This document shows positions 1-64,000 of a DNA stretch of 64,000 nucleotides, one piece after another (the first letter of the stretch is position 1; each line of letters starts with the position of its first letter). The stretch spans positions 2,854,001 to 2,918,000 of the forward strand of contig OX485809.1 of assembly GCA_950295325.1 (NCBI GenBank), written 5' to 3'. This DNA comes from Polytrichum commune. Lineage: Eukaryota; Streptophyta; Polytrichopsida; Polytrichales; Polytrichaceae. The notes beneath the pieces were generated by a model. It did not search any database, was not told where the DNA came from, and saw only the letters and a program-made list of their open reading frames with translations. The translations under genes and the position numbers were made by a program.

Positions 1-1
1 C

Positions 2-1417
2 ATAGAGCGTTTCAAAGCTCGATTAGTTGCCAAAGGATTCACCCAAACTCCTGGCATTGATTACACAGAAACTTTTGCTCCCACTGCGCGAGCTGAGAGC
101 ATTCGAATTCTTTTGTCCATTGCGGCTGCTGACGGTTTGTTTCTTGTTCAGTTTGATATTAAAACTGCTTACCTCAATTCCCCTATCCATGAACTCATTT
201 TCATGGATCTGCCGTTTGGTTTCGAAGAATTTTTTCACAAACATTTCCCTGAGAGTCGTGGAAAGGTGTGTCGAATTCTCAAAGGTCTTTACGGATTGAA
301 GCAATCTGCTCGCAGTTGGAATACTACCTTTTCTGCTTTCTTGAAAGCCTATGATCTTCTTCAAAGTACAGCTGATCCGTGTATTTTCTTCTCCACTACA
401 ACACTGCGTCTTATCATGGCTTTGTGGGTAGATGATGGCTTGGCGATGTGTCAGGATCAAGCTCTCTTGGCCAAGATGATTGCTCATCTTCAAACCGCAT
501 TTGAAATCACCGTTGGCGATGCGGATGTTTATGTGGGCTTACATATTACGAGGGATACCGCTGCTCGACGGATGTATATTGACCAACAAAGATTTACTGA
601 AACTATTCTTGTCAAGTATGGTTTTCAGGATGCACATACGGTGTCGACTCCTTGTGACCCTCATGTTCCCTTGAGCTATCCATCTGCACAAGATACCGAT
701 ACTCCTATTCCTCATTTTCCATATCAAGAAATTGTTGGATCCCTGCTCTGTTTGGCTACTCACTCGTGACCAGATATCGCTCATGTAGTTTCGGTTGTTG
801 TACAATATGCTAACAATTTTAGAGAAATTCATTGTACTGTTGTCAAAAGGATTTTAAAGTACTTACGTGATACTACTGATTTTGCTCTTTGTCACTCGCG
901 AGATCCCAACGAACATCACCTGCTTACTACTTTCACTGATGTTGACTATGCTAGTGATCTTAATGATCGAAAGAGTCGGAGTGGCAGTATCCTTTTTCTC
1001 AACAATGGACCTGTCATTTGGCTTAGTCGCAAGCAACCGTGTATGGCTTCCTCGACAACAGAGTCGGAATATGTTGCTGCTTCCCTCACAAGTAAAGAGA
1101 TTATGTGGGCGAGGCGTCTTCTTGCTGACCTTGGTTTTTCTCAACCTAAGCCTACTCCATTTTTTTCTGACAATCAGTCTGCTATACACCTTGTTCAAAA
1201 TCCCGAGTTCCACAAGCGGACAAAACACATCGATGTCTTGTTTCATCTTATTCGTGAATTCCAAGCTCGTGGTGACATTTCTATCTCCTATGTTCCTACT
1301 TGCCTTCAATTGGCAGATATTCTTACCAAGGCTCTGACTCCAGATACTTTCCACAAGTTGCGCTCTGCACTCAATCTTTCCAAGAAAGTCTTTCATCAAG
1401 TGGGAGAATTTGGCTAG
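2..1417 (+). mobile_element. Ty1/copia retrotransposon pol remnant (reverse transcriptase + RNase H), cut by window edge
   Basis: One reading frame runs from the window edge to the TAG at 1415-1417 and is interrupted only by a TGA at 767-769. The first part is a copia-type reverse transcriptase: [35 protein letters not shown], and a WVDD box (ALWVDDGL) in place of the usual YVDD. After the stop the same frame continues through PDIAH into RNase H (TFTDVDYASD, the ESEYVAAS block, DNQSAIHL, KHIDVLFH) and ends in the ILTKAL tail typical of copia polyproteins. Integrase, protease and gag would lie left of the window. The stop replaces an arginine codon usual before PDIA, consistent with CGA to TGA decay by cytosine deamination. 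This copy is inactive but not old, with one lesion in about 470 codons. Confidence 0.95.
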
Positions 1418-1453
1418 TGCTTCTATACGTTCTTGGACAATGAGTGGGAGTAT

Positions 1454-1740
1454 TGTTACGATTAGGTTTCAGCATTGTTCGAATGTAGAAGTTGGAATCT
1501 TCTAGAAGCTTCATAGGTAGGTTACTAGTTAGTTGTTGTTTACGTTGTGTTGTTACCATTTCACTTAGTATTGCTATCAATCTCTTAGGTAGTTTGATTC
1601 ATTGTTGCTAAGGCTAGTTGTGAGACATGTTAGTTGCATTGTAATAAAGAAAGTAAATAGGAATTGGTACACTTCATGTGTGAGCTATGAAAGCTTGTTT
1701 GGTTCTAATGTTGCAATATTTCCGAGTCCATCCGGTTACA
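1454..1740 (+). repeat. Candidate 3' LTR of the copia element, with polypurine tract at 1442-1450
   Basis: Thirty-six bases after the pol stop, a purine tract (GAGTGGGAG) is followed by a TGTTACG start, the arrangement expected at a polypurine tract/3' LTR junction. An AATAAAG polyadenylation-like signal lies at about 1642. A CA end is proposed at GGTTACA, 1740. The 5' LTR is outside the window, so the right boundary is a guess. Confidence 0.4.
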
Positions 1741-1905
1741 CGTTGACGTCTTTCAGGTTCTCTTTATGAATTTGAGGTATATTCTCTACATTCCTCTAAA
1801 TTGGTGGGTTATTTTCCTGAAGCCTTGAACTTCAACCGGTTATTTCTCAAACTCCGCCGGTTCATCTGTAACTCAGCGGTCAGTTTTTCCCATTCGTTGA
1901 TATTG
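1726..1905 (+). repeat. Repeat A, copy 1 (uninterrupted)
   Basis: This block shares ordered similarity with 3046-3144 plus 3562-3655: CCGGTTACA, a TTGAGGTATATTC block, CCTGAAG, CTTCAACCGGTT and CATCTGTAACT. It has no insertion at the position where copy 2 carries a MITE, so it serves as the empty-site reference. Function is unknown. Its left end overlaps the proposed LTR end, so it may belong to the retroelement. Confidence 0.7.
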
Positions 1906-2138
1906 CAACTCCAAATCCACATTATTCATTAGCATTCATAATTGACGTCTAATTCCATGGAGTTTTGTGTAGATCATCTACTTCAATGCAAATTACACAA
2001 GGAGATTAGTATTCACAGGTGGTCATGTTGAGACTAGCCTCTTGTTCAATATGTATTGGTTTAGTTTCCTTGTGTGCAATGAGGAGTAGGGAAGTGGGGG
2101 ATTGGGTCATTGCCTAGGAATTTTGTATAGGTTGAAGG

Positions 2139-2485
2139 TGAACTAAATAGTCCTATTACTGTGAGCCACAGTAATTGTCTAGAGCCCATGCTAATTTTCG
2201 TAACGAGAATTATTGTGGGGCCACATTAATTTTCAAACACTCTAAATTTTCTAGCAAACATTTGTCGTGGAACACATTAGTTGTTTTTCTTCTAGAAATT
2301 TAATGTGGGTGTCTATTTAATGTTGGTCTATTTTTTTTCCAAAACTTTATTTTGGTCGGAAATCATCATGAAGACTTAGGAGTAGACCAGGGTTTGGGAC
2401 CCACGTTGACTAGACAATTAGTGTGGCCCACATTAATGATTTTCACGCTAACTTTCCACCCACACTAATAGGACTATTTAGTGTA
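2139..2485. mobile_element. MITE, family with ACTAAATAGTCC termini, full-length copy
   Basis: The left end reads ACTAAATAGTCCTATTA and the right end is its near-exact reverse complement (TAATAGGACTATTTAGT), followed inward by matching subterminal blocks (GTGAGCC versus GTGGG, and an inner GGGCCACATTAAT versus GGCCCACATTAAT). It is about 350 bp and non-coding. GTTGAA occurs just outside both ends (about 2132 and 2486) and may be the target duplication. Partial relatives lie at 16497-16570 and 41231-41340. Confidence 0.7.
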
Positions 2486-2644
2486 GTTGAACTTGAGCCT
2501 AGTGTCCGTGGATTGGTGATCCTTGTTCAATTTGTGTTTCCTACACGCAATGCATAGCCTATTCATTGTTGGAATTGGGAAGTTGGGAGTTGGGTCCCCA
2601 TTGGGCCTAACAACCCATAACTATGTATAGGAGAAAAGGGTAGC

Positions 2645-3031
2645 TTAAGAGCATGGATGTTCGTAGACTAGAGGGATCTTGTGTAATATCGGTTTCCTAC
2701 ATGCAATGAATAGGGAAGTCGGGTGATGGGCCATTGCTTGACTACTTGGAATTTGGTTATATGATAAGGGTATCTTAAGAGCATGGTGTTTGTAAATTAA
2801 GGTACAAGCACCTATCGCGGACAGTGTGAGCACTCCAGTCCTCTTATCTAACCCATACAAATCATCCAATATTTTATCTGGATTAGAAATTACGTCATGA
2901 GCAATGGCAATGCCAAGAGATAATCTAGCCAGACTTTCACACACCAAAAAGAGCATGCCATGGAGTGAAACCAAAAAACTCTCTGTAGGAGTCTTTGGAT
3001 AACTGCCCGGGAAGTTTTTGGGCATAGTCAA
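2645..3031 (-). other. Unrecognised open frame, possible gene fragment
   Basis: This is a 128-codon frame, open from about 3031 down to 2645. The middle part looks protein-like, with a hydrophobic helix followed by DVISNPDKILDDLYGLD and then TGVLTLSAIGACTLIY. No domain was recognised. It lies between repeats, has no clear promoter, and its last third degenerates into repeat-like sequence. It could be a captured or orphan exon, or chance. Confidence 0.2.
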
Positions 3032-3045
3032 TCAAGATCCTAGTG

Positions 3046-3661
3046 ATTCTAAATCCAACCGGTTACATGGTGACATCTTTCGGTTTTCCTTTATTCATTT
3101 GAGGTATATTCTTCTATAGATTCATCTAAAATGATCGGTAATTCCACGGGTAGATCACTCCATTGTCAAGTTGAACACCACGTGCGGCCAAAAAAAATCT
3201 TCTTTTGGTAAGTTGCACCACCAAAATGGGTCAAAATTTTATCAATTTTTTTTCATGAGTAGATATACACAATACCTATGACATAGTTAAAAGTGGTAAC
3301 TAAATTTGATGATTTGTTTTTTTCATAAAACATACCATTTCTAACTAGAATGACACAGAATTGAACTAAAACAATTACTAAAAAAATAAAGATGACTAAA
3401 AATTTCAAAAAAGTATACAAAAGATACTATCAATGGTTATGTATATGTAGAAAAAATATCATAAATTTTAAAATTATATATGGCATGTAATATAGGGGTA
3501 GCAAACTTTGTCCGCACGTAGTGTCAACTTGACAATGAAGTGACCTCCCCGTGGGTAATTCTCCTGAAGTCTCCAACTTCAACCGGTTTCTTCTCAAACT
3601 TAACCAGTTCCATCTGTAACTAACCACCGGTTCTCCCCGAGCAGTGCTCTGGAGGTGATTC
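3046..3661 (+). repeat. Repeat A, copy 2, split by an hAT-like MITE
   Basis: The two flanks of the MITE at 3145-3553 together reconstitute repeat A as seen at 1726-1905. The left flank is 3046-3144 and the right flank resumes at 3562 with CTCCTGAAG and CTTCAACCGGTT. The uninterrupted copy reads GGTTATTTTCCTGAAG at the corresponding place. Confidence 0.75.
3145..3553. mobile_element. hAT-like MITE, copy 1, with 8-bp target duplication
   Basis: This is a 409-bp non-coding element with long terminal inverted repeats beginning CACGGG(T/G)AG(A/G)TCACT and continuing for about 45 bp through CATTGTCAAGTTGA to CGTGCGG. It is flanked by perfect 8-bp direct repeats GGTAATTC at 3137-3144 and 3554-3561. 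An 8-bp duplication with a CA-starting inverted repeat is the hAT superfamily signature. The two ends differ at several bases, so this copy is older than its relative at 37670-38079. The interior is A/T-rich and shared with that copy (a GGGTCAAAATTTTATC block near the left end and TAGGGGTAGCAAACTTTG near the right). Confidence 0.9.
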
Positions 3662-6060
3662 ATCTAAACAGTGGCAAGCTTTAGGACACCCCCTATTTCC
3701 ATTTGCCTTTCTGTGTACTACTAAGAGTTTCTTGGCATTGTCATGTTGGCAACATTTGCGTTTTTTTGGCTCTGGCCACTCGAATATTGCAACAATCTTG
3801 TGTTTTTAGCCTGAGCTTTGGCGGTGTTGTGTCACAATTTTGGAAGGTTCAAGACTGTTGTCTCCAGGAGATACATTCGGTTAACAATCTACATTTGAGA
3901 GTCAAATCATTCTCAAAACTAATGAGTTTGAAATACACAAGATTGCTCACAAGCCATGAGTCATGAGGACAGGCAATACATCCTCCTATTTGTTATTGTT
4001 CAATCCCTGGCCCAAAGATTTATGGGCGATATTTGTCATCCTTTTGCAACAACCACTCTTCTTCTGAGACTTGTAAACTAGGATAATGACACTCAAGTCA
4101 TAAGCTTCAAGACTTCATTCTTGTAATTACATTTTGAGGGAGTTCCATAAACCCCTTTCAGGTTCACATATGAGGCCATGGCTATGATGTAGATGTACAC
4201 AAGTGGTTGGTGTTGTCTCACTCCTTGAGTCTTTACATTTTGAGCATATTGCAATCCACACAGTCACATTCTCCAGTTATGAGGGAGCTAAACCCCAAGT
4301 GTAGGGATTGGAGTTGGATGTCATGGCTATCAAGATATCCAATGACTAAATTTCAAATAGCATTAACTTGGAAATGATCAACATGTTACAATGGCAACAA
4401 TGTGTGTTCTAGAGGTTTATGAGTCCTTCATTCACAAAGGAACGCATGTAAAAGTTCTTTGCATTGATTGGTACTATATTGCAATCTCTTGATTAAAGAA
4501 TTGTTGGTCTCCGTTGATAGTTTGACTACCTCTTTGTCAAACGAAAGTTCATAATTTGAGGAGGGGAACTTGACTACCTCTTTGTTCCAGGACCCGACAA
4601 TCAACTATCATTTTTTCATTAAAAATAGATATCCATAGACCTGAAGTTGGTGTGGACAATGTGTGGACATGAGATTGTTGTATTTTACGCTTGCCTTAAT
4701 GACAACATATTCTTATTATTTAAACCTCACATTAAGTTTTCACATTTATGTTTTCATAGTTTTAGAGTCTCAAGACATAAAATTCATCACATCCTTGTTA
4801 AATCCCAAAACATCGCTAAGAGACCATTAAAATAAACTCCATTTTGTGAGCCTAGTACAACCTATCCAAACATTGTAGTGCTATAGAGATCAACCAATAC
4901 TCATCAATAGATCTACCCTTGAACCCCGGAGGTCTACTTGAGCACTTTGTGAATAGTACTTACCATGGCACCTCAACATGTCGGTACATTCTCTAAAAGA
5001 TTTCAAAGAATGTTATTCGTCAAAAGGACCATGCCAACCCTGATGAGGAATGTTATGCGACTCATGCAACACTCCAACTTGCATGTCAGACAAGTGTGCG
5101 AATCTACTTTCTTGTATGTTGACCCCCCTACTACACATGGAAATGCTTAGCTGTCAATCACTTTATGCTTAGACATACTAACTTATCAAGAGGTTTGCTA
5201 ATGTTGATTCTAATTTGCTTCCCGGAATGGTTGGCACATGGAAGGATGCCGTGAGCTTAACGATTGTCGTTGTGGTGGTGGCAAGTTTATATCTAGGTGC
5301 AAGCATGATAAAGTGGATAGCTCTCGATCCTTGCCTAGCGTTAAGTAAAAGTGATTCAAAACTATACACTATTTTTGAATTTTGTGAAGAAAAAACCATA
5401 GACATTTGTTAATTAAAATAAAAATAAAAAACTTATTTATATATATATATATATAGTAATCCACAAAGCCAATCAATTTATGATGACAAAATCAATTCCA
5501 AGGAAAGTATACTATATTTTAGAAGACAATGCAAGTGGTGTGCAAGTAGGTGATATTTAACAAGCAACTATCTAGAATTTGTTTAAAATACGATAAAATA
5601 ACATTAAATTGACGATTTTCTAGAATAATTGTGATGATGTCCTCAAGTGGATAATAAGTTCAAGGAATATGAAAAAAATTCAACTTTAAAATATTTAAGG
5701 TCATGAAGTCTACATTCAAAACCAAATTCAATCATTTGGTTTTGAGCATCATTTTTAATGATAAGTTTTGAAGATCTCAACTTGATATTCTACATTTGAG
5801 TATTTAACACAACAACAAAAATCATCATGAAAAAAAATCCAATTTAAACAACACTTTGCTACTACTTTTAGACCTTCAACCAAAAAAATTATGGTTTTAG
5901 TATGCCATAGCACTATTTTAGTCCACTTTACCATGCTTGTACCCATCTACAATGAGAAAACACCTTGTTTTAAAGATTGATGATCGCCAATGAGCCTTCC
6001 ACAAACGGTGTGGCAAGTATCCTTCCTAATCCATCTAGCCACTGTTCTCATGCCAAGTGG
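3662..6060. other. Gene-free A/T-rich stretch
   Basis: No coding frame with recognisable content is visible. A (TA)n run lies at about 5439-5455. Short open frames here have no domain, no codon bias and no supporting signals. The region separates the retroelement and MITE cluster from the MSRA gene. Confidence 0.5.
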
Positions 6061-6069
6061 AAGTCACCT

Positions 6070-6179
6070 ACGTGGCATGCCACGTGTGAGAGCGCGTACA
6101 CGTCAGCCCATGCTATCTTGGAGCCCAGGAGCGGTTCCTCAACATTCAAGCACGCGCTTCAAGCCACTCCATCTATAAG
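6070..6179 (+). promoter_or_regulatory. Candidate promoter of the MSRA gene: ACGT palindrome and TATA-like box
   Basis: A perfect 16-bp palindrome, ACGTGGCATGCCACGT, occupies 6070-6085. It holds two ACGTGGC/GCCACGT cores, the G-box/ABRE-type site bound by plant bZIP and bHLH factors. About 90 bp downstream lies a TATA-like CTATAAG at 6173-6179. Both are on the MSRA strand, about 800 bp before its start codon. The assignment to MSRA is positional only. A leader intron would be needed if transcription starts near 6200. Confidence 0.4.
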
Positions 6180-6432
6180 TTCTCACCCAAGCATATCGGA
6201 TCCTTTGGCCTGTTTGAGGAACACGCGTTTGGATGCTTGCCTTGTTCCCCGTGGACAATCAGAGCAGTTTTTGCATTTGGATTTGGTTTCTTGAAGCATT
6301 TTGAGCTTTATGCTGAGGAGTTGTTTTGCAATTCGTGGAAACGTTGTTTGATTGATCACCATTTCTTCTTGCTGTTGTGCAATTGTAGTTCTTGCATTGT
6401 ATTCGAGATCTGGTGGTTTAAACAGTTTGGAG

Positions 6433-7010
6433 CGAGACGAGAGGCTCTTAATGACGAGCGGCTGTGGTTTCACAATTCTGGCGCTGCATTTTAAAGCGTA
6501 GGTTGATTGATAGATTGACCGAACAATCCAATATTTTGCATTGCTATTTGCCATTCTGGTGAGGAAGTTTTTGATAGCATCTGGCCGTTGTACTTAAGAG
6601 TGAAGTTTTTTTCTAGTAATGGTCTTCAATGCCGGATTGAGAGGTTATCGATTATGAGTGTGAGGGTTTCACAGTTTTGGCGCTGCATTTTTGTTTCATA
6701 GGCTGGTTGATTGATTAATATATAGATACATAGATTGATCGGTCCTTTTGGTGAGGAATTTTGGATCGGCATCTTACCGTTGTAGGAGTGAAGGTTTTAT
6801 TCGTTAGGGTTTCACATTTTTGGCGCTGCCTTTTGATTCTTAGGCTTGGTGATTGATTGATATATAGATAGATAGATAGATTGATCCCTTTGATGAGGGA
6901 TTTTGGGTAAGCATCTGGCCGTTTTATGAGTGAAGGTTCTGTTTAGTTGTTTAAGTGGTGAGTTCCGGATTGGGAGGGTCTCAATGATGAGGGTCAGGGT
7001 TTCGCATTAC
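6433..7010 (+). repeat. Degenerate tandem array forming the MSRA leader, last unit containing the start codon
   Basis: A block with the order GGGTTTCACA - GGCGCTGC - TTGATTGAT(A) - ATAGAT - GGTGAGGAA - GCATCTGGCCGTT - GTGAAGGTT occurs three times. The GGCGCTGC anchors lie near 6480, 6679 and 6822. The segment CCGGATTG(A/G)GAGG followed by ATGAGxGTxAGGGTTTC occurs at 6632 and again at 6965. The MSRA start codon (6984) therefore falls inside a fourth, truncated unit. GATA-type short repeats (ATAGATAGATAG) expand within units 2 and 3. Confidence 0.75.
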
Positions 7011-7700
7011 ATGTGGTCGGTGGCGGTTGCCCTTCTGGCGATAGAGGCGGTGGCCATTCGCCCCGTAAGGAGCAACGGCACGGAGAGGAAAACTGCCGTG
7101 TTTGCACTCGGTTGCTTTTGGCGCGGGGAGGCCGTGTTTGGTTGTTTACCAGGGGTAATGCGGACGAGGGTTGGATATGCAGGCGGGTCGAAGCAGAGTC
7201 CGGATTACCATAGCGTTGGAGATCATGCCGAGTCTGTGGAGGTCGAGTACGACCCCACGGTAATCCAGTATGAGCAGTTGTTGGAAGTCTTTTGGGCCAA
7301 CCATGACCCATCGCAGGTGTTTGGCCAGGGACCAGATGTAGGAAACCAATATAGGTCGGTGATCTTCACATCAGGCGGCGAGGAGGAGGCGAAGCTGGCC
7401 ATGGCGAGCAGGCAGAGGGAGCAGTTGAAGGTATCTGACAAGGTCATGACAGAGATTCAGCCCCTGCAGGCCTTCTACCCTGCTGAACCGGAGCACCAGA
7501 AATTTGAGCTGCGAAGGAGACCCCAGTTGCTTCAGCTCCTGGGTGATATGGTTGATGAGGAGTTGATATTCTCCACCACGGCGGCCAAATTGAATGGGTA
7601 CGCTGCAGGGCTGTGCCCTTCGAGAACCAAGATGCTGCTGGACACGAAGGTCAACCCTCTTCTGCAACATCGCCGGTCTAGCAGACTGTTTGTACTTTAG
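6984..7700 (+). CDS. MSRA5: Peptide-methionine (S)-S-oxide reductase, secretory MSRA5 type
   Basis: The enzyme reduces methionine-S-sulfoxide in proteins back to methionine. It is intronless and 238 residues from the ATG at 6984. An in-frame ATG at 6930 would add 18 residues, but the start at 6984 gives a normal signal peptide (a short basic start, then WSVAVALLAIEAVA). This suggests entry into the ER or secretory pathway, as for plant MSRA5. Family motifs in order are FALGCFW with the catalytic Cys (residue 44), GYAGG, GDHAESVEVEYDP, HDPSQVFGQGPDVGNQYRS, FYPAEPEHQKF and NGYAAGLCP, whose Cys is a candidate resolving residue. GCFWRGE instead of GCFWGxE is shared with the MSRA5 branch. Length and order match the family. 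The stop is TAG at 7698. The start codon sits in a tandem-repeat unit. Confidence 0.95.
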   Translation: MMRVRVSHYMWSVAVALLAIEAVAIRPVRSNGTERKTAVFALGCFWRGEAVFGCLPGVMRTRVGYAGGSKQSPDYHSVGDHAESVEVEYDPTVIQYEQLLEVFWANHDPSQVFGQGPDVGNQYRSVIFTSGGEEEAKLAMASRQREQLKVSDKVMTEIQPLQAFYPAEPEHQKFELRRRPQLLQLLGDMVDEELIFSTTAAKLNGYAAGLCPSRTKMLLDTKVNPLLQHRRSSRLFVL

Positions 7701-7957
7701 TTACGCAATTTGCCTTGTACAATGCCGTGTCACTAGGGCGCCGTAGGAGGTTAAGCGCAGCTGCAATCTGGGCCATTGGAGCGCGCCAACGGTGGATGAT
7801 GAGGCGAGACGAGCAGCTGCGGGGCCGGGCAAGCCGCAGCTCCAGGGAGCCGGTTGGAGCACAGGCTGGCCTCGGACAAAGTATGAGCAGAACACAAACG
7901 AAAGCTGAAGTTGGTAGACCTGCTGATGCTGAGGTCAGATTGCTAGGGAACTGTTCA
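7701..7957 (+). other. Downstream region of MSRA, GC-rich, no supported gene
   Basis: This is a GC-rich stretch with an 81-codon open frame (7715-7960) rich in Arg, Ala and Gly and without any motif. It is probably MSRA 3' untranslated sequence or the upstream region of the broken cysteine-rich gene that follows. Confidence 0.4.
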
Positions 7958-8346
7958 TGATGTAAGTATCCAAGTTTCATTCACTCCTCTGGTCCACTTC
8001 TTACTGGCAATACTAGGTTCTACGGATGCGTGGTGCAAATCCGGATTTAAGGACGGCGACTACAACTACAAAAATGGATGAGACATGCATCAAGAACGAT
8101 GTGAAGAATTGCGGCGACTGGTGTCAAGTGCCCCACCTACCCCTACTGCTCCGCCACTTGCTCCATTAGCAAGTGCGGCATCACCCTGCAGCCACGGATG
8201 GACTGATTGCAACACGAATACGCAGGACGGATGCGAGGCTGACACCAAGAGCGACATGAAGAACTGTGGCAAGGGTGGAGTGTCATGCCAGACCTAACCC
8301 CTTCAGCAGCACCAAGTGCAACGACGGAAAGTGCGAGTCCGTGTGA
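7958..8346 (+). pseudogene. Broken cysteine-rich secreted-protein gene
   Basis: The pieces lie in order but in three alternating frames. They begin with a hydrophobic leader (VHFLLAILGSTDA) followed by WCKSGFKD. Next come TCIKNDVKNCGDWC, then CPTYPYCSATCSISKCG, then a CSHGWTDCNTNTQDGCEAD segment running to KNCGKGGVSC, and a natural C-terminus KCNDGKCESV followed by TGA at 8344-8346. The repeated pattern C-x-x-G-x-x-D-C-N ... D-G-C-E ... D-x-K-N-C-G-x-C-G resembles Asn/Cys-rich repeats found in secreted proteins of the Stig1-like type and in some bacterial surface proteins. A one-base loss near 8081 makes a TGA. Further shifts occur near 8125 and 8190, and a TAA follows the last CxxC at 8295. 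No intact frame remains. Confidence 0.6.
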
Positions 8347-9178
8347 AAGAAGTGGGAAAGTAGATGTCATTTGAAAATGATTGTCATTCTGGATGATCTG
8401 GAATCGATTGAAGATATTTACTACTTGTCTACTCATTTAAAATTCTTAGGAGGCATACTTTCGTCTCTCTTCTAATTCCACTCTTGAGTCGAGCTCTGTG
8501 CAGTTATTGAAGATTGAATATATGTACTTCTAGGCTTGGACCTTGCATTCTTTATAGTGACCATGGCCTCCCTTCAGCTACCAAGACCTGGAAGGAGTTT
8601 TTGGCAATGTTTTTTTGTTAGCATATATCACCTGCCATGCAAGTTTCTTGCAAATTGATCAAGACGCATGAAAATTGCATTAGCAAGAGAAAGAAGTCAT
8701 TATTGAACGGGGGTCCATTGAATCTGAGTTTTGCATCGATGGCATTTGCAGCGAGTTAGGTGATTAAATGCTAGTATGTGGGATTTGAAGTTTTCAACTA
8801 TCCGGCCATCTGAAAGTTAGACTATTGTGTGACTTTTGAGCTACTTATGTCAGATTCAAAGAAATACCCCAATTGGAGCCAGAAATTTGGGCCTCTCGGT
8901 TTGTATTGGCAAGTTAGGGTCCACATACGTTGGACGAGTATGTCGTAATTCTGGATCAGAAAATGTGAAAGGAAAAAAGAAAACACCTTTTTACGCATAA
9001 AAATCTTGTGGTTAATGGTGGCTGAACATCTTGCAGAATTACGTATAGGTCAGCAGCTGAAGCTTGCTTCAGTTTCATATTTTACAGCTAATGGTGAATA
9101 TGCTGAGTGACTGGTCTCGTGACAGAAGTACCCGATACTGCATGTGGTTTCCTGCTAGGAAACTTCCTTTATATATAC
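8347..9178. other. Gene-free stretch
   Basis: No open frame of note, no repeat match within the window and no RNA signal were seen. Confidence 0.5.
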
Positions 9179-9787
9179 AGTGACTCACAAAATTGAGTCA
9201 CGTAACTGGAGTACTTTAGTTAAAGGTCCATAGCTTGATGATGAGGCAATAAAACTTACCCCACCAGATACAAAAGGTGTAGATTGTGATGTATAGTGTC
9301 ATCCCAAAAATTATGAATCAAAAAACATGTATGGTTTGGGGGTAAATGAATTTCAAAGTTCAAATGAAATTAGTCTATTTAAAACATGAGTTCAACAAAA
9401 TTTAGCGGATGAGAAGAAAAGGACACATTCAAATTTTGAGCAAATAATGTGGTTAGGACCCTTACAGAGCAACAATACTACCACAAAAGTTTGGGGGAAC
9501 ACCCATCTCATGCTAATAAGACCTTTATACCAAAAGTTCGCAAAAATGAAAATGATTCAATTACAAATCCAATAAGATGCAACAACAACTTAGATTACAA
9601 CATGTAGGTTGCTTGTAATGATGAACTTTGAAACCCATATGCTCCCAAACCATACATGTTTTTTGATTCAAAGTCTTTGAGATGACACTACACATCACAT
9701 ACTATAACTTTGGTATTTAGAAGGTTAAGTTTTGTTGTCTCATCGTCAAGCTATGGACCTTGAACTAAAGTACTTTTGTGAGTCACT
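9179..9787. mobile_element. Foldback (long inverted repeat) element, 609 bp
   Basis: Both ends begin AGTGACTCACAAAA when read inward. The arms then run together for about 150 bp: GTACTTTAGTT(A/C)AAGG, TCCATAGCTTGA, a TGATGAATCAAAAAAC-like stretch, and CATGTATGGTTTGGG. The left arm carries an extra partial repeat of GTGACTCA/TTGAGTCAC near its tip. The centre (about 9340-9640) is non-coding. No convincing target-site duplication was seen, so the superfamily is unassigned; Mutator-type foldback is possible. Confidence 0.8.
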
Positions 9788-10499
9788 AGAGTTATTCATA
9801 AAGTTAAAGCATATGAAACCATGGGTTTAGTCACAAACCCTGAGTTTTTGAGAATTAACATAAAGTCAACCAAGTTTTCTTAATGTTTAAATTGTCATGC
9901 AAAAAGAGTTGGTGTGGGACTATTAAAAACCGGTTTTTTAGCTTGTCCTACTAGGATGGGTGGCGCAAGCTAACCTTGCATAGGTCAACATGGGATTAAG
10001 AAGAGTGAATCCCCATGCAAATACCCTATTTTAGATCTAAAATCCTCTCAAAATCTGAGGATGCAAAGAGGAAGTCCCGAAACCTACACCTAACTTTCAA
10101 GATAGGGTACGAACCACGACGCGCTAACGAACTCTTCGTAGAAAGTTTTCTTAAATAAGGATCAAATCCAAGGTTTCCGCGCTCTGAGAGACTTGGCGGA
10201 TCACTCTACTGCATAACCTCGTTTTGGCGGTGCATGCACGCTAATTCCATATTTGTAGCTAATGTGGTTGTTCCTGTCCTAGGAGTCGCGCCCTGATGTG
10301 ACGCCAGAATTCAACAACACCACGAGGTACACATGGAGCCGCTTGCAGAATCTGGAGATAATGGAGCAGGAGCTAGCATCTCGGTTTTCGTTTTGTTGAA
10401 ATCCTCACAGCAGGCTACTTCTGCTTGGGGGCTGACATCCAGCGACGGGAGGTTGAGTGGAATGAAAAGGTCAAACTGTGTGTGCGACAGAAATTGAAT
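9788..10499. other. Gene-free stretch left of the SMG7 pseudogene
   Basis: No recognisable coding content. Similarity to the SMG7 locus starts only at about 10500, so this side of the duplication breakpoint is unrelated sequence. An antisense open frame at 10311-10913 is a shadow of the pseudogene leader. Confidence 0.5.
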
Positions 10500-12424
10500 A
10501 AGTTTGATCAGGTGTGTCCAGCGATTGATTGAGTGATTGACGGGATGAATCGGACATGACAAGACCGGGCTAGGGTTTGTAGGTTTGGTTGGTGGAGGCG
10601 ACGGCAGGGGGAGTTGTGTATTTGTGTGTGAGAAGCCAAGCCAAGGGAAGCCGTTGAGGGAGAGTCGAGTTCGGAGGAAGAGGAGCGGAGCGGTAAATAA
10701 TAGGAAAGGCGTAGGGCCCAGGGTTGAGTTGAGTGGGATAGAAAAGGTGAAAGTTGGAGGTGAGGCGTGCGAGGAATGTATGAGCCTGTCGAGTGACTCC
10801 GGCTCCGTGTCTACCTCAAGCGCCCTGGCGAAAACATCGTTATAATCAGGTGATGACTTACCGCATCGCATCTCGGTGGAGTTTGGCACCGAATTTTGGT
10901 GTTCTCTGTGCATGGAAATGTCCAGGATTTACGGACTATTGAATTTTCCGTCTCTGCTGGGTACTACATTCAGGGAGCTTTGTTGTGGCCTTCGAGTGGC
11001 AATCCCCATAATCAGGTGAGTTTCTTTGCTTTCTGCATCAGTTGTCATTAGCAGGCCAGTTCAGAGTGGATGTTGTGTAGTTTTCTTTGGAGGTTAGTGC
11101 ATCTTTATTTCTATGGTCCCAAAGATTGGTGACTTATGAACATGAAATTTTCATGAAGGTTGATTACCTCTATCTCAAGAGACTTATTGTACTCGAAGCG
11201 ATTTCGTACCCTGTGCTTCAATTCTGTCTTGTCAATGTCAAGTTTTTCCCAGTGTGTCTGCCCTAGGTTATTACAAACTGGTTCTTAAGGCCCAGTGATA
11301 GGTGTTGTCTTACCAGCACCAATTTTTCTTGCATATTATAGTTATGAATGTAACGGAGGTCTTCCTGCTAGGTACTTGCTTTATTGTATTTAACTGGTCT
11401 TCAGATGACACTTGGCACTAAGGATTGGGTTTCTGGTTGCAGTTGGCAGTCTTGGCAACGTATATTAATGATGAACTATTTGCTGTCTATTGATATTTTC
11501 GAAGTCTTGCAGTGGAGACCCTCTTTCTTCCTGCTAGGGATCATCTAATACTTCTCTTTGAAAAGGTAAGCCCTTTGTTTTGAAGGTCACGATGTATATC
11601 AGATATTCATCATACTTCTGTTGCAATTTCGTGAACAAGAAACCTTCTCAATTGGATAGGCAATGAGTGATTTGGTTTCCGTCTATTGTACAAGAGGACC
11701 AAGGCTCGAGTAGCGCATCTATCATTGATGTTTTGAGCTGGTTTGTAGCCGCAATCACATGCGTACTCCACTATCATCGTACACCGCTTATGGTGTTTAG
11801 TGTCACTTACTATTTGAAGTTGTTCTGTAGTGCAATAACCAAGTGAAATATACGATTTTGTTCAATGTATATACTACTTATATGTACTTTATTTTTATGA
11901 ATTGAAATATGTGGTAGTAAAAGTATATATTTTTGGCGACCTCCAAATAGTAAGTGACATGAAACCCATAAACAGCGCAGTTTAGTAACTTGTTTTTACA
12001 GAGATTCGGTGCTGACAGTTTTTTGCAGCTTGAGTTTGTGAGTCCACTCCTAACATGGGTAGGATCAATATCACTGCAGAATCGAGTCAATTACAGCCAG
12101 CTGAACTCATTGAAGAGTGTTGTATCTTCTACTGGACCAAATACTGGAGTAGGATTAAAGTCCTCAGGAATCGGCATTGGTGGCAGAGGCGATCGAATGC
12201 ACTCTGTTGGGAATGGTGCTGTCAAGTTTGCAAAGAAGAAAGGAAAGTCAGAGAATAGTGATGTGAAGGGGAATGCAACAAGTGTTCTGAGCTGAGGAAA
12301 AGTTTTCACATTTGGTACTTTTTACCCAAATCAGGTACTGTACTTTCTGATCTTGATAGCTAGGTTTGATGGGACTTGTCTTAGAGTGTCTACAACAATC
12401 ACTGTAAAATTCTCTTAATAACGA
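10500..12424 (+). pseudogene. Truncated SMG7 pseudogene, inverted partial copy of the 22-29 kb locus
   Basis: Reading on the plus strand, it copies the SMG7 leader and first exon (10500-10849, ending ATAATCAG/GTGATG). A junction at about 10910 then leads straight into the end of exon 2 (10911-11015). The second intron, exon 3 (11443-11565, same 123-bp length), intron 3, exon 4 (12080-12334, 20 bp shorter than the original) and the start of intron 4 follow, and similarity stops near 12424. Lesions: an extra A in exon 1 (GCGAAAACATCG) giving a stop at its end; loss of about 1.6 kb including most of exon 2 and intron 1; TGA at 11491 replacing an Arg codon; and a one-base loss near 12288 causing a stop at 12292. 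Splice sites are still recognisable. It cannot encode SMG7, but transcripts would share long stretches with the real mRNA. Confidence 0.93.
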
Positions 12425-12611
12425 GGTTTGCTCCAGACTCCACACCAATTTTCTGCGTAGGTTTTACAAAGTATTTTTCTGGCAGGAAGTGCTGCATGTT
12501 CGGTGAAGGTTGAGCTGTAGAGTAAGTTTGGTATGCAAGGAGGCAAATGATTTGATCAAGAGGCAAAGGCTTGGCAAAAGGAACAGCAGAGGAATGCAAG
12601 CAAGAGAAGAA

Positions 12612-12895
12612 AGGCCAGGGGCTGTGTATGAGCTTGCTTGCTTGAGTGACTGAAAGTGGAGAAATTGGAGGATGGGAAGGAGTCGGATGCGTTAGGGCAG
12701 TTGAGCATGACCAGGGAGCTGTGTATGAGATTTGCACTTGTTCGGTTTGGTGCACAGGGGTAATGATGGAGGGTGGGAAGTGGCCCGATGTCTAGTGGGC
12801 TGAGAGTGGAGCTTTTGGGGAGTTGAGCATGAGATTACCAGTGAGCGATTGTTTTGGTGCAAAGGCAGGGATGGAGGATGGCAAGGAGTCCGACG
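12612..12895 (+). repeat. Three degenerate tandem units leading into the C78 protease start
   Basis: The units share CCAGGG(A)GCTGTGTATGAG, TTTTGGTGCA, GATGGAGG(A/G)TGG and AAG(G/T)xGTCxGATG. Unit 1 covers about 12612-12700, unit 2 about 12701-12822 and unit 3 about 12823-12895. TTGAGCATGA starts units 2 and 3. The protease start ATG at 12829 and its first 20 codons lie in unit 3, so this N-terminus was built from or copied into the upstream DNA. Confidence 0.65.
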
Positions 12896-14172
12896 ACACG
12901 AGCAATGGGTGTGGTGCAGTAGGCCAGTTCAACAAGATGGCGTTGCTGAACCTGAACTTGGAGGATTACACGAGGTCCTTGATGATTTCCCAGATTTGTG
13001 AGCCATCAGTGCATGTGGAGGAGGGGTTAATGCAGTTGCTGCAGGTTTGCTATGAGGAAGAGGACAAACAGACTTCCGCAATGGTGTTGTTGTCAGGATG
13101 CATTGAACACTTTGAAAGCAGGGTGATGGAAGATCTGGGCTGGGGCTGTGGGTGGCGCAACATCCAGATGTTGTGCTCTTACTTGCTGGTGCAAGATGCA
13201 GCGATGAAGGAGGCCTTGTTTGGTGGTGCGGGCTTCATCCCGAACATCTTTGCAATGCAACAGTGGCTAGAAATTGCGTGGGCTAAGGGGTTCGATGTTG
13301 CAGGTGCGGACTACTTTGACTGGAAGATTTCGGGAACTGAGAAGTGGATCGGAACCACTGAGTGTGCGGCGTTGCTGCGGTCGTTTGGGGTCCGTGCACG
13401 AATCATCGACTTCCAAGCTGTGGGCAAGGACAAAAAAGATGGGCTTCGGCCCAAGTGCGGATCACAGCCACAGGAAGCCGCCTCTTCTGACACCCCACTG
13501 GAACCGGGGGAACCGGATGTATTTGATGGAGACTTGCATGCCCAGGCCTCCACTTCTGCACATGGAGAACATGATGAGCATGGGAATGTTGAGCTCTGTA
13601 TTGCTCTTGTGGAGGAGCGTTCGTCACACAAGAGGTGTGAGCTTTGTCTCCGGTGCATGGAGGAGCGCAAACGCAAGGAAACCGCTGAGTTCGGAAGCTT
13701 CGTGGAGATCACCTCGGAGCAGCAGAAGCGGGAGGGCAGCAGCGGAGGTGGGGTTTCTGACCAGGACGAGGTGGACGTGAACCACAAGCATATGACCAAC
13801 TGGATATGGAACTACTTCTCGGACGACAAGGGGGATGCCACCATCGCTGTGCCGTCCATCAATCTGAGCAGCCGCTCACCTCTGTATTTCCAACACCAGG
13901 GCCATTCTCGCACCATTGTGGGAATTGAACGATTCCATGGAACTGGAGGTTTGCTTCAGGAGGACAAGCTTATCATCTTGGACCCATCACAGCAAACAAG
14001 TGACCTTGTGAGTTGTCTTCGGAAGAAACAGGGATGGCAGAACCTGATGGAGCGTGGGGTGCATACCTTGAAGCAAGCGGAGTATCAGCTGTGTTACATT
14101 GAGCCTGGGATCGCCGTTGGGGAAGAATTGGAGAGCTTGAAATTTCTTAGCACCATGCGGTACAAGTATTGA
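12829..14172 (+). CDS. Peptidase C78 (ZUFSP/UFSP-like) ubiquitin or Ufm1-type deconjugating cysteine protease
   Basis: This is an intronless, 447-residue frame. The C78 papain-like domain is complete. The catalytic Cys (residue 107, codon 13147) lies in EDLGWGCGWRNIQML, followed by FIPNIFAMQQWLEIAW, KGFDVAGADYF, WIGTTECAALLRSFGVRARI and NWIWNYFSD. The catalytic His is in YFQHQGHSRTIVGIE, the Asp in LIILDPSQQ, and a conserved end follows (RGVHTLKQAEYQLCYIEPGIA). This order matches the ZUFSP branch, which cleaves Lys63-linked ubiquitin chains in animals; the plant substrate is not known to me. A low-complexity insert at about residues 200-320 includes CELCLRC. The N-terminal C2H2 zinc finger usual in the plant orthologue is missing from this frame. 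It may be in an unseen 5' exon, or this may be a shortened or retro-copied gene. The TTG codon at 12823 is not a likely start. Confidence 0.9.
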   Translation: MRLPVSDCFGAKAGMEDGKESDDTSNGCGAVGQFNKMALLNLNLEDYTRSLMISQICEPSVHVEEGLMQLLQVCYEEEDKQTSAMVLLSGCIEHFESRVMEDLGWGCGWRNIQMLCSYLLVQDAAMKEALFGGAGFIPNIFAMQQWLEIAWAKGFDVAGADYFDWKISGTEKWIGTTECAALLRSFGVRARIIDFQAVGKDKKDGLRPKCGSQPQEAASSDTPLEPGEPDVFDGDLHAQASTSAHGEHDEHGNVELCIALVEERSSHKRCELCLRCMEERKRKETAEFGSFVEITSEQQKREGSSGGGVSDQDEVDVNHKHMTNWIWNYFSDDKGDATIAVPSINLSSRSPLYFQHQGHSRTIVGIERFHGTGGLLQEDKLIILDPSQQTSDLVSCLRKKQGWQNLMERGVHTLKQAEYQLCYIEPGIAVGEELESLKFLSTMRYKY

Positions 14173-14640
14173 GATTATGAACCAAGATGCTTATTACTAT
14201 TTGTCAAATTGGAGGTCTTCTCACCCCAAACATTCAAGGCTTGTTGACTCCACCCTACAACGTCGTTCAGATTATCTCTGTAAAGTTAAAGCCACTTCGA
14301 AATGACATCACAAGCTCGGGCTGTGGGCTGTGGGCTGTGGGCAAGCATGGAGTTGTTCTGCAACTCCCTCCACACATCTTACTGGGTAGGCTGGTTGCAA
14401 CCAGATGCTGCTGCATGATGGTCAGGACAAGATGATCAACTGTGAATCCATTCCTCTTGCATTTGATCAGCATACTGTACGGTACTCCTTGCTGAGTTCT
14501 TCTGCAACTCTCTGTACATATCTTCCTGGGCAGGTTGGTTGCAACCAGTTGCTTCATGATGATCAAGACAACCTGATCAGTTGTCTGTCTCTGTGAGCCC
14601 ATTTCCTCTTGTATTCGATCAGCAAACTCCACAGTTTAGC
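14173..14640 (+). repeat. C78 3' flank with GCTGTGG triplication and a ~145-bp tandem duplication
   Basis: GCTGTGG is repeated three times at about 14320-14343. Two units at about 14354-14480 and 14500-14631 then share CTGCAACTC, ACATCTT(A/C)CTGGG, AGG(C/T)TGGTTGCAACCAG, GATGATCAACTG/CTGATCAGTTG, CCTCTTG and GATCAGCA. No coding potential was seen. It is probably 3' untranslated or flanking sequence of the protease gene. Confidence 0.65.
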
Positions 14641-15344
14641 TTCAAAATGAACCTCAATGTCTCCAGCCCATGGCTATCTTGTGGTTGCATATTGATGGGC
14701 CGCGGAAATTCTGACGGGTTTCGTAACTGCTTGTCATCTTACAGCAGCGGCAAGGTGACACGAGACCTGCTCATTTTTCTGGATTACATGTCACATCTCT
14801 TGTTAGAAACTTTTGATAACAATTGATCTGCTGCCTACATTCTTCAGGTGCGATGCCCTAATATCGTCTTTATCCTTCATAGCAGTTTCTTGTGAACTTG
14901 GATTTCTAGAATTCTTAGTCAGTCTTCTCCAGTGCCAGGTCATTGATGCATTTCGTGCTCAATCATTGGGAGTTCTTAAATGTGTCCCCAGTATCTGGTT
15001 ATGTTCCTGCAATTTCCAAATCGTTGTGTCTTTCAGATGGCAAAGCTTTGGCTGTATGCAGTATCATGGAGGCTTTATGAAATACTGTCTATGTTATCTT
15101 TCCAATTTTGTCTATGATCCACAATCATAACTGGTCACCACTGGTTGATCTTTGCTTGTTCGTTTTGGGTGTTACTTCACCTGCGGTATAATCCTAGAGA
15201 TCTCCGGAAACTCCCATGTCTGGGCTGCTCTTCACGTGCAGCATTTTTTTATAGATTTGGGACAAAATAATGGAGGGTTAGTGGGGCTGGTCCCTTCTTA
15301 CCAGTAGGAGCTAGACCTTCTTGCACTGATTATGCAGACCTTTA

Positions 15345-15780
15345 TGTTGGTGGTCTACAGATAAATCCACTATCCTGCGTTTGTGGAGTTGACATTGTTC
15401 GAGATAACTATTGCAGAACGAGAATTCACTGCTATTAACGCCCACGCTCGAGCCTCAGCCTGATCTCACGACTGATGAGCAAGTTCCATTTCCTTGCACA
15501 ACTAATTGAGAGCTTCTCATTTGCAATTTATTTCTCTGAAGAAGAATGACCTGGCACTGATGGTGGTGGTCTACAGATAAATCCACCATTCCAATGGTTG
15601 TGGAGTTGAGCTCGTTAAAGATTGTCATTGCAAAACAAGAATCCATTGCTTTCAACACTGAGCTCAAGCCTCAGCCTGATCTCTCCACTGATCAGCAGGT
15701 TTACCTTCCTTGCTCAACCAATTGAGAGCTCTTCATTTGCGACTTCTCCTGTGCCAGGAAGAATGACCTGGGTACTGATG
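15345..15780 (+). repeat. Tandem duplication, two ~216-bp units
   Basis: The unit starting TGGTCTACAGATAAATCCA at 15351 recurs at 15567 (offset 216). The shared order is TTGTGGAGTTGA, ATTGCAxAACxAGAAT, GAGCTCAAGCCTCAGCCTGATCTC, ATCAGCA, ACTAATTGAGAGCT and GAAGAATGACCTGG. The segment after each unit also matches briefly. It is non-coding as far as can be seen. The stretch 14641-15344 between this and the previous repeat shows nothing recognisable. Confidence 0.75.
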
Positions 15781-16395
15781 GGTGTATTTTCTGCTTCAAT
15801 GTATAGTTGGCGTAGTCAAAAATCTGAGTTGGTATTCCTCAGTACCATGATATCAGTGACGGTCAGTGCAATCATACGATTGAAGATTGTTTGTACCTTG
15901 TGAGTAGCAAACTAGTGTGGCAATCTGTATGTCACTCACATCCCAGCAAGTGAACGACTTCCTTCAAATGGCAAAGGCTTTTAGAAGCAAAATTATCGGC
16001 AAATGATCACAGGTAACACCCACGACCCAAAAGAATTTGAGGTGCATCAGCAGGGAGTCCACTTATCTCATGGTTTGTCTCAAGACCATGGATCACTGGT
16101 AACCTCAAACATAATGGCATATGAGCTGTAGATCCTGGCAAGCATCTGATGGATCAACTCTGATCCCGGCCTTTATGCTGAATAATGTCCTCAGACCAGG
16201 GCAGTCTGAATATAATGGGCGCACCATTATTCGTGAAATGCCATGGTCCTTGGGCGTTATCTATCACTCTCAATCTTTGATACAAAAGGTTTTGGCCTTC
16301 TTCGAGTCATGCTGTGTGGCAGTGGTTGCACATCATGTGCATGGAGCAAAGTCCAAAAAAAATTACAAGGAAAGACAAGTAAAATTAGGATGGCA

Positions 16396-16570
16396 TTTCA
16401 TGTTGGTGACACTACACGAGTGGTTTACAATTAGTATAGAGCAAGACAAATGGAATTGGTGACACTAAATACATTTTTCAGTGTAGACATTTGGCGTGGG
16501 TTGGAAATTATGTGGGCTCTACAGAATTATTGTGCCCCACACTAATAGGACTAGTTGGTGGGGCTAGATA
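16396..16570. mobile_element. Adjacent remnants of two MITE families
   Basis: 16396-16490 matches the inner right end of the GTATTTAGTGTC family (GACACTACACGAGTGGTTTA, then GCAAGACAAAT, then GGTGACACTAAATAC). 16497-16570 matches the right end of the family at 2139-2485 (CCACACTAATAGGACTA). Both are truncated. 15781-16395 and 16571-17828 hold nothing recognisable. Confidence 0.55.
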
Positions 16571-17828
16571 TAATTATGCATCGTATTTGTCTCCAAAATT
16601 GTCCAATTTGTAATTCACATCCATGGGTGACGCATGTTGATATAGTGTGGGTCAAATTAGTTGTATACAAACAAACAATTTGATCCAAACCCCCATGACA
16701 TAAGTGATCTTATACAAGCACCTCAATCAATTACTTGGTACCTATATTGCCCTCAAAAACATGGTAATTATTCTTAGGAATGGAAACATATGTTTAGAAA
16801 TTGTTTCACAACATAACCATTTTTTAAGTACCATGTGTACCAATGATTTTTAATCCGACAATGCGCCAGTGAGTTGCAATTCTAAAAGTATAAAATAGAT
16901 TATTCAATGATTATTCGATGGATTTGTGTGGATGAAATAGCCATAATATCTCAACAACCTATAAAAATTGGATAAGATTGCCAACTTTTGGATGAATGTG
17001 TCTAAACTTGAGTGAAAATTGGTACAATCATCCATATGAGGTTGCATCACTCCAATCGTTGTAGCCAATGCTCCTGTCTTCCAAACTTGACATAAAGAAA
17101 CCATTGGTGTGTACTATGTACGACATTTTAGAGGTGCACACACAACCACTTGTTACAAGATTGTTGGGATCCCATTCTAAGTGGCCACACACACTTTGCC
17201 AAGTTCGGAAAATATCCCATGTGCATGGAGTGTACATGTGGCGCTTTAAATACACTCTAAACTCCATAATCTCAACCTCCTTAGTGGCACTCCTTCTCTT
17301 ATATCTTGAAACCGGAGGGAATAGATGTTCACAATTTGCATATCATTCCTTATTGTCACGTTTCCCTCCCATATGTCAAGGGTTTTGACATCAAAAGTAA
17401 CCACCACAAAATTCTTTCCCTTGCTCTCATTCGTCACATTCTCTTCATTGTAAGTATTTCAATACATTAATGTTGACATTGTTTTATTCCATAATGTCAC
17501 ATGCTACACTAATTCTCTTTTATCACGCATCCATGTTAACACTACAAAGCTCCTTAATATCATGTGCACTTTGGTTGCATAATGTCACAAGCATGATACG
17601 ACGGAGTTTAGAGTATGGTTGCACACTTTGACTTACAAGTGGAGATATCTTCGTAGACATTAAGCAACATTGTGCATATCTATGATGTGAAGAATGCGTT
17701 TTATATTGAATGCATGCTCATCTTGCCAGTGATTTAGGTTGTTTGTAGATGGCACCCATTGAATGGTGATTGAATAACATCACTCGCCTTATATTGCCAA
17801 TCATTTCAATTCTTAAGACATTTACTAA

Positions 17829-18166
17829 CTACACTAAGTATTGTATTTAGTGTCGCCAATTCTATTTGTCTTGCTCAATACTAATTATAAACCTAACAAT
17901 ATTTGTCATTCCTTGTGAAAGAATTGGACTTTATAGATTTACAATGTTGCAATTACTATCACTTGCTAAGTGATTTTTCATCCAAATTTCAATGCTTCAT
18001 GAGATAATACATTACACAAACATTGGGATGCTAAATATACCAAAAGTGGATGAACTAAAAGTAAATTGGGTTGACAATATTTGTAAACTTATTCATAAAA
18101 AGCGTCATTAGATAAGTTAGCACATTGAAATAAAATACCATACAACACTAAATACAATATTTAGTC
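17829..18166. mobile_element. MITE, GTATTTAGTGTC family, copy 1
   Basis: It starts CTACACTAAGTATTGTATTT and ends AACACTAAATACAATATTTA, a terminal inverted repeat. Shared internal blocks are CAATTCTATTTGTCTTGCTC, AATACTAATTATAAAC, CATTCCTTGTxAA, TTTTTCATCCAAATTTCAAT and a GGATGAACTAAAAGTAA stretch. Other copies are at 33582-33973, 54700-55086 and 57648-58014. The CACTAC-type end suggests a CACTA-related MITE. Confidence 0.75.
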
Positions 18167-21100
18167 TTAAACTTTGATATTTTTGTAGTTCAAACACATT
18201 GCATCAACCTTCAAACATCAACAAATTTGGTACCTTAATACATGTTTGTCATGCACATGACCTAGGTTCGTTTACATCAGTTTGGGAGGTTTGGAGTACA
18301 GTCTTTGCAACATGTAAGTGTACTAGAGGAGAAATGAGGTCAAGGAGTGCTCTTGAGTTCTTATTAAAACATGACATCATTTCATCTTATATGTTCATCT
18401 CAATTATGACATGAATGACCTTTTAGGAAGGACGGGTGAAGTTAGACCGAGAATGGATCACTATGATATGAAAGGAAGTGTAAGTTGAGGTGCAATAGGA
18501 CCTAGAAAGGGCCATTGTGGGTTTCCAACAAGTGTAAAGGACCATGGGAAGATATTTGTATTTCCCATGCGGACTCCACGTATTTGGGATGCAATTTGAA
18601 GACTCGTTATACTTTCACAATGGCACCTAGGGTGCCATGTAGGAAGGTAACGGCATGTTCACACTAAAGGCATCAGGCCATGGCTCTTGAATAACAATGC
18701 TACCCCGCTTTTTGGATGAGACCACAAAGAAGTCCATGGATTATAGTCCAGGGTTATGGAAGTCACAAGCCTTTAGTGTAAATTGATGTGGGATCATTAA
18801 AAAGATCTCACAATAATTTTAATTAGATATAAGAATGCATCATGAAGGAGAGAGAAAACAAAGTGTTCATAACTTTTTTATGTATTTGTGTTTGTGTATG
18901 TTTATTTAGCAACTTTTGAGCATTCAAGAAAAGTCACCTTTGTTTAGGCACTATGAAGGGGTTAAACCTTCCATACTTTTGACTTTGATGTTTTTTATGA
19001 GTGGATCATATGAAGTGTGTTCTTTTTGGGGTTTTTTTTTTTTTTTTTTGGGGGGGGGTAAATAACTTTTTGGTGTATATGTCAAGATAGAATGTAAATT
19101 ACATTAATTGTATTTTTTTGTTTTGGTTACATGTCGGGTGATTGTTGGAGAGTTATTAGTATTCCATGTATGTAATATTCAGTTGTAGCCTAGCTAGGCA
19201 ATGTGCATCTCATGTTGTTGCTTGTGCAATTTAGTAACCATGTTGGTATTGTATTGCCCAAGGAGTAGTTGTGAGCCTATGTGTTTTAGGTATAGGACAT
19301 GGTTTGGGCACATGCGTTTTGGAGGTTTGCTATTGAGTGTGTAATGCCTTGCAATTCTTAGCCCTTAAAAGTTGCTTGTTACTTTGATTGGATATGAGAT
19401 GGGGCCAATTGTCTCATTTGTTATCGCAATAAACCACTTTGGATTGCAAAGAAACCTTGACTTTCCTAAACTCAATTGCTTTTTCCTCCTTGTGGGTTTG
19501 CTAATAGTTTGTATTCACCCCCACCCCCCCCCCCCCCCCCCCCCCCCACTCGTCATGGGGATTCTTTAGTGTTAAAAAATAGAAAGGTGCATATAACATT
19601 ACTCATCAACGGGCTCTTGCTCCGCGGGGCCAAGACATTTTCAGTCAAAATTTCCCTTTTTATTTATGGGCCTCCCTTACAATTTGCCCAATGTTAGATA
19701 GCTATCCCAAACTTAGCCTTGTAATCTTCAGAAAATTGTGAATAAGTTGTGCCAGCATGTCCCCCGCGACCCATGTTGCATTTGGCACCTACTAGGCAAG
19801 TCAGCATTATAAAACATTTAAACATTCAAACATTATAAAACATCAAACCATTATAAAACAAATGGTCAGTCCATAGATTTCGTAAAGTTTGATGGATCTC
19901 ATTGTATTGATTGGTGTTCATACTCCTTGTAGCAAGGGAACTAGCCTATAGGTTGAGTAATGTTATGCAAGTCGCATTGAGGGAGAATGATGCTCCGAAG
20001 TTCTGCTGAAGCTTGTAGGTGGTCATTAAGACTTGGAGGAGGAAGCAAATTTTCTTGGTCATGGGACATGGCATTGCCCATTGCAAGGATCAACAAAAGT
20101 AGTGTGGGCAACATCACAAATCTTATGTAATTTAATATTGGCATTCAAGCTCATTGTGAGAGACACTCATCATCTAGTAAATGAATTGTGACCATCTCTA
20201 GAATGTGCATATATATACAAATTCTCCATCCCATCATCCAACTCAAGAACTTCAACTTTACGACCCTTAGATCTTCTCAAAATTTGTTGACATTCGTGAT
20301 AGGGATTTTTTCCCAAATCTTCATGATAGAGTTGGTTTCCACACAAAAGTGGCCAATTATGATATATGTTGATGATGGTAGGCTGAATTATCCTCGACAT
20401 CAAGGGCAGAATGGAAGTTCCAAGTTCCTTGGAGTGTACCCGGTGGCAATAAAGGGTTATGGGTCTCAAGTGCCAAGATACTTCGCTTCACAGGCATTTC
20501 GCTTCATACCCATGTAATTGTGTCCTAATATCCCACATTCTGTGCTACTATCCATTGCAATCCAGCCTCCAAAGAAAATAACTCAAACTTGCTAGAGCTT
20601 GCAACCCAACTAGCAAGTTCCACTCATGTCTCAAGTGCAACCACGTTTAGAGATCAATCCACTTTACTTGAGAATGATCCTTTTCTCTAAAGTTGTATGG
20701 ATCTTAATCCTGCAATTCAGTTCATTCACGTCTATTAAGACCTACTTTGCAGGAGAGTTCATTCAACAACAGAGCCCAGCCTCACTTTCAACCTAACTCA
20801 CTTAGACAAGCTTTGCATTTCACAAGTACCCTTTTTCCAGGACACAGTTTAAACCTAGATCTAACTTTGGAGGTGGATCCAGTGGAGAACTATACTCTCA
20901 ACACACTACATCCCTGAGCCCGCTCATGCCCAGACATGCTTCTAAGAAACAGATTCGAATATTGATGCTTGCTCCTTAAATTCAAGTGATAAAGTGTTGA
21001 ATGTAAGACCTTTAACTCGATTGCAAAGATGGAAAGCAGTGCAGCTTACTCCGCACAAAACCGCACAATTGCAGTCTGACAAAGTCCCATGCACCAAAAC

Positions 21101-22100
21101 ATAGTTAACAAAAAAACATTTATTACTTGGGAGAATGCCACATGGAAACCAAGTTGCACCTCTACTGTAGGACAAAAAAAGATAGTACTTAAGTTATGAG
21201 CAGCTTCATAGTATTGCATGCTCTGAACGATGAAATTACGAAAAATGATGGTTCTTTCCACAAGTGAAGAAGACCGTTTAGTATTTAAAGTCTAAAGCCT
21301 TGTTTGGAAGGTAGTCTTCTCAATTGAGCTGACTTGCAACCAACAATTGCTAGGACAAGAACTGGTCTTGAGGAGGGCTTTTGAAAGAGGCATGCCAAAC
21401 ACCAGACTCCTTCCATCTGTGCCCCAACAACCAGTTGCTCCTGGAATCATCCCACATGTAAAGATCAGAACTGTACAACTCCATCCACATGCATTTTAGG
21501 AGCACCTTACTTGTGCATTCTTGATGAGAATGTGAGAATAATGGCTACATGTTCTCGCATTGACAAAATGGACGTAAATTGGTGGTAAGTGCCACTCAAT
21601 CGCTTAACATCAACTATCTACAATGCTTCACAATGATGATGCATCGCAAGGTGCAACAATATGGAGATGAGAAATAGTTGGCAGTGCATTTTTTTTTAAC
21701 ACTAAACTTATTAAGACACTAAACTTCCCCTGCATACTATAGAAAACCTGATGTGCGATAGGGACAAACAGCACAGAACACTCATGCTTACTTGGTTGAA
21801 GACCATTTTAAGGTGTCAGAAACCACTGCCGTACATCTTCCATGAAAAACGATCAAGAGAACATGGATGCAGCTATCCACTCGCTCCACCCAAAATATGT
21901 TCTTTAGTGCTGTAGGCAAACGGATTGAGGTATGATGTGACTCTCAAGAGACATATTTTCAATACCAAAGATGACTATATCGCACATGTCTGCACTCTAC
22001 AGCTTCTGCGGTGAGTTCTCTCCATGTGATCTGCAACAGTGATATTCATAAGTCTTCCCTGGTCTGCATAAGTAGATGGTGCAATAGATGTGCTTGCGTC
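18167..22100. other. Gene-free stretch with homopolymer tracts
   Basis: No supported coding region. A T-run followed by a G-run lies at about 19031-19059, and a 24-base C run at 19524-19547. The latter yields spurious poly-proline open frames and could form quadruplex or i-motif structures. The right end (about 21960-22100) may be SMG7 3' untranslated sequence. Confidence 0.5.
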
Positions 22101-22129
22101 CCAAGCTTCGACAGTGATGGTACCTGCCA

Positions 22130-22291
22130 TATGATTCCAGCATATAGTGATCAGATGATCCTCTCCAGAAATACAAGATTCTGATGACCTACATCTTCCC
22201 GACATCATCATTTCGCCATTTCAGAACACCAAGCTGAACATATAAGATGAAGTATGTAAATGGAGCTTACCGGATCTGAAGAGTCACTTTC
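22130..22291 (-). promoter_or_regulatory. Possible intron in the SMG7 3' untranslated region
   Basis: On the minus strand the SMG7 stop codon (22292-22294) is followed 21 nt later by a strong donor, GATCCG/GTAAGCTCC (last exon base 22271). Acceptor-like sites follow: GTCATCAG near 22165 and ATATGGCAG near 22127. The second overlaps a further possible donor (CAG/GTACC). Plant SMG7 genes are known to carry 3' UTR introns that make the mRNA a target of its own pathway. The first junction here is too close to the stop to trigger decay by the usual 50-nt rule, so a second intron would be needed. Confidence 0.35.
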
Positions 22292-25200
22292 TCATGAGAC
22301 GAATGGATCACAAGAGTGAAACTGTCCTGCCCACTGCTGCTGCTGCTGTTGCTGCTGGCGATCAAGTAACAGCAACTGCTGGTGTTGCTGGTGTTGCTGA
22401 TGAAGTTGATGCAATTCAGCCTGGGCCCTTCCTTGAGACTGAGCATGAGCTTTGTCAATAAGCCTTTGCCTCTCTGCACTGTAGACTTGCTGATTCTCAT
22501 TATAAGGAGGCTGAAATTGAGGTGCGCTGGTGTTGATCTTCCTATGAGGGGCTCCCATACCTTTGAAGGCAAGCACATGTTGTAAGCATAAAAAGAGCTA
22601 CAAAGCTTAAATCAAGGAGTCAGAAGTCAGCTCATGGAAGCTGATAGTAAACACAAATACAATCAGTACAGATATTTACCTGGAAATGGAAATGGTGAAC
22701 TTTCAAACCCTGAGCTTCGAATATTGCCATCTCCAGTCGACCACATATTACGGTTATTTGAATACGAAAAGAAATCTCTTTCTCCAGGATATCCAGACTG
22801 GGAGGTAACCGGCTTAGGTGTTCTGAAGTCATCTAACCAGCCATAGTCATCAACTTGATCATCTCCCTCGGTATGACGCTGGCTTGGCAAATGTGCAGTG
22901 GGTGGCTGGATAATTCCCTGTGAGTTTACAGCTGATGGTCTTCCAGTAGATTTTCCTGGAAGAGGTCCAAAGCCAGGGGGGGGGCGCATTGCAGGTTGGC
23001 TTCCTCTGTTTGGAAAGGAACTCTCTTTTCCACTCCAGCTGCTAGTCATTGCAGTTGCTGAATCTCGGTTGCTTGATGTGGGGTATTTTCCCAATTCTGG
23101 ACTTGCAGACAACTCTGATGCACTCAATGGAGGTAGAGAATTGGACACCAGTGGACCCTCACCACCAAGGGGGTTATGTGATGAAAGTCCGCTACTGTAC
23201 ATATTAGGCTCCAACTGTGAACTCCAAAGTGATGTGTGCACATCACCCTGGTTTGAGAGCCCAAGGACTTGACTTGTGGACAATGTCTTGTCAGGACCAT
23301 TCACAAATATACTCCTCTGACCCTGCATCCAGGATTCCAAATTGGAAGATGCATAGCGTGGTGCAGGACCACTTTGTTGTTCCAGCCAGTCCCCTGCTCT
23401 TGTTACAGGTGAAGTCATGATGGGTAACTCATGCGACCCTGCTACAGACAGCTCCTTGAAAAGAGGGTTCAGCCCAGGTAAAGACATGGTTGTCAGAGGG
23501 TTTGAAGTCTCTGGTATTGGGGCTACTATTGGTGAAGACACATGTACAGAACTGCTCATTAAAGGAAGAGGAATGGCAAGTTCGGCAGGACCAGGTTTTG
23601 AAGCTGCTATCAATGTGCTGGAATCCAGAAGATAACTGCTTCCCCCCGAAGTTTTTTGAACAGACCCTTGACTTATCTGGTTGTAAGTCCGAAAGTTTGA
23701 AGCAACAGAAACTGAAGGGACCTGTCCCGAAACTTCTGACACCCAAGGACTTTCAATACTCGTGTTCAAAGAAGTGATCCCGGGTGCAAAAACATCAGGT
23801 GTAGCCAGAGCAGGAAAATTAAAAGATGGTGCAGGTGCAAGATTGTCAGAGAATGAAGGCTCGGGAGGTAGTAAAGGAGGACCTTGCCTTTCTCTAACCA
23901 TGGGCTTAAACACAATCACTTCCTCATCCTCCTCTTCCTCATGAGTTACTTTTACACGAGGTGTAGCAGGCTTCTCCACAATAGAAGTGCCCAGCGGCCA
24001 AGAGCTTTTGCTGGATAATGGTGTGCTCTGAACTGAAACCCCTTCCTCTTCCTCCTCATCACTCTCTTCCTCTGCCTTGACAATGTCATCCTCCAATTCA
24101 GCAACCAAAACCTTTTCTTCATTGTTCTCCACCTTCCCCTCCCCAGCCAGATAGAATTTCTCCTCTTCCTCATCAAAGCAAATACCTCGTTTTGAGCTTT
24201 CCAAGGCATTTGCTACTGCTTTTCCAGCTGCCAGTAGCCTCTGAACACGCACTTTCAAATCTTTGTCCCCCATCCCCTCACTAGAACCCCCTCTTGAATA
24301 GTCAAGTGAACCCCCTCTTGTGTAGTCCAGAGCCATCTGAGCCGGAGCCAGAGGAATAAACCCTTGAAGCTCGAAGTCTTCCGAAAGTGCAACGCCTCGG
24401 TCATTGTCACCCATACCAAGGCCACCAGAAGAAACCATCTCAAGTTCACTGTTAAGGTCTCCCTGCTCTTTATGAATCCTTATGAAGCTGTTAAGAAGGG
24501 TGAGACACTCTGCCCAGAAAAAAGATCTAGCAATGCCTTGTTTCTTATCGATCTCACTTCCTACAGCCATCTCTGGACGGCCAGCTAGCCACTCCATCAA
24601 TAGTAGTAATGCAGGGAGAAGAGAGCTGCGAATTGGCTCTTTGGAGTCACTGCAGCGTCGCATCAGGTAAGCACCAAACTCAAAGGCTGCAGTTAGGGCA
24701 TGTCCACAAAGATCTGACCTCTGTAGGATCTCTGCATATGTAGGGTGGTGATTTGTTGCATCTGGGCTCCAGTTTATATTATGAACAGTAAAAATAAGAA
24801 TAGCTACAAGTTGAAGAACATTAGTTGGGCCAGTACTGCCCATAGATTTTGCACTTCGATGATCAACTCCCAAGCTAGCCTCCAGCATAGAATCATCTGC
24901 AGCAAGGAGCTGTTTAAGCTCACTCACTGTTTCTGAATAAACCTCTGGGAAAGTCTCTAAACTGCAAACAGTGAAAACAAGTAACACATTATTCCTTGAT
25001 ATATCATGGGACTGGCCCCAAGGGAAGTCAATTGCAAGAAGGTGTGCAGTACTTTGTTGTAAGAAGCATGACCACCGATCACTGTGAAATAATTCTCTCA
25101 AAGATCGGCCTTCACAGTTTCTTGGGCCAATGTTCCGTGCTCATCCCACCCATAAGTCCATACTTATCATGAATCTTCACTAGCCACCAATTATTAAGAG

Positions 25201-28200
25201 AGGCAACCCTCTAAAGTCCTTGATCACTCAATTGGAGGGTGGAAAGAATTTAGAGCACAACCTCTCCCAACAACTGGTAGGCAATTAGATTTTGAAGAAT
25301 ATTCGGATTTTATGGGTAGGATGAGCATGCTGCTGTGCTCCCCAGCAAACTAGGATGCCAGTTATTGAGAGAATTTTACAGTGATTGTTGTAGACGCTCT
25401 AAGACAAGTCCCATCAAACCTAGCTATCAAGATCAGAAAGTACTGTACCTGGTTCGGGTAAAAAGTATCCCATTCATCCGGACAAACCGAATGTGAAAAC
25501 TTTTCCTCAGCTCAGAAACACTTGTCGCATTCCCCTTCACATCACTATTCTCTGACTTTCCTTCCTTCTTTGCAAACTTGACAGCACCATTCCCAACAGG
25601 GTGCATTCGATCGCCTCTACCACCATTACCGTTTCCTGAGGACTTTAATCCTACTCCAGTATTTGGCCCAGTAGAAGATACAACACTCTTCAATGAGTTC
25701 AGCTGGCTGTAATTGACTCGATTCTGCAGTAATATTAATCACTACCCATATTAGGAGTGGACTCACAAAATCAAGCTGGAAAAAACACTGTCAGCACCGC
25801 ATCTCTGTAAAAATAAGCTACTAAACTACACTGTTTATCACTGTTTATGGGTTTCATGTCACTTACTATTTGAAAGTCACCAAAAATATATACATTTACT
25901 ACCACATATTTCAATTCTTACGGATAAAGTACATTCAAGTAGTAGATTCTACACTCAATAGTGAACACAGTTTGAAGGACCTATGTATTCAGTTAAGGAA
26001 TCAACAAACGTGTATTTCCAATAACCATAATATCTTAAATTAGTACACTTCACTTGTACAAACCAGCTCAAAACATCACTAATAGATGCGCCACTCGAGC
26101 CTTGTTCCTCTTGTACAATAGACGGAAACCAAATCACTCATTGCCTATCCTTTTGAGAAGGCTTCTTGTTCACAAAATTGCAACAGAAGTATGATGAAAA
26201 TCAGATATGCATCATGACTTTTAAAAACAAAGGGCTCACCTTTTCAAAGAGAAGGATCAGATTATCCCTAGCGGTAAGAAAGGGGGTCTCCACTGCAAGA
26301 CTTCGAAAATATCGATAGACAGCAAGTAGTTCATCATTAATATAAGTTGCCAAGACTGCCAACTGCAACCAGAAACCCAATCCTTAGTGTAAGTGTCATC
26401 TGGACACCAGTTAGATACAATAAAGCAAGTACCTAGCAGGAAGGCCTCCGTTCCATTCATAACTATAATATGCAAGAAAAATTGGTGCTGGTAAGACAAC
26501 ACCTATCACTGGGCCTTAAGAACCAGTTTATAATAAACTAGGGCAAACACACTGGGAAAAACTTGACATTGGCAAGACAGAATTGAAGCACAGGGTTTGA
26601 AACTGTTTCAAGTAGAGTCTCTTGAGATAGAGGTAATCAACCTTTCATGAAAATTCCATGTTCATAAGTCACCAATCCTTGGGACTTTAGAAATGAAGAT
26701 GTACTAACCTCCAAAGAAAACTACACAACATCCACTCTGAACTGGCCTACTAATGACAACTGATGCAGAAAGCAATAAAACTCACCTGATTATGAGGATT
26801 GCCACTTGAAGGCCACAACAAAGCTGCCTGAATGTAGTACCCAGCAGAGACGGAAAATTCAATATTCCGTGAATCCTGGACATTTCCATGCACCTCCTTG
26901 TAACGTGCCAGGTCACCCAAGAAAATTAGGCAGCGATGGCATGAAAGCTGGCAACGTTTCACTTCAGACCACCGGTTTTTCTCATTCGCACCTGTACCAG
27001 GAGCCTCTATGCCCCTAAAGGCAAAAATATCCTGAGGAATTCCATGCTTGGCTCTCAATTTCACAATAAGGTCATGGTAAAAAGCAGTGGCTTCAGCCAG
27101 AAAACTTTTGAATGCGGCAAGAACTTTATGGATAGACTCTCTTGGAGGTGGAGCCTTGGACCCTGGTACAGGGGGGGCTGCAGCAGAAAGATTAATTTTC
27201 TTGATTCTGGCCCGGAACTCATCAATCTGTTTGTAGTGCAGCCGCCAAATTGCTTGCTCAACTTCATGTTGTTCAGCAAGTTCATGATCTTCAAGAATCA
27301 CTGCCTCATATTTCTCACGAACAGAATTTTGCAAAGCTCGTACGTTAGAATCAAATGGCCCCTTCACCTGAAGCAATGTGCGCAGCTGCTTCTCTAGATC
27401 CAGGGCCTGCATATGTAAGTGACTGGTTAAGACAGAGGAAATTTCTCAAGCTAGGTAGAAAATGCCACCAAGTAATACTGTTGATATTTGGTCACAAAAA
27501 GCACCATACATTGTTACATTTGTCAATGAAAACTGCAACACAACTGGTTGTCACAGAAATATATACTTTAAACCTCCTGTAACTTGAAACAAGCACAAAC
27601 AAGCACAAAAAATTAAAAGAACTACTGATCAAATCTCTCAACGTGAGAGACGTTCAACTATTGATCTCAAGTCCTGCTCCACAGGAACAATATACAGCCA
27701 GAGGGATTCAGTCCAGATTGCTGTAGAGTCTAGAGCAATCCTCGTAGAATAAAGGTAACCCGACCACACAAGTCGAGAGAAGAAACTGAATCACTTGCAT
27801 TGCGAGGAGTTAGTATGACGCACACAGAAATAGGTATGAGGAACAATCCAGGATATTCCACACAAGGTAGAAACAGAACACCTACAACACATAACAAGGA
27901 TTTCAAAAGTAGCAATGTCAACTGCTCCTATGCATTCCTAAATTCATCATAACAATTAAATTTTGTGTTCAAACAACCAAGCACCAAGAAGTAAGGCAAA
28001 GGCTCTTCTGAATGTACGTCTCATCCGTGACTCACACAAGTTCGATTCACGTTTAAAATGATGAAAATTAACAGAAACTACTAGTCAAATGAGAAGTCAA
28101 TTCTGATAGGCCTTTCTCATAGACTGAAATCATAACCATGACCTAAATTGGCTCAACGGAGAGCGCAATATAGAATAATCGAAGAGATTCGGTTGACACA

Positions 28201-28623
28201 TTCCGTGTTCCTCCTTTCCCAAATAATTCCAAAGAAACAAATGGCTCTATCCTGATTCAAGACATCGTACACCACCATCAACTGCATCACGTGTAGGTAT
28301 CTTCACACCACCGAAAACTGACAAACCGTTGATGGAAAATTTGCCTTTCACGTTTATTATGCAACCGAAAAAACTGATCGGCCGCACATGGCATGTGACA
28401 ACACAGAAACACACCCCACCGCATCACAACACCACAACAACACCACACCACACCACACCACACCACACCACACCACACCACACAAAACAACACAGAGAAC
28501 ACCAAAATTCGGTGCCAAACTCCACCGAGATGAGATGCAGTAAGTCATCACCTGATTATAACGATGTTTCGCCAGGGCGCTTGAGGTAGACACGGAGGCG
28601 GAGTCACTCGACAGGCTCATCAT
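22292..28623 (-). CDS. SMG7: SMG7, nonsense-mediated mRNA decay factor (EST1/14-3-3-like)
   Basis: SMG7 binds phosphorylated UPF1 through a 14-3-3-like fold and directs the mRNA to decay. In plants it is also needed for meiotic exit. Inferred coding exons are 28623-28552, 27406-26786, 26362-26240, 25723-25449, 24961-22680 and 22560-22292, all with GT-AG borders. Phases join exactly, giving 1213 residues. Exon 1 encodes a short Ser-rich start ending KHRYNQ, joined to ALDLEKQLR. The EST1/14-3-3-like and TPR region is residues 50-530 (NYEA-like EKYEAVILEDHELAEQHEVE, SCHRCLIFLGDLARYK, AALLWPSSGNPHNQLA, YRYFRSLA, NGILFTRTSLETF). Acidic stretches precede EEVIVFKP. Conserved C-terminal motifs are PPPGFGPLPG (about 1024), DDYGWLDDF (about 1068) and FPFPG (1121), then a Gln-rich tail. 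If exon 1 is wrong, the ATG at 27412 gives 1191 residues. Confidence 0.95.
28441..28484. repeat. (CACCA)n microsatellite in SMG7 intron 1
   Basis: About eight 5-bp CACCA units, plus degenerate flanks, lie about 70 bp inside the first intron. The pseudogene copy lost exactly this stretch. Its deletion junction falls at the edge of the repeat, suggesting the repeat took part in the break. Confidence 0.9.
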
Positions 28624-28890
28624 CCATTCCTCGCACGCCTCACCTCCACCTTTCACCTTTTCTATCTCACTCACCTCAACCCTGGGCCCTACGCCTTCCT
28701 CTATTATTCCCCGCTCCTCTTCCCTCCAAACTCGAGTCTCCCTCAACGGCTTCCCCTTGGCTTGGGCTTCTCACACACAGATACACAATCCCCCCTGCCG
28801 TCGCCTCCACCAGCCAAACCTACAAACCCTAGCCCGACCCTGTCCTGTACGATTCACCCCGGCAATCAATCAATCACACCAATCAATCAA
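28624..28890 (-). promoter_or_regulatory. SMG7 5' leader or core promoter with telo-box
   Basis: The minus strand carries CTAGGGTTTGTAG (telo-box AAACCCTA, plus strand about 28819), a motif common near plant transcription starts and in leaders of translation-related genes. GA-rich sequence (GGGAAGAGGAGCGGGG) follows, leading to the ATGATG start at 28623. No clear TATA box was seen. The same sequence is conserved in the pseudogene (10540-10775). Confidence 0.45.
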
Positions 28891-29076
28891 TCACTTGCTG
28901 GACACGCACACCGAGATGCAGAGCATGCTAAAGAGCGGCAGCAGGAAGAAGACGGCCGAGAAGACGTCGCCGGGGCTGACGGGCCGGTTGTGGCGGTGGC
29001 ACGCGAAGAACAGGTAGGCGGCGATGGCGCAAGCGGAGGCCACGAGGAGCGCGGAAACGAAAATTAGGCAGGGCAT
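28891..29076 (-). CDS. Small two-helix membrane protein, 61 residues, just upstream of SMG7
   Basis: The frame begins MPCLIFVSALLVASACAIAA and has two hydrophobic helices (residues about 3-22 and 38-58) separated by a short basic loop (CHRHNRPVSPGD). It ends CVSSK followed by TGA. Codons use G or C at nearly all third positions, in contrast to the A/T-rich surroundings and to SMG7, which argues for real coding. I do not recognise the family. It lies 267 bp upstream of the SMG7 start on the same strand, so it is either a separate small gene or an upstream ORF in a longer SMG7 transcript. A pyrimidine-rich stretch precedes it, as in plant core promoters. The SMG7 pseudogene begins within its last codons. 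Confidence 0.6.
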   Translation of the reverse strand: MPCLIFVSALLVASACAIAAYLFFACHRHNRPVSPGDVFSAVFFLLPLFSMLCISVCVSSK

Positions 29077-29079
29077 AGA

Positions 29080-29130
29080 AGAGAAAGAGAAGGAGAGGAG
29101 AGGAGAGGAGAGGGGGAGGGGAGGGGGTCA
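29080..29130 (-). promoter_or_regulatory. Pyrimidine-patch (CTCTC)n tract upstream of the 61-residue ORF
   Basis: On the minus strand this is a near-uninterrupted CT tract with CTCCT repeats, ending 3-5 bases before the ATG at 29076. Y-patches of this kind lie between the start site and the start codon in many plant genes. A second C/T-rich tract lies at about 29385-29465. Confidence 0.45.
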
Positions 29131-29616
29131 GTTAGCAGCTGCTCGTCGTCGATGAGGAGGAGGTGAGTGCTGGCGATGGCGGAGGAGGGCGAGGATGGGG
29201 AGCTTGGGCGATGTAGGGGGTGGGGCGATGACGATGGCGCATTGTCGATGATGGATGCATGGGGTGGGGCGCCAGTGCGAGCGAAAGGGAAGGGAAGGGC
29301 AGGGCAGGGTAAGTTCGGAGAAGCCAAGGGAACCCTCGCCCCGAGAGCCTTGGTGATGAGAGGGTGCTAAGTTGCCATCCCTCCACTTGCTACCTACCAC
29401 CCTCTCTCCCCCCCCTCCCTTTCCTACCGTCCTACCTTCCTTCCTTCCCACCCACCTACCTACCGGCCTAAGGGTCCAATCTAACACACAATAATTCAAG
29501 GGGATTGTTAGATCCACCGCGTAGTTTGTTAGGGCCGGTTCATATGCGGTCCCGAGTCCCGACGTGGAGGCCAAGTCCCCGTCCCAACTTTTGAGCCTCA
29601 AGAAACTATTAAAGTA

Positions 29617-29873
29617 TCGTAACCGGTTGGCCGCTTTGTTTCGCCGAGGTGGCACTACACGATTGGCTCTGAGCACACAGGTTTGCAGACGATAACCTTG
29701 GGAAAACCTCAACATCCCAGCCGGTTATGATCATCTAAATTAGTTATGGTGACATGTGACCCACTGTTTAGGTCACCTGCGCGGCTCAACAAAGCGGCCA
29801 ACCGGTTACGTCCGGTAATCGTTTTATTGGAACCGGTTCTGCACCGATAACCGGTTCCAATAAAACGATTACC
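29617..29873. repeat. Nested perfect palindromes
   Basis: A 25-bp perfect inverted repeat (arms 29814-29838 and 29849-29873, 10-bp loop) ends in AACCGGTT next to the loop. A second perfect 23-bp pair, CGTAACCGGTTGGCCGCTTT and on, lies at 29617-29639 and 29788-29810. The region 29530-29600 also resembles, in inverted sense, 54371-54478 (CCCAACTTTTGAGCCTCAAG), so the structure may be the core of a foldback element. Confidence 0.85.
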
Positions 29874-30145
29874 TAATACGTTTCTATCCATTAAAATACG
29901 ATCTTTATTGTTCGCACAAAAAGAATCGCAACACTGGTGTTGAGAGTTGGGGCTAGCATCTTTCTCAACCCAACTATCAACACGAGTATCAAGTCTCACC
30001 TCCAAAAAGTGTTGCCGTGTAAGCATCCATGTCATAGTTGGGACTTGGGACCCCATGTGATGTGGTAAGTCCCAACTTCCATGTTCTTAAGAACTGAGAT
30101 TGCACAAGTTGACCTCCAGTGACTTGGGGACCCCATGTGAACTGG

Positions 30146-31319
30146 ACCTCAAAATGACCACCACAGAGACGCATTGCGTGGTCACATGACTTGACAGAAT
30201 TGGATTGGTTCATCGCACGCATGTAGAGGAGCAAGGTACCGTAGCACCGTAGTTGGTTCGTGCAAAAATAATTCCCAAATAAAAAACCATAAAAACCATA
30301 AATTATGAACCCAATCATATGAATAAGTGAAATTTTATATTAGGAAAAAAACTAATTAATGGAAATTTTGGACTCTTCTAAGCTCCAACCACGTCAACGT
30401 GCCATAAGAGGTTGCATGCTAACACGTTAATGACTCCGCGTCTTGCTCACTCAAAGCGGCAAATTCTCTTTCTATATCCATCTCCCTCTCCTCCTTGCTA
30501 ATAGGGATAAAAGCAAAATCAACGCGTTATTGTTTTGGTGCCATTTCTAACACTCTTCTCACACATATCAAAGTGCAAATACATACAAAGGACCTAACAC
30601 ATACAATGTGCAAAGACAAACAAGAGCCACACTAAGTAAGGTTAAGGTAGATACTTAGGTTTCGGGCCAAAAAGCCGCCACGAATGAATGTAAAAAAACA
30701 ACAACCTAATTCTAGTACTACTGGACCTTACCAGAAAAATGAATTAAATGTTTTTAAATCATAAGAGTGAGGAAAATTTATAAATTATACTTTTAGTTGA
30801 TGAACCTTGTTTTTTACCAAATAAATAAATATTCGTTTTGCGGTGCACAAACTAGCTATGGTGCTACAGTATTATTTTTGCTTCCTCTATCCACCATTTC
30901 AGCTTACAACTAGAATTTGTTCAATCTTGACATGTCACGTGAACACATGACGTGTCGTTGTGGTCATTTCAACCAACGTGTGGTCGATTTAACAATCATA
31001 TAATTCAACATGTACACACCTAATGTTGGAGTTAAGGTAGATGGATTTTAAAATGACCTCAAAATGACCACAGAGACACGATGTCACATGACTTGGTAGA
31101 ATTTGATTGTTTCATCGCACACATGAAGAGGAGCAAGGTATTAGTTTTGCATCCTCTATCTAACATTTCAGCTTACAACTAAAATTTGTTCAGTTTAAAC
31201 AGGTCATGTCACCGCGCAACACGTCATTGTGGTCATTGCAACCAACGTGTGGTTGATTTAACAATCCCCTAATAAAACATGTCCACACCTAATGTTGGAG
31301 TTATGGTAGATGGATTTTA
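30146..31319 (+). repeat. Tandem duplication (~265-bp unit), first copy split by a MITE
   Basis: Unit 1 is 30146-30238 plus 30869-31055; unit 2 is 31056-31319. Shared blocks are CTCAAAATGACCACAGAGAC, CACATGACTTG, CATCGCAC, GAGGAGCAAGGTA, CATTTCAGCTTACAACTA, CCAACGTGTGGT and CTAATGTTGGAGTTA. Unit 2 reads straight through the insertion site. Confidence 0.85.
30239..30868. mobile_element. MITE with GTAGCACC termini and 3-bp GTA duplication
   Basis: This is a 630-bp non-coding element. Its ends are inverted repeats, GTAGCACCGTAGTTGGTTCG versus GTAGCACCATAGCTAGTTTG. Flanking GTA occurs at 30236-30238 and 30869-30871. The neighbouring tandem copy at 31133-31148 (GCAAGGTATTAGTTTTGC) shows the empty site with a single GTA. 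A three-base duplication fits PIF/Harbinger or CACTA mobilisation, but the terminal motif is not diagnostic. Confidence 0.88.
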
Positions 31320-33581
31320 AATGTTTTTTTTTTCGATTAGACCACCTCTCTTAGGATATGAAGCACACAATGGTGCGAGATGGTTAGCAAATCCAAATTG
31401 AGGTTATAGTCACTTTCCTCATAATGTTTGGAGATAATATGAATATCTTACCCATTATCAAAGTGAAGAAAATTGTACTTGTTAAGTGATAATATACGTC
31501 ATCCCCAGTTATGTTGACTATTGAATCTAGAACGGTTATCATATTTCTAACACAAGTCTAATCTCTCTTACATACATGTTTGTTTGTACTCGTTTATGAA
31601 GAACACTCAACCACACACCACTCAAATATAGATGTTCGATTAATAAGAAGGAACCAAACAAGGGTCGTTTAACTTACCACCCAACTTTTATGTGATATAT
31701 GATGCGTCGCTTGATGTTAAGAAAAGCAATAAAGATATCACTTTGGGCTAAGTTATCATCAGCTCTTGTTATTTGATCTCAAGTTTTAGCTCAAAAGAAT
31801 GTGGTATTTTACAATGTCCAAGGAACGGACAACTAAGTCAATCTTAACATTACCATTAGGTGTGGACATGGGAAATGCTATACCAACAAAAGCAAAGGTG
31901 CTAACAATGTTAATGATTAGATGCCATATTTTCAATTGGTGTTAGGATTTGTATGTAGAAGGGTGGTGGGGACACCCTCGCATGCAAATCTCGGCTTAGA
32001 CTATATAATCCTTCTAGCATTTGTAACAATCAAGAAGCATCAAGACATATTTGGGTATAGGAGTCTTATGTGAAAAAATGTGAGCACCCAAAGAGAGGTT
32101 TGATGTTTTGAGTTGTAGCCACCATGGTGGCCTTTGGTTGAGAGGGTGAGGGCCATTTCATTTCACACACGAGACCAAGGACCGTAAGAACATGGTTTAG
32201 GGTTTCTTGTAGTCATGGTTGGTAGTCTAAAGACCATGACCAAGAGAAGTTCACGTCGTTTTTGAAAATCTTGGCTATGGGGCATGTTGTAAAGTGGACT
32301 TCGACCTAAATAGTAGTGTTCTCTATATTTATCTAGATTTTAGAGTGTTGTCAAAGAAACGTCTCATGCCATCCATTCATGCATGCATGGAGACTTAAAG
32401 ATTTCATATAAATTTCATATATTTTAAATCCTTGATTAAAAGTGGTCTGTGAAAGGAGGGCATTTGCATGGAATTTTTGGATGGAAAAATAAATAAATAA
32501 ATAAATCATACAACACACTAAAAAGTGAAAGTGAAAACAAAGATGTGAAGGGTTGACATGTGTGCAAAAGATGCGGCTATCAAACATAGCTCTAGATAAA
32601 TCTAGAACACCCTTCCATGCCCATGGGGTTTCAATGTAATAGGAAAAATCTCATACGATGCATGCACGGTTCAAGGAATTAAAAAACAAAATGTTTATAA
32701 AAATCAATACTCTCTAGATTTATCTAGAGTGTTGTCAAAAAGAAATCCCATGCCCTACGTACATGCAAACATGAATGGTACAATTCAATTTCATATGAAA
32801 TTTAATTTACTTATATTTCTATAAAATAATTGTCTTAAGGAGGGCATTTTTGCATGGAAATTGTGAATGAAAAAACAATCATATCAAGAAATTAAAAGAG
32901 GATAAGACATGAAGGCTTGCCATGTGTGGGTAAAATAAGAATCAAATTAATAAGAGTAGAAGATGCGGCTATCAGGCATAAATGTGGATTGTTATATATA
33001 TATGTATGTATGTATGTATGCGTATATATATATACGTATACATACATATTTGCATGGTCAACCTCATTTTTTGTTGAGATTTGAGTTCTCTTGCTACAAA
33101 ATCCAAGTGACCACAAACTATTATTTGTTTTGGACATGTAAGAATGAATGTCATTTTCTCATTCATTTTCTGACATGTTCATCCATGTTCAAATCCATTA
33201 TAGGTAACCTTATGTCAAATGAAGTGCAACTGCCACTCATTTCTCAACCAATGAGAGATTCTAGAAAGCAATGGTTATGGTCATTGGTCACTAGATGTAG
33301 CGTGAACATGCCTTGAGCAATATGTATTGGTTTCTTAGTTTAAGTATGTGGTCAAGATATCGAAAGCAAGATCATATGTTCAAAAGAAGTCAAGAAGATG
33401 AAATCTCCAAAGTGTGTCATCTGGACTATGCTTTTGTATGCTCATCAAAGTGGAAATGCAAGCATCCTAGTGGTGACAAATTGGGAATATTCTCTGAGGT
33501 GGTTATGTTTTGGTTCCTTTCTTGCAATTAAAATTTCAATTTGTGCCCCCCCCCAAAAAAAAACATGGAAATACAAGCGGC
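31320..33581. other. Gene-free stretch with simple repeats
   Basis: No supported gene. (AAAT)5 lies at about 32488-32507. A TATG/TACG-rich palindrome at about 32994-33045 could extrude as a cruciform. Two related blocks (TTTATCTAGA, GTGTTGTCAAA, CCCATGCC) occur near 32330 and 32720. Confidence 0.5.
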
Positions 33582-33973
33582 ACACTAAATATTGTATTTA
33601 GTATCACCATTTCTATTTGTCTTGCTCAATACTAATTATAAACCACTCGTGTAGTGTCACCAGAACTAAATGCGAACCTAGCATTATTGATCATTCCTTG
33701 TAAATAATTTTATTATTTAAAAATGGACATTTTAGATTTAAAACGTTGTAATCATTATCAATTATTCATCCAAATTTCAATCATTCATAACAATATTTCA
33801 TTGCATACTTATTGGGATGTAGAACATACCAAACTTTTGTTTTGTCATGAATTTCATCCAAATTTCCATCACCCATGACAGTACTTGTAAACTCATTCAT
33901 AACCAGTGTCATTATAATTGTTACCACACTGACTTCGAATACCATATGATGCTAAATGTAAACATTTGTGTAG
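33582..33973. mobile_element. MITE, GTATTTAGTGTC family, copy 2
   Basis: It starts CACACTAAATATTGTATTTA, keeps the CTATTTGTCTTGCTCAATAC block, and ends CTAAATGTAAACATTTGTGTAG. About 390 bp; includes an inner CGTGTAGTGTCACC as in copies 3 and 4. Confidence 0.75.
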
Positions 33974-34351
33974 CCATCAAGCATGCTTTGACAGCCGATT
34001 TGAAAGTGGCTATAGCTCAAAACATAAAAAAAAAATTCTAAGCATAGAACTCCAAACAATGTGGAGGATAAAGAAGAAGAAGAAAAACTTCGGTCTCCGG
34101 AGGAGACCGACGTGAATGAAGTGTCTGTTCGATCCTCCTCCAATCTGATGCCCACAGGACAAAGGAATGGAGGTAAAGATCTACTCCTCCCTTTTGAGAG
34201 TAGACACTATAGTCACCAGTTACTAGTAACAAGAACCAAAATGGTTAGTTTTTAGGGGGGATTGTTAGTATGGTTTGGGTCGCCAAGTCTCTAGTGCATT
34301 TGTTGGTGGATGGAGTAGAGTGGCTTAGTTACCAAAGTTTTATGGCTTTGT

Positions 34352-35200
34352 CTATGGGGGGTCTAGTGTTTGGGGTAGGGGTTGGTGGTTTTCTATTCTT
34401 CTTTTGTGTAGGAGGATAGACATGGCATATTTAATAGCGATAGTATTGATGTTTTTAAAAGTATTTTTAATGATAGGCATAGGTATTTTAAATTTATTTT
34501 CAAGTGATTTCATTGAAGGAATGTGTGTAGTGGCTCTAGCGCCTGCGGTGATTATAATAAGGGGGTCAACTTTCCATCCTCTAGCAGCAATACTATCGAT
34601 TAATGGTTTATATTTGTTATTTTTTGCTTCGAGTGTTTCTGGAGAGAATCTATCATTACAGTATGTGAATTCGATGAATTGTATGGTGAGGTTGGGGTCC
34701 ATGTTTGTGGGGGGGGGGGGTCATTTTGGTACGGTAATCCTCTAACATAAAGGATGTCAGGTCTAAATCTGGAGTTACAATGGCATCTTTGTGTACCGCA
34801 TGTGCAAGGGAGTAGCCAATTGGGAACGGTGTTTTCTTGGGATGTATTATTGAAGGTGTCAGCGTTCATGAGAATATAACATCGAGATTTTTCAGATGAG
34901 ATTAGTAATTTCCTAATTTCCCATACAACTTTGTTGTGTCTTTTGACGTGAAGTGAATGTATATGTTGTTGTTTACACGTAAGTAGTACATGTAACCACG
35001 TGTCCGGTTCGTATGAGTTGCAAATGGGGCATGTAATAGAGGGATATGATTGTCTACCGAAGAACAATTGTTTTCGAGCATTGCCCATATAGGTTCATGT
35101 TCGGAATTTGATGAGGCATGATTTTTGTTTATCCGTGATTTCCGGGTTTTCCCAGAATTCGTTAGAAAATTCTTTGTCTATATCTGCATTTCATGTGGAG
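34352..35200 (-). mobile_element. LINE 3' end: zinc finger plus restriction-enzyme-like endonuclease domain, decayed
   Basis: Minus-strand frames carry a zinc-binding motif CPICNSYEPDTWLHVLLTC followed by IHSLHVKRHNKVV. A PD-(D/E)xK-like block then starts at FRPDILYV and continues in a second frame with IQFIEFTY, ETLEAKNNKYKPLI, GWKVDPLIII and GARATTHIPS. This RHN - RPD - (E)FT - EAK - KY order is the C-terminus of non-LTR retrotransposons with a restriction-enzyme-like endonuclease. The frame breaks in the ten-base C tract at 34709-34718, and an upstream TGA occurs near 35094. The reverse transcriptase itself is missing (5' truncation, normal for LINEs). Confidence 0.7.
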
Positions 35201-35304
35201 GATAAAGTAATGAATCAAGTGTACTCTCTTGAAGCTTATGCACCCATGAATTCAAACATCACACACAATGTAACAAAAATTCACCTGCAAAGGTGAATAC
35301 CGTA

Positions 35305-35773
35305 GCTCTCCAGCAACTTGGGTACCTTTCTGCCTAATAATTAATTGAAGTGTGAAAGTAAGTAAAGCATCTAATAAAAGAATAGTCTAATATTGTGCAT
35401 ATACAAAAAATAATTTGAAATAAGTTAGACATTCATTTAAGTCATTTTATAATTCATGAATGGTTTTACTATTTTCATCTATGACGGCGAAGATTAACCT
35501 AAACACTTCCCTCAACCAACATTTCTTACCCTAAAGTTTGTCTTTTACTTATATGTCAGGGTTTTGCTTGGCAACATATTTTGCTTTGTGTGAGAGTTAT
35601 ATGGAGTGGTTTTGTGAGTGACTATGTTGTTATGGCATTTGTGAGAGATTATTGTGATTTTAGGCACTCTTTGAATGTTATTTCTTTTTTTGGGGGACAC
35701 ACAACGCAATTAATTTACTATAAATTTTGGCACTTTTAAAAATAATCATTTTTTGCTCAAGTTGTTAGAGAGC
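35305..35773. mobile_element. TA-flanked MITE, copy 1
   Basis: Terminal inverted repeats are GCTCTCCAGCAACTTGGGTA and (reverse) GCTCTCTAACAACTTGAGCA, with flanking TA at 35303-35304 and 35774-35775. The interior is collinear with copy 2 at 39885-40325 (AATAATTAATT, AAATAAGTTAGACATTCAT, CATCTATG, CCTAAACACTTCCC, ATGTCAGGGTTT, GAACTCTTTGAAT-like). It is 469 bp and non-coding. A TA duplication is the Tc1/mariner (Stowaway-type) signature. Confidence 0.8.
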
Positions 35774-35775
35774 TA

Positions 35776-37661
35776 CGCTAGCAACATAATATTTTATTTT
35801 ATTTTCCTTTTGGAACACATAAGGCACTTGACCACCTAGCTAATTTTTTGTCAAGTAGAGAGAGGATTTCGCAGTCGGGAATCAAACCTCCAACCACTCC
35901 CTTCGGTTTGGGTACCTCTCCACCATCAATCAATAGTTTAGGGTCATCTTGGACCAGAAAGCATGTGTTATTCAACATGTCTTATCATAATAATACTTAA
36001 CGGAGTAAAGGTCCTTTTGTCATCATGCTAACATTGTAGTGTGGATTAAATAAAATTTGCAAGATGTTGTGGTTATACTCCTAGGATTCCATGACCCACC
36101 AAACTAAAGGTATGTATTGATTAATGTTATGATGGGAAACATACAATTAAAACATATATCTTCATAGTAAGTAAAAAAACACTTGTTTATTCACAAAAAA
36201 TCACACTCAACACAATTGCATAACCTTGTTTGCCATGAAGCTATCCTTTGCACCTTCTTGCCTTTTGAGCATAAGTGGAAAGATATTTACCACAAGTTGT
36301 TTAGGACGTAGCATCTAAAGTGTAGTGTTCTTTTCACACCCTAATTAGGGTTTCCTTCCTTGAATGAATGAAGAAAAGTTTGGTGGATTCCTTATTTTAG
36401 TGATCAGGAGGTCCAAATACCAACATAGTATTGACCCATGCCGTCCCAACCAATGGTGATTTTTCACAAGATCCCTAACATGTCCATGGACATGTTCATA
36501 AAAAAGAACATTTCCAGTGGACGGGTTCTTAGAAATTGAACCAGTTTTTGGATGTGTCAAATTCACTTTGGACGGGTTCTAAAATTAACAATTTGTTTGA
36601 TAATTTTTTTCAAAAAAATGGTACAAATATCAGTTACATTATGTCATATATGAGATGTGAATATAAGCATAATGCAATCAAACCACTAATGCCCAATCAA
36701 AATATCAATCTTGAAATGCTTGATTCACTTGTATACATTAATTCATCAACCACAAAATTTAGAATGGGATGGACTGGAAAGATGAGAATCGACAGCAAAA
36801 GACAAATAATTGACGAACATTGAAGGCATAATTTGTCAAGATCCTATTGTTTCCAAGTGCAACTAGGCACATGTCGACATCTTTCGGTTTTTTTGTTTTT
36901 TTACCAACATTGTAAGAGACTTATTTATACCTCTTACGGGACGGGTATTTTCATTTTCAAACCGGTTTTGGGACATGTTGTTTTTTCTTTAACCTTTCCA
37001 TGGACGGGTTGGTTTAGAAATTACCGGTTTTGGGATGGGTTGCAATTTTTTTTGCCTTTCAATTCAAGGTTTTTGGACATGGATTGGCAAAAACTTTGTG
37101 AAAAATCAGCCTTGGTCCCAAACCTTTTATATTACATATGACACATCACTCCCCCCACCTTTTTGGAACGGTGTAGAACAATGGGGCAACAACCTCGTCA
37201 CCACCAAATTGTTGTTATATATAAACATCTCATTTAATATGATACCAAATGTTTTGTTAGGTCATTCTCCCATGACAAGTAATATCATCCCCAGTAGGTT
37301 GGGTATACTCAATGGGTAAAAAGGGGAATCTATCACGGATGGTGACCCCGGTCAAGTAGTGGTCCCCATATTCAATGAGATTGTCCATCAATCCTGGCAC
37401 ATGGGGGCTGGGACCCTTCCCACATCCTCATGGACCCAGTTTGAAACCTCAACCACACATGTTTTGCCATGGTATTTGGGCGAAAATATGCACGCACACA
37501 AAGTAAATATTTCGGACTAACGTCAACAAACCGCATATGAATGCTAGAACATCTTGCTATCATATGCCTTATATTCATTCTTGGACTACAAGTAAACATT
37601 AGCACATGCTATCTCATGAGCCTTACTCAGACAATTTTGATGCTCCAACAATTTCTAATCC
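35776..37661. other. Gene-free stretch
   Basis: No supported gene. Several GGACGGGTT(C/T)T and ACCGGTTTTGGGA(C/T)(A/G)TG phrases repeat at 36515-37050, a degenerate local repeat. 36840-36890 resembles the repeat A start (GACATCTTTCGG). Confidence 0.45.
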
Positions 37662-37669
37662 TACAAAGA

Positions 37670-38079
37670 CACGGGGAGGTCACTCCATTGTCAAGTTGAA
37701 AACCACGTGCGAACAAAAAAATCTACTTTTTCTAAGTTGCATCAACAAAATGGGTCAAAATTTTATCAAAAAAAAATTGTGAGTACATATACATGGTATT
37801 TATTACATAGTAAAAATTGATAACCAAAATTGATAATTTGTTTTTTCTAGAAAATATACCGTTTCTAACTAGAATGATGCAAAATTGAACTAAAAAAATT
37901 ACTAGAAAAAATGGAGATGAATAAAAATTTCAAAAAAATATGCAAAAGATATTATCAATGGATATGTATATATATAGAAAATATCATAATTTAAAAAATT
38001 ATCTATGGCATATAACATAGGGGTAGCAAACTTTGTTCGCACGTGGTTTTCAACTTGACAATGGAGTGACCTCCCCGTG
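37670..38079. mobile_element. hAT-like MITE, copy 2, perfect 48-bp inverted termini and 8-bp target duplication
   Basis: The first 48 bp, starting CACGGGGAGGTCACTCCATT and ending CGAACAAA, are repeated exactly in inverse at the right end. Target duplications TACAAAGA lie at 37662-37669 and 38080-38087. It is 410 bp, almost the same length as copy 1 at 3145-3553. The perfect arms indicate recent insertion. Each arm contains a CACGTG G-box core. No coding capacity; mobilised in trans by an hAT transposase elsewhere. Confidence 0.95.
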
Positions 38080-38087
38080 TACAAAGA

Positions 38088-39882
38088 TCTAGTTGCAATA
38101 CACGTTCATACAAGATTGTGGCTAATATTGTATCACTTGTTGAATAAATTGAGCACTATACTTCTTCAAAGTGTTGGGGTATTGTTTGTTTCATTAAAGA
38201 TTAACTTCCAACCAATCGCTATGCTCTTGGGAAATTCATATGATGGTATTGGATTTACGATGGAAACCTTGCAATTGGAATGGTTTCCATTACTTTGTTA
38301 TTGTTCTTCCACTTGTGCATGTTAATCCCAATGGTACAGAGGGTTGAATTGGATTGAAAGCAATGATTGAAAGTTTGGTTTTAGAGTCAATACTCAATTA
38401 CATCAAATTTGGACAACATCAATCAACCATTGAGCAGTACATGTCATTGCAAGTATTTATATGTATCAAGCAAGGCATTCAACACAAAGTTGTATGTATT
38501 TTGAGGAATGACTGCAAACATGAGATAGATGGATTGCATCAAAAAATATGTGACCTTGTAAAATATGTATCAACTTTTATTCATAGGCTCATATTGAGCA
38601 ATATATGTTTACATAGAGAGTGACTGCAAATGGGCACAAACGATTGCAAATGGATTGATTATTTCAAATTTATGTAGCTTCATTAGGGCAAGGCTATTCA
38701 AATGCACCAAACCCTCTTCTTGAACTCCTCTTTGAAGTGTGAAAATAGTTCCAAACTCATGTTTGACAACAAAAACTTATGACCTATGCAGCGAATGGTG
38801 AGTTACCAATAGATGCCATTAGTGGTCGAAATGAAGGTGGACAAAGAGATCGCCATCAGCATGTTCAAACACAAGTTTTGTGCACATTGTAAGATGGTAA
38901 TCTATTGTACAAATACATTGACATGCCTACCTAATGAAAAAAAAACCAATGTTGCATATGTGTTGCCACTGCAATGCACATCAAATCACAATTCCCTCCA
39001 AGCACATTTTGCTTCTAAAGACCTTTGGACTACAATCTATGAAAAAAAAAGCATATGTCCTACAAACACTACCAATAAACAAAATTTACATACATGATTT
39101 AGTTTACTTTAAGAGTTTAATTTTGTTATATACATACATGAGACTATTATTTAATTTATGATCCACATCCAGAGTCTTTTTCACACACACACACACATAG
39201 AAGAAGAAAAAACTTATATATATAGAGAGATAGATAGATAAGAAGGTTTGATAAGGAGTCCCCAACACACATGGCTCTCGGTTGCAAAGAAGAGTGCACC
39301 TTGCGAGAATTTATACAAGAGAATACATTGGCACACCTCGTGAAAATTAAAGTGTGCACTATGTACGATGAAGTGGCAAGGGAATTCAATTGGAAGGGAA
39401 GGTGATATGGCGCAATAGAGTGATCATTGCGTCAAACCCTAGTCACTTACCTAAGTTACTTACTTTTTTGGCACAAAATTGAGAAAATCGATTACAAAAG
39501 TAACCCAAAAGACAACCAACCCGGGCAAGTCAACGCATCTTACTTAAGTTACTTACATTCCTTCCTGCCTACAATGTTTCTTAGATAGAAACTCCAACCC
39601 CTTTCAAGCAAGGGGCCAGCGTGAATAAAGTGTCCGTTCGTAATGCAATGTTTCCTAACTTAAACACGCATGAATCATGTGTCACCAAGGCTCAATCACG
39701 GATCATGGTTGTAGTTTAACTTTTGAATGAGAGCAATCAAGCAAAGGATGATACAATGAAAATTGGATGGTAAGATTGGGTTGCTAAAGAGGAGACGGAG
39801 ATAATAAATCCATATGCCACCCTAACTATGGCATTTTAATGGGTACCGATAGAAATAAGCATGTTCGTGTCAATCAAATACA
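38088..39882. other. Gene-free stretch
   Basis: No supported gene. A (CA)n run lies at about 39182-39197, followed by short GATA runs at about 39220-39240. Confidence 0.5.
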
Positions 39883-39884
39883 TA

Positions 39885-40325
39885 GCTCTCTAGCAGCTTG
39901 GGCACCTTTTTGCCTAATAATTAATTAAAGTGCGAAAGTAAGTTAGGCAGCCCATAAAATAATATTTTAAAATTGGGTAGATTAAGAAATTAATTTAAAA
40001 TAAGTTAGACATTCATCCAAGTCATTCTTATAATTCATGGATGGTTTTCCTAATTTCATCTATGGCAGTTACAATCAACCTAAACACTTCCCTTAATCAA
40101 CATTCCTTACCCTAAAATTTGTCTTTTACATGTATGTCAGGGTTTCGCTTTGTGTGAGAGTTATACGGAGTGGTCTTTGTGAGAGACTATGTCACTTGCA
40201 TTATTATGGTTTTAGGAACTCTTTGAATATTATTTCTTTTTTGTTGAACACTTAACAAAATTAATTTCCCAAAATTTTAAGCACCTTCAAAATGAATTAT
40301 TTTTTTGCCCAAGCTGCTAGAGAGC
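39885..40325. mobile_element. TA-flanked MITE, copy 2
   Basis: Termini are GCTCTCTAGCAGCTTGGGCA and its exact inverse. Flanking TA lies at 39883-39884 and 40326-40327. Termini are identical over 20 bp, so it is younger than copy 1 at 35305-35773. Confidence 0.88.
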
Positions 40326-40620
40326 TACGGTGTTGATTGGTGAACCTTTTAGCAATTACAAAGTGCACCTATATATGTGCATCCTTGGGTCCTTCATGCA
40401 ATTATGTGTCCTGTGGTCCTTCACTCTCCTTCCTACCTCCCCGACATGGGAGAACATAAATACAAACCAATCATTTCACCACTTTGGTTCAATTATAGTC
40501 CTCACCCGTGATTTTTGAGAGGAGCAGCAAGGCGCATGTGGAATGTGAATGTGATGAATTGGGAATTATTGAGAAGCGAATGTGAAAGGGAGGGGAGGGG
40601 AGGGTGAGGTGGCGGTGATA

Positions 40621-40984
40621 CACTACACTTATTATCCCATTTAGTGAGGGTGGGCTAATAGTGCATTTGGTAGATTATCGCAGATAATACTAAATTTCTT
40701 TTCTTTGTGAAATTAGTGTCACTAGAAGAGTTGGTGCCCAAGGTGATGGAAATCCACATTGTGAACTCTCTTCAATTTCTTAATGTTAGGAGATGGCTTA
40801 GAAGTGAGTGGCACCAACTAAGAAGAAGAAGAAGAAGAAGAAGAAGTCTCTTTGAGCTCACCAAAACCAACTATGCACTCTACAAACACCTTAGCACATG
40901 CATTAATGTTCTTGAAATGTATGGTAAATGAACATGCATTCACTCACACACACACGCACGCGCGCACACACACACACATATATA
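40621..40984. mobile_element. CACTACA-end repeat family, copy 1, with AAG and CA/CG simple repeats
   Basis: It starts CACTACACTTATTATCCCAT and is collinear with 52525-52970 (GGTGGGCTAATAGT, GAAATTAGTG, CTCTCTTCAATT, TTAGGAGATG, GAGTGGCACCAA, CTCTTTGAGCTCACCAAAAC, TTGAAATGTATGGTAAAT). An internal (AAG)n tract lies at about 40822-40847. It is followed by alternating CA/CG/CA at 40941-40978, a sequence prone to Z-DNA. The right terminus is not clear. Confidence 0.6.
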
Positions 40985-41124
40985 AACGCCGACTCTAGGG
41001 CATAGTGAGCATAACTAAAGAACCTCTTCGCCCTTGAGTTATTTACCCCTTTTGGGGGTGGGCTTTATGCGTGGTATCCAAACAATGGTGCCACTTGGGC
41101 ATGAATGTATTTTAAGGGCTATGG

Positions 41125-41222
41125 TCATGCGGAATTGGTCAAATTGGGGTCGAGTAGTTGGTCGGTGGTGTCACGGTGTAATGCATGTGAAGGTCCGGGT
41201 TTGAACCCATGAGAGATCCCTT
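41125..41222 (+). mobile_element. tRNA-derived SINE head, truncated
   Basis: A box A-like TAGTTGGTCGGTGG (41155-41168) and a box B-like GGTTTGAACCC (41198-41208) are 43 bp apart, the spacing of an RNA polymerase III internal promoter. There is no tRNA cloverleaf, so this is not a functional tRNA. It stops at the MITE-like terminus that begins near 41231. Confidence 0.4.
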
Positions 41223-42608
41223 AAAAAGCTACACTAAACAATCCTATTAGTGTGAGTGGAAAATTAATGTGGAAATAATTTGCATGGGCCACACTAATTT
41301 TCTAGTCAAGGTGGAATTAACATGGATTTGGCCTACATTAGAGTGGGGTGATAGGTGGCGCACCGGGCATGGAGGAAGAAAGCATGATAGGCAATATAGT
41401 TGCACTGACCCAACAACAGAGTGCAATCTACAACGATGGTCCCTCACCCAATTGATCGCAATAGACAAACAAACCCAACGCCATTGTTAATCCACGAACA
41501 CCAGGTGTGCCTGAGTGGAGGACACGGCAAAGAATGTGACCAAGACAATACATGGGAAATTATGGTGTGCGGGCAACACAACTCGCGGCCATGCCAACTG
41601 TCAGTGAATACTGCTCCGTGGGAAGGCAAATACAAACTCTTGAATGCGCCGTACACAAAGCAATTGCTGAGGACTTTCAGGATTGGAGGCTCCGCACACA
41701 CCGGAGAATGACCACATGTTTGGCAGCCATGGGTGGAATTGTCGGGAGAGGCAACCCTGTTTGGGAATGCATTGTCGAAACCCAAATGTATGTTTGAGCA
41801 TATATGGCAGTATATATTGTGCAACGTAGGAACATGTGTTGTGAAACATATGTGGATGTTCGTGGCCATGGCTGCAGGATGTGCAATGGTTATGGAAGAC
41901 CTGGAAACTGATTGTGCAAAGGGTGGAATTGTGAATGATATCGCAGGACTAAATCCAAGCTGCAGCAAGCAAAGAACGGGCATGTCTGCAACCGCAATCT
42001 AAGACCCGGTTCCACGGAGAAATGTGCACACGGCGTCGCGGAGGGAACATCCATCAACATTGACTGTCGGGACAATGGAAGCTGGAGGTTGGACACACTT
42101 CTCGATGATGGAGCGTAGCGTTTACAACCAATGCTCCATTGCACTATCCCCCTACACAAAGGCGAGAATAACACCTTCCATTGTAACACAACATGACCAT
42201 GACCACCCATTTTGAACCTTTTGATTTACACATAAAATCATGGTGTGCAGGGGAAAGTGATAATGCGGGATGCCCCAACGGCCACCACGGGGGGGGGGGG
42301 GGCACACATAGCGGGAGACCTTCACAAGCAAGCTCTCTGACCCATGTACATGATTTGTTAGTGGGTTGAATTTTATATTCTACAGGAATTTGCGGGGTAG
42401 GAGTGTGGTGCATGTGTCCATTGTCAAGTGTGCCCGGAATTGGAAGAAGGGAATGGGAGGTGAATGGTGTGTACGGAATCAGGCAAATGTACACAAAAGA
42501 CCATACAGTAATCCCGCCACACCTCTAAATGTTGATGTGTGAACATACTCGAAGCCGGTTGCATGGAAGTGAAGAAGAGCTTAGCATTAACTGTACAAGG
42601 TATCGACA

Positions 42609-43376
42609 ATGTACCATAGTGGCTTGCCTAACACGTGGTCACGTCTGGTATTGAGTATTGAGTTATTGCTTGTGCAGGTGGCGACCACAAGTAGGGGAAG
42701 CAGTGGACGAGCCTTGCAGAGAGGAGGAGTGCATGTGCAAAATGGTAGGACATTGAGCGGGAACGTGCCGCCACAGGCGCTGCAGAGCTTGAATAGCAGG
42801 GCAGAAGGGAACCGCCTGAGAATAGAGGGGGCAGCGGAAGTACTTGCCCTCCGAGAAGGGGAAGCACTCCCCAAAGGATACACGTACGTCACTCGCACTC
42901 GTGGGAACGAGGGTGTGGCACTTGTGCGCAAAGCCGTGATCTCCACAGACATGGTGGACCTCACAACACCTTCAGAGGGGGGACACCATGCAGCAGGGGG
43001 AGACGTCGGCACAACCAAGCAAAGGGCAGCCGCAAAGATGAATGTGACCAGAAACACAAACAAGGAGGTCAACGCGGCATTTGCCAAGGAGATGAAGGAC
43101 TCATTCGCAGGGGGCAGGCTACCGGCGATGAATGTCAGTGAGGGTCAAACACACTTGAAGGCACGCTGGCACTCGACTGCGAAGGAGGTTGCTTACAATA
43201 TTCTTGATCTTAGCAAGGATGAATGGAAGGTGTACTCCATGTTTGACAAGGGCAAGGTACACAAAGAACTGATGAACGAGAAATACAAATTTGAGCTGTC
43301 TTTGGATCCAAAACGTGTGGACAAGTACTTGGACGGGCACCTACGCAACTCAAGGGCAGCATGGAAGGCACATTAG
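42609..43376 (+). CDS. Possible plant transposase (Ptta/En/Spm-like), 255-codon remnant frame
   Basis: This is an ATG-initiated frame. Its last third reads like a folded domain (VAYNILDLSKDEWKVYSMFD, then DPKRVDKYLDGHLRNSRAAW). The Asp-x-x-x-Val/Ile-xx-Tyr-Leu then Arg-xx-Trp-Lys-x-His pattern is like the central part of plant En/Spm-type transposases. After the TAG at 43374 the same frame continues for about 50 codons with protein-like content (CPEDSW, MEEASDMANRRSLV) and a second TAG, as expected for a decayed longer gene. The first 120 residues are low-complexity and unrecognised. No DDE motif was identified. Confidence 0.4.
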   Translation: MYHSGLPNTWSRLVLSIELLLVQVATTSRGSSGRALQRGGVHVQNGRTLSGNVPPQALQSLNSRAEGNRLRIEGAAEVLALREGEALPKGYTYVTRTRGNEGVALVRKAVISTDMVDLTTPSEGGHHAAGGDVGTTKQRAAAKMNVTRNTNKEVNAAFAKEMKDSFAGGRLPAMNVSEGQTHLKARWHSTAKEVAYNILDLSKDEWKVYSMFDKGKVHKELMNEKYKFELSLDPKRVDKYLDGHLRNSRAAWKAH

Positions 43377-43847
43377 CAAAAATACAGAGACGAGGAGAGG
43401 CACCAAAATTGTCCAGAAGATTCTTGGGCGAAACTAATATGTTGGTGGCCCACAGGAACGTGCATGGAGGAAGCATCCGATATGGCAAACAGGAGGTCAT
43501 TAGTGTAGAATGCCAACAAAACGGGGCGGAAGGCACTGGTCGAAAGAATGGATGATGAGGTGAAGAACAATTGCTTCGGTTTGAATGCCCCATTTGATGT
43601 TTATGTAGAAGCATGATGATAATAGAGGGAGCATTTAAAGGGTTCATGGGGTGCAAGGACTGAAATGTGGTGGGGGAGTGATGGAGATCATGTGCTCCCA
43701 CACACCCAACGCCAAACGGAACAATTGCAGCTTTCAATTTACGTTATGGGACCACAACTGCACAGGAGCCATTGCAGGCAACGGAGGAGGGGGGGGGCAA
43801 CAATGGCGCACGAAGACGAGAAATGTTTGTCGTACGGCACCTGAGAG

Positions 43848-44598
43848 TTGGAGGAGGAGGGCACCCTGGAAATCCAGCAGAACCATGGGTCGGATGCCTT
43901 GCTCAACATACTGGACGACATGAAGTGCACCATAGCAGGGATTGATGCCACACATAATGCCAACGCCGACAAACTTGCCTCGCTAGAGAAGGCGGTAATG
44001 TCAATGCAGGAGGACATGACATGGGTGTGAGAGGATGTCGGGGTGGTGCATGAGGTCATGGAGAAGTTAGCGGACCATGTATGCACGCTGAGCAAAACGA
44101 GGTCAGAGGCAAATGGAGTGTGGGAACAAAGGTCCCCAGAGGTGTCCGCGTGGGGCACATGGAAGGACGAAGCGCACACGAATGCCAGCGACAAGGTTGG
44201 CATAACGACAAACACGTAAGAAGCTCCAATACACCTCCGCGACGAGGAGCCAAGCCACATACGAGGAGGTCAGGAGGCCGCGTGCTCGATACGGGAGACA
44301 CAGATATATGACATCTACTCGGGGATGCACGCGAACATCACAAGCTTGGTAGATGATGGCGGGGTAGGCGGGTGGTACAAAAACAGGGAGACATCACCTG
44401 GAATTTGCTCCCTTGCAGGAAAACAAACACGGAGGAGCAATGCAGAGCTTGTAGTGGACGAGGAGGTGCAATAGATGGAGGTGACATTAGATGACACCCA
44501 AGCGCGAACACATGCACCAAGGCAGTTGATGTGGGTTGATTTCACCGATGTGGTTAGGGACCTACTAGCGCATCCGCCAATAGGCGGCGACGGATAAG
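43848..44598 (+). pseudogene. Decayed ORF with coiled-coil-like segment inside the transposon
   Basis: One plus-strand frame stays coding-like for about 250 codons and is broken only by TGA at 44028, TAA at 44217 and TAG at 44472, before a final TAA near 44596. The first part (LEIQQNHGSDALLNILDDMK to LASLEKAVMSMQEDM) has a heptad-like Leu/Met spacing. A later piece (ITKRGIDKSLLRELCEEGQH, 45101-45290) is another protein-like fragment. No family was recognised. Confidence 0.35.
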
Positions 44599-46170
44599 AA
44601 GGGTGGGTGCGTTCAAATCGTGGCCGCGTCAGCTGCATGGACCAAGTAGGAAGAAGTTAGTCGCAGCCGAGGGACACGGAACTGCTAGGGCACGGAAACT
44701 TGAACCTTAATTTATCGCTAGAGAAACTTCATGGAGGCGACGACATGCGTGGGAAGGGGGGGGGGAGTGTTGAACAACATGGGAGGGGGGAGAGCAGGGG
44801 AGGGGGTTGGAGATCGAGACGAGGTTGTGGATGTGTGAGGTGACCGCTACTGGTCCAACCACAGTATCGATCATCGGCAAGTGTTTGAACAATTGACCCT
44901 GGCATTCCTTCACTGCAGTTTTTGGGGATTCTACATGTGGATGTGTCACCCACTTTATTTGCACATGCAGGGTTGAAGTTGACTTGCATAACAATCACTG
45001 GTCGCAAGAGCTTGTTAGAGTCGGAATGCCATGTTGGGTGCTACATCCTGGGAATGAAATAAGACCAGTGGCAAAATGAATTGCTAGAAAGGCGCCTCCC
45101 ATGCGCATCACAAAACGCGGCATAGACAAGAGTTTGTTAAGGGAATTATGCGAGGAAGGGCAACATATGATAACGGTCACAAAGTTGCACAAGAAAAACA
45201 CCGAGCTCATGTTCCTTGAAGAGAACAAAGGCTCGAAGTACCTAGAGGACTATGTCACCCCCCCCCCACTTTCAGCAACACCAGCGTAACGTGGGCCACA
45301 CGGTACTTGGTGGAGAAGGAGGACGAGGCTTGAGAGAGGCAAGAATGATTGGATGCAAGCACGTAAAATTTGCGGTGTGGACAGCCCATCCACCATTAAC
45401 GACGTTGTGGTTGTGATAGCACAGATGCCAAAATTGCCCGAAACATTACGGAGGACATTTGTGGCCTCCCAGAGGAGCTCAATTTGACAAGATGTGTGCG
45501 ACAACAATTGAAAGCGGAAACCCACGACGTTTGCGGTTTTCCCATATGTTTGCAAAGGCCAGCCCATTACAATACTACCTGGAGCTGATGACTACAAGGA
45601 TGCATTGCAAGGATGTCAAGGAGGGAGTAGGCAAAAATGTGAAGTGACCTCGCATCACAGAGCAGGTGGGCACATTCAGAATGGATGGATGATGGAGGAG
45701 GACATTGCATGGTTGACAGGGAAGAAGGCAGAACGTCGTTGAGCGGCACAGGAGGATTAGGTTTGCATAGCCGGTTGTTTGCGGTTGGCATGGTAAACAA
45801 AAGCAATAAATGAAATATGGTATTCATACCATACTTGTTGTCCGCGCGGCATATGCATCAAATGCCATCTTGTGCAAATGGATGTGGTGTTTTTTTGGGG
45901 CAAGGTGGCACTTGAGAAATGGCCACAACATATTGCAGGTTGTGGTTTTGACAATGTGTGTGTGTCACACTGACAGGATGGGTGCCGAACATAGCCCACC
46001 ACGACAACCATTTTGCTTTATACTAGACGGACTTGCTTTGTGGCGTGCAACGCACACAGTGCATCCAATATTAGAGTGTGAGGGGTACATGTTCAGAGCA
46101 GAGAACCCCAATCACAAAGAACGTTCCATGTATTTTGTGTAACAATGAATATATTGGTTGTAGTAGTGTA

Positions 46171-49100
46171 GTTTTTGGTTACAAACAAACCTAGGGAAAC
46201 ATTCAAGGAAGACTTAAAAAATGACTTATATATCATCTAGGTGTTGCATATAAGTTTTATTAGGGAAATACACGGTTCCTTAACTCCATTTCAAATTATA
46301 ATTGACAATTTGGTTATAGGTAAGAGGAAAAAAACTTTTAAAACTCTCCAAACCAGTACATGCAATTGTGATAGTCTCTCACCTCACTTTAATTACCCGG
46401 ACGATAGTCTGTCAATGAGTTTACTTTAATTGGACCAAGTGTGGTGCAAAAGCCTAGGCACAACCATAGTCAATAATCTTGCATGAGTAACCCATTTTTT
46501 GTCTCGTTACCAAAGCCACGGGCACTTTGGTGTTATCAATGGTCTTATATTAATTAATAATATTTAGTGCAACTTGAAGGATCTGTACAGTCATCCTCTC
46601 AAGATTTTTAGTCTCCTTCAATTTAAGAGGATTTTAGTTATAATGTTAGACAATGGTCTCTTACATGGTTTTCATCAAATGAATTATGTTTTCCTTCATC
46701 GTGTCAATAGGTCATTACCACTTATGCGCTTAAACAAATCCTCAAACATTTCATAAGTTTATCTTATTCATTTAACATCATAACGCCACCCTCTTAGTTC
46801 TTAAAACACAAAATCGTCTGGTCACTTCCATCTTTCTTAATTACGGGCTATGTTTACGCAATTCCATTCTTAAAGATGATGGTATTTTAAGTTATTCTTA
46901 ATTCCCTTAGGATCTTAGTTGTCAATCAATATTCACCTCTTTCACGAGCGGCATGCCCATTAATCTTCGCCATGCCACATTGTCCCATCGCAGTCAATCG
47001 TCTCTACAGGTGACCGCTTCAAGTCTTGTCAAAGGCTAATATATAACACGTGATCCATTTACACTACCCCGGCCATAGCCTTAATCTTAACTCAGTAAAA
47101 TACTTCAATAAAAGGACTATACATCTTCTCTGCTTTAAGAATATGACCCCAATAAGGCAAATATAATGATACGAGATGGGTTCAATACGTGGCCTTCAAA
47201 TTAGATTAATGCAATTACAAAACCATATCAAATCAAAGTTCATGATTTATTTCTGTTACAACCTGAAATACATTGATTATTTCATAATCTCACTCTAGTA
47301 TAACAGTCAATGGACCATAATCCCAGTACGTAACGTATTTCCAAAACTTCATCTTATGTTTTCTCTCATATTGCTATCTCTTCTCGAGCAGGTAACCACA
47401 ACATAATAATTACTTCTGCGAGGCCTAACACGATAGACTCAACTATCCGGACGACCTAATTTCATTCTCTGTAATTATCGAGAGGATCTAAGGCTATTTC
47501 TCACCGACCATATCTCTCACAGACAAGGGCCTCACAATCTCCCTACCTTGCCCTGCATACATTTATAGAAATAGATTCAAAGACACGAAACTAAAGCCAG
47601 GTAATTTCTGCACTTAATATTGTCACGATTCTCACAAGTCAATTGTAATTTTGATTCCCCACCAGACTTATAGACTGCAACATCACACAACCACAAGACA
47701 ATAGATACAAAATACGATTCTTGTATTATCATATGATTACCGTACATTCCGCTTCTCAATTACCAATGTTCACACAACAAGGGGAATCCCACAAACCATG
47801 TGCAAACACTTCTAAATACAACCACAAACTAGAGATAAATATATTCAAATTAGCAAAATGAATTCAGTGTAATATCATGAAATATGATATGGTAAACAAT
47901 TTTTTTTCTCTATCTCTTGGCTCTCCCGGCCTCGCTCTTCTTAAGAGCCTCTTTGATTTATTCATTGCCTCTATATTCCTGAGAGTCTACCAAGTTCCTA
48001 TAATTGCCTTGGCTACCAACAGAGTTTAGTCCTTACTACTAGCTTTTCGGCCCTCACTAGACTATTGCCCTTTTCTCACTAGTCCAGTTAGGTAATATCT
48101 AGGTAAACAAGGAATTTGTTTCTACATTTTCAGTTTTGAACAGAAAAATCAAAATTTTACTACTACAACCGTCATTGTATTTTATTTTGCAACAAATATA
48201 TGGGTGGCATTGGGTTTTGCAATAAAACACTGTGTCTAGGCCCGTATGGCCCACCACGCCCCCCATATTGAATGTGCACGGCACTCGCAACGCACCCCAA
48301 AAATGGGCGACTTATATTAAATCGGTGGAAAACAAAAATACAAAAAAACCAACCACAATATGGAGAATACCAAACAAAATACAAAATACGCCCATGAACA
48401 ACGAAAACACATAATACGGAGATGGCGTACAATACGGATGGTGACCCTACCAGCATGACGCAAGACTTCCATGTCCATATTCCGGCCCACCCCCCCCCCC
48501 CCCCCCCAATCAATTCCAAACGACGCCACATTCATCAACGCATTAAGTGTTTCCAATTAATGTGTGAGGTCAAGGTTCACAACCGACATCCTTTCCACAC
48601 ATCACAACAACGAAAATGTAGACATACTTTGGACAGACGTTTTGCAAAAAATAGCACAGGTCCAGGATGACAGAGTGTCAACACAACCTTAGGCCACCAG
48701 CTCACGCTCTGACATGTGTGGTGCTCGCCAAACACTGTCAGATCGTTGTCCTTTTTGTGTGCAAAAGAACCATGTTTCCTTCTAGTGCTTGGGACCACCA
48801 AAGTAGGGCACACTAAATGTATAATGGTCTAATGCTCAAGGGTAGGTTGACTTTCAAGTCAATGTTTTTTATGAACTACAAAGTGAGAGTTCTAGTAGAA
48901 TTATTTAATTGTCAAAATGAAAAAGTGGATTTATTAACAACTTGACATAACTTTGTTGACACCTTCAAATAATCAGTGCTTATTGGGGTTGCAAGAACAC
49001 GACACCAACCACAATATTGCTAAAAGACATCTTCATAGTCGTTGCCACATGTACTAGGTGGGTGGATTTGGGGGAGGGGGGGGTGATATCAATAAGTTCA

Positions 49101-49399
49101 TCATGAAAAAGTTAGTTTCAAGCATGAAGTGCTATAAAAAAAAGCATTTTTCTAGCATTGAAAGAGGTTTGACCATGATAGATGACCCTTTATCTTGTTG
49201 CCCAGAAACATAATGCCCTCTTTATTTGGATCCCTTTAAATCCACGTTGAAAGTCTAGAGGAAGACAAGGTGCAATGTAGTGGCAATTGTTATGCCTATG
49301 TGCCATGTAAAGTAGCGTTGTCCGGAGTTACGGTACCGTGGAGATTACATGAGTGTCTAAGAATGGATTGACACTAAGGTCAGAGAACAAAAAAAAGCC
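46171..49399. other. Gene-free stretch
   Basis: No supported gene. A C-run at 48489-48507 causes poly-proline frame artefacts. The stretch 46400-47760 has a slightly different composition with many short CT-rich phrases, possibly an old retroelement, but nothing diagnostic was found. Confidence 0.4.
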
Positions 49400-50110
49400 A
49401 AAAAAACAAATGATTCTATTGGTGGAGAGATTTTTTTTGGAACCAAGGAGTCTACATCAGGGTTTGGGTCCAAAGGCATGTAGAAGAAAAAAATGAAGTG
49501 ACAATTATGTGGCATCATTTTCCTTCCAAATATTGTTGTCCCTTGCTCAAGAAAATACTCCTCTTAGTTTGCGAAACCAATCTTTAAGCATAGGTCCAAT
49601 TTTAAGTATGAAAGTAAGGCTCGTCAAAGGGGTATGTTGGACCCTACCAAGTTTCTCAAACCCAGTTCCCGATGTAAATCCATCCTAAGAATGGGTTTCA
49701 TCAAGATCCAAGACCAAATAAACTCCCAAATTGAAGTGATCCTATTGGTTAAAGGGAAATTAAAGACTCGAGGAGTTTACACCAAGGTCCAATGGCCCCC
49801 TCTCAAGAAAGTCTCCTCCTAGTTCAAGAAGCCTATCTTCAAGCTTTAATCCAATCTTGGGTCCGAAAGTCAGGTCCATTGAAGGGTTTTTTTTGAACCC
49901 AAGTTTTATGGATCCAATCCCTAATGTAAACCCACCCATGTACAAGAAACTTGGGTCCAAAGCAACCCTTAACAAACCTAACTTTTGGACTCAAGATTGA
50001 AGGCAAGCTTGGAAATTGGTTCCTCAAATAGTCCTTAGTGTAAACTCCTTGGGTCCAAATTTTGCTCTCCACCAACATGATTGCCTAATTTTGGAATCTC
50101 TATGGTCTAG
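49400..50110. repeat. Degenerate tandem array, units ~270-300 bp
   Basis: Blocks TCTATTGGTxxAxxGAxA, GGAGT(C/T)TACA(C/T)CAxGGT, CTCAAGAAAxT, TCCTCxTAGTT, ATCTTxAAGC, GGGTCCGAAAGT-like and CCxATGTAAAxCCA recur at about 49410-49690 and 49730-49945. A shorter third unit lies at 49965-50110 (CTTAGTGTAAACTCC, GGGTCCAAA). No coding frame spans them. Confidence 0.55.
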
Positions 50111-50984
50111 AACCCTAGGGTAAACCCATCATAACTAGGGCGTGCATGTGCTATTTAATTACTTTCTTAATCAAACACCTATATTTGATTGGTGTGTGTT
50201 TAGGTGAGAATCAAAGAAGAAACATCTCAAAGACAATGTTTTGAAGAGATTAGATTACAACTTCAAATTCTATCAACTACTCCACACTCAATAATGAATA
50301 CGATTGGGAAGACCTTTGTATTCATCTAAAAAGAAACAAAACATACACTTCCAATAACCTTAACTAAATAAGGGAAGGACTAAATTTACTTCCAAGTTTT
50401 GAAGATGCTTCACCGTACATTTGCTATTGCAAGACAATTTTCATTGTGTAAAACATAGTCAGTAGAAGTTGAAGAACATGAAAAAAAACAAAATTGAATA
50501 ACACCCACGTGCCTTGAGTAGAGAAAGGGGTTACCATGGTCAAAAACTTCCACCCTGTGAACCCAAAATGGTGCCCACATGTGGTGATTGACTCTTCGAA
50601 ACCAATTTTAGTTTGACTTTGAAGTGTTATGATTATTCACAAAACATAAAAAGAGTGAAGTGTGGTGTGGATTTAAGTTTAGACATTAAGTGGTGTTGTG
50701 TGATTATTTCAAGGTTTGATTTCAATAGGAGAATGCCTTGATTATGTAAGTAGGGGGTAAGGTGAAGCAAGGTGAGCTCCGCGGGTTAAATGCCCACTTT
50801 TGGATCCACCTTGGTAGTTTAGGAAGAAGGAAGCTTGGTGGATGGGGATTAGTCCCTACTTTAGAGGTGAAGGTTAAAGGATTGTGATTGGAGGTGCTAA
50901 TCCTCTCACCCTATCCTCACCTCTCTCTCCCTCTCTCCCTCTTTGCTACTTAAGGTGGTTTCTCTCTTATTTTCCTCTTTCTCC

Positions 50985-51125
50985 ATCAAGCGCTCTCAAG
51001 GGAGCAAGCTCTTAAGAGCTTGAGCCACGTGTGTGGGTTAGTAGTTTTTAGTAAAGTTAATTAGTTAAGCTCTCTCTCTCTCAATGCCTCCCAAGGGAGT
51101 GAGCTCTTAGAGCTTGAGATTGTCT
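50985..51125 (+). repeat. Duplicated CAAGGGAG...GAGCTCTTA module
   Basis: Two ~40-bp modules at about 50988-51025 and 51083-51121 share TCAAGGGAG(C/T)(A/G)AGCTCTTA and AGAGCTTGAG, each able to form a small hairpin (AAGCTCTTAAGAGCTT in the first). CT-rich tracts precede both. They lead into the minisatellite 150 bp further on. Confidence 0.6.
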
Positions 51126-51271
51126 AGGAGGATTAGGGGTTAGTTTAGTGAAATTAGTGGGATATGTTCATTCATTGGTCAAGGGACTAGAGGAATATTC
51201 GATTAATCATTAGGGGTTGAGGATAGTTGTTAGGACTTATTAGACATCTGCCTAAACACTGCTTGGAACCA

Positions 51272-51735
51272 AGCTTAGTTGCTGCTGGGCAGCTGAAACT
51301 ACACCCAGCTTAGTTGCTGTTGGGCAACTGAACTTGTACTGAGCTTAGTTGCTGCTGGCAGTTGAAACTGCACCCAACTTAGTTGCTGCTGGGCAGCTGA
51401 AACTACACCCAGCTTAGTTGCTGCTGGGCAGCTGAAACTACACCCAGCTTAATTGCTGTTGGGCAACTGAACCTCCGAGCTTAGTTGCTGCTGGGCAGCT
51501 GAACCTGCACCGAGCTTAGTTGCTGCTGGGCAGCTGAACCTGCACCGAGCTTAGTTGCTGTTGGGCAGCTGAACCTGCACCGAGCTTAGTTGCTGCTGGG
51601 CAGCTGAACCTGCACCGAGCTTAGTTGATGCTGGGCAGATGAACCTGCACCGAGCTTAGTTGCTGCTGGGCAACTGAACTTGCACCGAGCTTAGTTGCTG
51701 CTGGCAGCTGAAACTGCATTGAACTTAGTTGTTGA
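51272..51735 (+). repeat. 35-bp minisatellite of hairpin units, 13 full copies plus a partial
   Basis: The consensus unit begins AGCTTAGTTGCTGCTGGGCA and ends GCTGAACCTGCACCG. Each unit contains GCTGC-TGG-GCAGC, a five-pair stem with three-base loop. Copies 2 and 6 carry both CTG to TTG and GCAGC to GCAAC, which re-forms a dyad with the GTTGC just upstream. Units of 32-35 bp vary at the 3' side (ACTACACC, TGCACC, TTGTACT). It is non-coding in all frames because units vary in length. Confidence 0.92.
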
Positions 51736-52114
51736 TTCCAGGTTAACCAAGGGACTGGCGGTAAATAGGCCGGATTTGGACCGATAGGTTAATTAGCCGG
51801 TTGGCTGGTTTAGCGAGCTAAGGTTAAGATTAAGAAGGGGGTGCCGCTAAACTAGTGTCCTTAAGGGCATGTGTGGCTAAAGCTGCGGGTTGGACTCTTG
51901 AGAAAGCCAACTCTACCACAAGCCAAGAGGCTGACATTAATAAAACACAATGAGTGAGACAATATGTGTTCATTTGAACATGAAAATTACCTTGCACACG
52001 GTTCAATGTTGTAATAGACACATGTGATTCTCAAAGTCATCACCCGGACTAGGACGCTAAAGGGGGGTGGATTTGGCCTCACACACCCTTCGACACCCAT
52101 ATCATATGTACCCA

Positions 52115-52500
52115 CTTACCAGGCACCACAGGCCTTGGCTTGGTGGCTAGGGCTCATGGCCCCCAATGAGGGGGTTGTGGGTTCTATTCCCCATGCCGGC
52201 GTGGTGCTCACCACCTTAGTCCACCCAACTATGGTGGGGGGTCCTTGGACCTTGTTGTATGGGTACCTCAAAGTCCTTTGGGGGGATACCATGTTCGGTA
52301 TCTTCAAGGCACTACTGTAGTGGCTAGCTAGGAACTTGTACAGTGTGTCACTATAGTGTCCATCCTCGAAAGGGGAGAGTAGTATTTGTCCCAATGTCCC
52401 CTTGTCCGGTGGGCATCGGGTCATTGGCATTATGAACGGACACTTTATTCACGCCGGCCCCTTGTAAAAAGGGGTTGGAGTTTCTATCTATCTACCCACT
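52115..52500 (+). mobile_element. tRNA-derived SINE
   Basis: Box A TGGCTTGGTGG (52136-52146) and box B GGTTCTATTCC (52180-52190) are 44 bp apart near the 5' end. About 290 bp of unrelated body follow, and the element ends in a (CTAT)n tail (TTTCTATCTATCTACCC, about 52480-52496). Head, body and short-repeat tail together are the plant SINE layout. It is non-coding. The stretch 51736-52114 before it shows nothing recognisable. Confidence 0.65.
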
Positions 52501-52524
52501 TACCTAGTGTCCCAATCTTAGTTT

Positions 52525-52970
52525 CACTACATTGATTATCCCATTTGGTGATGGTGGGCTAATAGTTAATGTGGGAAATTAGTGAAGGTTGATACTCAAA
52601 TTCCTTCATGCTATGAAATTAGTGCCATCAAAGATCGAGGGTTTCATGAGCCAAGAGTGTCAAAGTGTTGGAAACTCTTAATGCAAGCTCTCTTCAATTC
52701 CTTAGTGTTAGGAGATGCTTCATGAGTGAGTGGCACCAATTACAAAGGAGGCGGAGGAGGAGAAGAAGAAGCCTCTTTGAGCTCACCAAAACAAATCATG
52801 CACACTACAAGCACCTTAGAGCACACACTAATCTTTCTTGAATGTATGGTAAATCAACATACATTCACAAATTTAATACCACTCTTCGATAAAAACCCCA
52901 ATCCTCACTATTTTAAAAGTTTGGCAAAATAGTGCGTGTTTCGGGAATTGCACTGTTATGGTATTTAGTG
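52525..52970. mobile_element. CACTACA-end repeat family, copy 2
   Basis: It starts CACTACATTGATTATCCCAT and is collinear with 40621-40940 over about 350 bp, including the same GA/AAG-rich stretch before CTCTTTGAGCTCACCAAAAC. The right part (AATAGTGCGTGT to about 52970) resembles the left end of the inverted third copy at 61882-62302. Confidence 0.65.
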
Positions 52971-53810
52971 TCATGTGTGTAATAATATCACTTACCCCAT
53001 TTTGAGGCATATGCCATGTTACACTAATGATCAACAACTTCATCATTAATGTCACCTCTGACACTTGGCATTCAAGTGTGCTTACTAATATCTTCGCATG
53101 AGCATGTTTGATAGTGCTATAAGGCGTATGCCTATGTTACACAAATAACCTACCAGTTGACTACAATGACCACAAATGACACTTAACTATAGTTGCTCAA
53201 GAATATCTTCCTCTTGCATACTTAAATGTAAACACATGACATTTTCCATTCATATGCTCCATGATATCTTCCCCTTGCATACTGAAATGAAAAACTATCA
53301 TATCAAGTATCCCAAGTGCTCTCCTAAATGCCATAATGTAAATAATGCTTCACTTACAAAGGTCACTTGTGTTGACGAATGATATCATATTGGCAATCAG
53401 TGAACACAAGACTTTGAAACCTCTAGGCATCTAGTTTAGGCCTTCGCAAATAGTGTGGGTGACACTACACACCATAAACATAAACGGTGTAGTTCCACAC
53501 ACACTAAATGGGATAAATGGTGTGGTTATGTACATATATAGGTGCTATGGTATCTACCTACTACTTTATACACGGGATGTATCTCGATACCAAGGAAGGC
53601 ACCTACCAAGGCAGCCCACTCAATCATCGGGTGCAACCGGGTTTATTTTTGGCTGCCCAAGACTGGGCCCATGTGTTGATTGAGTGTGGCCCAAGTGCAC
53701 CTAACGTAACTTTGCTAGCTCCCAAGCGGGAGGGCTGGCTTTCGGAGTGAGTGTGGCCGATGGACTCGTTCTTCTATATTGTCGGGTGCTTGTTTTGGCA
53801 TCTATATAAC

Positions 53811-54086
53811 AAAACCACTTCTTGGAGGTAGGTCTAACACAAAACCGGGAAACCATGGCACTAGGAATGTTCACATCCGTTGATTTATTCTATTTTATCA
53901 TGTGTGAGGACTGGCATGAATAGAGGCTCGTTGAAATAATATTTACTTGAGGGTCTGGTCACATGTGTCTTCACACGACATTTGAGGATCCGTGACCACA
54001 CTACATGGTTTCGGAGGTATGTTGGGACGGCCTTTGGACTCTCACAATTTCACGGTCACAACTCTTGGCTCGTGTGTGAAGTGGCC
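53811..54086. mobile_element. Tourist-like MITE family, copy 1 (left-truncated)
   Basis: It is collinear with 56015-56280 and, inverted, with 58123-58400: AGGTAGG(T/C)CTAACACAAAAC, ACCATGGCAC, TTTTATCATGTGTGAGGAC, GTCCGTGACCACACTACATG, and GTGTGTGAAGTGGCC at the end. Confidence 0.7.
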
Positions 54087-54699
54087 TTGATGCCCGGTTC
54101 ACACGGGTCCCAAGTCCTATGTCCAAAGTCACTTGAGGTTATTTGTGCAATCCTAGCCATTGGAGCATGGAAGTTGAGACTTTTCACTTCACACATGGTT
54201 CCAAATCTGTAAGCCCTAGGTATGACTACATGGCAACAACATTTGGCTACATGGCTTGGGACTTATGTTGAGAGTTGGGTCAAGCAAAAAGCTAGATCAA
54301 ATTCTCAATACAAGTCCCGCAAATATTTTTGCATAAAATAATCAAGATCCGCCTTTCATGATCATTAACCGTATTTGGTTGGGTTCTTGAGGCTCAAAAG
54401 TTGGGACTGTGACTTCATGTTGGGATTTGCTAACATGAGTGGGACTTGGGACCCCATGTGACCCCGCCCTAAGTTACAAAGGCTACACTAATAGAACATT
54501 GCTAAGCAACTAGACGATGCTCTCTTTGCAAAGAGAGAGGCTGCAAACTAAAGGACTTTGGATTCATAATTGCATGTTGAAAAGCTCATAGTACACATCT
54601 TGAGTGCTCCTCGTAAGCGGGGATTCCCATAATTAAAGTAAACTTATGCTTGCTCGATACATGGTCCACGGAACGTAGCCAAGGACCTAGTAATGTTAT

Positions 54700-55086
54700 G
54701 AAATTCTATATTTAGTGTCATATAGTATTTTATGTTACTGTGATAACTTTCTTATGACACTTCTTGTGATTCATGTATTGTCATGGATGACAAGAATTTG
54801 GATGAAAGTCCATGCCAATTATTGAATCAACATTTGGTATATTCTACATCCTAATATTCTTGTGATGAAATATTGGCTTGGGTGATTGAAATTTGGATGA
54901 AAAATCACCTAGTAAGTGACAGTAATTGCAACATCATAAGTCTATGATGCCCAAACTATTTTTGCAAGAAATGGCGGGTGATACTAGGTTTGCATTTAGT
55001 GTGCATGACACTACACGGGCGGTTCATAATTAGTATCAAGTAATACAAATAGAATTGGTGACGCTAAATACCCTATTTAGTGTAGT
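54700..55086. mobile_element. MITE, GTATTTAGTGTC family, copy 3 (inverted)
   Basis: The right end reads GACGCTAAATACCCTATTTA then GTGTAGTG. Internal blocks are the reverse complement of copy 1 at 17829-18166 (TTGAAATTTGGATGAAAAAT-like, AATAGAATTGGTGACGCTAA). Confidence 0.75.
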
Positions 55087-55800
55087 GACCAAGTTCCTTT
55101 CCCCCACACAAGGTAGATGTCCCTACTTCTAACACAACGATGATATGCACACCTATATTTTAATGATATGCGGTTAGATGTGGATCTAAGAGTGGAGCCC
55201 CAAACAACATGTTTTTAAAAGAAATTACACCATATGCTCAAAGCACGATGACCATTCGAGGCTAAATCATCAACATGATTGGGGGGGGAGAGGGACATGT
55301 ATGACCACAAGAATTTTCACTTTGATATTGATTGAGATAGAAGTGGTGACACTAAATGTTCTATTCATGTTTTGGATTTGCTAATCATCTAATGCTACTT
55401 GCCAACTTCATGTCATATGAAAAGTGGGTGCAAATAGAATAACATCCAAATAACACATGTCTATCTTAGCTTGCAAAATGGTGGTCATTGTGGAGTATAA
55501 TAACTATCAGGTCGGCCCAATGACACTCCACGTGCTTGTTGAGTTGTCCTATAAAACAAACGGTGACAAACGTGGGTTACACTCAACATCAATATTTGAG
55601 TTAACGGTTTAACACTTTTAATTAGAAATTCACATTTTAATATTATTGATTTCCTTTTTCTGACACCTTGAGGTCCATAACGGGCCTTGCGAACCTATAT
55701 GGGTTTGCTGTAAAGAAAATGAAGAATTTGTGGGAATTGAAGGTGGATTTTCCCATTTCAAGTGTGACCATAGAATCTTGGAGGGCTTCCTTGAGTTTAA

Positions 55801-56281
55801 GGGCCACTTCACACATGAGACTGAGAACCCGTGACCAATACACTTCAAGCACTCTCATTGGTGGAAAAGACGGAGCCCAGTCCAAGTTCGCTTCACACTA
55901 CGCTTGAGGGACCAATGCAGTATGTGAATGGAAGATGGATGTAAAGTCTACATGGATTCCTACATGGCATCAAATGGATCATGTTTCATAGTCACTTGGA
56001 TTATTTTCAAAAACCACCTCTTCGAGGTAGGCCTAACACAAAACCAGGAGACCATGGCACTCCAAATGCTCACAACTGTTGGTTTATTTGATTTTATCAT
56101 GTGTGAGGACCCACATGAGTAGAAATTCATTGAAGTAGCATTTGGTTGAGGGCCCGGTCACATAGGACTTCACACTACACTTGAGGGTCCGTGACCACAC
56201 TACATGATTTTGGAGGTTTCTTGGGATGGCCTTTGCACGCTTTCTTTCGGGGCTCTCACAATTTCATGGTCATCTGGGTTG
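55801..56281. mobile_element. Tourist-like MITE family, copy 2
   Basis: The left terminus GGGCCACTTCACACATGAGA is preceded by TAA (55798-55800). The body matches 58123-58625 inverted. The right terminus is diverged after TCACAATTTCATGGTCA. It forms a 2-kb-spaced inverted pair with the third copy. Confidence 0.75.
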
Positions 56282-57647
56282 ACATGTTTCATCTTTACAA
56301 TATTAAAAATCTTCTTGTTTTCTTTACCACCTGCACACACATGTTTTCTTTCCAAGCGCTCTTTGCTCCTCTCCTCACTTTCATACGCTCAAATGAAAGC
56401 AAACTCAAGAAGTGGACCCAAAAAGTATCTCAATATTTTGCAAATTCCGAACGGAATCAATTCAAGTTTCAACTCCAATTTTCATAGTCACTGACACATG
56501 TTTGGGAAGCGGCGATTGTGTAAGAAGAGCCCGTAATTTTGGTAATTGTATGGTGCACTCTATTGACCTTCACATTTTCCACAAGTACTTAGCACTTGTG
56601 TATTGGTACTAATGTATGAATTTGATTGTGCACACATAACGGCTAAATGCCATGAGGTCAAATGTTTATAGGTCTAGGATCTTGTAGTAGAAACATGATG
56701 AGACTACAAACATTTCAAACCCCCGATGAGTCCCATATGTCAAAGGTTGTCATATTGCACTTTTATTATCGCCGATTGTGCTTTCCCATGCTTTGTATAT
56801 CATAAAGTTGTTAAAGTCAACACTGACCACTTTAGGCACCCCTGTATAACCACCAAAGAAGATTACATATTCAAAATTTCATTAAGGGCTTCATAATGCT
56901 CCACCCAGCCAGTGGCAACGGTATATGATTTAGGGAGTGGAAAGTAAAAGCCAAATAATATTGGTATATGTATTTAGAATTTATGATGTGTTTTGTCAAA
57001 TATGCATTGATTCATCTTTGGATATTGAGACCATTTATATGTTGTTTATTTGAATATTGATATGTATCATTGGGTGGGGGGGGGGTGAATATTGTCCCCT
57101 ACATTTTCACAATGAAGAATCATTCACATAATAATGATTCTACTTATAAATAGAATGTTTCATGATATTACTCTATTGAACTCAAATTAAAGAATTTAAG
57201 GGCAAAATAACCATTTAAAAGCATCGGGCTTCAAGTCAAACCAAAGATGTGCTATTAAATGTAAGATGGACTAGGGCCTTCTCCTTTAGCTTAAGGAAAC
57301 AAGTATCTCCAATTGTGTTCACTAACACAAACATCAAATCATTTGGCCACTATCTTCCTTGTGGTTGGACACTCCAAACATACGGGTTCACACCCATAGT
57401 TGATGAAACCCATCTTGCACTTTGTCATTGTAACCTAAGTTGCCATTTACACATAACAAGGTACTTAATTCACAAGGGACTCACAACGGACAATGAGAGG
57501 TTATCATCAATATAAGTAAGATTTAAGATGTGCTCTATGACGTAGAAAATTTCTTAAAAGATATGGGAATTTTATAAATTACATTAGTGTTGAGATAGGT
57601 AGAAAATTTCAAAGAAATCTATGCTCTAAACTGAATGGTAGTAAAGT
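56282..57647. other. Gene-free stretch
   Basis: No supported gene; a nine-base G run lies at about 57075. Short frames have no recognisable content. Confidence 0.5.
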
Positions 57648-58014
57648 CACTACATTAAATATTGTAATGTCACCAATTCTATTTGTCTTGCTCAATACTA
57701 ATTGTAAATTGCCCATATAGTGTCATTAACACTCAATATAACCTAATATCATTTCTCATTCCTTGTAAAGAAAAAAATTGGGCATTAAAGATCTACAATG
57801 TTGTAATTGTTGACACTTACCAAGTGGCTTTTCATCCAAATTTCAATCATCATGGAAATGTTAGGATGCAGACTATACCAAAGTAAAAAGTGGACAAACT
57901 AAAAGTAAGATTGGATGGCAGTGCTTGTAAACTTGTTCATAATAAGTGTCATAAAAAAAAGGGTACCAAAGTGACATAAAATATCATATGTCACTAAATG
58001 CAAATTTAGTGTAG
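57648..58014. mobile_element. MITE, GTATTTAGTGTC family, copy 4
   Basis: It starts CACTACATTAAATATTGTAA and ends CACTAAATGCAAATTTAGTG then TAG. It is collinear with copies 1 and 2 over the whole length (about 367 bp). Confidence 0.8.
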
Positions 58015-58122
58015 GATTGCTCATCATCCAAATCATAATAAATATCACCCATATCATAACATGTATTTACAAGAAAGTTCTGTATAGACATGAACAGCCA
58101 ATTACATAGAATGCCATCATAA

Positions 58123-58625
58123 GGGCCACTCAACACATGAGCCCAGAGCCGTGACCGTGAAATTGTGAGGGCCCAAAAGAAAGTGTCCAAAGGCCATCCC
58201 GACACACTTCCAAAATCATGTAGTGTGGTCACAGACCCTCAAGTGTAGTGTGAACTCATATGTGACCGGGCCCTCAATCAAATGCTATTTCAATGAATTT
58301 CTATTCATGCGGGTCCTCACACATGACAAAATAGAATAAGTGAACGGTTGTGAGTGTTCACGGTGCCATGGTCTCCCAGTTTTGTATTAGACCTACCTCC
58401 AAGAGGTGGTTTTTGAAAATAGTCCAAGTAACCATGATACATGATCCATTCGATGTCATGTAGGAATCCATGTAGACTTTACATCCATCTTGCCCTCACA
58501 TACTCACTCCGTTGGTCCCTCAAGCATAGTGTGAAGCGAAATTAGACCGGCTTTGCCTTTTCCACCAATGAGAGTGCTTGAAGTGTAATGGTCACGGGCT
58601 CTCAGTCTTGTGTGTGAAGTGGCCC
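58123..58625. mobile_element. Tourist-like (PIF/Harbinger) MITE, copy 3, full length
   Basis: This is a 503-bp element with inverted termini GGGCCACTCAACACATGAG and GGGCCACTTCACACACAAG. It is flanked by TAA at 58120-58122 and 58626-58628. GGGCC ends with a TAA/TTA duplication are diagnostic of PIF/Harbinger-derived MITEs. Confidence 0.88.
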
Positions 58626-58706
58626 TAAGACCTTGCAAGACTTGGAGACTATAAACAATATAGTCTATCCAAAGTGCGATGCAAAATCAGAGGAAGGTAG
58701 TGCTAC

Positions 58707-59284
58707 TTTGAGGGCCGCTTTATATTAGGGCCCATTTGGAGGAGAGCCCACTTGGACTTGAAGTGGGCCTTACTTTACTCTAACTTTAGCCCTACTTTAC
58801 AAAGTGGGCCGTTGAGTGGGCCTTGCAATATCAAGTCCATAGGCCCACTTGTAGGGTCCAAATTGGAAATTCCGCTTTAAAGTGGGCCTTCCAAATGGGC
58901 CTAGGGACTTTATATTGTAAGGCCCAATCCACGGCCCACTTCGTCTTAAATGAATTATGCCCTTTCTTGAACTAAAGTCATAAAGTCATAAAGTCATAAA
59001 TGACTATATGACGGAAGTTGGGTGAAGTGGGCCGTAGATGCGAAGTGGGTCTCCATAAACTCTCGACCCATTTTTTTGCCTTCGGCCCACTTTTTTCCCT
59101 CCAAAACGCCGCCATGTCACCCGCCACGCAAGCTTTAGGAGAAGTGGGCCGACTCTCAATATAAAGCCCTCGGGAGTCGGGACCATATTAGGCCCATTTG
59201 GGCAATCTAAGCACTCTCATTGGTTGATGCCTAGGGTTTGGAAATAGGCCCTAGAAATGGGCCCTAATATAAAGCGGCCCTCAA
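58707..59284. mobile_element. MITE with 31-bp inverted termini and dense GGCCCA/TGGGCC motifs
   Basis: The termini TTTGAGGGCCGCTTTATATT, continuing to AGGGCCCATTT, are exactly inverted at the right end. The body contains about fourteen TGGGCC or GGCCCA hexamers in 578 bp, many inside AAGTGGGCC/GGCCCACTT. Such site II-type motifs bind plant TCP factors. A TCATAAAG triplet repeat lies near 58977-58998. No clear target duplication was seen because the flanks themselves are palindromic (ACTTT/AAAAT). Confidence 0.8.
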
Positions 59285-60636
59285 AATGAGAAATAAATTG
59301 TGTACCCTTGTTGAACCATGAACAAACTGGCATTATACTTGCATTAACAAGCAAAATTAATTGTTCAGCACGTGGAAGATTATAGATTTTAGAGTATTTT
59401 ATCCATACATTGCAAACAAAAACAACACAATTTGCAAGCATGTTGTTCCATTGTGATAATACAAGCTTGCAAATAGCAATTCAAAGCACTTCGTTTGGAT
59501 TTTGGACCCAAGCATCTTTGATTCCTTTATCAAATTGACGATTTATTGGAGAAATTCGGGAATTATATCGTAGTTTGCAAAGGCAATGAATTGTCTCTTG
59601 GACAAATCAAACATAGTCTAAGTTGCCCCATGAAATTCGATATTTTGCACAAAGTTGTGGAATTTCACAGCTAGAGGTTGAAACTAATGCCTAGCCCTCA
59701 CACTCTAATGACACCATACTCTAGTTTTACCAATGTGTTGAAGAAGTGAGTCACTTGTTACCTCTTGATGATAAAATACTCAAAGTCAAATTGCTCACGA
59801 TGATAGTGTCACTGAGTAGGTGATAGACGTGCATAGGGAATCACAATAGGTAGGTGTCACCTTTTTGTTGCAAAAGTACGTTTTTACTTCTAACCCGTAC
59901 TCAACATAAAAATTCACTCACCAAGGTACCAATTGCATTTGCCTATCCTCTCTTCTCTTTGTTGCACGCACACTAAATTTGAAGCCAAGCCAACCCATCC
60001 TCCTTTTCACTTTATCTCTCCTCTTTCTATCTGTACATCTTCACCTATTCCACCGACAACTACTACAACTACGAAAAACATGTTCAGCTCAACTACATTG
60101 TTAAAATGTGCATGTATAGAAGGTGCAAACTTTGAAGTGTATGTACGGAGGAGAACATGCCACGAAAACGTGGTTACAACTTTAATACTTGAGCACTTCA
60201 AAGTTCATCACAAAGGACATAAACCATCTCCGACTTTAGGTCATCAATGGAATTAGAAATTGAAGTTCAACAATCTCAACCTTATTCTTATGGCATTGGA
60301 ACCATACAATGTTCCTTAATCAACTAAGTTCATCCGTGGAGTAACTTAAGTTATTTCATATTGGAAGAACCCAACCATCTTGGAAGTAACGGGAATTGGC
60401 TCGTCTAAGTTACGTTGAATTTTGAAGAGCTTATGAGGCTATGGTATAATCTCCTTTTTTGGATAGTCTAGGAGGTTATGTCTCCATTTTGGGCCTTTTG
60501 TAGTGCAATAAAGTGACACTCTTTTGACCGGTCAAGCGGATCAAGCTTGTGCTTTGGAGCACCTCCGCCCATCTCGAAAACCAAGGATGGCATATTTTGG
60601 CTCTTTGGCATTTTGCACACAAAGAGCTCCAAGTCC
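59285..60636. other. Gene-free stretch
   Basis: An ATG frame at 59933-60256 has no recognisable domain. No other signals were seen. Confidence 0.45.
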
Positions 60637-60639
60637 TTT

Positions 60640-60972
60640 CACTAGTAGAAAACATGGTAAAAAAGAACCGCAGTTGTTTTCCCATTGCGGTTCTTTTGAC
60701 CACCCTGATCTGCAGTCACCAAACAACTGTGGATTTGTTTTTTTGGTTTTACGACTGTAATTTTGAAATTTTGGGGGCTTATAATATACCGCTAGATAGG
60801 TCTTGAAAATACCTTTCCAACGGTGTATTACATGCCCCCGTAATTTCAAAATTGCAGTCATAAAACCAAAAAAACAAATGTGCAGTCGTTTGGTGACTGC
60901 AGATCAGGGTGGTCAAAAGAATCGCAATGGGAAAACGACTGCGGTTCTTTTTTACCATAGTTTCTACTAGTG
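60640..60972. mobile_element. CACTA-type hairpin MITE with TTT duplication
   Basis: The ends CACTAGTAGAAA are exactly inverted, and flanking TTT lies at 60637-60639 and 60973-60975 (three-base duplication, as in CACTA/En-Spm). The two arms (about 60640-60777 and 60834-60972) are complementary over about 138 bp with few mismatches, leaving a 56-base loop. A transcript across it would fold into a long near-perfect hairpin, a possible small-RNA precursor. Confidence 0.92.
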
Positions 60973-60975
60973 TTT

Positions 60976-61881
60976 GCAATGTCCTTGTATTCTTTGGGCC
61001 CGATAAGGTATGCGAGTGTTTTGGTTACTTTTCTCAATTGGACACTCATATTTGATTGGAGTATGGTTAGTGAGGATCAACGAACAAACACAATATAGAC
61101 GCAAGTTTACATGTGATTGGACTACAATTTCATTAATTACTCTACGCTCATTACATTGATTATCCCAATTAGCGCATGTTATTATTTGGAGTTACAAAAT
61201 GCAATAATGTCTTGCTCAAGAGTTTAATAGGTTGCTCGGATATTATAGAACATAAATGAAGTGGCTCGGTAAAGTATTACAATGTCAATGAATAGGTATA
61301 GCATTGCGTAACTCTGAATAGTATGGTGTACTTATTGGTATAATCATCTAGTGAACACATATTGGAAGACTTGCGTATTTAGTCAAGGAATCAACGCACA
61401 TGTGCTTTAGATAACCGTAATTCAATCAAGGGAGGTATGATGTTCAATCTAGTTTTGTTGATGCTTCATCATAGATAGATATGATAATGCAACATGAGTT
61501 TTGTTGTGTAAATCTAATTGGTAGAAGTTGGAGAACATGAAATCAAACCGAAAAACACCCACATATCTTAATGCATATCAAGTGCCCTACTTTTGATGTC
61601 CATGGCTCTTACCCATCAACCATCCTTTAATTTGGGGTCACTAGCTAGTATGGGGAGCTCCATAGATACTTGAAAATTAAATTGTACCAACCAACAACAA
61701 CAACAACAAGGAGCAATGAGGGGCATGGAGACTAGGGATAATGTTATGGGAATTGGTGTAATGGATATTTGGGGTTATGTGCACTTTTTCTAGACAATCA
61801 TGTGACCATCGAAAGTAAATTGAAGGATGCAGTTATCCATCTAATATGACATAGCGTTTTCAACTTTTAAAGAGATTTCAT
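60976..61881. other. Gene-free stretch with a dispersed intron-related repeat
   Basis: 61152-61200 resembles the left end of the CACTACA-end family. 61345-61440 (AGTGAACACAxxTTGGAAGAC, AGTCAAGGAATCAAC) resembles 25955-26040 inside SMG7 intron 3, and more weakly 50315-50385, so a dispersed repeat entered the SMG7 intron. Confidence 0.45.
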
Positions 61882-62302
61882 CACTACAACGATCATCGCA
61901 ATTAGTGCGTGTGGTACCAAGTCTCTAACGGGGGTTGAGATATTTACTAAGTGATACTAAATTCATGAATACATGCTCATTTACCATGCATTTCAAGAAA
62001 ATTAGTGTTGCGTGTTCTAAGGTGCTTGTAGATGGTTTAAAAAACGACGTGCAAACACATGCTTGTCAGTGAACATTTCCAGGATAAATAATGGCAGTCT
62101 TTACCTTTAGTAAACAATGTCTCTATGAATTGTATTTTCCAATTAATAGTGTCGGAATGAACAATGTTTTCTCGATTTTTTGGTGACACTAATTTCCTAG
62201 CGTAAAGAGTTTAGTACTGTCTTCACTAATTTCCCACACGCATTATTAGCCTTCATTCGCTAATAATTGAGATAATCAATGAAATTACTATCACAGTAGT
62301 TG
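61882..62302. mobile_element. CACTACA-end repeat family, copy 3 (inverted)
   Basis: It starts CACTACAACGATCATCGCAA. The interior is the reverse complement of 52525-52970 (TTTACCATGCATTTCAAGAAA, CTAAGGTGCTTGTAG), ending in AATTGAGATAATCAATGAAA. The last 15 bases differ from the expected terminus. Confidence 0.65.
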
Positions 62303-63157
62303 GGAACCAAGTCATAATATAAAACTTAATGCACGACTTATAACTATGTTTCATTATTTTTTGGTACAAGTTATAATGAGGCAATTGAAAGGCGAATCCC
62401 AAGGATCTTTTCATGTATTAGAATCTTGAAAAGTGATTTTATTACTTCTAGTCCTACTTTTGAAGTTTTCAAATAAAAGCTATAAATTTTTATAGTTAAC
62501 ATACCATCCTATCAAAAGGTTTGAGTTCCAATATTATGTAATTATAGGATCCTTAGAAATTATACTAAAAAAATTTATACCTCCCTAAAACATGTTGGAT
62601 CTCAAAAATATATGTAACATATTATACTAGGTGATCCCCCCCCCATGGTGGTGATGATAAGATTGGCTTTGAGATTTGTTCTCCGTAATGTGGTAGTTGC
62701 AAAGATGGGATTTAGGGTTAGGATTGGAATCCCAAGCTTCTGCAAACCCTACATATGGACGTGCACCTTGATTTGTGTGGCTTCAAATTCTAGTATGAAG
62801 TTCGTCAGTGTGGCATTGTGAGCAACATTGGCAAATGATTGTAGATCTTGTGAACCATAGCTATAGTTTGTCACCCTTTTCATTTATTTACCTCTATAGT
62901 TTGATTGGGCAATGCATTTTGCATTAGTGGCCCACTTTTCTATCTAAACTTAACTTTAGTGTTTATCGTGTTCTAGGTGCAAAATATGATTATGATAGGT
63001 ATGCTTGAAACCTTAAAGCACAAGTAAACTTGTGTCTACTATGTGCACATTCATCCCTTGGTTACGACCAATGTAGGTTTCTAACCTTCATATTGATGAA
63101 ATATGTGAATGATGAAATGCTTATGAACTTCTTTCTCACCTTTGTTTTCATATCTCA

Positions 63158-63195
<38 letters not shown>

Positions 63196-64000
63196 TATTC
63201 CAGGTTTGCTTATAAAGGAATGGCAACATGTGATTAGGATATGACGCTCAAAATTTGAAACCACAAGCACTTCTGTATCTACTATGTGCAATATTTTAAT
63301 GGAGCAAGTTAGTTTTGGGGGTGCAAGGTTTGAATTTTTGCAATGGATTGATTTATGTCTTTTGAGGGTGGAGGATTGATGTTGAAGCATCTATCCAAGG
63401 TAAAGATAGCTTGTCATGTTCTTGATGCCCATGTTGCGCCGGGTATGGGTAAGGGAGGATAAGAGTGTGGGTGGTGTTATTGGTGATGAAGAATACATCT
63501 TCTTCAAGATATTAGCTTGCTTCTAAATTTCATGAAGATAGGTTGATTATCAAGCACCTAGATGATGGATGACATCCTTGTCAAGCTCTTCATGTCTTTC
63601 CCTCCAGTTTATGTAAGCACAACAAAGACAACATATGTGTGTGAAGACACTTCCTTCCTTGTAAGAAACATACTCATATAAGCATGGGTGCAGAGGAGAA
63701 CATCGATGTGGAGATAACCCTACCTCCATCTGTGGTAACAACCACATCATCGCTCGAGTCTACCTTCAACTCCCACTGCGATTATTGGAACTCTGTGTGC
63801 ACCATGTTTACCTACACATTTTAGTTGCACTTTCAACAAAGCCCAAGGATTCACATACCCCGCCCCTCCCCACTTGATTACACCTGTATGAAACTCAAAG
63901 TAGAAGTAAGGAACCTAACTTTGAGAGCTCCCCTCTATTCTCTAGAGGCTCCACCATTGCACATATTCATTTTGCAACTTCTAGATCAAACATATCCTAG
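62303..64000. other. Gene-free stretch with a 35-base T run
   Basis: A T35 homopolymer lies at 63160-63194, on the minus strand a poly(A). It could mark the tail of a retroposed sequence lying at lower coordinates on that strand, but no body was recognised. A C-run lies at 62637-62644. No supported gene. Confidence 0.5.

Follow-up and report, generated by a model that had tools for sequence, protein, structure and literature searches.

In this study, a window of 64,000 nucleotides of the Polytrichum commune genome (C7:2854001-2918000; assembly of 407.8 Mb in 64 contigs) was analysed. It contains an SMG7 gene on the minus strand and a partial, intron-containing duplicate of this gene on the plus strand (window 10514-12422), both in contig C7. 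The parent gene and an open reading frame (ORF) downstream of the copy were placed as follows:

22292..28623, minus strand: SMG7, six coding exons, modelled by eye from reading frames and splice consensus, without a transcript
12829..14172, plus strand: Peptidase_C78 ORF, counted from 12829, the position of its first in-frame ATG; translation may begin elsewhere

The exons of SMG7 were located at 28623-28552, 27406-26786, 26362-26240, 25723-25449, 24961-22680 and 22560-22292, giving a model of 1213 codons before the stop that appears complete. The domains EST1 (PF10374, E 2.1e-20) and EST1_DNA_bind (PF10373, E 1.9e-14) were detected in exon 2 and exon 5, respectively, and exon 2 is a sequence relative of the solved structures of EST1A (E 2.6e-07) and SMG-7 (E 6e-05). 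We take the gene to be SMG7 on the basis of these domains and its likeness to plant SMG7, and its role in NMD is putative. A diverged EST1/SMG7-like locus at C1:44664500-44672500 is 27-64% identical to SMG7, depending on the segment.

The leader of SMG7 carries a GC-rich ORF of 61 codons (28891..29076, minus strand) that by eye predicts a small hydrophobic peptide. This ORF could be translated as an upstream ORF; it gave one match in the assembly, namely itself, and no Pfam family at the cut-off. A donor-like CGGTAAG lies approximately 21 nt past the SMG7 stop codon (window 22292-22260, minus strand), a candidate site that recalls the stop-proximal 3'UTR intron described for Arabidopsis and rice SMG7 (PMC3711448).

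Several repeated sequences were also observed in the window. A second inverted pair is formed by 55800-56272 and 58152-58626 (87% identity over 477 nt, approximately 1.9 kb apart), with a further relative at 53811-54092, and a palindrome at 60640-60972 has 165-nt arms that are 88% complementary with 3 nt between them. The ORFs at 113-769 and 1043-1417 (plus strand), read by eye, are presumably pieces of a Copia-type retrotransposon polyprotein.

Structure of the copy

Two matching blocks on opposite strands were found by BLASTN: 10526-10910 against 28876-28491 (91% identity, 526 bits) and 10908-12422 against 26893-25361 (87% identity, 1890 bits). After shuffling in two-base blocks, the top match among 20 controls was 28.3 bits. 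The same two blocks, at 91% and 87%, make up the alignment of 10500-12424 with the reverse complement of 25361-28930 that the earlier note had proposed, and its description of an inverted partial SMG7 copy approximately 13 kb from the intact gene, with the pseudogene on the plus strand and SMG7 on the minus strand, was borne out. MAFFT alignment pushes the left end of the copy to about 10514. The distance between the matched segments is 12.9 kb (from 12422 to 25361), and 9.9 kb separate the copy from the end of the SMG7 stop codon (22292). The parts of the copy are as follows:

10514..10910, plus strand: first block, comprising the end of the SMG7 5' leader, exon 1 and the first 61 nt of intron 1; matches 28910-28491
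10908..11015, plus strand: exon 2 remnant of 108 nt, donor GTGAGT retained
11443..11565, plus strand: exon 3, donor and acceptor retained, with a stop (CGA to TGA) at 11491
11748..11868, plus strand: stretch of intron 3 with no useful SMG7 alignment (57% mismatch; BLASTN and MAFFT)
12080..12334, plus strand: exon 4, acceptor and donor retained, with two deletions inside
12335..12422, plus strand: first 88 nt of intron 4, the right limit of homology; matches 25448-25361

In SMG7, the second aligned part (26893-25361) therefore covers the final 108 nt of exon 2 and everything up to the 88th nucleotide of intron 4. Intron 2 aligns between the two loci, as do parts of introns 1, 3 and 4. The copy starts at the extreme end of the 61-codon leader ORF, with the ORF itself excluded, and includes neither the sequence upstream of this point nor exons 5-6 and the 3'UTR. 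Immediately to the left, window 10300-10514 (plus strand) is exon-like and frame-broken, and its end, a donor-like CAG/GTGTGT, directly adjoins the copy. Searches of Pfam and PDB with this segment gave no convincing relative (a Pua-like family below the cut-off at E 0.026, and two PDB chains at E 1.3 and 3.5).

Disabling lesions and splice sites

The earlier note had counted three independent lesions in the copy, which is too few; five disabling lesions were identified:

about 10831, plus strand: extra A (+1 frameshift) in exon 1; the frame 10780..10845 ends at TAA 10843-10845 after 21 codons
10908..10911, plus strand: 1,600 bp present in SMG7 are deleted, with the join falling on 3 shared bases, GTG (BLASTN coordinates)
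11491, plus strand: CGA to TGA in exon 3
about 12284, plus strand: loss of 1 nt in exon 4
about 12315, plus strand: loss of 19 nt in exon 4

The 1,600-bp deletion took out the remainder of intron 1 along with 513 nt of exon 2 and its acceptor. Two gaps, one of 3 bases at the start of exon 1 and one of 17 bases in the leader, were not scored as lesions because the ATG is kept at 10780. The splice sites had been described as intact, and this holds for six of the seven sites expected for exons 1-4, namely the four donors (GTGATG, GTGAGT, GTAAGC and GTACTG) and the acceptors of exons 3 and 4, each of which is preceded by CAG, and fails for the acceptor of exon 2, which is deleted. When exons 1, 3 and 4 of the copy were joined in a mock splice, stops were present in all three frames. 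Two marks of a duplicated pseudogene were found: homology to a parent, introns included, and destroyed coding capacity.

Divergence between the copy and SMG7

The copy and SMG7 differ by 122 substitutions in 1781 compared columns, in addition to indels; the divergence figures omit 107 aligned intron 3 columns (SMG7 26056-25948; p 0.57) in which there is no useful alignment, and the three GTG columns of the deletion join enter them twice, once per block. K2P divergence was 0.073 in introns (67 of 964 sites differ) and 0.050 in exons (27 of 556), with no significant difference between the two (P 0.13). Among nine regions, divergence was lowest in exon 1 (0.029) and highest in the leader (0.116); this unevenness had a P of 0.023 with the gap-rich leader included and 0.11 without it. 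The value for exon 3 (0.077) is level with those of the introns.

Synonymous divergence (Ks 0.081, 10 of 131 sites) is close to intron divergence, and with Ka 0.039 (16 of 418 sites) the Ka/Ks ratio is about 0.49, calculated from only 26 coding changes, with gapped codons omitted. This ratio fits the near half rate that would be expected if the copy alone could change freely beside a constrained parent. At the eight replaced residues that it covers, the diverged relative at C1:44666044 agrees by eye with SMG7 at four, with the copy at one and with neither at three, which indicates that most of the informative changes fell on the branch of the copy. Gene conversion between the loci was considered and rejected, the identical runs being of a length expected by chance in 5000 shuffles (longest run 76, P 0.42; sum of squared run lengths, P 0.15). 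As judged by divergence and Ka/Ks with small counts, no clear mark of constraint is visible in the evolution of the copy.

A probable dead duplicate in inverted orientation

The copy is most probably an ordinary dead, inverted, partial duplicated pseudogene that does nothing for SMG7, and we give this reading a probability of about 87%. The verdict is carried by the lesions and not by the substitution rates. On the other side are the survival of six of the seven splice sites, which a divergence of 7% permits and does not require, the uneven divergence among the nine regions, and an exon-intron difference short of significance, with exon 3 diverged as much as the introns.

The retention of introns and splice sites indicates that copying took place at the DNA level, and a processed (retroposed) pseudogene is ruled out by the introns. 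The proposed course of events starts with a partial duplication of SMG7, which took in approximately 3.5 kb of the parent between the end of the leader and the first part of intron 4. The duplicate may have arisen by template switching or break repair and would have been set down inverted 13 kb away; the direction of copying was presumably from the intact-looking gene to the fragment. Lacking exons 5-6, the 3'UTR and the upstream region, the duplicate would have been dead on arrival or soon after. The 1.6-kb internal deletion, the three frame-disrupting indels, the stop codon and the base changes would then represent later decay.

The earlier note regarded a broken relative full of stop codons near SMG7 as an unusual arrangement; however, duplicated pseudogenes riddled with stops occur commonly in plants. 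A survey of rice reports 11,956 non-transposon pseudogenes and finds a pseudogene paralogue for approximately 12% of the protein-coding genes (PMC2708354). The present copy resembles the duplicated pseudogenes of that survey in being intron-containing, truncated, frameshifted and stop-bearing with an intact-looking parent, and differs in lying close by and inverted. SMG7 proteins are said to have expanded independently in evolution (PMC6232500), so extra copies of SMG7 are not surprising in themselves. Among the titles retrieved on SMG7 pseudogenes, bryophytes and duplication, none concerned an SMG7 pseudogene of this kind.

Possible effects of the copy on SMG7

The earlier note had further suggested that any read-through or opposite-strand transcript of the copy could pair with SMG7 mRNA, and this stands for a minus-strand transcript only. 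The copy reads on the plus strand and SMG7 on the minus strand, and a plus-strand transcript of the copy is therefore SMG7-sense and cannot pair with the SMG7 mRNA. Minus-strand RNA against SMG7 exons 1-4 might be processed into nat-siRNAs or hairpin siRNAs and in this way lower SMG7 expression, an account that we regard as very improbable. The orientation allows such pairing, and perfectly shared windows are present: 147 of the 3639 possible 21-nt windows and 108 of the 3636 possible 24-nt windows, counted on a 3,659-nt partial SMG7 mRNA that consists of exons 1-5 and 287 nt of leader, without exon 6 and the 3'UTR.

Two sources of minus-strand RNA are imaginable, namely read-through from SMG7 extending at least 9.9 kb past its stop codon, and divergent transcription from Peptidase_C78. 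The Peptidase_C78 ORF can open approximately 0.4 kb beyond the right end of the copy, and a promoter beside the copy is presumed. Read-through, in contrast, must cross approximately 10 kb and one oppositely oriented ORF.

Precedents for such silencing exist in rice and soybean. According to the rice survey, small RNAs from pseudogenes might act on the sense RNAs of their parents in 38 cases (PMC2708354), and the soybean study describes siRNAs from an aquaporin inverted repeat and a CHS inverted-repeat cluster (PMC3534067). The present locus shares with these soybean loci an inverted paralogous sequence from which double-stranded RNA is possible in principle. However, its arms lie approximately 13 kb apart, compared with approximately 1 kb in the soybean aquaporin repeat (PMC3534067); at least one other ORF lies between them, and they are 87-91% identical.

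Further points against an antisense role are that the copy is under no clear constraint and that it bears no mark of long-standing heavy methylation. C-to-T and G-to-A changes in the copy show no clear excess over the reverse (42 vs 36, with CpG losses accounting for 7 of the 42), which is a weak point. The feedback on SMG7 in Arabidopsis is, moreover, explained by its 3'UTR (PMC3711448), of which both the length and the introns trigger NMD in reporters and whose structure shows strong conservation among angiosperms; this 3' region is absent from the copy. Two further reports describe the Arabidopsis SMG7 mRNA as a direct NMD target (PMC3284524) and place SMG7-2 among the NMD targets of the moss Physcomitrella (PMC6009662).

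A plus-strand product of the copy was also considered. Such an SMG7-like RNA would be non-coding and rich in premature stops; it would itself be subject to NMD and might act as a decoy for regulators of SMG7, which we think very improbable. In its favour, exons 1-4 of the copy retain six of their seven splice sites, but the copy starts at the end of the leader ORF with the upstream region of the parent uncopied, and it also lacks the 3' end of the parent. More doubtful again is a second RNA brake on SMG7, in which a backward divergent transcript of Peptidase_C78 would yield siRNAs from the dead copy and act alongside the 3'UTR tuning of NMD. Nothing in the sequence calls for a regulatory reading, which is possible and weakly supported.

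Flanking sequences, repeats and the origin of the copy

When the copy was searched against the assembly, at least 50 matches were obtained, of which three represent the copy itself and SMG7 (in two pieces) and 47 cover only query positions 1236-1314, a short repeat in intron 3. No further close copy was present among the matches listed, for which 40 of 80 candidates in the assembly were scored. The intron 3 repeat (copy 11761-11839) is dispersed in both orientations elsewhere in the assembly, and part of it has a reverse match in SMG7 intron 3; over about 110 nt of this intron, the sequences of the two loci are different. Intron 3 of SMG7 carries a piece of another high-copy repeat (at least 40 matches including itself, with 40 of 2792 first-look candidates scored).

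Dispersed short repeats in intron 3 of both loci, together with a fragment that includes introns and breaks off inside intron 4, could suggest that a transposable element (Helitron or Pack-MULE-like) captured part of SMG7. This origin is highly doubtful, as the flanks of the copy (10200-10525 and 12423-12900) match only themselves in the assembly, with very common words skipped, and within approximately 50 bases around each end direct matches reach at most 5 bp and inverted matches at most 6 bp; the lack of a further close copy among the matches listed points the same way. Helitrons are not known to have target duplications or inverted end repeats, and such an element, like one with short target duplications, could have escaped this comparison. 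An assembly error is unlikely, and the copy is almost certainly no artefact or collapsed haplotype, given its 122 substitutions plus indels and two flanks without a second match.

Implications

As a probable dead duplicate, the copy has a practical consequence for the annotation of this moss: gene finders and RNA-seq mapping should not read the region at 10.5-12.4 kb as a functional SMG7 paralogue. If minus-strand RNA does exist at this locus, it would offer a clean test case for the control of SMG7 dosage, and of the NMD machinery, by a nearby inverted pseudogene.
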